Shown here: piece by piece, positions 1 through 39,796 of the stretch
How the letters are laid out: every line of letters starts with the position of its first letter
Position numbering within the stretch: the first letter of the stretch is position 1
NCBI GenBank assembly: GCA_003235575.1
Contig: QJVW01000086.1
Coordinates: 1-39,796 of the forward strand
Reading direction: 5' to 3'
DNA length: 39,796 nucleotides
From: Candidatus Eiseniibacteriota bacterium
Lineage (GTDB): Bacteria; Eisenbacteria; RBG-16-71-46; SZUA-252
The notes under the pieces: model-generated
What the model was told of the DNA's origin: nothing
Seen by the model: only the letters and a program-made list of their open reading frames with translations
The model's database searches: none
Made by a program: the position numbers and the translations under genes

Positions 1-557
1 TAGTACTGCTGCCGGTTGTTTTCTTTGAAATCCAGGATCAACTCTTCCCTCTCGGGACTGTAACCGGCAGGGTTGGCCTTCCACTTGTCGAAGCTCCAGT
101 TCTCGTCGGCGTACGCCTCGAACTCGTCTTCCTTCGATTTGCCGCGGTCGTGGTAGTAGAGGTAGGTCACCCACGTGGCGCCCTCGAGTCCCAGATGCAC
201 CCACCCGCGCTTGTTGCCGGCGTAGAGATGCCCCGTCCCGGGCACGAGGAGGTTCATCAGGAACGCGCGGCCCGGCGATTTCGCGGACGCGGCGTCGGCA
301 TCGGCCGCTTCGTCCGTAGGCGTACCCACGGCGGGGGGCGGCATCGGTTCGGGAACGGTGTCGGCGATGGCGCGTTGCGCCAGAAGGATTTCTTCGGTCG
401 ATTTCACATGGAAATCGATGGGAGAGGCGAGACAGGCGCTGGCCCCCAGAATCGTCACCATCGCGACGAAGAGGAGCACGGATGTCTGCTGGTTTCTGTT
501 CAGGGTACGAGCCCCCGTTACCGGGCGGATATGGGGTTTATACAACGACTTAATCAT
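1..557 (-). CDS. DUF5683-like membrane-associated protein, 3' end cut by window edge
   Basis: The frame is open from an ATG at 557 to the left edge (about 185 codons, no stop reached), so the C-terminus is missing. A GGAG Shine-Dalgarno site lies 6 nt before the ATG, 13 nt after the stop of the M6 protease gene, so this is the next gene of the same operon. A hydrophobic stretch at about residues 27-45 looks like a signal peptide or anchor and is followed by an Ala/Pro-rich linker. From about residue 97 comes a segment of the type FLMNLLVPGTGHLYAGNKR, then a hydrophobic/aromatic stretch. The phrase 'nonpolar, PG.G.LY.G' is typical of DUF5683 and related small membrane proteins often found near T9SS genes. 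Function is unknown. Family assignment is by motif only. Confidence 0.7.
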   Translation of the reverse strand, partial: MIKSLYKPHIRPVTGARTLNRNQQTSVLLFVAMVTILGASACLASPIDFHVKSTEEILLAQRAIADTVPEPMPPPAVGTPTDEAADADAASAKSPGRAFLMNLLVPGTGHLYAGNKRGWVHLGLEGATWVTYLYYHDRGKSKEDEFEAYADENWSFDKWKANPAGYSPEREELILDFKENNRQQY

Positions 558-570
558 ATCTGCTCCGGGC

Positions 571-3500
571 CTACCTGACAATGGCGAACTTCTGGAATGC
601 GATCTCGCTGGTGGCCCCACGTTTCGCTTCGAGGCGTACCAGGTATACCCCGCTTGCCAGTCCCTGGAGCCGGATTTTCTCCACGTTTTGGGCCGGTGAC
701 GTTGCCCCCTGCAGGGTGCGCAGCAGGGTTCCGGATGGATCCATGATTCGGATCTCGATCTCCGTCACCCCCTGATCCAGCGTGTACGCAATGCCGATCT
801 CGTTGCCGCGTGCGGGGTTGGGATAGCAGTAGAAGGACCCCTTCGAAACCAGCGCCCCGCGGGCGACGGGCGGCGCGAGGAGCGCATCGTCGAAGACGGA
901 GCTACGCCGGCGATCACCGTGCAGTCCCGCCCACGACGTCCGCGCGCTGACGCCCGACTCCGTGAACACCGCGCTGTCCGCGCGCGCCGCAACCTGGATG
1001 ACGTCCCACTGACCCTGGTCCCCCACGCCGACCACATGGAGCCATGCCGGTCCGGCCGGGTCCGGGGCGAAATCGGAGCCGTTCAGCGACGTGAGGAGCG
1101 GGGTCGCGTCGGGAGAGCGCTCCATGCCGACCGGCCACCCGGCGAGCGATCGCCCGCGATCGTTCAGCGCGACGAGGAGCCCGTCCTGCAGCGCGACGAG
1201 GACGTCGGATCGTCCGTCACCGTCGAGGTCGCCGATCACCGGGGCGCCGGCCCCACCGATCGAGCCCGCCTGGTAGCGCGACGCGAGCGCCACCGGCCAA
1301 CCGAGCGGCTCGACGCCGTTCCGGGTCCAGCGGTGCAGGAAGCCGCGATCGTCCGCCGCGAACACTTCGGGATAGCCGTCCGCGTCGAGATCGCCCACGG
1401 CGGGCGCTCCGAGCACGCCGGAGGCGCGCACCGGCCAGCCCGGAAGCTCCGTCCCCGTGAGATCGAAGGCGTGCACGACGCCCGCGTCGGGATCGATCAC
1501 GACGAGTTCCAATTCCCCGTCGGGTTCGCGATCGAGGTCGATGCCGACGAGGTGCGGGTTGTAGTCCGTGCCGGCGCCGGGATCGCGCCAGACGACGTCG
1601 ATCGCGCCGACGCCCTTCCCCGCCGGATCGACGATGCGCAGGTGACCGTCGCGCGTTGCGTACGCGATCGAGTAGCCGCCCGCGCCGTGGAAGCGGCCCA
1701 CGGCCAGATTGCCCGTCACCGCGGAGACGACCGGGGCGCCGCCGTCGAGGATCGTATCGCAGAGCGCCGCCACGAGCGGCGCGACCGTGATGCTGTCGGA
1801 GGGGGTTACGGCGAAGACGCGGCCGTCGCTGCCGCCGACGAGGACGCTGCCGCCCGTCGTCAGGACCGGCGCCGTCGTGGCGGCGACCGAAGCGCTCTCG
1901 AGCACCGGCGGCCACCCGAAGAGTTGGATCCCCTGCGCCGCCGTCTGGGAATCGGGACGCACGGCGTAGACCTTGCCGTCCTCGCAGGTGGCCACGATCC
2001 CCGCGCCATGGCGCGCGAGCGGATTGCGGCGGAAGAGCGAGTCGACGAAGAGCACCGGGCCCCGGATCGCCGCCGGCAGCGGCATGAACTCGCCCGATTC
2101 GCGGCCGTTCACGTAGGGGCGGCCGTCGGCCATCCAGGCGAGAATCAGGCTGTCCGCGGCCGTGACCAGGGAGCGGCGCCCGTCGTGGAGCAGGCTCCCC
2201 GACGTGGGAGCGCCCAGGCCACGGCCGGCCGCGCTCAGGATCGGCCAGCCGGGCACGCGCGTCTCCGACTCCACGGTGATTCCCATGTCGACGGCGGAGG
2301 GCGTCGTGATCCGGATGGTGGTTCCACTCGTGCCGCCGTCGTTCGTGGCCGTGCTCGGGTTCGTGTTCGGCCCCAGCACGGTGTGGTTTCCCACGAAGAA
2401 CGGATCGTAGGGGCTACCGTAGAAGTAGAACGAATTGAGGTCGCCGATGTCCTTGATGCCGTCCGCCTCCAGGAGCGCCACGCCCAGCCGGTTGGGATTC
2501 GAGTTGATTCCGTAGTCGGGGTTCGCGTTCGGACCGCAGACGACCAGGGAGTCCTCGACCACCTCGCCCTCGATGGTGCAGAAGACCGATTCGTCCACGT
2601 GCCAGACGAGGACGCCCTGCCCGGGGAGCAGGAAGTCGTACTCCTTGTCCCCGACCGTGTCGGAGAGATCGTCGCTGGAGAGCCCCGGTCCGAGGATGAC
2701 GTTCGTGGTCGAATCGCGGTCCAGGTAGAGCGCGTTGTCCCCGTTCAAGTCGGTCTGCCGGTTCTCCACCAACAGGTACTCGTCGGCGTCGAGCGGCACG
2801 TAGAGAAACCGGTTCTCGAGCTGCGTCGCGCGAAGCGTCGTGGTCAGCGACCGGCCGGGGTCGGTGAACTCGAGGCCGTTGGGCCACAGGATCGATTTGG
2901 TCCAGGGGTCGAGGCTCGTCGGCATGATCCCGCTTACGATCACGATCTCGCCGGTCTTCGAATCCTGCACGGCCGTGCCGAGGAGGTACCCGGAGTCCAT
3001 GTTGCTCCAGACGCCCACCGCGGGAAAGAACGTGTAGATGTCGTAGAGGTCGGGCAAACCCTGCGTGTGCCCGAATTCATGGGCCAGCGTCCCGTTGATG
3101 GCGCCCAGGAACCCGTCCTGGTTCTCGGTCTCGGGCATGACCAGGCCGCCGTGAATCCCCACCGCGCCGTCGTTCACCGCCGCCGAATCGCTCAGGCGGA
3201 TCTGGAACGTCGGGATGTCCCGCTCCGAGTCGCCGCGCAGATCGGACTGGAAATCGGCGCCCGCGTGGAAGACCGCGACCACGTCGAAATCGCCGAACGG
3301 GATGGAATCGGTGGCGTCCGCGGCCAGGACCGCATCGCGGAAGAACCGCTGCGCCTCGTCGAACGAGGCGGACCCAAGCGTCCAGGGGCCGTAGCGACCC
3401 GTGTCGCCCAGGCGGTAGGCGGCGTTCTCCGCCTTCGGGTAGACGTCGTACTCGACGACCGCCTGCCCGTACGACTGTTTCTCCCAGTACCGCGCCATCG

Positions 3501-3999
3501 CCTCCAGATGGGAGAGGAAGTACGTGCGGTTGTGGGGCGGCGGATCGATGATCAGCCCGAGCGCCTTGCCGTCGCGCATGTCGAACCGGCCGTCCGGAGT
3601 GCTGGTGAGCGAGCCGAGGCTATCGGTGTCGAATTCGATCCTCAGCCCCAGAATGCGGATCGTATCGGGCGTGCCCACGAAGGCGATCGTGCGCGCGAGG
3701 CGCCCGTCCCTGGCCGGCGCCAGGAGCGGCGGACGTCGGCCGCTGACCCATGGCGCCCGTGAAGCGCCGCCCACCCGATGCGGGGCCGCCTTTCGGAGTT
3801 CGAGCCGCCGCTCGGTCATGAGGCGCATCGTCTCGCGGTCTCGGACCGACAGCGCTTCGCGCGCGGGGCGACGGACGCGCCACGCCGACGGCTGTCGGGC
3901 GGAGCCGTCCGCTCCAAAGGCAAACGAAGGAGCCAGGCCCTCGAATGAGACCTGGCTCCCTAGGATCGCGATGAGAATCCAGTGCGTGATTCGCCGCAC
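571..3999 (-). CDS. M6-family secreted metalloprotease with FG-GAP-like repeats and T9SS-type C-terminal domain
   Basis: 1142 aa. An N-terminal hydrophobic segment (about 7-30) is a likely signal peptide, which supports the GTG start at 3999 although no Shine-Dalgarno site is visible. It lies 13 nt after the porV stop and may be translationally coupled. The zinc site HEFGHTQGLPD has His307, Glu308 and His311, and the following PDLYD is characteristic of peptidase family M6 (InhA-like). From about residue 590 to 1010 there are repeats with DLDxDG calcium-loop-like motifs alternating with GWPV, as in FG-GAP/beta-propeller domains. The last ~89 residues begin with a YPNP motif and have the Ig-like fold pattern of type IX sorting / FlgD-Ig domains, ending in basic residues. 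The position after PorU-PorV suggests an exported, cell-surface or released protease carried by that system. Substrate is unknown. Confidence 0.88.
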   Translation of the reverse strand: MRRITHWILIAILGSQVSFEGLAPSFAFGADGSARQPSAWRVRRPAREALSVRDRETMRLMTERRLELRKAAPHRVGGASRAPWVSGRRPPLLAPARDGRLARTIAFVGTPDTIRILGLRIEFDTDSLGSLTSTPDGRFDMRDGKALGLIIDPPPHNRTYFLSHLEAMARYWEKQSYGQAVVEYDVYPKAENAAYRLGDTGRYGPWTLGSASFDEAQRFFRDAVLAADATDSIPFGDFDVVAVFHAGADFQSDLRGDSERDIPTFQIRLSDSAAVNDGAVGIHGGLVMPETENQDGFLGAINGTLAHEFGHTQGLPDLYDIYTFFPAVGVWSNMDSGYLLGTAVQDSKTGEIVIVSGIMPTSLDPWTKSILWPNGLEFTDPGRSLTTTLRATQLENRFLYVPLDADEYLLVENRQTDLNGDNALYLDRDSTTNVILGPGLSSDDLSDTVGDKEYDFLLPGQGVLVWHVDESVFCTIEGEVVEDSLVVCGPNANPDYGINSNPNRLGVALLEADGIKDIGDLNSFYFYGSPYDPFFVGNHTVLGPNTNPSTATNDGGTSGTTIRITTPSAVDMGITVESETRVPGWPILSAAGRGLGAPTSGSLLHDGRRSLVTAADSLILAWMADGRPYVNGRESGEFMPLPAAIRGPVLFVDSLFRRNPLARHGAGIVATCEDGKVYAVRPDSQTAAQGIQLFGWPPVLESASVAATTAPVLTTGGSVLVGGSDGRVFAVTPSDSITVAPLVAALCDTILDGGAPVVSAVTGNLAVGRFHGAGGYSIAYATRDGHLRIVDPAGKGVGAIDVVWRDPGAGTDYNPHLVGIDLDREPDGELELVVIDPDAGVVHAFDLTGTELPGWPVRASGVLGAPAVGDLDADGYPEVFAADDRGFLHRWTRNGVEPLGWPVALASRYQAGSIGGAGAPVIGDLDGDGRSDVLVALQDGLLVALNDRGRSLAGWPVGMERSPDATPLLTSLNGSDFAPDPAGPAWLHVVGVGDQGQWDVIQVAARADSAVFTESGVSARTSWAGLHGDRRRSSVFDDALLAPPVARGALVSKGSFYCYPNPARGNEIGIAYTLDQGVTEIEIRIMDPSGTLLRTLQGATSPAQNVEKIRLQGLASGVYLVRLEAKRGATSEIAFQKFAIVR

Positions 4000-4012
4000 G
4001 GGAATGATCGCT

Positions 4013-4984
4013 CTAGAACCGGTACGTGGCGGAGAACCGGTTCACGCGGTCGAGGAACTCCGACTGCGGCACCGAGGCGTAGTCGAATCGGAACCCCTTG
4101 TACGCGAGCCCGAACCCGTACGTCGGATCCACGATCGTGCCGACCGGATCGCTGATGTATCCGAGGCGAAGCGCCAGGAGCCGGTTGAATTCGTACTCCG
4201 CGCCCGCGTTCCAGACGCTGACGCCCAGTTTCTCGCCGGGAAGCAGGAAGCGGTTGGCGTCAACGGCCACCAACACGCGATGGATCTCGTTCTCGAACGG
4301 CGTGTAGGCCACGCCGACCTTGAAATTGCGGCCGAGCGGGTCGGACTGATCCTCGTCGATGTAGGCGATGTCGGGTCCGAGGTTCTGAATCACCGCGCCG
4401 AGCGACGCCTTCAGCGCGGGCATCTTCCAGAGCATGCCGATGTCGGCGCCGAACGTCGTGCCGCGGCCGGCGCGCCCGTCGAGCGTCACCGACGCCGGCG
4501 CGAGGTCGACGCGCGCCAGCTTCAGGGCGACGCCGAAGCCGATGTTGTCCATGATCTCCGTCCCGTACGCGATGGCCGGGGCGACCTCGTAGGAGGTGAA
4601 TTCCCCCGTCGAGTTTCCCTGGTCGTCGGTCGCCGGGCTCTTGCCGTAGGAGAGGTACCCCACGGCGGCGCCAAGCCCGCCCCATCCCTCAACGTGCTGC
4701 ACGTACGAGAGGTAGGAGAAATTCACGTCGTCGGCGAGATCCGGAACCAACTGCGTATACATGAAGGAGGCGTTGTGGCCCTGGGCGAACGCCATGGCGC
4801 CCGGGTTCCACCAGATCATGTTGGCATCGCCGGAAACGGCAGCGTGGGCGCGGCCCATGCCGTCCGAGCGCGCGCCCGGGGCGATAAGAAGCGACTGGGC
4901 GCCGGCCTGCGATTGGGCGTGGGCGGTGCTTGCCAGCCCCGCCAAAAGCAGGAACGTCAAGCACATGGAAGCGATGCGACTCAT
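4013..4984 (-). CDS. porV: PorV/PorQ-family outer-membrane beta-barrel protein
   Basis: 323 aa. Cleavable signal peptide at 1-23 ending in AHA-Q. The mature protein opens with the PorV/PorQ signature (APGARSDGMGRAHAA, then NMIWWNPGAMA) and continues as alternating amphipathic strands to a terminal Phe, as in outer-membrane barrels (FadL-like fold). In Bacteroidota, PorV shuttles T9SS cargo from the translocon to the PorU sortase. Here it directly follows the PorU-type gene, the same order as in Porphyromonas. Strong Shine-Dalgarno AAGGAGGT 6 nt before the ATG. It has its own candidate promoter (5046-5074) and a terminator-like hairpin in the leader (5005-5030), so it may be expressed more strongly than the upstream genes. 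PorQ or a generic PorV-like paralogue is the alternative. Confidence 0.87.
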   Translation of the reverse strand: MSRIASMCLTFLLLAGLASTAHAQSQAGAQSLLIAPGARSDGMGRAHAAVSGDANMIWWNPGAMAFAQGHNASFMYTQLVPDLADDVNFSYLSYVQHVEGWGGLGAAVGYLSYGKSPATDDQGNSTGEFTSYEVAPAIAYGTEIMDNIGFGVALKLARVDLAPASVTLDGRAGRGTTFGADIGMLWKMPALKASLGAVIQNLGPDIAYIDEDQSDPLGRNFKVGVAYTPFENEIHRVLVAVDANRFLLPGEKLGVSVWNAGAEYEFNRLLALRLGYISDPVGTIVDPTYGFGLAYKGFRFDYASVPQSEFLDRVNRFSATYRF

Positions 4985-5004
4985 TCATGACCTCCTTACA
5001 GGAC

Positions 5005-5030
5005 AAAAAACTGGGACGCCGGAGCGCCCC
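5005..5030 (-). terminator. Terminator/attenuator-like hairpin in the porV leader
   Basis: On the minus strand a 7-bp stem (GGGGCGC / GCGTCCC, one G-U pair) closes a TCCG loop and is followed by AG and six T. It lies after the porU stop and about 8 nt before the porV Shine-Dalgarno site. It fits an intrinsic terminator ending the dnaE-porU transcript, or an attenuator for porV, because the candidate porV promoter is upstream of it. Confidence 0.6.
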
Positions 5031-5045
5031 TCTCGTGACCCGAAA

Positions 5046-5074
5046 AGTGTAGCGGAGATTTCGGCCCTCTTCAA
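5046..5074 (-). promoter_or_regulatory. Candidate sigma-70-type promoter for porV
   Basis: Minus-strand TTGAAG (5069-5074), spacer of exactly 17 nt, TACACT (5046-5051). Each box matches 4 of 6 consensus bases. It lies in the 103-nt gap between porU and porV. The transcript would start near 5039 and include the hairpin at 5005-5030 and the strong porV ribosome site. Confidence 0.5.
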
Positions 5075-5087
5075 GGGTGGCTGCCGG

Positions 5088-8000
5088 TCACTTGGTTCGG
5101 AGCGCTTTGCCCACAGCATCCACGCGGCCGCTTCCCGGCGCTTCGGCGGTAACATGAAACAAGTACACCCCATTGGCCACCTTTTCTCCGCGTGAATCGC
5201 GGCCGTCCCATGGAATGTAGTTCTCCCCCGACTTCCCTTCCAGCGCCCAGGCCCGGACCCGCCGGCCCGCGACTGTCAGAATGGTGATCTTGAGGCGGGC
5301 CGGCTGGTTGAGACGCACGTGGAGGTAGGTGTCGTCGGCGAACGGATTTGGATAGTTGAACACCTGACTCAGGTCCAACGGCTGCCCCGCGGCCGCGCGG
5401 GCGGCCACCTCGATGACGAACGTGGCCACGCCGATGTTGCGATACGTATCGGAGGCATGGACTTCGAGCCGATGCGCCCCGTCCGCCAGCGCCGGGAGGA
5501 CCAGCTCGACCGTCCCGCGGGTGGCGCTCCCCCGCTCGTACCGGAAACCGGACGTCAAGTCGATGGGTAGCCCCGCGTCGTCGAAGAGCACGAAGATCGC
5601 GTGGGCGTTGTCGAACCGGGTCAAGTCGATGCCGCTCGAGTCCTCGAGCGCGATGGTGACGCGGTCCCCGGGCGCGAACGTCGTGTCGGGCGTGGCGACC
5701 AGGCTGATTTCCGGCGGCAGGAGGTCCACGCGCGGCGAAAGTCCGACGCCGATCCGCAGCGAATCGACCGCGAGGCCCACGCCGTGCCCCCCGGCTTCCT
5801 CCACCAGCGCCTCGACGCGTGCGCCGGGTCCGGACACGCGTCCGTCGACCGGTATCGTCATGCGGATCTCGAACGAGCCCCGAACGAGCGGCACGTCGCC
5901 TTGATAGAGGACGGGCCCCGCCAGGTCGTACGGGGCGACCCCGGGAATGCCGCCCTGAAAGCCGCTGAGAAGGCGCCGCGACGGGGGTCCGAGCACGCGT
6001 AGGCTGGCGGTCCCGTTGGCGGTCGTGTCGGGAGATCCGTCGTCGAACACGGCGTGCCCGCGAAGCAGCATCTGCTCCCCACGCAGCACGGAGTCCAGCG
6101 GCGCTCCTTCCCACACCGCGCGCCCCCGCGGGAGGGGGAGCCGCACGCCCGGTTCGCCGAGGAAGTTGTACTTCCGGACCGAGAAATTCACGCCCCGGTT
6201 CTTGGCGCGCGCCCAGGCAAGCCCCGCGGTGCGCAGGGTGTCGACGCGGGGCGTGGCCGGGAAGAGCTCGTCGATGAACGCATCGTTCAACTCGGTGCTC
6301 TCCGCACCGAACACTTCCTGCGACGCGGCGAGGGCGATCGCGGCGCCGCCGGACGGCTGGCGCAGCAGGAGTTCCGCCAAACCATCCTGGCGATAGTCGT
6401 TGAACCGGCCCACCGTGCAGCTCATGAACGCCCAGACCGGGGGCATGGCCGCGTTCGTCAATTGGGCCGCGTCCGTCGCGCGAAACACCTGTTCGTCGGC
6501 GATCACGCTCCCGGAACCATGGCCGACGAAGTCGACCAGCCAATTTCCGCGATTCACCGCGCCGATGAACGCCGCGCGCGCGTCGGGCTTGGACGTCTTG
6601 CCGGAGTCGGCGAACGCGTAATCGTTGAGGTAGACCTTTTCGCGGGTCGTCGGGTACGGCAGGTGCTCGCGGTCCTTCCGCTCCATCTGCCGGGTATGGT
6701 CGAGCCCCACGAGGTCGCGCTGTTGGAAGGCGCTCCACTTCCAGGCGTCATCCGCGCAGAGAAGGACGCGATTTCTCGCGAGATCGAAGTCCCGGTTCCC
6801 CTCGAGAAGGCGCCGCTTGCCGCGAACCATATCGAGCGCCTCCTGCGGCGTTCGCGCCGGGAGTCTTCCGACCGCGAGATCGAGAAGCTGGTCGGCGGGT
6901 CCGTCCAAGCGGACCAGCCAATCGTCGGCCACGAACTGCTCCGCCAGGAACGGGTCGTAGGCGTTGTCGTAGGTCGGCACGTAGTCGACGACCCGGAGCC
7001 CGGAGTAGTTCAACGGGTCCCCCGAGGCATCGCCCAGGAGGCAGACGTAGAGGGGCGCGCGCGTCCAATGCCTCGAGGCGTAGGCGAGGAAGTTGCGAAC
7101 CGCGACCGGATCGGGCGACCCGCCGCCGAACTGGGCGAAGATCCGGTCGGTGGTGGCCACCACGGCCCGGGGCGAGGCGACCCCCTCCAGATAGAGCGAT
7201 CGCTCGGCGGCCAGCGACTCCGCCGCCGCGTGAAACGCGGGCGGCGCCACGACGACGTAGTCGGCCTGATTCGAGGGATCGAGCAGGTTGGAGATCGTGC
7301 GTATGCCCGCCGGCGGCGCGAAGAGCGCGAGGCTCGTCGGGGAAAGCGCGCGCGCGCGCGCCACGAGCGCGTAGCGCGGACGGTGTCCCGGTCCGGCGCT
7401 GTCCTCCATCGTGAGCGTGAAGGGGGCCGCCGCGCCGCTCCAGGCGACGCCGGTCAGACGAACCGGGCGCGCGGGATCGGTGCGATCGAGGAGACGCGCG
7501 GTCGTCGTGTCGGTGACGGCGTCGATCGCGTACTGGTATCGGCCCGCGGGCACGGAATCAACCGCGGCGAAGAAGAGCGTGTCGGCGTTCGCGGCGAGCC
7601 GCTTGGGATAGGAGACCTCGAACCACGCCACGTACTGGACGTCGACACGGTTGGGGTCCCCGGGCTCGTCCAGGTTCGGAATGCTGATTCCCACGGTGTC
7701 GACCACGGAGAGCCCCACCGGAAATCCGCCGCCGGTGAGATCGTTTGCCTGGCTGAAATTCCATCCCGCCGAATCGACCACGGCGCGATTCCAGGTCAGC
7801 TTCGCCGCATGATCGGGGAGGCCCGTGCCGATCGAGCTCCCCGCGCCCCAGACCCGGAAGCGCACCGATCCGGCCCCGCCCGCCACAGGCGTCGGAAGGG
7901 CCACCGGATAGACGAGGCTCCCCCCTTCCGTCAGCAGCCGCTCGAACCAACGCTCCCATCGAAGCCCCGGGGTCAGGAGATCGAACTCGCCGATACGATT

Positions 8001-9248
8001 CTGCTCGATGTGAATCGTGTGCGTGACCGAGGTCCTGGGCGGCGATCCCGCCGCGCTGGGCGTCGCGTCGCGCTCCGCGATGCGCAGCGGCGGCGACGCG
8101 AAGGCTCCCGGGCCCCACGTCAGCCACTGCGACGATTCGGTCGTCCGCTCCGGCTCCAGGTACTCCGAGGTTCCGCCTTGGGCGAGATCGGCGCCGAATC
8201 CATACGACCCGGTTCCGTAGAAGTAGAGCGCGTCGGCCCCGTTGAAGGCGCCGTCCCCCTCGCCCACCACCTCGATGGCGCATTCGCGCAGCGAGTCGGG
8301 ACCGAGGTCGACGTCCAGGCTTTCCGGCAGGTCTCCGGGGGGCGCGCGGAAGAGCCGGAACGTCGCGGGGTCGATGCTCCCGACCGCGACGCCGGCGGCC
8401 GCGAGGTCGCCCGGGGTCACGCGGTAGAGCCCGAGGCGCGAGGTGCCGATCCGCACCCAGGGGCGCGACGGTTCGACGCGCATCGGTCCGGGGCCGGCGT
8501 GCTCCAACGGAGAGGCGGGCGCGCCGGGGACGGACGGCGCCGTCGACGCCGCGCTGGGACCGCGGCCGCGACGGGACGGATACGCCGGGCCGACGGCCTC
8601 GGCGGACCCGGTGATTTCCGTCTCGGCCGTGGACGAACCGGCGCGATCATCGAGGGCGGCGACCGGCCGGTCCCACGATATGTCGAGCGTGACCTCCTCG
8701 AACTGGGTCGCCATGCCCGTCGCCGGGTCCCAGGTCACGGGGTCGATTTCCACGGCGAGGATTCGAGCGCCGCGCGCGGCCATCGGCGTCACCGACCCCA
8801 CGAGCGGGCGGCGGGGCGCGGCGGCGTACCGCGGCTCGCGATACGCGTCGAGCACCTCGCCCGCCGACCGCCGCGCGCGCACGGCCGCCTCGCTGAGGAG
8901 GCGCGCGAAGGGCACGGGACGAAGCGCGCCCAGCGATCGCGTTCCACCCGGAAGCGCGCGGGCCCGCGCCTCGACATCCCATGGAATCCGAACGAGGACG
9001 ACGCGGACGGGCAGCTGCGGTTCACCGGCCGGCGCGGCGTCGACGCCCCCGGGTATCGAGATCTCGTCGAGCAGGAGGCCCGCGATCTCGTCCCGGCGGA
9101 CAACGGCCTCGCCGATCGGCACGCGGACCCGATACCCGTAGGGAGTGACGTCGGATACGGCGGGGCGCGGCGCCTTCGCCGCAGCGGGCGCGGCGAGGAG
9201 CGCGGCCACCAGCGCGACAAGCGTCGGGGAGGCGCGGCGTGTGGACAT
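5088..9248 (-). CDS. porU: Gingipain-type (C25) peptidase, PorU-like T9SS sortase
   Basis: 1386 aa from the ATG at 9248, whose A is also the last base of the upstream Trm112-like stop (TGATG). The frame stays open 44 codons further, but that part overlaps the upstream gene and lacks a signal peptide. Signal peptide at 1-25. A long N-terminal region of beta-rich prodomain type precedes the C25 caspase-like domain at about 650-1000. That domain has LLGDASGD (~738), the catalytic His910 in DFVGHGSG and the catalytic Cys944 in FMSCTVG. The last ~96 residues start with FNYPNPF and match the FlgD-Ig/type IX C-terminal domain. PorU in Porphyromonas is itself a C25 peptidase with a retained C-terminal domain and works with PorV to cleave cargo and attach it to lipopolysaccharide. 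The direct porU-porV order supports this role over a plain gingipain. Confidence 0.85.
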   Translation of the reverse strand: MSTRRASPTLVALVAALLAAPAAAKAPRPAVSDVTPYGYRVRVPIGEAVVRRDEIAGLLLDEISIPGGVDAAPAGEPQLPVRVVLVRIPWDVEARARALPGGTRSLGALRPVPFARLLSEAAVRARRSAGEVLDAYREPRYAAAPRRPLVGSVTPMAARGARILAVEIDPVTWDPATGMATQFEEVTLDISWDRPVAALDDRAGSSTAETEITGSAEAVGPAYPSRRGRGPSAASTAPSVPGAPASPLEHAGPGPMRVEPSRPWVRIGTSRLGLYRVTPGDLAAAGVAVGSIDPATFRLFRAPPGDLPESLDVDLGPDSLRECAIEVVGEGDGAFNGADALYFYGTGSYGFGADLAQGGTSEYLEPERTTESSQWLTWGPGAFASPPLRIAERDATPSAAGSPPRTSVTHTIHIEQNRIGEFDLLTPGLRWERWFERLLTEGGSLVYPVALPTPVAGGAGSVRFRVWGAGSSIGTGLPDHAAKLTWNRAVVDSAGWNFSQANDLTGGGFPVGLSVVDTVGISIPNLDEPGDPNRVDVQYVAWFEVSYPKRLAANADTLFFAAVDSVPAGRYQYAIDAVTDTTTARLLDRTDPARPVRLTGVAWSGAAAPFTLTMEDSAGPGHRPRYALVARARALSPTSLALFAPPAGIRTISNLLDPSNQADYVVVAPPAFHAAAESLAAERSLYLEGVASPRAVVATTDRIFAQFGGGSPDPVAVRNFLAYASRHWTRAPLYVCLLGDASGDPLNYSGLRVVDYVPTYDNAYDPFLAEQFVADDWLVRLDGPADQLLDLAVGRLPARTPQEALDMVRGKRRLLEGNRDFDLARNRVLLCADDAWKWSAFQQRDLVGLDHTRQMERKDREHLPYPTTREKVYLNDYAFADSGKTSKPDARAAFIGAVNRGNWLVDFVGHGSGSVIADEQVFRATDAAQLTNAAMPPVWAFMSCTVGRFNDYRQDGLAELLLRQPSGGAAIALAASQEVFGAESTELNDAFIDELFPATPRVDTLRTAGLAWARAKNRGVNFSVRKYNFLGEPGVRLPLPRGRAVWEGAPLDSVLRGEQMLLRGHAVFDDGSPDTTANGTASLRVLGPPSRRLLSGFQGGIPGVAPYDLAGPVLYQGDVPLVRGSFEIRMTIPVDGRVSGPGARVEALVEEAGGHGVGLAVDSLRIGVGLSPRVDLLPPEISLVATPDTTFAPGDRVTIALEDSSGIDLTRFDNAHAIFVLFDDAGLPIDLTSGFRYERGSATRGTVELVLPALADGAHRLEVHASDTYRNIGVATFVIEVAARAAAGQPLDLSQVFNYPNPFADDTYLHVRLNQPARLKITILTVAGRRVRAWALEGKSGENYIPWDGRDSRGEKVANGVYLFHVTAEAPGSGRVDAVGKALRTK

Positions 9249-9424
9249 CAACCGCGCTCGATCTTCTCGGCTTCCTCGGGCAGCATGACCGGAACCCCGT
9301 CCACGACGGGGTAACGAAGCGCGCACGCCTCGCAGGTCAGCGTGTCGGCATCGCGGTCGTAGTTGAGGTCCCCACGACACTGCGGGCAGACCAGTATGGC
9401 GAGCAGATCATCGCTCAGGGGCAT
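9248..9424 (-). CDS. Trm112/UPF0434-family small zinc-binding protein
   Basis: 58 aa. Two CxxC knuckles, Cys13/Cys16 (CPQC) and Cys31/Cys34 (CEAC), followed by RYPVVDGVPVMLPEEA, the standard C-terminal motif of the Trm112p-like family. It starts at the ATG at 9424, 23 nt after the accA stop, and its TGA overlaps the porU ATG by one base, so the two are translationally coupled. In eukaryotes and archaea Trm112 activates methyltransferases. The bacterial members are of less certain function. No methyltransferase is adjacent here. Confidence 0.88.
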   Translation of the reverse strand: MPLSDDLLAILVCPQCRGDLNYDRDADTLTCEACALRYPVVDGVPVMLPEEAEKIERG

Positions 9425-9447
9425 TCGACTCCGTCCTTCCTCAAGGG

Positions 9448-10413
9448 TCACGCGGGCGGCGGGGCCGGATCCGGAGGCGAGGCATCCGGCGCGCCGTTCG
9501 CCGCGGCCGTCGCCTCCTCCAAATAGACCCCCATCTTCAGATATTTCTCCAGTCGCCGGTCCAGCAACTCCTGCTTCGGCGTTCCGATCAGGGACCGGAC
9601 GTGGCGCATGACGGCATCCTGAAGCTCGTCGATCACGTGCAGCTCCAAGAGATCGGATGCGGTCAGGCGGAGCGCCTCGGCGGCTTGTTCCGCCTTGGTC
9701 GCGTCCTTCCATAGGATCGCCGCGCACCCTTCCGGCGTGATGACCGAGTAGATGGCGTTCTCCATCATCAGCACGACGTCCCCGACGGCCAGCGCCAGCG
9801 CGCCTCCCGAGCCGCCCTCTCCAATGACGACGCTGATGATCGGCACTTTCAGATGCGCCATCTCGAGGATGTTCCGGGCCAGCGCTTCCGATTGGCCCCG
9901 CTCCTCCGCGCCCAGGCCGGGATACGCCCCCGGCGTGTCGATGAGGGTCACGATGGGGACGCCGAAGGTGGCGGCTGTTCGCATGATCCGAAGCGCCTTG
10001 CGATAGCCCTCGGGATGCGCCATCCCGAAATTGCGGTAGATGTTCTCCTTCGTGTCGCGGCCCTTCTGGTGGCCGATGATGACCAGCGGCATGTCCTCCA
10101 CGACCGCGAATCCGGCGACGATCGCCGGATCGTCGCCGAACTTGCGGTCGCCGTGCATTTCCACGAATTCGGGCGCGATGACCTTGATGTAATCGAGCGT
10201 GTAGGGGCGTCGCGGATGGCGTGCGAGTTTCACGCGCTGCCAGCGCGTCAACTTCGCGTAGATCTCCTTGCGGAGCCGATCCGCCTTTCGCTCGAGGCGA
10301 ACCAGTTCCTCCATCGCTTCGGGGGACTCCGGCGTCGCCAGGCCGCGAAGGTCCTCGATCTTTCGCTCGATATCGAGGATCGGCTTCTCGAAGTCGAGCC
10401 AGGTTCCGTTCAT
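9448..10413 (-). CDS. accA: Acetyl-CoA carboxylase carboxyltransferase subunit alpha
   Basis: 321 aa, full length for the family. With AccD it transfers CO2 from carboxybiotin to acetyl-CoA to make malonyl-CoA, the first step of fatty acid synthesis, in the cytoplasm. N-terminal helical region (FEKPILDIERKIEDL), then the crotonase-like core with FVEMHGDRKFGDDPAIVAG, DTPGAYPGLGAEERGQSEA and GEGGSGGALALAVGD, all standard AccA signatures. Shine-Dalgarno GGGAGGA lies about 6 nt before the ATG. It begins 21 nt after the dnaE stop. The dnaE-accA order is also found in E. coli. No accD is in the window. The last ~15 residues are Pro/Ala-rich and probably disordered. Confidence 0.96.
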   Translation of the reverse strand: MNGTWLDFEKPILDIERKIEDLRGLATPESPEAMEELVRLERKADRLRKEIYAKLTRWQRVKLARHPRRPYTLDYIKVIAPEFVEMHGDRKFGDDPAIVAGFAVVEDMPLVIIGHQKGRDTKENIYRNFGMAHPEGYRKALRIMRTAATFGVPIVTLIDTPGAYPGLGAEERGQSEALARNILEMAHLKVPIISVVIGEGGSGGALALAVGDVVLMMENAIYSVITPEGCAAILWKDATKAEQAAEALRLTASDLLELHVIDELQDAVMRHVRSLIGTPKQELLDRRLEKYLKMGVYLEEATAAANGAPDASPPDPAPPPA

Positions 10414-10434
10414 CGTCGTCCTCCCTGGACGGAG

Positions 10435-13947
<3,513 letters not shown>

Positions 13948-14048
13948 GGGTGTGGGAGGCCGGCCCTCCGGGGGACGGCCAGAACCGCAGTCTACACGAG
14001 GTTCGTCGCCCGGTGGCGCATTTTCCAGCCCCGTCGAGCCGCTCGATG

Positions 14049-14057
14049 TGATAGAAA
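14049..14057 (+). promoter_or_regulatory. Extended -10 element of pyrE, leaderless geometry
   Basis: TGA followed by TAGAAA (14052-14057) is an extended -10 (TGnTAnAAn) ending exactly 6 nt before the pyrE GTG at 14064. There is no Shine-Dalgarno site and no good -35. The predicted transcript starts at or next to the start codon. Confidence 0.45.
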
Positions 14058-14063
14058 CGCGGC

Positions 14064-14663
14064 GTGAACGCCGCCACGACATCGACGGGCGCCGCCGCGC
14101 TCGCCGCACCGACCGCCGCCGATCGACAGCGTCTCTTCGACATCCTGCTCGAGCAGTCGCTTCAATTCGGCGACTTCACGCTCTCTTCCGGCGCGAAGAG
14201 CAAATACTACATCGACGTGCGCCGCACCAGCCTTCATCCGGAGGGTTCGCTGCTGATCGCGAAGTTCCTCTTCCCCGTGCTGCGCGACGCGGGCGTCGAG
14301 GCGGTGGGCGGGCTGACCCTGGGCGCCGATCCGATCGCGGGCGCGGTCGCGCTGTGGAGCCGTCTTCAGGGCGCGCCGATGTCGGGGTTCATCGTTCGCA
14401 AGGAGTCGAAGGCGCACGGCGCCTCGCGGCGGATCGAGGGTCCGTTCCGCGAAGGCATGAAGGTCGCGATCATCGACGACGTGATCACAAAGGGGGGATC
14501 GGCCCTCACGGCGTTCGAGTCGGTTCGCGATGCGGGGGGCGACATCCGCCTCGTGGCCTGCGTCGTGGATCGAGGCGAGGGCGGGCCGGAAGAGTTTCAG
14601 GGACGCGGCGTGGCGTTCCACTCCGTGTTCCACATCCGCGAATTCCTCGAGGGCCGCGTCTAG
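14064..14663 (+). CDS. pyrE: Orotate phosphoribosyltransferase
   Basis: 199 aa. Converts orotate plus PRPP to orotidine 5'-phosphate in pyrimidine synthesis. The core starts at about residue 24 (LFDILLEQSLQFGDFTLSSG). Conserved KSKYYIDVR, GGLTLGADPIAGA and FIVRKESKAHG are followed by the PRPP-binding loop VAIIDDVITKGGSA at about 133-146. The GTG at 14064 is the only plausible start ahead of a ~20-residue Ala/Thr-rich extension. It has no Shine-Dalgarno site but a -10 element 6 nt upstream. Its stop shares the palindrome CTAG with the stop of the convergent penicillin-binding protein gene, a 4-nt overlap. It is divergent from dnaE across 116 nt. Confidence 0.95.
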   Translation: MNAATTSTGAAALAAPTAADRQRLFDILLEQSLQFGDFTLSSGAKSKYYIDVRRTSLHPEGSLLIAKFLFPVLRDAGVEAVGGLTLGADPIAGAVALWSRLQGAPMSGFIVRKESKAHGASRRIEGPFREGMKVAIIDDVITKGGSALTAFESVRDAGGDIRLVACVVDRGEGGPEEFQGRGVAFHSVFHIREFLEGRV

Positions 14664-17227
14664 CCGGGCGGCGGCGGCGTTCGCGCTTCCGCCGGCGCTT
14701 CGGCCGGGGCTCCTTCCCCGTCCGTCGGCGGTTCGGCCGGCGCCGGCGCCGGCCCGATCGGCATCTCCTCTACGGCATCGGGAGCCCGCTCGACATCGGG
14801 GCTCGATTCCTCTCCCCATAGCGACGCACCCAGGCTGTCGCTCCACACGGAGGCGTGCAGCACCCGGCACACGCGCTTCGGCTCGGTCTTCTCCACGAAT
14901 GCCGCCCGCATGACCCGCGGGCACTCCGGCCCCGCGCGGAATCCCGTTTCGGCATCGATCCAAACGTCCACCACATGATCCGGCGGCTCGAACTCCTCGA
15001 CCGGTAGGTCGCGGTGGGCGGCCTCCATGAACCGGCTCCAGATCGGCACCGCGGCTTGCGTGCCGGTCAGTCCCAGTCGGCGCCCGCGGTCGCACCCGAC
15101 CCAGACCCCACACGCCATCTGCGGGGTGAATCCCAGGAACCATGCATCGTTCTCGTCGCTGGTCGTGCCGGTCTTTCCTCCCGCCGGGCGCACGAATCCA
15201 AATCGGCTCCGCACGCTGGACGCGGTGCCGTGGATGATCGCGCCCTGCAGGATGGAAGCGCCGAGGTACGCGGTTTCGGGACGCAGCACGCGCTTCGACG
15301 GTCGCTTGGGCGTCCACCGGACGTTGCCGCCGCGATCGAGCACGGCCTTCACGACCACCGGCTGCACCAGGACACCCCCATTGGCGATGGCGGCGTAGGC
15401 CCGCGTCATCTCCAGCACGGATACCTCGCAGGCGCCGAGCGCCAGCGACGGGACATTCCGCAGTTTGCTGGTGATCCCCAGCGTGTGCGCCATCTGGATC
15501 ACCTTCGGAACGCCCAGGTCCATCTCCAACCGGACCGTCGCGACGTTCAGGGAACGGGCCAACGCGCGCGCCGCCGTCACCTTCCCTTCGTACCCTCCTT
15601 CGAAGTTCCGCGGCGCCCAGGGACCGATCGAGGTTTGGAACGTATCGGGCAGGTCCTCGAGCATGGTGGCCGCGGTGATGGGCGGCTTCCGGTTCTGGAA
15701 CGGCGTGTCCAGCGCGGCGAGGTAGACGAACGGCTTGAACGCCGACCCAGGCTGGCGGCGCGAATCGACGGCGCGGTTGTAGCTGCTCTCCGCGTACTTT
15801 CGGCCGCCCACCATCGCCCGTACGAAGCCCGTCTTCGGATCCATGGCGAAGAGCGCCGCCTGCGCGGGATTCCGGCTCACGCCCCCGACCGGCGAGCGCC
15901 AGTCCGCCTCGCGGGTTCCGTCGCGCACCGCCTGCTCCGCCGCGGCCTGCATCCGGGCGTCCAGCGTCGTGAAGATCGCGAACCCCCGCGCGTTGAGATC
16001 CATTTCCGAGATGTCCCGGGCCAGATGTTCGCGAACGTAGTCGATGAAATAGGGCGCCTTCGTCGTGGGGGGCGGACTCGGAGCGAACCGCATCTTCTGC
16101 CGGCGATACGTCGCCGCCTCGTCCTTCCCCAGCCAGCCGCAATCGACCATGTCGTTCAGCACTTGGTCCCGCCTCGCGATGGCCGCCTCGGGATCGCGAT
16201 AGGGCGAGAGGCGGTTCGGCGCCGGGATGATCCCCGCCAGGAGCGCCCCCTCGGCGACGGTGAGATCACGGGCATGCTTGTTGAAGTAGAAGAGGGCCGC
16301 CTCCTCGACACCGCACACGCTCCAGGAACCGCGCTGGCCCAGATAGATCTGGTTCAGGTAGAACTCGAGAATCTCGTCCTTGGAGTACCGCAGCTCCAGC
16401 AGGACGGCCAGGAGCGCCTCGTGAAACTTGCGCAGGACGTTTCGTTCGCGCGATAGGAAGAGATTCTTCACCAGCTGCTGCGAGAGCGTGCTCCCCCCCT
16501 CGACGACCCCGCCCGCGCGCACGTTGCGAACCGTCGCGCGTCCGAGGCCGAGGAGGTCGACGCCCCCGTGCTGGTAGAAGCGACGATCCTCGCTCGCGAC
16601 GACGGCGAGCACGACCGGCCGGGGGATCTCGCGCAGGGAGACGAAGGATCGCCGCTCGCGCTGCCGATCGGAGAATTCCGCGAGCAGCACCGGTTCGATG
16701 CGCAGGATCCCCCGCGCCCGCGGCTTCTCCCCGTCCTCGACAACCGACGCCAGGGAGCCCTGTTCCACGGTCGCTGTGACGGTGCTGCCGGGTTCCACCG
16801 CGCCGGGATAGGTGAAGGGCCGCAGATGAATCTCGTACGCGCCGCCGCGCACCCGGTATTCGCCCGGCTCCCGCGGCGATCGCCAGACGCGCCGGTACCG
16901 GGCGCCGTTGAGCGCGTCGAGGAGCGCCGCGTCGGCCAGACGCTCGCCCACCCGCCACTCGGCCCAGTCGGCATAGACCCGCGTGGGAAACTTCCATCCC
17001 TGTCCGGCGTAGCGGTAGGAGGCGATCGAAGAGAGGCGGAACCACTCGTAGCCGAAGAAGGCCGCGATCAGGACGAGGAAGAAGAGGAACCATCGGCCCC
17101 GGCCGGGCGGCAACCAGGACGGCCGCCAGCGCCACCACGGCGTGGCCGTCGGAGCGACAGCGCGCGTGGCGCGCGATCTCCGCGCGGGCTTTCGCTCGCC
17201 CGCGGCAGGTTGAGTCGGTTCGGTCAC
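14660..17227 (-). CDS. Class A penicillin-binding protein (PBP1B-like bifunctional transglycosylase/transpeptidase)
   Basis: 855 aa. Cytoplasmic basic/Pro-rich tail, one membrane helix at about 46-63, then a UB2H-like domain (~80-170, FPTRVYADWAEWRVG...), typical of PBP1B rather than PBP1A. The glycosyltransferase domain has catalytic Glu213 in ASEDRRFYQHGGVD and GGSTLSQQLVKNLFL (~244-258). The transpeptidase domain has SxxK at Ser495-Lys498 (GSAFKP), SxN at Ser559-Asn561 and KTGT at 685-688. It polymerises lipid II and cross-links peptidoglycan in the periplasm. The C-terminal ~50 residues are Pro/Ala/Glu-rich and probably disordered. GTG start at 17227 with no Shine-Dalgarno site but a well-matched promoter 6 nt upstream (17234-17262). 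Single gene, convergent with pyrE. Confidence 0.95.
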   Translation of the reverse strand: MTEPTQPAAGERKPARRSRATRAVAPTATPWWRWRPSWLPPGRGRWFLFFLVLIAAFFGYEWFRLSSIASYRYAGQGWKFPTRVYADWAEWRVGERLADAALLDALNGARYRRVWRSPREPGEYRVRGGAYEIHLRPFTYPGAVEPGSTVTATVEQGSLASVVEDGEKPRARGILRIEPVLLAEFSDRQRERRSFVSLREIPRPVVLAVVASEDRRFYQHGGVDLLGLGRATVRNVRAGGVVEGGSTLSQQLVKNLFLSRERNVLRKFHEALLAVLLELRYSKDEILEFYLNQIYLGQRGSWSVCGVEEAALFYFNKHARDLTVAEGALLAGIIPAPNRLSPYRDPEAAIARRDQVLNDMVDCGWLGKDEAATYRRQKMRFAPSPPPTTKAPYFIDYVREHLARDISEMDLNARGFAIFTTLDARMQAAAEQAVRDGTREADWRSPVGGVSRNPAQAALFAMDPKTGFVRAMVGGRKYAESSYNRAVDSRRQPGSAFKPFVYLAALDTPFQNRKPPITAATMLEDLPDTFQTSIGPWAPRNFEGGYEGKVTAARALARSLNVATVRLEMDLGVPKVIQMAHTLGITSKLRNVPSLALGACEVSVLEMTRAYAAIANGGVLVQPVVVKAVLDRGGNVRWTPKRPSKRVLRPETAYLGASILQGAIIHGTASSVRSRFGFVRPAGGKTGTTSDENDAWFLGFTPQMACGVWVGCDRGRRLGLTGTQAAVPIWSRFMEAAHRDLPVEEFEPPDHVVDVWIDAETGFRAGPECPRVMRAAFVEKTEPKRVCRVLHASVWSDSLGASLWGEESSPDVERAPDAVEEMPIGPAPAPAEPPTDGEGAPAEAPAEARTPPPPG

Positions 17228-17233
17228 GGCGTG

Positions 17234-17262
17234 AGCCTACGAACCCCGGGAAGTAGCGTCAA
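17234..17262 (-). promoter_or_regulatory. Promoter of the PBP gene, leaderless geometry
   Basis: Minus-strand TTGACG (17257-17262), 17-nt spacer, TAGGCT (17234-17239), then exactly 6 nt to the GTG at 17227. The -35 matches 5 of 6 consensus bases. With no Shine-Dalgarno site, the mRNA would start at or beside the start codon. Confidence 0.55.
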
Positions 17263-17302
17263 CGTCGGGCCGTGGTCGCGGCGGAGACGGGGCGATGCGT
17301 TC

Positions 17303-18871
17303 TCAGCGGCGCCCAGCCAGCACGTCCTCCAACTGACGCAGCCGCGCTGCGCTGCGCGAGTCGGTCCCGCCGGCGGGCGCGCTGAGGAGGAAATCGCGAT
17401 AGGCGACGAGGGCGTCGCGCTGGTCGTCCGCGCGCCCGGTCAAGAGCTGCACGGCCCACAGACAGTCGGCGTACTCGCGCTTCACACGCGATCGGGTCGG
17501 ACCGACGACGCTCTTCAGGTGAGACCGCCACGCATCACGCAGCTTTCGCAGCCCGTCGAGGTCGGCCGCCGCCGCCGCCTGCTCCGTCGCCTCGTGCAGG
17601 CGCTGGATGGTTCCCTTCGGCGCGGTGTCGGCGGGCTCCGGCGTCGGCGTGTCCGAGGACGCGGGAGCGGGGGCCGGCTCGGGCGCCGTCGTCGTGGACG
17701 TCGCCGGTGGCGCCGCCGGTGCGTCGTCGCCGCGCACAACCCGCTCGACCGGCTTTGGCTCCGAGGCGGGCGCGGGCGCGGCCGATGCGGGAGGCGGACT
17801 GATCGTCGGCGGGCGCGTCAGCACGACGTCGGTCGGCCACATGTCGTCGTCTTCGTCGCGAGCGGTGCTCTGAAGCGGAAGCGGCGTGGATGGCTCGGTG
17901 GAAGCCGTCGCGCTGGGCGCGGGCGGCCGCGGCGCCGGCGCGGCGGGCGCCGGCGTTCGCGTCGTGACCTTGGCGGTCGTGGCCTTCGTGACCGGCTTCG
18001 GTGCGACCGGAGCCGCGGCCCTCGGCGCGGCCGCGATCGGCGACGTCGCGACCGGCTTCGCGGTCGCCACCTCGCCGGTCGGGTTCGATGCTCCGGCGGT
18101 CGTCGGCGGCGCGAGCGCCGTGGGAGCGGAGTCGATGGGAGCCTCCGCGGCGCGCGGCGGCACGGCGCCGTCGTCCTGCGCGAAGGAAGCCGGCGGCTCC
18201 GGCGCCTGCGTCGCGACCCGAGTGGTCGCCCGCACCGCCGCCGGCGGCGCCTGCTGCGCCGAGATGGCGATCCACACCGACGCTCCGAGCAGGCCGACGC
18301 CGGCGACTCCGCCCACGCTCCAGAGCAGGACCCGCAAGGCCGCGCTGCGGCGTTGTGCGGGCTTCCGTTGGACGGAAAGCGCTTCCTTGGCCAGGACGAC
18401 GCTATCCTCGGGAGGAGCGACGTCCAGATTGGCGTCCGCCGGCTCGAATCCCCAGTCGTGGTCGTTCGGGCCGCTCGGTCCATGCTCTGCGGATTCCGCC
18501 TTCGCGGTGGGATGCGACGCGGAATCGTCCGGCGGAGCCGGCGCTCCGAGACCGCTGGGCGCCACGTCGAACATCGGGACAACCGGTGGGGCGTCGGGAC
18601 GTTCGGCGGAGCCATCCCGGCCTTCGTCGATTCGGCCGAGGGCGCGTTCCTCCGCGGCGACCTCGCCTATCTCCAACTCGTCGAAGATTTTCGCGACGGT
18701 CCAGTCCGCGGCGTCCTCGGACGGCGGATCCTTCGGGGTCCTCAGCAGCTCGATCGCGACCGCGCACTCCTCGCACGTCGCCAGGTGGCGCTCGAGATCC
18801 TCGCGGTCGGGACCCTGCAGCCGACCCGCGGCGTACGATTCGAGCTGTGGTTTCGCTGCGGCGCAGTCCAT
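17303..18871 (-). CDS. Anti-sigma-like zinc-finger (zf-HC2) single-pass membrane protein
   Basis: 522 aa from the ATG at 18871, preceded by GGGGAG 8 nt upstream. The frame extends further up but the zinc finger begins at MDC. N-terminal Cys3...His29-x3-Cys33-x2-Cys36 is the zf-HC2/anti-sigma ZAS signature. A cytoplasmic acidic linker follows, one membrane helix at about 179-203, then ~230 residues very rich in Ala, Pro and Thr (a periplasm-spanning linker), and a C-terminal helical domain (~440-522) with no motif I recognise. Such proteins usually hold an ECF sigma factor at the membrane, but no sigma gene is in the window. Alternatively it is a structural or envelope-sensing protein that kept the finger. 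It lies 77 nt downstream of the methyltransferase gene. Confidence 0.72.
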   Translation of the reverse strand: MDCAAAKPQLESYAAGRLQGPDREDLERHLATCEECAVAIELLRTPKDPPSEDAADWTVAKIFDELEIGEVAAEERALGRIDEGRDGSAERPDAPPVVPMFDVAPSGLGAPAPPDDSASHPTAKAESAEHGPSGPNDHDWGFEPADANLDVAPPEDSVVLAKEALSVQRKPAQRRSAALRVLLWSVGGVAGVGLLGASVWIAISAQQAPPAAVRATTRVATQAPEPPASFAQDDGAVPPRAAEAPIDSAPTALAPPTTAGASNPTGEVATAKPVATSPIAAAPRAAAPVAPKPVTKATTAKVTTRTPAPAAPAPRPPAPSATASTEPSTPLPLQSTARDEDDDMWPTDVVLTRPPTISPPPASAAPAPASEPKPVERVVRGDDAPAAPPATSTTTAPEPAPAPASSDTPTPEPADTAPKGTIQRLHEATEQAAAAADLDGLRKLRDAWRSHLKSVVGPTRSRVKREYADCLWAVQLLTGRADDQRDALVAYRDFLLSAPAGGTDSRSAARLRQLEDVLAGRR

Positions 18872-18948
18872 TCGATCGGCTCCCCGGGGCGCGCGACGGA
18901 GACGGCACGGGAATTCCCCGCAACCGTGGCCATCCGCGGTCAACGAAC

Positions 18949-19776
18949 CTATCGGCTTGGGGTCGCCGCTCCTTGACTGTCGACGGGACGGGGCCGGGAC
19001 GCCCGAACCCAGAGGTATTCCGGTGGCTCGGGGCCCCCCAGTGGCACCCAACGGGGCGTGATGCGGAGACGGAGGACCAGCGCCCGGTCGACGATGATCG
19101 GATCGCCGAACGCGTAGGGCATCGCCTCCGGTGGAAGGGGGTCGGGGCGCTCTTCCACGGACCGGTCGACATCGGTGTCGTACGTGAGTCCGCGGATCGA
19201 GACATCGCGAAAAACCACGTTAAGCTCCGATCGTAAACGCCTAACATCGTAGACGTTAACGTGGTGGATGTTGAGTCGGTTCTCGTAGCGATTGAAATCG
19301 AAGTTGGGGGTCTTGAGGAGGAGGACGCCTCCTTCGTTCAGGGCTGCGGCGGCCGCACGAAGGAAGGCGGGGCCGTCCGCGAGGTGCTCGATGACCTCGC
19401 TCGAGAAGACGACGTCCGCCTCGCCGGGACGCAGCGGGAAGGGCCGGGTCGCGTCGTGCACCCTGAAGTCCACGTTGGGCAGCGGATACCGCTTCCTGGC
19501 CGCCTCGATCGACTCGCTGGAGACGTCGAACGCGACCACGCGGCGCGCCCGCCTCGCCAGCAGCGCCGCCCCCGCGCCCTCGTTCGTCCCCGCATCCACG
19601 ACGACCCGGTCGGCGACGTCGGGGAGCGCGAGGTGATACGCGGCGAGATTGACCCGGAGCAACCCCGCCGGCTGTTCCCCCAGAACGTAACGTTCGCACG
19701 CGGACCCCGCCGTCACGCCCCCGAAGTCTGCGTAGGGACGGATCCGCTCGTAGTGGGAACCGAGCGAGCCGAACAC
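18949..19776 (-). CDS. Class I SAM-dependent methyltransferase
   Basis: 275 aa from the first canonical start, a GTG at 19776 with no Shine-Dalgarno site. Rossmann motif I is VVVDAGTNEGAGAALLA (~58-74), a variant of DxGxGxG with Asn-Glu. Motif post-I is AFDVS, and the acidic SSEVIEHLADG plus LLLKTPN (~125-155) match the methyltransferase 11/23 pattern. Substrate is unknown. Upstream of the GTG the same frame stays open for 44 codons, back to the ferredoxin stop at 19906, and reads like basic amphipathic helices (RFLRLLL..., ARRLFRRAFANLRL). A CTG at 19872 with GGGGAG about 7 nt ahead could be the true start (307 aa). The start is therefore uncertain. Confidence 0.8.
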   Translation of the reverse strand: MFGSLGSHYERIRPYADFGGVTAGSACERYVLGEQPAGLLRVNLAAYHLALPDVADRVVVDAGTNEGAGAALLARRARRVVAFDVSSESIEAARKRYPLPNVDFRVHDATRPFPLRPGEADVVFSSEVIEHLADGPAFLRAAAAALNEGGVLLLKTPNFDFNRYENRLNIHHVNVYDVRRLRSELNVVFRDVSIRGLTYDTDVDRSVEERPDPLPPEAMPYAFGDPIIVDRALVLRLRITPRWVPLGGPEPPEYLWVRASRPRPVDSQGAATPSR

Positions 19777-19905
19777 CAGACGCAGGTTGGCGAAGGCTCT
19801 ACGGAAGAGCCGTCGGGCGTACGCGACGTCGCGATACCGGACGATCGCTAGTAGGAGTCGGAGGAATCGCAGGGCCTGGCTCCCCGCGCGCGATGCGCGA
19901 CGGGA

Positions 19906-20103
19906 TCAGTCCGGCAGGATCGCGCCCTCGACAGGGCACGCTTCGAGGCATGCATTGCAGGAGACGCAGTCCTCGGCGACCACGAGGTACCACGTCGTTC
20001 CCTTGGCGTTTTGACCATCGCCCTTTTTGATGCAGTCCACAGGGCAGACGTCCACGCAGGACGACTCGCCCTCACATATGTCCTTTACGATTTCATAGGC
20101 CAT
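19906..20103 (-). CDS. Dicluster ferredoxin (7Fe/8Fe type)
   Basis: 65 aa. Two cluster motifs: Cys10-x5-Cys16-x3-Cys20-Pro-x2-Cys24 and Cys46-x2-Cys49-x2-Cys52-x3-Cys56-Pro. The second is a standard [4Fe-4S] motif. The first, with a wide C-x5-C gap followed by CPVDC, resembles the 7Fe ferredoxins of Thermus and actinobacteria, so a [3Fe-4S] or [4Fe-4S] cluster is possible. Soluble one-electron carrier. Shine-Dalgarno GGAGGA 6 nt before the ATG, 28 nt after nadA. It could accept electrons from KorAB, encoded just beyond nadA on the other strand, or serve NadA. Confidence 0.92.
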   Translation of the reverse strand: MAYEIVKDICEGESSCVDVCPVDCIKKGDGQNAKGTTWYLVVAEDCVSCNACLEACPVEGAILPD

Positions 20104-20131
20104 GCATTCCTCCGCAACGGCGTTCGGTCTC

Positions 20132-21217
20132 TCAGCGCACCCGGAGCATGCGATCGAGCGCGATGCGCGCTCCCTGCTTCGTGGCCTCGGGCACGCGAAT
20201 GGGGTTCACGATCTCTCCCCGCACCAAGCTCTCCAGCGCCCACAACAGATTTTGCGGTGAGATTCGGTACATGGTAGCGCAGAGACAAAAATCTTTCGAC
20301 AGAATCACGATGCTCTTTTCCGGCATCTGTTGCGCGAGCCGGTTCACGAGGTGGTACTCGGTGCCGACCGCCCACCGCGACCCGGCGGGAGACTCCCGGA
20401 CGGTGCGGATGATGAATTCGGTGGATCCGACCGCGTCGGCCTCGGCCACGACCTCGTGCGGCACCTCGGGGTGAACGAGAATGCGCACGTCGGGATCCTC
20501 CGCCCGGCGTTCCCGCACGTGCTTCGCGGTGAACTTCGTATGCACCGAGCAGCAGCCCTTCCAGACGATGACGCGCGCGGCGCGGAGTTCCTCCGCCGTG
20601 AGGCCACCCTGTTCCCGAGCCGGATCCCACACCATGATCTCCGCCTCGGGGATCCCCATGTCGATGGCCGTGTTCCGCCCCAGGTGCTCGTCCGGGAAGA
20701 AGAAAATCTTCTCCCGCTGCGCGAACGCCCACGTAAAGATCGCGCGGCAATTCGACGACGTGCAAACCGCGCCGCCCCGCTCCCCGCAATACGCCTTCAG
20801 CGCCGCGGTGGAGTTCATGTACGTGATGGGAGTGACCGAATCGATCCCCAGGCGTTCCAGCGTCGCCCCCGCCTCGTGGACATCGTCCGTCTGGGCCATG
20901 TCGGCCATGGAGCATCCGGCGTTCATGTCGGGGAGGATCACGGTCTGGTGCGGCGCGCGCAGGATGTCCGCGCTCTCGGCCATGAAATGGACGCCACAGA
21001 ACACGATGAACTCCGCTTCCGTCTGCTCCGCGCCCCATCGCGCCAGCTTGTAGGAATCGCCCGTGACGTCCGCGTGTCGAATGATGTCGTCGCGCTGATA
21101 ATGGTGTCCCAGCACGACCAGGCGTTTCCCCAACGCCCTCTTGGCGGCGGAGATACGGTCGGCCAGCGTCGCGTCGTCCAGATCGAGATAGGGTTCCAGG
21201 GCGGCTCGCGTTGTCAT
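20132..21217 (-). CDS. nadA: Quinolinate synthase
   Basis: 361 aa. Condenses iminoaspartate with dihydroxyacetone phosphate to quinolinate in NAD synthesis. The [4Fe-4S] ligands are likely Cys102 (MNAGCSMAD), Cys223 (KGCCSVH) and Cys311 or Cys313 (DFCLCATM), in line with the three conserved cysteines of the family. LGHHYQRDDI at ~36, TYMNSTAALKA at ~132 and CTSSNC at ~152 are further signatures. Start ATG at 21217; GGAAGG sits only 1 nt before it, too close to be a good Shine-Dalgarno site, while a TTGACG-17-AAAGAT promoter ends 7 nt upstream. The ferredoxin gene follows. No nadB or nadC is in the window. Confidence 0.96.
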   Translation of the reverse strand: MTTRAALEPYLDLDDATLADRISAAKRALGKRLVVLGHHYQRDDIIRHADVTGDSYKLARWGAEQTEAEFIVFCGVHFMAESADILRAPHQTVILPDMNAGCSMADMAQTDDVHEAGATLERLGIDSVTPITYMNSTAALKAYCGERGGAVCTSSNCRAIFTWAFAQREKIFFFPDEHLGRNTAIDMGIPEAEIMVWDPAREQGGLTAEELRAARVIVWKGCCSVHTKFTAKHVRERRAEDPDVRILVHPEVPHEVVAEADAVGSTEFIIRTVRESPAGSRWAVGTEYHLVNRLAQQMPEKSIVILSKDFCLCATMYRISPQNLLWALESLVRGEIVNPIRVPEATKQGARIALDRMLRVR

Positions 21218-21224
21218 CCTTCCA

Positions 21225-21253
21225 ATCTTTGCCGCCCCTCAAGCGGGCGTCAA
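21225..21253 (-). promoter_or_regulatory. Candidate nadA promoter
   Basis: Minus-strand TTGACG (21248-21253), 17-nt spacer, AAAGAT (21225-21230), then 7 nt to the nadA ATG. The -35 is the same hexamer as upstream of the PBP and GlmU-like genes. The -10 is a poorer match. Confidence 0.4.
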
Positions 21254-21348
21254 GGGCTTCCACGCGCGTGGGGGACGAATCGGCCGCCGGTCCGGGGCGT
21301 CTAAGGAGTCAGAGAACCGTGTCTTGCGATCCCCCGGCGCGGTGCCGC

Positions 21349-21377
21349 TGGACCGAACCGCCGTGTGCGCCTACAAT
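21349..21377 (+). promoter_or_regulatory. Candidate promoter of korAB
   Basis: TGGACC (21349-21354), 17-nt spacer, TACAAT (21372-21377; 5 of 6 consensus). The transcript would start near 21384 and carry a ~60-nt leader with a hairpin and a Shine-Dalgarno site, unlike the leaderless genes nearby. Confidence 0.5.
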
Positions 21378-21381
21378 CCCA

Positions 21382-21399
21382 GGCTCGCTCCCGCGAGCC
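21382..21399 (+). other. Perfect hairpin at the predicted 5' end of korAB mRNA
   Basis: GGCTCGC, loop TCCC, GCGAGCC: a perfect 7-bp stem starting at the predicted transcription start. No T-run follows, so it is not a terminator. A 5'-end stabiliser or protein-binding site is possible. Confidence 0.4.
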
Positions 21400-21444
21400 G
21401 GGCCCGTGGCGGCCCTCGCGTTCTCTCACGAAGGGGATTCCAGC

Positions 21445-23256
21445 TTGAGCGCGCCGACGCACGTTCGAATCAACGACTGCAATCTGCATGTCGCGACGGT
21501 CAATGGGTCCGGAAGCCAGACCGCCAATGCGACCCTGTTGCGCGCGATCTTCCAGATGGGCGTCCCGGTATCGGGCAAGAATCTCTTCCCCTCGAACATC
21601 GCCGGCCTCCCCACGTGGTTCACGATCCGCGTCAACGAGCGAGGCCACCTGGCGCGCACGCGGACCAACGACGTGCTGGTCGCCATGAATCCGGAGACGG
21701 CGGCCGACGACATCGCCGCCATGGGGCCCGGGACCGTGACGGTGGTGAACGCCGGCATCCCGCTTCCCGAGCTCCCGTCGGACCGAACGGTCCACGTCGT
21801 GCCCTGCGGCAAGCTGGTCGAGCCGATCGTGCCGGACGCCAAGCTCAGGAAGCTGGTCGTGAACATGATCTACGTCGGCGTGGTCGCCCATCTCCTGGGC
21901 ATCGACGCCGAGGAAATCGACCGGGCGCTGGGAAGCCAGTTGGGGCGGAAACAGAAGGCATTGGAGTTGAACCGCGCCGCGGTGAACGCGGGCTTGGAGT
22001 ACGCACGCGAGCATCTGCCGCCCGCGCCGGTTCGAATCGAGCGCCGGAGCCTGACCGATGGCAAGATTCTGATCGAAGGGAACACCGCGGCCGCCCTCGG
22101 CGCCCTGTTCGGCGGCGTGACCTTCGTCTCGTGGTACCCGATCACCCCGTCCTCCAGCCTGGCCGAGGCTCTTCAGGGATACCTGGAGCGCTATCGCCGC
22201 GATCCGCAGACCGGCGAGGCGACGTACGCCATCCTGCAGGCCGAGGATGAAATCGCCGCCATCGGGATGGTGCTGGGCGCATCCTGGGCGGGCGCCCGGG
22301 CGATGACGGCGACGTCGGGCCCGGGGTTTTCCCTGATGACCGAGTTCATCGGCTACGCGTACTACGCCGAGATTCCGGCGGTGATCTGGGACATCCAGCG
22401 AATCGGGCCGAGCACGGGACTGCCGACGCGGACGTCGCAGGGCGATCTGCTGAGCGCGGCGTTCAGCTCGCATGGGGACACGAAGCACGTCCTGCTCTTT
22501 CCCGCCAGCGTGGAAGACTGCTACCAATACGGCATGCAGGCGTTCGATCTGGCGGAGCGCCTCCAAACGCCGGTTCTCGTGATGAGCGATCTCGACCTCG
22601 GCATGAACGTGTCCATGGCGGAACCCTTCGCCTACCCCGAGGAGCCGTGGGACCGAGGCAAGGTCTTGACCGACGAGGAACTGGATCGCGTGAAGACGTT
22701 CGAGCGCTACCGCGACGTCGATGGGGACGGAATCCCCTACCGGACCATCCCGGGACAACGCCACCCGGCCGCGGCCTATTTCACGCGCGGCTCCGGTCAC
22801 GACGAGCAGGCGCGATACACCGAATCGAGCGAAACCTACGCCCGCGTCATGGACCGACTCGCGCGCAAGCACGAGACGGCGCGACGCTTGGCGCCGGGGC
22901 CCGTCATCGATCGCGCGCCGCACGCCGCGGTGGGCCTCCTGTCGTTCGGCTCGACGGCGTGGGCCATGGACGAGGCGCGGGAACGGCTGCGGGAGGACGG
23001 CCTGGAGACGTCGCACCTGCTGTTGCGCGCCTATCCGTTCCATCCCGACGTGCGCGCGTTCCTGGCGTCCTGCGAGCGCGTCTACGTCGTCGAGCAGAAT
23101 CGCGACGCCCAGATGGCGGCGCTGCTGCGCATGGACATGCCGGACCTGGCGCCTCGCATCCGGTCGGTGCTGCACTACGACGGGCTGCCCATCGACGCGC
23201 GGAGCATCGTGGAGCGCGTCCTGCACGGGGAGCGCGAGGAGGTGGTGGCCCGATGA
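21445..23256 (+). CDS. korA: 2-oxoacid:ferredoxin oxidoreductase, fused gamma-alpha subunit (KorA-like)
   Basis: 603 aa from a TTG at 21445, chosen because AAGGGGA lies 7 nt upstream and the N-terminus then matches the gamma domain. The longer open frame upstream covers the promoter. Residues 1-~190 form the gamma domain (NGSGSQTANATLLRAIFQMG). From ~207 comes the alpha, pyrimidine-binding domain with EGNTAAALGALFGG, YPITPSSSLAE, QAEDEIAAIGMVLGASW and TSGPGFSLMTE. With KorB it oxidatively decarboxylates a 2-oxoacid (probably 2-oxoglutarate) to an acyl-CoA, reducing ferredoxin, or runs in reverse for carboxylation. The ATG of korB overlaps its TGA. Substrate (2-oxoglutarate, pyruvate or branched-chain) cannot be fixed from sequence alone. 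Confidence 0.93.
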   Translation: MSAPTHVRINDCNLHVATVNGSGSQTANATLLRAIFQMGVPVSGKNLFPSNIAGLPTWFTIRVNERGHLARTRTNDVLVAMNPETAADDIAAMGPGTVTVVNAGIPLPELPSDRTVHVVPCGKLVEPIVPDAKLRKLVVNMIYVGVVAHLLGIDAEEIDRALGSQLGRKQKALELNRAAVNAGLEYAREHLPPAPVRIERRSLTDGKILIEGNTAAALGALFGGVTFVSWYPITPSSSLAEALQGYLERYRRDPQTGEATYAILQAEDEIAAIGMVLGASWAGARAMTATSGPGFSLMTEFIGYAYYAEIPAVIWDIQRIGPSTGLPTRTSQGDLLSAAFSSHGDTKHVLLFPASVEDCYQYGMQAFDLAERLQTPVLVMSDLDLGMNVSMAEPFAYPEEPWDRGKVLTDEELDRVKTFERYRDVDGDGIPYRTIPGQRHPAAAYFTRGSGHDEQARYTESSETYARVMDRLARKHETARRLAPGPVIDRAPHAAVGLLSFGSTAWAMDEARERLREDGLETSHLLLRAYPFHPDVRAFLASCERVYVVEQNRDAQMAALLRMDMPDLAPRIRSVLHYDGLPIDARSIVERVLHGEREEVVAR

Positions 23257-24323
23257 GCACGCCCGCGAACAAGACGCCGTCCGCCGCGCCCGCCGCCAAC
23301 CGGGTCGGGCTGACGCTGGCGGACTACAAGGGCGCCCGGTCGACGCTGTGCCCCGGTTGCGGGCACGACGCCATCACGAACAGCATCATCAACGCGGCCT
23401 TCGAACTGGGCCTGGAACCGCACCGCCTGGCGAAGTTGTCGGGGATCGGTTGCTCGAGCAAGACGCCCGCGTACTTCATGCGCCGTTCCTTCGCGTTCAA
23501 TGCCGTGCACGGACGCATGCCGTCGATCGCCACGGGCGTCCACATCGCGAACCGGGATCTCCAGCTGCTGGGCATTTCCGGCGACGGCGACACGGCCTCC
23601 ATCGGCATCGGGCAGTTCACGCACCTCATCCGGCGCAATGTTCCGGTCGTCTACCTGATCGAGAACAACGGCGTGTACGGTCTGACCAAGGGGCAGTTCT
23701 CCGCGACGGCCGATTTCGGCACGAAGGCGAAGGTGGGGCGGACGAACGAATTGATGCCGATCGACCTCTGCGCGCTGGCGATCGAACTCGGTTGCGGGTT
23801 CGTGGCGCGGTCGTTCAGCGGCGATCCGAAGCAGCTTCGGCCGCTCCTGAAGGCGGCGCTGGCGCACCGCGGCACGTCCGTCGTGGACATCCTGTCCCCC
23901 TGCGTGACGTTCAACAACCACGAGGGTTCGACCAAGTCGTACGACCACGTGAAGGAGCACGACGCGCCGCTTCACGACGTGACGTTCATCCCGCCCCACG
24001 AGCCGATCACGGCCGACTACGAGCCGGGCGAAGTCCGCCAGGTGACCTTGTTCGACGGGTCGCGCGTCACCTTGAAGAAGCTGGAGGCCGACTATGATCC
24101 GCATGACGGCATGGCGGCGATGGTGACCCTGCGCCGCGCGCGCGAGGCGGGAACGTTCGTGACCGGGCTTCTCTACGTGAACGCGCAGAAGCCCGCGTTC
24201 GACCGCGAGGTCGGCATGGTCGAAGCGCCCCTCGCCTCGCTGCCGCTCGACCGGGTGCGCCCGCCGCGGCGCGTGCTGGAAGAGATCATGGAAGCGCACC
24301 GGAGCGGCGCGGCCCCGCGTTGA
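23253..24323 (+). CDS. korB: 2-oxoacid:ferredoxin oxidoreductase subunit beta (KorB-like)
   Basis: 356 aa. Start ATG overlaps the korA stop (ATGA), with GAGGAGG about 10 nt upstream. [4Fe-4S] ligands Cys33 and Cys36 (LCPGCGHD), Cys67 (GIGCSSKT) and Cys217 (SPCVTFNN). The thiamine diphosphate/Mg motif GDGD (~110-113) continues into IGIGQFTHLIRRNVPVVYL and ENNGVYGLTKGQ. This subunit holds the TPP and the iron-sulfur cluster that passes electrons to ferredoxin. The C-terminal 110 residues (HDGMAAMVTLRRAREAGTFVTGLLY) are typical of KorB. The gene ends 30 nt from the convergent HMA-like gene. Confidence 0.95.
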   Translation: MSTPANKTPSAAPAANRVGLTLADYKGARSTLCPGCGHDAITNSIINAAFELGLEPHRLAKLSGIGCSSKTPAYFMRRSFAFNAVHGRMPSIATGVHIANRDLQLLGISGDGDTASIGIGQFTHLIRRNVPVVYLIENNGVYGLTKGQFSATADFGTKAKVGRTNELMPIDLCALAIELGCGFVARSFSGDPKQLRPLLKAALAHRGTSVVDILSPCVTFNNHEGSTKSYDHVKEHDAPLHDVTFIPPHEPITADYEPGEVRQVTLFDGSRVTLKKLEADYDPHDGMAAMVTLRRAREAGTFVTGLLYVNAQKPAFDREVGMVEAPLASLPLDRVRPPRRVLEEIMEAHRSGAAPR

Positions 24324-24353
24324 TCGCGCGGGGCGACCCGGCCCCGAGCCTCC

Positions 24354-24674
24354 CTAGGAAGCCCGCCCGCGCAGCCGTTCGACGAGGCCCGCCACGAGCC
24401 GCCGCGCCCAGAAGGCCACGACCATCGACCGTACCGCGCGCGCCATCGCCGCCTCGGCCGGAGGGGGTCCGCTTGTCGTCAGGAGAAATCGGTCGGGACC
24501 GTCCGCGAAGGTGACGTCCGCAACGCCGGGGAGCGCGCGGAGCGCCGACGCGGCGCGGCGTACGCAGAGGGTGGAGCAGGCCAATCCCGTCACGCGCACC
24601 TCGGTGATCCCGTCGTCCCGACGACGAACCGAGGCGACTTCGGGGCGCTCGAAGATGTTCCGGAGCCCCGGCAC
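24354..24674 (-). CDS. HMA-like small protein with CxxxC motif
   Basis: 106 aa. Residues ~25-72 follow the heavy-metal-associated beta-alpha-beta pattern (VRVTGLACSTLC..., then ALRALPGVADVTF), but the usual GMTCxxC is GLACSTLC, with Cys33 and Cys37 spaced C-x3-C. A hydrophobic/basic helix (~85-103) at the C-terminus may bind membrane. The GTG start follows the rhomboid stop with no gap (TAGGTG), and GAGGAG at the end of the rhomboid gene serves as ribosome site, so translation is coupled. Possible roles are copper/zinc binding or a redox thiol pair. The assignment is by pattern only. Confidence 0.65.
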   Translation of the reverse strand: MPGLRNIFERPEVASVRRRDDGITEVRVTGLACSTLCVRRAASALRALPGVADVTFADGPDRFLLTTSGPPPAEAAMARAVRSMVVAFWARRLVAGLVERLRGRAS

Positions 24675-25424
24675 CTACTCCTCGTCGGGCTCTTCGTCCT
24701 CGCCGCGCGTGGTTCGGTAGTAGACGCTGAACTTCTTCCGGCGACGCTCCTGCTGGCGCTTGGCCCACCAGGCAGACGGCGATGGAAACCGGAATCCACG
24801 AAACGCGCCCCAATTGCGCAGGTAGAGCCAGCCGAAGATCATCCCCCCGAGGTGCGCCGCATGCGCAATGCCGCTGTGCGACATGTAAATGGTCGACCAG
24901 AACGCGATCAGCCCCATGATCAGGACAAGCCACTTCGCCTTGATCGGCAGAACGAAATACACATAGATCAGCTGATTGGGGAAGAGAATGCCGTAGGCCG
25001 CCAAAATCCCGAAAATCGCGCCCGAGGCGCCGACGATCGGAACGTACGAGTTCCACGAGACCAGGACCGAGCAGATCCCGGCGCCGATACCCGTGATGAA
25101 ATAGAAGCGCGCGAACCGCTCGCTGCCCCAATGTTCCTCCAGCGCGCTGCCAAACATCCAAAGCCCAAGCATGTTGAAGCCGATGTGGAACCAATTGAAG
25201 GTGGAGTGGAGGAACATGTACGTCACCATCTGCCACAGAAAGAAGTTGTGCGTCACGTCGTACGGCGTGAGTCCGAAGATTTGCTCGAGTCGGGTCTGCG
25301 CCATGCTCGCCGCCAGGAGCTGGAACGTAAAGGTCCCCACGTTGGCGATGAGCAGCGCCTTCACGACCGGCGTCATCGATCCGCCGAACATCGACGCGCG
25401 GGGCTGGCTCCAGGTCGGTCTCAT
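24675..25424 (-). CDS. Rhomboid-family intramembrane serine protease
   Basis: 249 aa, six or more membrane helices. Catalytic Ser134 in GASGAIFG and His191 in AHAAHLGG form the rhomboid dyad. His80 and Asn84 in the HSTFNWFHIGFN helix match the conserved oxyanion region. The start ATG overlaps the stop of the GlmU-like gene (ATGA), with GGGGGGTG about 6 nt upstream; the frame extends further but into that gene. The charged C-terminal tail (RRRKKFSVYY..., then acidic) is cytosolic. It cleaves membrane proteins within or near the bilayer. The substrate is unknown. Confidence 0.94.
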   Translation of the reverse strand: MRPTWSQPRASMFGGSMTPVVKALLIANVGTFTFQLLAASMAQTRLEQIFGLTPYDVTHNFFLWQMVTYMFLHSTFNWFHIGFNMLGLWMFGSALEEHWGSERFARFYFITGIGAGICSVLVSWNSYVPIVGASGAIFGILAAYGILFPNQLIYVYFVLPIKAKWLVLIMGLIAFWSTIYMSHSGIAHAAHLGGMIFGWLYLRNWGAFRGFRFPSPSAWWAKRQQERRRKKFSVYYRTTRGEDEEPDEE

Positions 25425-26728
25425 CGCGCACCCCCCGTTCCCGGGACCGGGGCGCCGGCGGCTCCCAGGTACGCATCCCGGTCGTCCTGCGTATCGTCGA
25501 AGGCCTGACGGATCAGCGAGTCGAACTCGACGCGCAACTCGGCCTGCCGGCGTTCCATGGCGCGTGCGGCGGTTTCGATCATCGCGTCGATGCGGTGCTC
25601 GCCCTGCGCCTCGGGCGTGCCCCAGACGAACGACGGGACGTAGGCCGGTTGCAGCGAGGTGCCGTAGAGGTTGCACCCCACGCCGATCACGCATCCCGTC
25701 GGCAGGGTGGCGCCGATGCCGGTCTTCGTGAAGTCGCCGATCACCGAACCGAGGAGCCGCTGCCCGCTGTCCACGCCCTCCTTCGCCTTCCACGTCCGCG
25801 CGGTGCGATAGAAGCGGACGTTCGAGTAGTTGTTCTTCAGGTCGCTCGTGATCGTGCCCGCGCCCAGGTTCACCCATTCTCCGACGAACGAGTGTCCGAG
25901 GAACCCGTCATGCTGCTTGTTGGCGAAACCTTGGAAGATCGTCGCCTCCACTTCGCCCCCCACGCGGCAGACCGGGCCGAGGACCGTCCCCGCGCGGATC
26001 TGAGCGCCCGCTTTCACGCGCGAGCGCTCCCCGATCACGGCCGGGCCCTCGACGTAGGCGAGCGGCTCGACGACGGCGTTCTCTTGGATCAGCACCGGCC
26101 CGCCCTCGGCGTTCACGACGGCGCCGGGCATGACCCGCGCCCCGCGCGCCACGTGCAGGGCTTCGGGCTGGAGCACGTGCGCGCCCGTTTCGATCGTTCC
26201 CCGCACGGTTCCCGCCTGGAAGGCGTAGCGGAAGTCCTGGACGATCTGGCGCGGGCTCCAGCGGATCAAATCGGCCGCGGAGTCCGCCAGAAACGCGTTC
26301 ACCTCGGCGGGATAGCGAAGGTCCTGAAAGGCCGTTTCGGGCTCACCCGCGCGGAGATGGCGCGCGACGTGCTCGACCCGAGCGCCCGCCACCTTCGCGG
26401 CGAAAAGCGTTCCCTGGGAGAGGAACGACGCTTCGCTGGGCGAGGCGGCCAGAAAGTGAAGCATCTCGTCGTCGGTCATGCAGAGACGGCCGTTCAGGAA
26501 CAGCGTCTCCTCCGCCGGCGGATCCCCGATCCGCGCGGTCGGGTAGACGTGCCGCGTCCACTCCTCGAGCTCCGGACGGACCATGAGCGTCAGGGACGCA
26601 TCCGGGAACGCGCGCACCAGTTTCTCGACCAGCGTGAAGGCGCCGCATCGAAGGCCGAACACGGGCCGCAGCAGCGCGAGCGGGCCGAACGCGCGCACGG
26701 CGGGGTCCTCGTAGAGACATAGATTCAT
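25421..26728 (-). CDS. GlmU-family putative sugar nucleotidyltransferase with left-handed beta-helix
   Basis: 435 aa. The N-terminus (NLCLYEDPAVRAFGPLALLRP...) matches the family annotated as GlmU-like putative sugar nucleotidyltransferase in FCB bacteria and lacks the canonical GxGTRM nucleotide loop of true GlmU. Residues ~185-390 are hexapeptide repeats of a left-handed beta-helix (VMPGAVVNAEGG, VIGERSRVKAGAQI, GEWVNLGAGTITSDLKNNY), the acyl/acetyltransferase half of GlmU. A role in UDP-N-acetylhexosamine or other sugar-nucleotide synthesis is likely. No Shine-Dalgarno site; promoter 26735-26763 ends 6 nt before the ATG. First gene of the rhomboid-HMA operon, divergent from the 5'-nucleotidase gene. 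Confidence 0.87.
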   Translation of the reverse strand: MNLCLYEDPAVRAFGPLALLRPVFGLRCGAFTLVEKLVRAFPDASLTLMVRPELEEWTRHVYPTARIGDPPAEETLFLNGRLCMTDDEMLHFLAASPSEASFLSQGTLFAAKVAGARVEHVARHLRAGEPETAFQDLRYPAEVNAFLADSAADLIRWSPRQIVQDFRYAFQAGTVRGTIETGAHVLQPEALHVARGARVMPGAVVNAEGGPVLIQENAVVEPLAYVEGPAVIGERSRVKAGAQIRAGTVLGPVCRVGGEVEATIFQGFANKQHDGFLGHSFVGEWVNLGAGTITSDLKNNYSNVRFYRTARTWKAKEGVDSGQRLLGSVIGDFTKTGIGATLPTGCVIGVGCNLYGTSLQPAYVPSFVWGTPEAQGEHRIDAMIETAARAMERRQAELRVEFDSLIRQAFDDTQDDRDAYLGAAGAPVPGTGGAR

Positions 26729-26734
26729 CCGGCG

Positions 26735-26763
26735 AGCGTAGAGGCGCGCCCTCCACGCGTCAA
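26735..26763 (-). promoter_or_regulatory. Promoter of the GlmU-like operon, leaderless geometry
   Basis: Minus-strand TTGACG (26758-26763), 17-nt spacer, TACGCT (26735-26740), then exactly 6 nt to the ATG at 26728. Same hexamer, spacer and start distance as the PBP promoter. Confidence 0.55.
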
Positions 26764-26769
26764 GTGAGG

Positions 26770-26775
26770 TACAAT
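26770..26775 (+). promoter_or_regulatory. -10 element of the 5'-nucleotidase gene, leaderless geometry
   Basis: TACAAT (5 of 6 consensus) ends 6 nt before the ATG at 26782. No -35 at 16-18 nt and no Shine-Dalgarno site. It lies 6 nt from the -35 box of the divergent promoter. Confidence 0.5.
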
Positions 26776-26781
26776 GCCGCC

Positions 26782-28323
26782 ATGAACGATCCGGAGACGG
26801 TTCGCGGTCCGAGCGCGCCGCGCGCGGGCCGCGGCACGCCGAACGGCACGACGACGACGAGCGAGCCCTCCGCCCGCGCGCTCCGGTACCGGGAGCATCG
26901 GGTGCCGCGGCGCCACCGCGTGTTCGTGAATCGAAATCTGCGCATGAGCCGCATTCGCGCGATCGGGTTCGATCTCGACCACACGCTGGCGCACTACGAT
27001 CCCCTGGCCGTCGAGCAGCTCGCCTTCGACCTCACCAAGCGCAAGCTGGTCGAGGTCAAGGGCTATCCACGCGAGATCCTCGCGTTCGAATACGATCCCC
27101 AGTTCGTCATTCGCGGCCTGGTCGTCGACAAGAAGCGCGGCAACCTGCTGAAGATGGACTACTTCAATTTCGTCTCGCGCGGCATGCACGGACTCTCCCC
27201 GCTTCGCTCGGAGGACCGGCGTCGCGCCTATCGGACCTCGCGCATCCGCGTGGGCCACGAGAACTACGTCTCGGTCGATACGCTCTTCCACCTTCCCGAG
27301 GTTCACCTCTACGCCACCCTCATCGATCTCCTGGAGAAGGGCGGCAAGAAGGGCTCCGTCGACTACGAGTCGGTCTACGCGGACGTCCGGGAGATGATCG
27401 ACGAGGCGCATCGCGACGGCAGTCTCAAATCGGTCATCACCAGCGATCTCGATCGCTACATCCGCTTCGATCCCGAACTGCGCATCGTGCTGGAGGAGTT
27501 TCGCCGATCCGGCAAGAAGGTGTTTCTCCTCACGAACAGCGAATGGGCGTACACGGACAAGCTGCTCCAGCACCTCCTGCAGCGGGGCCGCCGCGCACCG
27601 GAGCACTGGTCGGAGATGTTCAGCGCCGTGATCGTGGAGGCGGGAAAACCCGCGTTCTTCAGCGAGACCGGCGCGCCGGAGCCGATCGCGGAGCTGCGGG
27701 GACGCTCGCTTTCCTGCGTGACGGGCCGGGGCGGAGGCGGGCCGCACTTGGAGCGCATTCTCGGCGTCTCCGGCGACCGCATCCTCTACTTCGGGGACCA
27801 TACGTACGGCGACATCCTGCAATCGAAGCGATCCCTGGGATGGCGCACGGCCATGCTGGTCCCGGAGCTCGACCGCGAGATCCAGGTGACCCAGGAACAC
27901 GCGAAGGATTTCGATCGGCTGGGCAAGCTGTCGTCGGAGCGCCACCATACGGAGATCGACAAGGCGGCGATCGAACGGGAGTTGCGGCGACTGACGGCGG
28001 TGCTGGAGGAGGGCGACACGACGGACCCCGCGAAGCGCCAGGAGATCGCGGCGAGGATGGCGGAAATCCCGCTCCAGATCGCCGCGCTGGAGGCGCGCCT
28101 GACGGAGCTGGCGGGCGAGATCGAGAGCCTGCAGGTGAAGATCGACCGCGCGTACAACCCCCGCTGGGGCTCCCTGTTTCGCGAGGGCAACGAGTCGAGC
28201 CGGTTCGGACACCAGCTGAAGGACTTCGCCTGCGTGTACACCAGCCGTGTGTCGAACTTTCTACACTACCCCTGGTCCTACTACTTCCAGTCCCCCGTCG
28301 GGTACATGCCGCACGACATCTAG
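26782..28323 (+). CDS. HAD-IG family 5'-nucleotidase (cN-II-like)
   Basis: 513 aa. HAD motif I is FDLDHTLA with Asp64 (nucleophile) and Asp66. The preceding RVFVNRNLRMSRIRAIG is the usual lead-in of the HAD-IG purine 5'-nucleotidase family, which excludes a start at the internal Met55. Motif II lies in FLLTNSEW. Motif III/IV is ILYFGDHTYGDILQSKR near residue 340. A long alpha-helical, coiled-coil-prone segment (~385-460) precedes a C-terminal FACVYTSRVSNFL. Expected to dephosphorylate purine nucleoside monophosphates in the cytoplasm. A GTG at 26764 is in frame but lies upstream of the -10 box, so the ATG at 26782 is preferred. The first ~30 residues are low-complexity. Confidence 0.9.
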   Translation: MNDPETVRGPSAPRAGRGTPNGTTTTSEPSARALRYREHRVPRRHRVFVNRNLRMSRIRAIGFDLDHTLAHYDPLAVEQLAFDLTKRKLVEVKGYPREILAFEYDPQFVIRGLVVDKKRGNLLKMDYFNFVSRGMHGLSPLRSEDRRRAYRTSRIRVGHENYVSVDTLFHLPEVHLYATLIDLLEKGGKKGSVDYESVYADVREMIDEAHRDGSLKSVITSDLDRYIRFDPELRIVLEEFRRSGKKVFLLTNSEWAYTDKLLQHLLQRGRRAPEHWSEMFSAVIVEAGKPAFFSETGAPEPIAELRGRSLSCVTGRGGGGPHLERILGVSGDRILYFGDHTYGDILQSKRSLGWRTAMLVPELDREIQVTQEHAKDFDRLGKLSSERHHTEIDKAAIERELRRLTAVLEEGDTTDPAKRQEIAARMAEIPLQIAALEARLTELAGEIESLQVKIDRAYNPRWGSLFREGNESSRFGHQLKDFACVYTSRVSNFLHYPWSYYFQSPVGYMPHDI

Positions 28324-28350
28324 CGGGGGCCCTGCGCCGCGCGCGCCCGG

Positions 28351-29742
28351 CTAGGGCGCGGACGCGGACGCCACCGCGGACCGCACCCGTTCCAGCGCCA
28401 ACGACCGCTGCGCCTGTGTGAGAGATCGCGCGGGAAGGAACGTCAGGACGCTGCCGTGCCGTCCCCCCGGAACCACCAAGATCCCCTCCGACCGTAGCCA
28501 CGATTCCGCCCGGCGCGCGCGGGCCGCGCCCGAATCCTCCGATCCCGCGTCTCCGACGAATTCGATCCCCGCGAGCGAACCTTCCCCGCGGACGATCACC
28601 TGCGCCTCGGATCCCCGACAGGCCTCCGCTAGGTCCGCCGCGAACGCTCCCGCGACGCCGAACGGCGGCGATTCGCCCGTCAGCACCCGAAGGGCCGCCA
28701 GCGCACCGGCGCACGCGAGGGGATGCGCGTAATAGGTGCTCGCGTAGGGAGCCTCGCCGGACGACGGCGCGTGCTTCGCCCAGACCTCCATGATCTTCGG
28801 CCGTCCCAGAAGCGCGGCGATCGCGACGCCCCCGCCGAGTCCCTTCCCCGCCGTCAGGAGATCGGGCTCGGCGGCCGTCCCGCACCGTTCCCACGCCCAG
28901 AGGGGACCTGTGCGCCCCGCGCCGGTCAGAATTTCGTCGTAGATCACGAGCATGCCCAGGGCGCGGGCGCGTTCGCAGAGTCGGGGCAGGAATTCCTGAG
29001 GCGGCACGATGACGCCGGCGCGTCCCTGAATCGGCTCCACGATCACGGCCCCCGGCGGATCCGGCCCCGCGCAGGCACGAGTTACGCCTTCCCAGGCCTC
29101 CTCGAAGCAGGTCAGGTCGCAGGCGCCATCGCGACAGGCGGTCCGCGCCGTACAGCGGCCCGATCGAGGGAACGGGATGTGCATGGCGCGGGGCGGCCCG
29201 CCCGGGAGCGTGAGGGTCGGCGAGGCCGGAGCGTGCGTCACCTCCAGCGCCGCCCCCAGCTGCCCGTGGTAGCCCCCCTCGAAGGCCACGACACGCCGGC
29301 GGCCGGTCACCAGCGCGGCGGTCTTCAGGGCCAATTCCACCGCCTCGGAGCCCGTGGACGCCAGGAGCACCCGCGAGAGTCCGCCGCCCAGCGCGGCAAG
29401 GCGGCGAATCAGCTTCTCGCGCGCCGCGTTCGGCTGAAGGTCGCCCAGGCCCTGCGTCATCCGCCGCGCCTGGGCGGCCACGGCGCGCGTCACCTCGGGC
29501 GCGGCGTGGCCGAGCGACGCGGCGCCGAACCCCGAGGTGAAGTCGAGATATCGATTTCCGTCGAGATCCTCCACGACGGAGCCTTTGGCCCGCGCCCAGA
29601 CGATGGGGGTGTCGGCGGTTCCCCAGATGGCCGCCCCCTCCGCTCGACGGAGTCGTCGCGCCGCGGCCACGGAGCGGGGCCCCGGGGGAGCGGCGACGAT
29701 GGCGGGAAGCTCGTCGCCGCGGAGGGGCGGGCGACGGTTCAT
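28351..29742 (-). CDS. Class III PLP-dependent aminotransferase with Cys-rich insertion
   Basis: 463 aa. Signatures of the class III (acetylornithine/GABA/glutamate-semialdehyde) group: LDFTSGFGAASLGH (~66), STGSEAVELALKTA (~129), VEPIQGRAGVIVPP (~235), YDEILTGAGRTG with Asp269, and the PLP-binding Lys300 in TAGKGLGGG. An insertion at ~192-215 carries four cysteines, Cys197-x5-Cys203-x4-Cys208-x3-Cys212, not usual for this fold and possibly a metal site. The ATG at 29742 overlaps the transporter stop (ATGA); GGAGGG lies ~8 nt upstream. An open frame continues upstream but only inside the transporter gene. Substrate is unknown. Coupling to an EamA transporter suggests an amino compound that is imported or exported. 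Confidence 0.9.
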   Translation of the reverse strand: MNRRPPLRGDELPAIVAAPPGPRSVAAARRLRRAEGAAIWGTADTPIVWARAKGSVVEDLDGNRYLDFTSGFGAASLGHAAPEVTRAVAAQARRMTQGLGDLQPNAAREKLIRRLAALGGGLSRVLLASTGSEAVELALKTAALVTGRRRVVAFEGGYHGQLGAALEVTHAPASPTLTLPGGPPRAMHIPFPRSGRCTARTACRDGACDLTCFEEAWEGVTRACAGPDPPGAVIVEPIQGRAGVIVPPQEFLPRLCERARALGMLVIYDEILTGAGRTGPLWAWERCGTAAEPDLLTAGKGLGGGVAIAALLGRPKIMEVWAKHAPSSGEAPYASTYYAHPLACAGALAALRVLTGESPPFGVAGAFAADLAEACRGSEAQVIVRGEGSLAGIEFVGDAGSEDSGAARARRAESWLRSEGILVVPGGRHGSVLTFLPARSLTQAQRSLALERVRSAVASASAP

Positions 29743-30602
29743 GCGGCGGCCCTCCGGGTTTCGACCCAGGTCACGCCCGCGAGAATCATCACCGCTCCGA
29801 TCATGAAGATTCCCGTGAACCGCTCGCGGAAGATGATCCACGAGAGGACGCCGGTGAGAATCGGCTGCGTATTGGTCGCGATGGCGACCTTGGCGGCGTC
29901 GAGATGGCGCAGGGCGTACATCCAGAGCGGATAGGCAATCACGGACGTTCCGATCGCAAGGTACAGAATCGCCAGCCAAACCGGCGGCGCGATCTGGTGC
30001 AGCGGCGGTATCGCGCCGGGGACCAGGAGCGCCGGAAGCGCCATCACGGTTCCGATGACGATCGCGCCGGTGGTGACGGCCATCGCATCGTACCGCGCGA
30101 GGAGCGGCTTCGACAGCACCGTGTAGAGCGCCCACCCGAAGACCGCGACCAGGATGAGCAGGTCTCCCTGGAGAATGCCGATCTCGCTGCGAAGTCCGCG
30201 CTCCAGCAGGATGAGCACGACGCCCGCGAACGCCGTCCCGATCCCGAGAAGCGACGACCAGGGCGTTCGCTCGCGTAGGATCCCGCGGGCGAAGAGAAAG
30301 ACGACCAGCGGCGTGAGGGCGTACAGAAGGGATGCGTGGCTGGGCGTGGTGCGGACCATGCCGAACAGGAAGAATCCTTGGTTGACCGGCACGACCAGGA
30401 AGCCGAGCAGCGCGATCCGGGGCCAGTCGCGGCGGTCGAATCCCTTGACGCCGCGGAACCGCTGCCAGCCCCACAGCACCGCCGACGCGAGCACGAACCG
30501 GATCAGCGCCACCGGGAGCGCCCCGATCGCCATGACGGCGCCCTTGGCGAATAGGTGCGTCGCGCTCGCCAGCACCTGGTTTGCGGCCAGCGCGAGCGGC
30601 AC
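29739..30602 (-). CDS. EamA/DMT-superfamily transporter
   Basis: About 287 aa from the GTG at 30602. Ten predicted membrane helices in two EamA repeats, with the typical PVALIRFVLASAVLW in the first and ALYTVLSKPLLARYDAMAVTTGA in the second, and the C-terminal TQPILTGVLSWIIFRERFT. Drug/metabolite-type transporters move amino acids, nucleotides or other small metabolites across the inner membrane. The frame stays open to a TTG at 30779, but that extension is not membrane-like and holds the divergent promoter region, so the start at 30602, which gives MPLALAANQVLAS, is favoured. No good Shine-Dalgarno site is seen there, so the start is uncertain. Its stop overlaps the aminotransferase ATG. Confidence 0.85.
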   Translation of the reverse strand: MPLALAANQVLASATHLFAKGAVMAIGALPVALIRFVLASAVLWGWQRFRGVKGFDRRDWPRIALLGFLVVPVNQGFFLFGMVRTTPSHASLLYALTPLVVFLFARGILRERTPWSSLLGIGTAFAGVVLILLERGLRSEIGILQGDLLILVAVFGWALYTVLSKPLLARYDAMAVTTGAIVIGTVMALPALLVPGAIPPLHQIAPPVWLAILYLAIGTSVIAYPLWMYALRHLDAAKVAIATNTQPILTGVLSWIIFRERFTGIFMIGAVMILAGVTWVETRRAAA

Positions 30603-30694
30603 GCGGGGGTTTCCGCGGATGGGGTGTCCTTTCAGGAGAAGAACGACGGCGGGCCAGGGGCCGGCCGATGCCGGCTGGTGGTTTGCCCGGGGGG

Positions 30695-30723
30695 AGGGTA
30701 GCCCAGCCCCGGGGGTTCCGCAA
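30695..30723 (-). promoter_or_regulatory. Candidate promoter of the transporter-aminotransferase pair
   Basis: Minus-strand TTGCGG (30718-30723), 17-nt spacer, TACCCT (30695-30700). Weak match, but the same -35 hexamer and spacing occur at 36116-36144. On the plus strand a TATTCT at 30752-30757 could be the -10 of the GreA-like gene. The rest of the divergent gap 30603-30782 shows nothing else. Confidence 0.3.
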
Positions 30724-30782
30724 CCGGCTGGCGTCACGGCCCCGAATGCGCTATTCTGGTCGGCTCCGGAGGAAACCAATCA

Positions 30783-33473
30783 ATGATGGATGCCGAATTT
30801 CGGAACTACCTCCGCGCCGCGCAAGGGCCGGAGCCGGATGTATCGCTGCGTGATCCCCGTTGGCATGAAGCCGAACGGATCGCGCGCACGCTGATCGAGA
30901 CCAGCGCCGCGGAACCGGGACTGAAGTCCCTGCTGAACGAACCGCTGCGCAAGAAGCGGTGGGATCTGCTCCTGCTGAGCGGGTTGCTGCATCAGGCGCT
31001 GGGCCATCGCCCCCTCGCGCTCGACTGTTTCGAGATCGTCGGCGACAAGTGCGTCGCCGCGGACGACCGCGATGCGGTGGAGCACCTTCTGCCCCGCTTC
31101 CTCGAACCCGAGCCCACGACCCAGGCGGTCCGCTTTCTTCACTATTTGGCGAACGGCGCCGCGACGGAGGAGGAACGGATCGAGCTGTTGCGCCGCGCGA
31201 TCGGGATCCGCCCGGCGGATCCCGATCTCCATCTCGATCTGGCGGGCGCGCTGGAGCGCGCCGAGGATCCCGACGCCGCCCGCGAGCACCGCATCCGCCA
31301 CCTGGAGCTCTCCCTGGAGGACGCCCGGCCGAAGGGCCTGGCCGAGGCGGTGGCCCGCGCGGTGGAGGAGGATCTGACGCACGAGCCGGGCCGCGTGGGG
31401 AGCATCGTCCTGCGCTACGCCGCGAAATCCAAATGGGAGGACGCGGAGGCCGTACTTGAACTCGCGATGCCCACGTTGGAGGCATCGGCCGGGGGCCTCC
31501 TCTCGTGGGACGACCTCGCGTTGCTCCTACCCAAGATTCCAGCCACTGACGGCGGCCGCGAAACGGCCGCCGAACTTTTGAAGATCGTCGTCGCCCGCGA
31601 ACCGCAGCCCGAAGCGATCGTGGAGGGCTCCAGGATCGCGGACCCGTCCGTCGACGCCAAGGAAATCGTGGACCGCGTTCCCAAGATCCTGGCGTTGCCG
31701 CCCGGGGCCTACGTCACGCACAGCGCCTGGGGCCTGGGTCGTGTGTCTTCCAGCGACGGCGAGTCGGTGCAGCTCGATTTCCCGGAGCGCAAGGGACATC
31801 AGATGTCGTTCGCAATGGCCTCGAAGTCGTTGCTCCGCCTGCCGAGCGACGGGCTCCGCGTGCTCGCCATCGAGAATCCCGACGGCTTCCGGGAACTGGC
31901 CAAGAAGGGCGATCCGGAACTGCTCGCCCGCGCGCTCCGGGAAGTCGGCGGCAAGGGCAAGGCGGCGACGCTGAAGTCCCGATTCGAAGCCGCCGAGTCG
32001 GGCGCGAGCTGGGCGACCTACTTCAAGAAAGCGAAGGAAAAGGCGAAGGACGATCCGCGGTTCGATTTCGGACAGGCGTACCAGAACATCTACGCCCTCG
32101 CTCCCGAGGGAGGGCCGGGGCGCGGCACGGTGCTCCCCCGGCTGGCGCCACGCGCCGCGGCCCAGGGCCTGACGATCATCAAGAAATTCCTCCGCGAGCA
32201 CCCCGAGGAGGAGCACCGGCTTCGGGATCACGCAGGTGCGACGGTGGCCCGCTGGGTTCACGCGGAGGGCCTCGACCGCGCCGGACGCGCGCAGGCGCTC
32301 TGCTACGCCGTTGGGTGGAAGAGCATGACGCGGGAAGAGGCGGTGCTCGCCCTCGGCGACCTGATCCACGAAGGGCTGTCGCCCGACGATTTGAACGTCG
32401 GCGTGTACCAGGAATTGTTGATGGACTTGGCGGAGGGCTCCCCCGACGAGGAGGCGTTCCTTTGGAACGCCTTCCAGAGCCGCCTGCCGCGGCTTCGAGA
32501 CCGGGGCCGCCAGCGACTCCAAGACTTACTGGGCGAAAGCTACCCGCGCGCCATCGAACAGCGGATGCAGCGGAGCACCGACACCCCGGCGCTCTCGGCC
32601 CGCCTGATCGAGCATTTCGCGAACCAGCCCGACGACATCGGCGCGCCGCCCCCCGCTTCCCTGCTGGTGGCGACCATTCGACTCTTGGAGCGCGACCTTC
32701 CCGACGGGATCCCCGAGCGGCTGCTTGGCCTCATCGACGAGACCGGGCTCTACCGCCTGCGCTTCTCCACGTCGCCGCCGGACGCGGAGTCGATGGAGCA
32801 GATCGAGCGGACGGTCATCGCCTGGAGCGGCAGCGAGCGCCGTCTCGTCCCGATCCTCGACTTCCTGCGCGCGATCGGCCACGCCTCCATCGGCGAGGCC
32901 TACGAAGAGCGACGGAAGGCGCGGGCGAAGAGCCTCCTGGAAGGCAAATCGACCGATGACGTGGAAACCCGCTTCACGCTGATGACGCGTACGACGTATC
33001 AGCGGCTGGAAGCCGAGCTGCGGCGTCTGGCCCTGGAGCTGAAAACCACGATTCCGGCCGCGATCGAGCGCGCGCGGCAGCTGGGCGACCTCAAGGAGAA
33101 CGCCGAGTACGAGGCGGCGAAATTGAAACAGGCGAACGCCGCGAGCCGCGTGCAGGAGCTGATCACGCTGTTGGAGATGACGCGGATTCTGGAGACCCTG
33201 GAAATCGACCCCAGCCGCGTCGGCGCGGGAACCGAAGTGACCCTCACGCCGCTTGGCGGCGACGGCGCGGACACGCCGGTCCGTTTCTGGATACTCGGCG
33301 AAGGGGACCACCTCTTGGGGGACGGCATCCTCTCCTATCGCGCCCCCATCGCGCGCCCGCTCCTGGGAAAGAGCGCCGGCGCGGAGGTGGACATCGAGTT
33401 CGAGACCGGCGTTCGCCGGTTCCGGATCGAGGCGATTCGGCGCCGCCTACCGGGCGACCCCGTAACCGCCTGA
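30783..33473 (+). CDS. Giant GreA-type transcription factor with helical-repeat N-terminus and CarD-like segment
   Basis: 896 aa, against about 160 for ordinary GreA. The C-terminal ~160 residues are a complete GreA: coiled coil with the acidic tip GDLKENAEYEAAK (Asp769 and Glu772 match the catalytic-tip acids of E. coli GreA), then the FKBP-like domain (VGAGTEVTLTP..., FWILGEGD, SYRAPIARPLLGKSAGAEV). Residues ~1-290 are helical, TPR-like (WDLLLLSGLLHQALGHRPLALDCFE). Residues ~306-352 (PGAYVTHSAWGLGRVSSSDGE...LDFPERKGHQMSF) resemble a CarD/TRCF RNA-polymerase-interacting fold. ~360-720 is helical and unassigned. It probably rescues backtracked RNA polymerase by transcript cleavage. Start: first of two ATGs at 30783, GGAGGA 9 nt upstream. 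SOD follows 95 nt later. Confidence 0.85.
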   Translation: MMDAEFRNYLRAAQGPEPDVSLRDPRWHEAERIARTLIETSAAEPGLKSLLNEPLRKKRWDLLLLSGLLHQALGHRPLALDCFEIVGDKCVAADDRDAVEHLLPRFLEPEPTTQAVRFLHYLANGAATEEERIELLRRAIGIRPADPDLHLDLAGALERAEDPDAAREHRIRHLELSLEDARPKGLAEAVARAVEEDLTHEPGRVGSIVLRYAAKSKWEDAEAVLELAMPTLEASAGGLLSWDDLALLLPKIPATDGGRETAAELLKIVVAREPQPEAIVEGSRIADPSVDAKEIVDRVPKILALPPGAYVTHSAWGLGRVSSSDGESVQLDFPERKGHQMSFAMASKSLLRLPSDGLRVLAIENPDGFRELAKKGDPELLARALREVGGKGKAATLKSRFEAAESGASWATYFKKAKEKAKDDPRFDFGQAYQNIYALAPEGGPGRGTVLPRLAPRAAAQGLTIIKKFLREHPEEEHRLRDHAGATVARWVHAEGLDRAGRAQALCYAVGWKSMTREEAVLALGDLIHEGLSPDDLNVGVYQELLMDLAEGSPDEEAFLWNAFQSRLPRLRDRGRQRLQDLLGESYPRAIEQRMQRSTDTPALSARLIEHFANQPDDIGAPPPASLLVATIRLLERDLPDGIPERLLGLIDETGLYRLRFSTSPPDAESMEQIERTVIAWSGSERRLVPILDFLRAIGHASIGEAYEERRKARAKSLLEGKSTDDVETRFTLMTRTTYQRLEAELRRLALELKTTIPAAIERARQLGDLKENAEYEAAKLKQANAASRVQELITLLEMTRILETLEIDPSRVGAGTEVTLTPLGGDGADTPVRFWILGEGDHLLGDGILSYRAPIARPLLGKSAGAEVDIEFETGVRRFRIEAIRRRLPGDPVTA

Positions 33474-33568
33474 CGCGGGACGGATTCGCACCGCGGCGCC
33501 CCGCGCTGCATCTCAGGTAGTATGTAGTCCCCACCGATTCGGGGAACCAACGGAAAGGAGAGTCAGGA

Positions 33569-34180
33569 ATGGCGAAGCACGTGCTGAAGCCGCTTCCCTA
33601 CGCGAACGATGCTCTGAAGGGAATCGGCTCGAAGACGATCGAAATTCATCACGACAAGCTCTACGCGGGCTACGTGAACAAGCGGAACGAGATCGAGGAA
33701 GCGCTGACCAAGGTGGACCGGAGCAAGGCGAACCAGATCTACTCCGACATGCGCGGCCTGAAGAGCGAGGAGACCTTTGCGGCGAACGGCCAGATCCTTC
33801 ACGAGATCTACTTCTCCGTCATGGGGGGCGACGGCCAGCCGGTGGGTGAAGTCGTCGACAAGATCAAGGAAGACTTCGGAACGTTCGCGGCGTGGGAGGA
33901 GGATTTCAAGGCCTCCGGGATGTGCGCCCGCGGCTGGGTGGTGCTGGCGTTCGATCCGACGGACGGGCGGCTGCACAATTTCATCGGCGACGCCCAGAAT
34001 CAGGGTGGCGTCTGGGGCGCGGTGCCGATCCTGAACGTCGACACCTACGAGCATTCGTACTTCATCGACTACGGTTCGGATCGCAAGGCCTACCTCGAAG
34101 CGTTCATGCGCAACATCAACTGGGCCGAGGTCAATCGCCGGTTCGCGGCGGCCACCCAGATGGCGATGGCGAAGAAGTAG
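33569..34180 (+). CDS. Divergent Fe/Mn superoxide dismutase
   Basis: 203 aa. Dismutates superoxide to peroxide and oxygen. Metal ligands by alignment: His27 (TIEIHHDK), His78 (ILHEIYF), Asp158 and His162 (NVDTYEHSYF). Second-sphere positions differ from SodA/SodB: the usual HxxxHH becomes HHDKLY (Leu31 where His is typical), and DxWEHAYY is DTYEHSYF (Tyr for Trp). This resembles a known side branch of bacterial SOD-like proteins, so the fold is safe but activity and metal are not. No signal peptide, so cytosolic. Shine-Dalgarno AAGGAGAG about 6 nt before the ATG. A possible -10 TAGTAT lies at 33518-33523. A strong terminator follows at 34228. Confidence 0.9.
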   Translation: MAKHVLKPLPYANDALKGIGSKTIEIHHDKLYAGYVNKRNEIEEALTKVDRSKANQIYSDMRGLKSEETFAANGQILHEIYFSVMGGDGQPVGEVVDKIKEDFGTFAAWEEDFKASGMCARGWVVLAFDPTDGRLHNFIGDAQNQGGVWGAVPILNVDTYEHSYFIDYGSDRKAYLEAFMRNINWAEVNRRFAAATQMAMAKK

Positions 34181-34227
34181 CCTCGCGCCAGGCGGTCGAT
34201 TTCGATCCGCCGCGCGATTGCAGTCCA

Positions 34228-34267
34228 GCGGGCGTCCGTGCGAAATGCACGGCGCCCGCCTCTTTTT
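34228..34267 (+). terminator. Intrinsic terminator after SOD
   Basis: GCGGGCG-T-CCGTGC, loop GAAAT, GCACGG-CGCCCGC, then CTCTTTTT. Stem of 6 plus 7 bp with a single bulged T. It lies 48 nt after the SOD stop. Confidence 0.85.
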
Positions 34268-34345
34268 GACCTCTCCCCCCAGCCACCCTCCCGCTAACCG
34301 CTTTGTTTTCAAGATATAACGATCGCGCGACCAAGGGCGCATCTT

Positions 34346-34361
34346 CGGCATAGCCCTTGCT
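34346..34361 (+). promoter_or_regulatory. Sigma-54-like -24/-12 promoter element
   Basis: CGGCAT (34346-34351), five bases, TTGCT (34357-34361). The GG and GC are exactly 10 nt apart as in TGGCAC-N5-TTGCW, with mismatches at the first and sixth bases. Predicted start ~34372, 66 nt before the lipoprotein ATG. A TATAAC at ~34314-34319 is an alternative -10 but lacks a -35. Confidence 0.4.
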
Positions 34362-34437
34362 GTTCAGAAGTCGGGTTGATTCGAGTTTCATTTGTCGTCT
34401 GTTCGCGATGGGGATCGCGAGAACCAAGGAGACCGAC

Positions 34438-34989
34438 ATGAAGACGGTGGTTCGGTTCACGCTGGTATTGCTGACGGTGGCAGCCTCGCTCGGGATGAGC
34501 GGCTGCACCGATGAATCGTCGCGCGCGGTGCTCACGGTCGTGAGCCTGAACGGAGGCAACACGTACTACAGCGACCTGATCAACGAGGCCGACTCGATGC
34601 ACGTCTACATCCCGGTCGACGAGATCGCGGTCGAGCTGGGCAACATTCCGAACGCCGGCGGGGATCCGCTGGCCCCGGGTTCGCCCTTCTCGGAGATCGT
34701 GGTCACCGGATTCTCGGTCACCTACACGCCGGCCGTCTTCGCGCCGGTCAGCGGAGGCATGAACCTCCGCGTCCCGTCGGGAGGCACCGCCGAGGGCTCC
34801 ATCACGATCAGCAATCCCTCGGAGAAGGCCGCCCTGCTCGGTTCGCTCTCCACTACGGCCACGGCCACGGCCACGATCACCTTCACCGGCTACAATCACA
34901 TCAACGGCGGCAACAATGGCGACCACGTGACGGCGGTTGGACGACTGACGGTGCAGGTGGACAACTTCGGCGACGCGGACGTCAACTAG
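34438..34989 (+). CDS. Small putative lipoprotein of unknown function
   Basis: 183 aa from the ATG at 34438, with AAGGAG 7 nt upstream. The open frame extends 27 codons further but without a signal sequence. Signal peptide MKTVVRFTLVLLTVAASLG ends in MSG-Cys23, a lipobox-like site, so the mature protein is probably lipid-anchored. The rest is beta-rich with a DSMHVYIPVDEIAVELGN segment and a Thr/Ala run TTATATAT encoded by three ACGGCC repeats at 34855-34872. No domain recognised. It stands alone between the SOD terminator and a convergent hairpin, behind a sigma-54-like element, so it is likely separately regulated. Confidence 0.75.
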   Translation: MKTVVRFTLVLLTVAASLGMSGCTDESSRAVLTVVSLNGGNTYYSDLINEADSMHVYIPVDEIAVELGNIPNAGGDPLAPGSPFSEIVVTGFSVTYTPAVFAPVSGGMNLRVPSGGTAEGSITISNPSEKAALLGSLSTTATATATITFTGYNHINGGNNGDHVTAVGRLTVQVDNFGDADVN

Positions 34990-35023
34990 CGACCGCGCGA
35001 CGCGACCAGCCTCGCGATCCCCT

Positions 35024-35049
35024 CGGCCCGGACGGCAACGTCCGGGCCG
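35024..35049 (+). terminator. Perfect hairpin between convergent genes, probable terminator
   Basis: CGGCCCGGACG, loop GCAA (a GNRA tetraloop), CGTCCGGGCCG: an 11-bp perfect stem followed by TTCTTC on the plus strand. It lies 34 nt after the lipoprotein stop and 21 nt from the stop of the convergent gene. The minus-strand side lacks a T-run. Confidence 0.65.
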
Positions 35050-35070
35050 TTCTTCATCCGGTGGAAGGCG

Positions 35071-35637
35071 TTACTTGGAAACGGAGGCCGCGCCGGCCTT
35101 GGGCTTGTGGGGCGAGACCTTGACGATGACGACGCCCCAGGCCTGACTGCGGTGGAACACGGTGCCGAGGACGTCCACCTTCTGGTGGATGTACTGCATG
35201 AGGGGGTCGTTCGGGTTGCGGCCCGGCAGTTCCCCCGCGACGAAGTAGATCCGATCGATCTCCCGGTCGTAGATGGCCAGCGTCTGGCCGGACCGCGCGC
35301 AGTCGACGGCGCACTGGAAGTGCCCCTTGCCGATGGACTTCTCCCCGGCCTCGAGGAAGCAGGCCGGATCCATGACCTCGCCGGTGATCGTGGTCGTGAC
35401 ACCGCCGCCCATGGCGAGCCTCCCCGGCGGTACGCCCGGAAGCGAGACGTTCTTCCCGCCCGGAACCGGGGTCGGCGTCTCGGCCACCGACTTCTCGTTC
35501 GAAGAGGTCTTCGCGTCCGTGGCGTGGTGATCGTGCCCGGAGGCGGACTGGGAGACGGCCAAGCCGGGATGCCCCAGCCACGCCGCCGCGACGAAAACGA
35601 AGAACGAAACCGCGAGCGCGGCATGGTTGCGCTTCAT
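35071..35637 (-). CDS. Secreted Cys/His-motif protein of unknown function (paralogue 1)
   Basis: 188 aa. Signal peptide at 1-~29, then a His-rich patch (GHDHH, 34-38) and a Ser/Pro-rich linker. Residues ~83-176 form a domain shared with the next gene upstream: TGEVMDPAC with Cys93, then His106-x2-Cys109-x3-Cys113, GQTLAIYDREIDRIYFVAG and a C-terminal VVIVKVSP. The conserved C...H-x2-C-x3-C set looks like a metal- or heme-binding site, though no CxxCH is present. Second gene of a two-gene operon, 46 nt after its paralogue, with AGGGGG about 9 nt before the ATG. I do not recognise the family. Periplasmic copper/zinc handling or electron transfer are only possibilities. Confidence 0.75.
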   Translation of the reverse strand: MKRNHAALAVSFFVFVAAAWLGHPGLAVSQSASGHDHHATDAKTSSNEKSVAETPTPVPGGKNVSLPGVPPGRLAMGGGVTTTITGEVMDPACFLEAGEKSIGKGHFQCAVDCARSGQTLAIYDREIDRIYFVAGELPGRNPNDPLMQYIHQKVDVLGTVFHRSQAWGVVIVKVSPHKPKAGAASVSK

Positions 35638-35683
35638 GCTGTGTTCCCCCTATCGCGCCCTTTGGAATTCCAAACGGCTTCGG

Positions 35684-36064
35684 CTAGTTTCCGCCCCCTG
35701 GGGTGATCTCGGCGATTTTGATCGCCGTGACGCCACCACGGGTGTACGTCCTTCCGGTGACGGTGACCTTCTTCGCCACGTACTCGATGACCTGCGCGTT
35801 CGGGTCTTCACCCGGATTCTCGGTGGCGATCAGGTAGAGCTTGTTCGACTTCTGCTCGAGAATGGCGAGCACCTGCCCGGCCTTGGCGCAGGCGATGGCG
35901 CATTCCTGGTGCTGCGCTCCCTTGGCGCCGTTCACGATCCAGCATGCGGGGTCGACGACTTCGCCGACGATCGTCTTGATCGCGGAAGTCTGCGCGGCCG
36001 CGAACGATGCGACCGAAAGCGTGATCAACGCCACGACGGCGATTACAGCCCGAAACGGCTTCAT
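35684..36064 (-). CDS. Secreted Cys/His-motif protein of unknown function (paralogue 2)
   Basis: 126 aa. Signal peptide at 1-24 (ASFAAA-Q). The mature protein is almost only the shared domain: IVGEVVDPAC with Cys41, His52-x2-Cys55-x3-Cys59 (HQECAIACAKAGQ), LAILEQKSNKLYLIA, then KKVTVTGRTYTRGG and AIKIAEITP. Compared with paralogue 1 the Cys-to-His gap is 10 rather than 12 residues, and the His-rich linker is absent. Strong Shine-Dalgarno GGAGGA 7 nt before the ATG. First gene of the pair, behind a candidate promoter with a palindromic spacer (36116-36144). The four Cys/His residues being kept in both copies while the rest diverges argues that they bind a cofactor. Confidence 0.78.
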   Translation of the reverse strand: MKPFRAVIAVVALITLSVASFAAAQTSAIKTIVGEVVDPACWIVNGAKGAQHQECAIACAKAGQVLAILEQKSNKLYLIATENPGEDPNAQVIEYVAKKVTVTGRTYTRGGVTAIKIAEITPGGGN

Positions 36065-36115
36065 GCGATTCCTCCATGCGTGCCTGGTGTGGGGGGTCCC
36101 TATCCCGTTCGGGCG

Positions 36116-36144
36116 ATGGTACCAAAGGGGGTAACCCCCCGCAA
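36116..36144 (-). promoter_or_regulatory. Candidate promoter with palindromic spacer for the Cys/His protein pair
   Basis: Minus-strand TTGCGG (36139-36144), 17-nt spacer, TACCAT (36116-36121). The spacer is nearly filled by the palindrome GGGGGT-A-ACCCCC (36127-36139 on plus), a possible operator. The rest of the divergent gap 36065-36232 holds a TATCAT at 36190-36195 that could serve the aminotransferase. Confidence 0.4.
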
Positions 36145-36232
36145 GGCGAGCGGGTTCCGGTGGATGGGGGGTCGTGCGCCGCCATCTGGTATCATGGCCG
36201 CTTCATCCGTCACGACAGCCCTCGAGGAGCCC

Positions 36233-37513
36233 ATGCCTTCCCCTTCCCGACGTAGCCGTTACATCCCCTTCTCCCCGATTCGCGCCATGTTTCGACTCGC
36301 CGATGAGATGGACCGCTCCGGCAAGGGCCCCGTCATCCGCTTCCACGTCGGCGACCCCGATTTCGCCCCGCCGGACGCCGTGGTCGAGGCGACGCACCGC
36401 GCGATGCGGGAGGGAAAGACGCACTACCCCCAGAGCGTCGGCGTCCATGAACTGCGGCTCGCGCTCACCGAGAAGGTCACGCGGCGGAACGGCATCGCGG
36501 CGGAGTGGGAGCAGGTCGTGGTGGCTCCGGGCTCGACGGAAGCGCTCCTCGCGGTGATGGAAGTGGCGCTCGATCCGGGCGACGAGATCCTGCTCCCGGA
36601 GATCTACTGGCCCAACTACGGGCAGCAGTCGCTCCTCGCCAGCGCCAAGGCGGTTTTCTACCCGCTGGGGGCAGGCTACCAGCCCGATGTCGAGGGGACG
36701 CGGCGGTGCATCACCCCCAAGACGCGCTGCATCCTGATCAACAGCCCCAGCAATCCGACCGGCGCCGTGTTCCCGAAGGAGACGCTACGGGCGCTCTACG
36801 ACGTGGCGCGGAAGCACGATCTCTGGATCGTGAGCGACGAGGCCTACGAGGACATCGTCTTCGACGCCGATCACGTTTCGCTCGGATCGTTCGAGCGCGA
36901 CCTCGCCGAGGCGGAACGCCGGGTGTTCTCCCTATTCACGTTTTCGAAGTCGTACGCGATGACCGGTTTTCGGCTCGGGTACATCGTGGCGCCGAACATG
37001 ACCACCGCCACGATCCTCCGAAAGACACAGGAACCGCTGGTCGGCAGCACGGCTTCGATGATCCAGTGGGGCGGCCTGGCTGCCTTGAGGGATGACGGTC
37101 CGATCGCGGTGATGCGCGACGCGTACCGTCGCCGACGGGATCTGGCGGTCGGCATGCTTCGCGAGGCGGGCCTGATCGACTACACGCCTCAGGGAGCGTT
37201 CTACGTGCTGGCCGACCTCGCTTCCACCGGCCTGACCGGCGACGAGTTCGCGCGCGCGCTGCTGGAGGAGGAAAAGGTCTGCGTGGCGCCCGCGGCGGGG
37301 TTCGCCTTCGCGCCGCACTACGGAGCTGACGGAAATCCGGAGGGCGCCCTGCCGCCGGACGCCGCCGCGCCCGACTATCCCGTCAATCCCAAGGCGCGGC
37401 ACTTGGTCCGGATCGCCTTCTGCGTATCGGACAAGGACGTGGAGGAAGGGATCTCCCGGCTGGTTCGATTCGCCGCGCGGTGCCGCGACCGGCGCGGCGC
37501 CTCCGCGCGGTAG
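36233..37513 (+). CDS. Class I PLP-dependent aminotransferase (aspartate-aminotransferase family)
   Basis: 426 aa. Fold type I: FHVGDPDFAPPDAV and the GKTHYPQSVGVHELR region at the N-terminus, APGSTEALLAVMEVAL (~100), INSPSNPTGAVFPKETL (~165), SDEAYEDIVFD (~200) and the PLP-binding Lys239 in TFSKSYAMTGFRLGY. A substrate-carboxylate Arg is expected in HLVRIAFCVSD near the C-terminus. A C-terminal insertion of ~25 residues (FAPHYGADGNPEGALPPDAAAPDYP) is slightly unusual. Substrate not determinable; neighbours give no pathway. Start ATG at 36233 with GAGGAG close upstream; an in-frame ATG at 36194 would add 13 residues and overlaps a TATCAT -10-like box, so it is less likely. Confidence 0.9.
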   Translation: MPSPSRRSRYIPFSPIRAMFRLADEMDRSGKGPVIRFHVGDPDFAPPDAVVEATHRAMREGKTHYPQSVGVHELRLALTEKVTRRNGIAAEWEQVVVAPGSTEALLAVMEVALDPGDEILLPEIYWPNYGQQSLLASAKAVFYPLGAGYQPDVEGTRRCITPKTRCILINSPSNPTGAVFPKETLRALYDVARKHDLWIVSDEAYEDIVFDADHVSLGSFERDLAEAERRVFSLFTFSKSYAMTGFRLGYIVAPNMTTATILRKTQEPLVGSTASMIQWGGLAALRDDGPIAVMRDAYRRRRDLAVGMLREAGLIDYTPQGAFYVLADLASTGLTGDEFARALLEEEKVCVAPAAGFAFAPHYGADGNPEGALPPDAAAPDYPVNPKARHLVRIAFCVSDKDVEEGISRLVRFAARCRDRRGASAR

Positions 37514-37519
37514 GGCGCC

Positions 37520-37536
37520 CGACGCCTCCGGCGTCG
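37520..37536. terminator. Hairpin between convergent genes
   Basis: CGACGCC, loop TCC, GGCGTCG: perfect 7-bp stem in the 30-nt gap between the aminotransferase and Mur-ligase stops. No T-run on either side, so termination is only possible, not shown. Confidence 0.35.
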
Positions 37537-37543
37537 CCGGACG

Positions 37544-39268
37544 CTATCCGCCGTTCAGCGGATCGCCGGGCTTCCAGCCGCTTCCCGTCAGCGACTCGAG
37601 CAGCGCGATCACGTCTCCCCGCCGCTCATGGGTGAGGAGCAGGAGAAGATCGCCGTCCCGAAGCCATGCCAACGCCGCCCGCGCGGCATCGAGCTCCGCG
37701 GCGTGCGTGGAGAGCGACGCCTCGGGGGCGCCCAGACGCCGGAACTCCGCCGCTAGGATCGCGGGGACCGCTCCCCGTTCCCGGCCGCGCAGGTAGTCCT
37801 CCAGCTCCTTGACGAAGATCCGGTCGGGCCGCATGGCCCACGCCGCACGCGCCAGCGCGCGGATGGCGTCATCGGACCGGTCGCCCGCCTGCCCGATCAC
37901 CAACCCCCGCCGCGACGCGGACCTGGCCGCCATCATGGCGGCGATCGCTCCCAGGCCGTGCGGATTGTGGGCGAAGTCCACGATCGCGGTGGCGGCGCCC
38001 AGGGGCCATACGTTGGCGCGCCCGGGATTGCGCGCGGCATCGCTGGCGAACGAACGGAGCGCCCGCCCGATGGCGTCGTTCGGAATTCCCAGTGCGAGGG
38101 CGCCACCGATCGCGGCCAGCGCGTTCGCGACGTTGTGACGCGCCGCCCCGCCGAGGGCGATGGGCATCTCCGGCACTCGAACGATCACGTCCCGCTCACC
38201 GGCCCGCGCGGCGACCAGCGCGTCGCCGTCCAGGTACGCGGCGTCGCCGCCGCGCGCGAGGTGGCGGGACAGCACCGGGTGCGACGGGTCCATCGTGAAC
38301 CAAAGGACCGGCTGCCGGAGACGCCGGCCGCGTTCCAGGAGCAGGGGGTCGTCCGCGTTCACGACAACCCGACCGTCCGGGCCGACGGCCTTGGCCACGA
38401 CCATCTTCGCGTCGGCGAGCGAGGCAAGATCCTCGATGCCGTACTCGCCCAAGTGGTCGTCGGCGACGTTGGTCACGATCGCGACCGTCGCCGACGGAAT
38501 CGGGAGCCCGCGGCGCAGGATCCCTCCGCGCGCCACTTCGAGGATTCCGACCTCGACACGCCGGTCGCGAAGCACGGTTCGGGCGCCGTTCGGACCGCTG
38601 TAGTCCCCTTCCGCGACGGTATCGTCGCCGACCGTGACCCCGTCGGTCGACGTCACGCCCGCCACGCGGCCGGCTTCGGCCGCCATGGCCGCGAGCAGAC
38701 GGACGGTCGTGCTCTTCCCGTTCGTTCCGGTCACCAGCGCGGTCGGAACATCGTGGATCCGCCGCCAATCGATGCGATCCACGGCGCGCTCGCTTTCCTC
38801 GACGGGCCAGGCCGACGATCCCGTCCCGAGTCCGACGGAGACGCGCTCGTCGTCGGCGAGGAGCGTGGCGCCTCGTGACGCCGCCTCGGCGGCGAGCGTC
38901 CGTAGCCACGGCTTTCGCTCCGCGGCGACGGTTTCTCGAAGTCGTGCGATCGCCGCCTCGCGATCCGGGGGCGCGTCGCCCGCGAGCCGCGCGGCCGCCT
39001 CCGCCCAGGCAGCCTCGTTCACCTCGGTGGCCGCGTAGAGAACGTCGGGAGGAGCGCCGAACGCGAGCGTCAGCCCGCGGGCATGGCGCCGAACGGCGAG
39101 GGGCGCATCGCCCCAGGCGAGCGCGTGTAGGAAGGGCGACAGCGCCTCGCGCCAAGCGGATTCCGCGCGCGCGGATTCGGACGGGTCCCCTTCGATGTCG
39201 AGGACCGCGCCGGGCACGTCGAGGAGGAGATTCGGGCCGGTCAGCCGGCGCGAATCGTCCAGGCGCAT
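37544..39268 (-). CDS. Mur-ligase-family protein related to cyanophycin synthetase, without ATP-grasp domain
   Basis: 574 aa. The N-terminus (LDDSRRLTGPNLLLDVPGAVLD) matches the N-domain of cyanophycin-synthetase-related proteins. About 170 residues later comes a Mur-ligase P-loop, GTNGKST at 181-187. Then follow the middle-domain motifs ARGGILRRGLP and VTNVADDHLGEYGI, and the C-terminal domain with DFAHNPHGLGAI and GDRSDDAIRALARAAW. The ATP-grasp domain that lies between these in CphA is missing; a short VSVGLGTGSSAWPV may be its remnant. It should form an amide bond to an amino acid at the expense of ATP. The ATG overlaps the stop of the upstream CphA-like gene (TGATG), so the two are probably made together as partners. 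Confidence 0.85.
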   Translation of the reverse strand: MRLDDSRRLTGPNLLLDVPGAVLDIEGDPSESARAESAWREALSPFLHALAWGDAPLAVRRHARGLTLAFGAPPDVLYAATEVNEAAWAEAAARLAGDAPPDREAAIARLRETVAAERKPWLRTLAAEAASRGATLLADDERVSVGLGTGSSAWPVEESERAVDRIDWRRIHDVPTALVTGTNGKSTTVRLLAAMAAEAGRVAGVTSTDGVTVGDDTVAEGDYSGPNGARTVLRDRRVEVGILEVARGGILRRGLPIPSATVAIVTNVADDHLGEYGIEDLASLADAKMVVAKAVGPDGRVVVNADDPLLLERGRRLRQPVLWFTMDPSHPVLSRHLARGGDAAYLDGDALVAARAGERDVIVRVPEMPIALGGAARHNVANALAAIGGALALGIPNDAIGRALRSFASDAARNPGRANVWPLGAATAIVDFAHNPHGLGAIAAMMAARSASRRGLVIGQAGDRSDDAIRALARAAWAMRPDRIFVKELEDYLRGRERGAVPAILAAEFRRLGAPEASLSTHAAELDAARAALAWLRDGDLLLLLTHERRGDVIALLESLTGSGWKPGDPLNGG

Positions 39269-39796
39269 CAGTCGGTCAATTCCGTTTCCCGGGCCAGTCG
39301 CACGCCCCGTTCATCGCGGATCAGAAGCTGGCCCTCGTCCAGCAACACCTCGCCCGTCGCCCGTTCGACGGTCGCCGGCGCCGAGGGTCGGCCCCCCTCC
39401 GCGTCCGGCGGTCGGAATCCGACGATCTGCCCCCAGGAACGCCCCAGCGCATCGGCGAAGACGAGCAGCAAATCCCCCGTCGCCGCGGCGCGCAGCGCCG
39501 TATCGATGGCCTCCTGCTCGTCGGGCACGACGTCGACCGCCTGGGCCGGAACGCCGGCCTCGAGGAGGGCGGAGCGAAGCAGTCGTGGAATCTCGTCGGA
39601 TTTCCGGCCGCGCAGACCGTCGTCGCGGCGGCAAACGTAGTGATCGAAGTGACCCGCCGCCGCGCGGGCGATCGCGGCGATGTCCTCGTCGCGGCGATCG
39701 CCCGGAGCGGAGAGGACGACGAGCCGTCGTCCGCGCACGTCCATCCGCCCCGCCAACTCGCACATCGACGCCACGGCGGCGGGGTTGTGTCCGTAG
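39268..39796 (-). CDS. CphA-like cyanophycin synthetase, C-terminal fragment cut by window edge
   Basis: The frame is open from the right edge; the 5' part lies outside. The visible ~175 residues begin with YGHNPAAVA, the substrate-side motif of the CphA Mur-ligase C-terminal domain, and continue RRLVVLSAPGDRRDEDIAAI, DDGLRGRKSDEIPRLL and TGDLLLVFADALGRSW, all in the CphA order. A ~45-residue tail after this is extra. In CphA the ATP-grasp part adds aspartate and the Mur-ligase part adds arginine to a growing poly-Asp/Arg chain. Only the end of the Mur-ligase half can be judged here, so an ordinary Mur-ligase of the CphA group is the alternative. Overlaps the next gene by one base. Confidence 0.8.
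   Translation of the reverse strand, partial: YGHNPAAVASMCELAGRMDVRGRRLVVLSAPGDRRDEDIAAIARAAAGHFDHYVCRRDDGLRGRKSDEIPRLLRSALLEAGVPAQAVDVVPDEQEAIDTALRAAATGDLLLVFADALGRSWGQIVGFRPPDAEGGRPSAPATVERATGEVLLDEGQLLIRDERGVRLARETELTD

Follow-up and report, generated by a model that had tools for sequence, protein, structure and literature searches.

The window analyzed here, a stretch of 39,796 nucleotides of DNA, very probably carries the attachment half of a type IX secretion system (T9SS) that Candidatus Eisenbacteria inherited vertically. Comparison of sequences and structures identifies PorU, PorV and SprA and underlies the sorting domains, the gene order, the tree and the lack of matches to PorK, PorL, PorM and PorN (PorKLMN); the transport route, the cleavage, the attachment to a glycolipid, co-transcription and the role of an M6 protein encoded beside the pair are inferred. 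The stronger point of the locus is that PorKLMN are absent in the sampled lineages outside Bacteroidota.

The porU locus and its gene array

The closest named PorU loci are those of Candidatus Eisenbacteria WS_7, WS_1 and EFPC_51 (identity 50–54%). The source genome (2.89 Mb in 159 contigs, 95% complete) is therefore that of an FCB-superphylum bacterium, Candidatus Eisenbacteria, and not of a member of Bacteroidota. A first-pass annotation had described a PorU–PorV pair outside Bacteroidota in one array with DNA polymerase, AccA and a Trm112-like peptide. All of these genes are present on the same strand, and position 9248, where that annotation ended the pair, is the likely start codon of porU. 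Both genes of the pair are real, but the cassette goes one gene further than described, with an M6 metalloprotease gene. The features are as follows.

10435..13947, minus strand: dnaE, for the DNA polymerase III alpha subunit, at the head of this array (Pfam DNA_pol3_alpha 343 bits; order kept in relatives)
9448..10413, minus strand: accA, acetyl-CoA carboxylase carboxyltransferase alpha (Pfam ACCA 429 bits; NCBIfam 438 bits, above cut-off)
9248..9424, minus strand: Trm112-like zinc-ribbon protein, 58 aa (Pfam Trm112p 54 bits; 1-bp overlap with the porU start)
5088..9248, minus strand: porU, type IX sortase, 1386 aa (ATG start, signal-peptide-like N-terminus)
6519..6521, minus strand: codon of the PorU catalytic His910
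6417..6419, minus strand: codon of the PorU catalytic Cys944
5091..5354, minus strand: PorU C-terminal sorting-type domain with YPNPF motif (FlgD_ig 35 bits, Por_Secre_tail 23.7 bits)
4013..4984, minus strand: porV, 14-strand outer-membrane shuttle
571..3999, minus strand: third cassette gene, encoding an M6 metalloprotease that also carries a beta-propeller and a C-terminal sorting domain
3067..3081, minus strand: HEFGH zinc-binding motif, intact, residues 307–311 of the M6 protein
3..557, minus strand: incomplete ORF beyond the M6 gene, at the edge of the contig (matches no family)

Along the array, the intergenic distances are 21 bp for dnaE–accA, 23 bp for accA–trm112, −1 bp for trm112–porU, 103 bp for porU–porV and 13 bp from porV to the M6 gene. 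Co-transcription with the housekeeping genes, as suggested in the first-pass annotation, would fit the −1 to 23 bp spacing from dnaE to porU, the 103 bp that follow, and the order kept across phyla. The porU–porV gap contains a terminator-like hairpin (5030–5013), such sites being about equally frequent in shuffled sequence, and the promoter and terminator scans stayed at chance level.

Our searches identified the C25 protein of the window as PorU. It scores 216 bits against Peptidase_C25 and 433 bits against NF033707, the T9SS sortase PorU family (cut-off 420), over model positions 5–1082 of 1095. When all PDB sequences were searched with it, one entry only was matched, 6za2 (P. gingivalis PorU, 134 bits). 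In the alignment with the P. gingivalis PorU active site, His910 and Cys944 fall on His655 and Cys688 of chain 6za2, and both residues are almost invariant across 17 relatives. The intact catalytic pair and the C-terminal sorting-type domain (FlgD_ig/Por_Secre_tail) that had been read from the sequence are thus upheld.

The genome encodes two further C25 proteins, with long branches and an unsure placement in the PorU tree. One is PorU-like (G000:C49, ~20058–24311; L141, 8059–12312, minus strand), with 182 bits against NF033707, under the cut-off, a PorU2-type N-terminal match of 88 bits and no adjoining PorV. The other (G000:C125, ~31772–35926; L142, 3773–7927, plus strand) has a C-terminal part like the M6-associated family. 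Paired PorU-like genes, in tandem or close together, are seen in Fermentibacterota (L103, L124) and Bacteroidota (L095, L096, L100, L112, L125).

The gene following porU encodes a PorV homolog, in the same order as in Porphyromonas. It scores 71 bits against the PorV Pfam model and 220 bits against NCBIfam PorV_fam (cut-off 90), and 144 bits against the stricter PorV equivalog NF033710, under its cut-off of 250. A phmmer search with it matched only chain F of 6h3i. Its AlphaFold model (pLDDT 84) has 14 predicted strands, and its best Foldseek matches are 8gl6_F and 6h3i_F, with a TM score of 0.81 to 8gl6_F (F. johnsoniae PorV) and ~0.55 to FadL/TodX.

In a PorU tree of 95 rows (quick IQ-TREE run, SH-aLRT support only), the Eisenbacteria rows form one group (SH-aLRT 99) near Krumholzibacteriota, Latescibacterota and Fermentibacterota. 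The window protein pairs there with a family relative and is not gingipain-like. Core Bacteroidota form a separate group (100), and the Ignavibacteria, Kryptonia and Chlorobi-type rows stand beside them. PorU–PorV is widespread across the FCB superphylum, with porV directly 3′ of porU in nearly all loci with room; it is absent beside porU in the Marinimicrobia (0/14), Fermentibacterota and KSB1 loci. Because of this distribution, and because T9SS in other FCB phyla has already been suggested in print (PMC11285876, PMC5837995), the pair outside Bacteroidota is less surprising than had been thought. The order dnaE–accA–trm112–porU on one strand is found in six of the seven Eisenbacteria loci read, and also in Krumholzibacteriota, Latescibacterota and two further bins. 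Its recurrence across phyla points to old vertical inheritance, which accounts for the housekeeping neighbors. Gene order and tree together argue for an array that is ancestral, not odd, and for vertical descent of PorU in Eisenbacteria.

SprA, cargo domains and the PorKLMN families

The first-pass annotation had proposed a search of the same genome for Sov/SprA, for PorKLMN and for a large number of C-terminal sorting-domain proteins. The genome carries one SprA/Sov gene (G000:C74, ~2200 aa), scoring 537 bits against TIGR04189 (cut-off 200), 98 bits against SprA_N and 162 bits against 6h3i_A (SprA). The FlgD_ig domain gave 55 matches, a few of which may be flagellar FlgD-like, and 47 of them lie above the cut-off. 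Among 29 genomes, comprising this one and its relatives, SprA was found in 25, and the PorU model matched in all 29, above its cut-off in 21.

Directly 3′ of sprA lies an M28 glutaminyl-cyclase-like gene (G000:C74; L132, 5410–6345, minus strand), which is also seen in L134, L135, L136, L137 and L138. Its best PDB match is the glutamine cyclotransferase 6qql (161 bits), the family was confirmed in L132 and L138, and the sprA–M28 pair adjoins lptF/lptG-like genes and nusA–infB. In Bacteroidetes, glutaminyl cyclase works on secreted proteins. Prompted by this gene, we considered a rule of Gln after the signal peptide, of which a crude count (4/58) gave no sign.

In the characterized systems PorKLMN are essential: PorLM is held to supply the energy for type IX secretion, which is passed to the translocon via the PorKN ring. 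GldM was found in none of the 29 genomes above. Among 20 named genomes it was absent from all 15 FCB members outside core Bacteroidota and present in the five core Bacteroidota controls. A second panel of 26 genomes comprised seven Eisenbacteria (95–100% complete for the six with completeness values), 14 other FCB genomes outside core Bacteroidota, and five core Bacteroidota; one of the 14, L062, is titled Bacteroidota and has a PorU that groups with Ignavibacteria. SprA was found in all 26 genomes. GldK, GldL and GldN were each above cut-off in 5/5 core Bacteroidota and in 0/21 of the others, which gave for GldK only weak FGE-like matches that were not counted. Among the genes around sprA and porU in the relatives' loci that were read, no alternative motor was seen. 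We found no paper stating that PorKLMN are missing outside Bacteroidota among the open-licence literature, preprints excluded.

The T9SS reading therefore stands in part: PorU, PorV, Sov/SprA and about 50 sorting-domain proteins are present, and PorK, PorL, PorM and PorN are absent. The absence of Sov together with PorKLMN had been named as evidence against that reading, and the result is split, with Sov present and PorKLMN absent in a genome that is 95% complete in 159 contigs. This is thus not a canonical complete T9SS, and the shared absence in the sampled non-Bacteroidota lineages makes it a T9SS variant. As both ring and motor are absent, the energy source would be a different or unrecognized machine, or none.

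The M6/beta-propeller gene

The gene that completes the porU–porV cassette encodes a protein with matches to the M6 Pfam family, FG-GAP and Por_Secre_tail (32 bits). Its AlphaFold model is moderate (pLDDT 68), with Foldseek matches that show the beta-propeller only. It resembles NF052323, a family of T9SS-dependent M6-like inactivated metalloproteases, in its M6-like domain, in homology over much of its length and in the type of its C-terminal domain. In contrast to that family, however, the window protein keeps HExxH, and it scores 212 bits against a family cut-off of 600. It is therefore a relative and not a member, and apparently an active one.

The M6 gene follows porV in every long-enough locus of Eisenbacteria, Krumholzibacteriota, Ignavibacteriota, Kryptonia and the Chlorobi-type group, and also in Zixibacteria. 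No M6 gene was seen next to porU in the loci of core Bacteroidota, Marinimicrobia, Fermentibacterota, Latescibacterota (one locus) and Cloacimonadota. HExxH is intact in 16/16 M6 sequences from Eisenbacteria, Krumholzibacteriota, Zixibacteria and two further bins (one genome counted twice). The 14 sequences aligned from the Ignavibacteria-type clade have lost the motif, one more being too fragmentary to judge, and the NCBI family name for this type of protein carries the word 'inactivated'. Since both the synteny and the pseudoenzyme are kept, a structural role of the M6 protein beside PorU and PorV is suggested, and the protein most likely serves the PorU–PorV complex as a surface partner or as early cargo.

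The switch from enzyme to pseudoenzyme (M6 genes of the window and of L047–L099), with an intact motif in the deep FCB lineages and its loss in Ignavibacteria-type ones, can be placed on a tree. In Eisenbacteria (L143–L147), a run of genes for secreted-looking proteins (DUF5683, DUF6677 and NHL propellers) lies 3′ of the M6 gene; these are possibly further parts of a surface complex.

PorZ, a surface protein of the P. gingivalis attachment complex that is linked to A-LPS delivery, consists of a beta-propeller and a C-terminal sorting domain. The window M6 protein shares propeller and sorting domain; unlike PorZ, it has one propeller region, preceded by a protease domain, and the PorZ family model gave no sequence match in it. 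PorZ is a possible functional counterpart.

Reading of the locus and known systems

In the mechanism that we propose, cargo with a FlgD_ig-type C-terminal domain would reach the periplasm via Sec and then traverse the outer membrane by way of SprA, whose gene lies at another site of the genome. PorV would pick it up at the lateral gate of SprA and bring it to surface-held PorU, whose Cys944/His910 pair would cut off the C-terminal domain. PorU would then probably join the cargo to a surface glycolipid, and the M6/beta-propeller protein would most likely be early cargo of the complex or one of its partners at the surface.

We see an even chance that FCB bacteria outside core Bacteroidota retain an ancestral SprA–PorV–PorU export, often with the M6/propeller surface protein, which works without PorKLMN on another energy source or none, and that Bacteroidota gained the PorLM rotary motor and its ring only afterwards, possibly along with gliding. 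A more doubtful explanation is a complete T9SS whose PorLM-type motor and PorKN-type ring are too divergent for the family models. SprA_N reaches only 98 bits here versus 520–600 bits in core Bacteroidota, so other T9SS parts may be equally diverged, and the weak FGE-like matches of the GldK model recur in many of these genomes. However, the four families fail together in 21/21 genomes, among them those of Ignavibacteria and Kryptonia, which stand nearer to Bacteroidota in PorU and SprA, while the same models score 110–600 bits in 5/5 controls. Nor do the Eisenbacteria loci that were read have a motor-like gene pair adjoining sprA or porU. The absence of PorKLMN would also agree with a relic or repurposed set, in which SprA, PorU and PorV were kept for another surface task and not for powered secretion, but the tens of sorting-domain cargo genes in this genome and the long conservation of the PorU catalytic residues and gene order make this improbable.

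C25 and FadL-like folds are also found outside T9SS, and with two more C25 proteins in the genome the pair might be taken for a gingipain-like protease next to an ordinary FadL-type porin. This is hardly credible, given that the two paralogs are separated from PorU by their scores and sit on long branches, and the gingipain identity is refuted by the NF033707 score above cut-off, the sole PDB match being PorU, and the fold of PorV, which is closer to T9SS PorV than to FadL/TodX. A recent transfer of porU–porV from Bacteroidota, from which canonical systems are mainly known (PMC4793230), appears just as implausible. The separate Eisenbacteria PorU clade, a GC content of 69.4% versus 68.4% for the contig, and a surrounding array common to several phyla all speak against it, and PorU tree and gene order refute it. 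The attachment half of a vertically inherited T9SS is the reading that we retain.

An earlier survey, with a model that brought together ten core components and expected most of these to be clustered, reported T9SS only in Bacteroidetes (PMC4793230). Elsewhere, BLAST results suggested T9SS in Chlorobi, Fibrobacteres and Ignavibacteriae (PMC5837995), and the sorting domain was described throughout Kryptonia (PMC4737851). The translocon step of our proposed mechanism is modeled on PMC10994853, in which PorV takes cargo from the gate of SprA and the motor provides input. Our results suggest searching for T9SS by SprA, PorU and PorV, as opposed to the ten-component clustered model. Lineages that have the translocon, shuttle, sortase and cargo yet lack PorKLMN provide a natural test of whether the PorKLMN machine is needed for export at all or was added later for gliding and high-rate secretion.

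Compared with the T9SS of P. gingivalis and F. johnsoniae, the window system has homologous PorU, PorV and SprA/Sov, many C-terminal sorting-domain cargo proteins, and porV directly after porU. It differs in lacking PorK, PorL, PorM and PorN, in sorting domains that are mostly of the FlgD_ig type, in its setting among dnaE–accA–trm112 and in the M6/propeller gene after porV. The T9SS-like sets of other FCB phyla (Ignavibacteriota, Kryptonia, Krumholzibacteriota, Latescibacterota and Zixibacteria) share SprA in all tested, the PorU–PorV pair, the absence of PorKLMN and, in most, the M6 gene after porV. They depart from it in the Ignavibacteria-type M6 protein without HExxH, in Latescibacterota (one locus) without M6 at that place, and in the Marinimicrobia, Fermentibacterota and KSB1 loci without porV beside porU.
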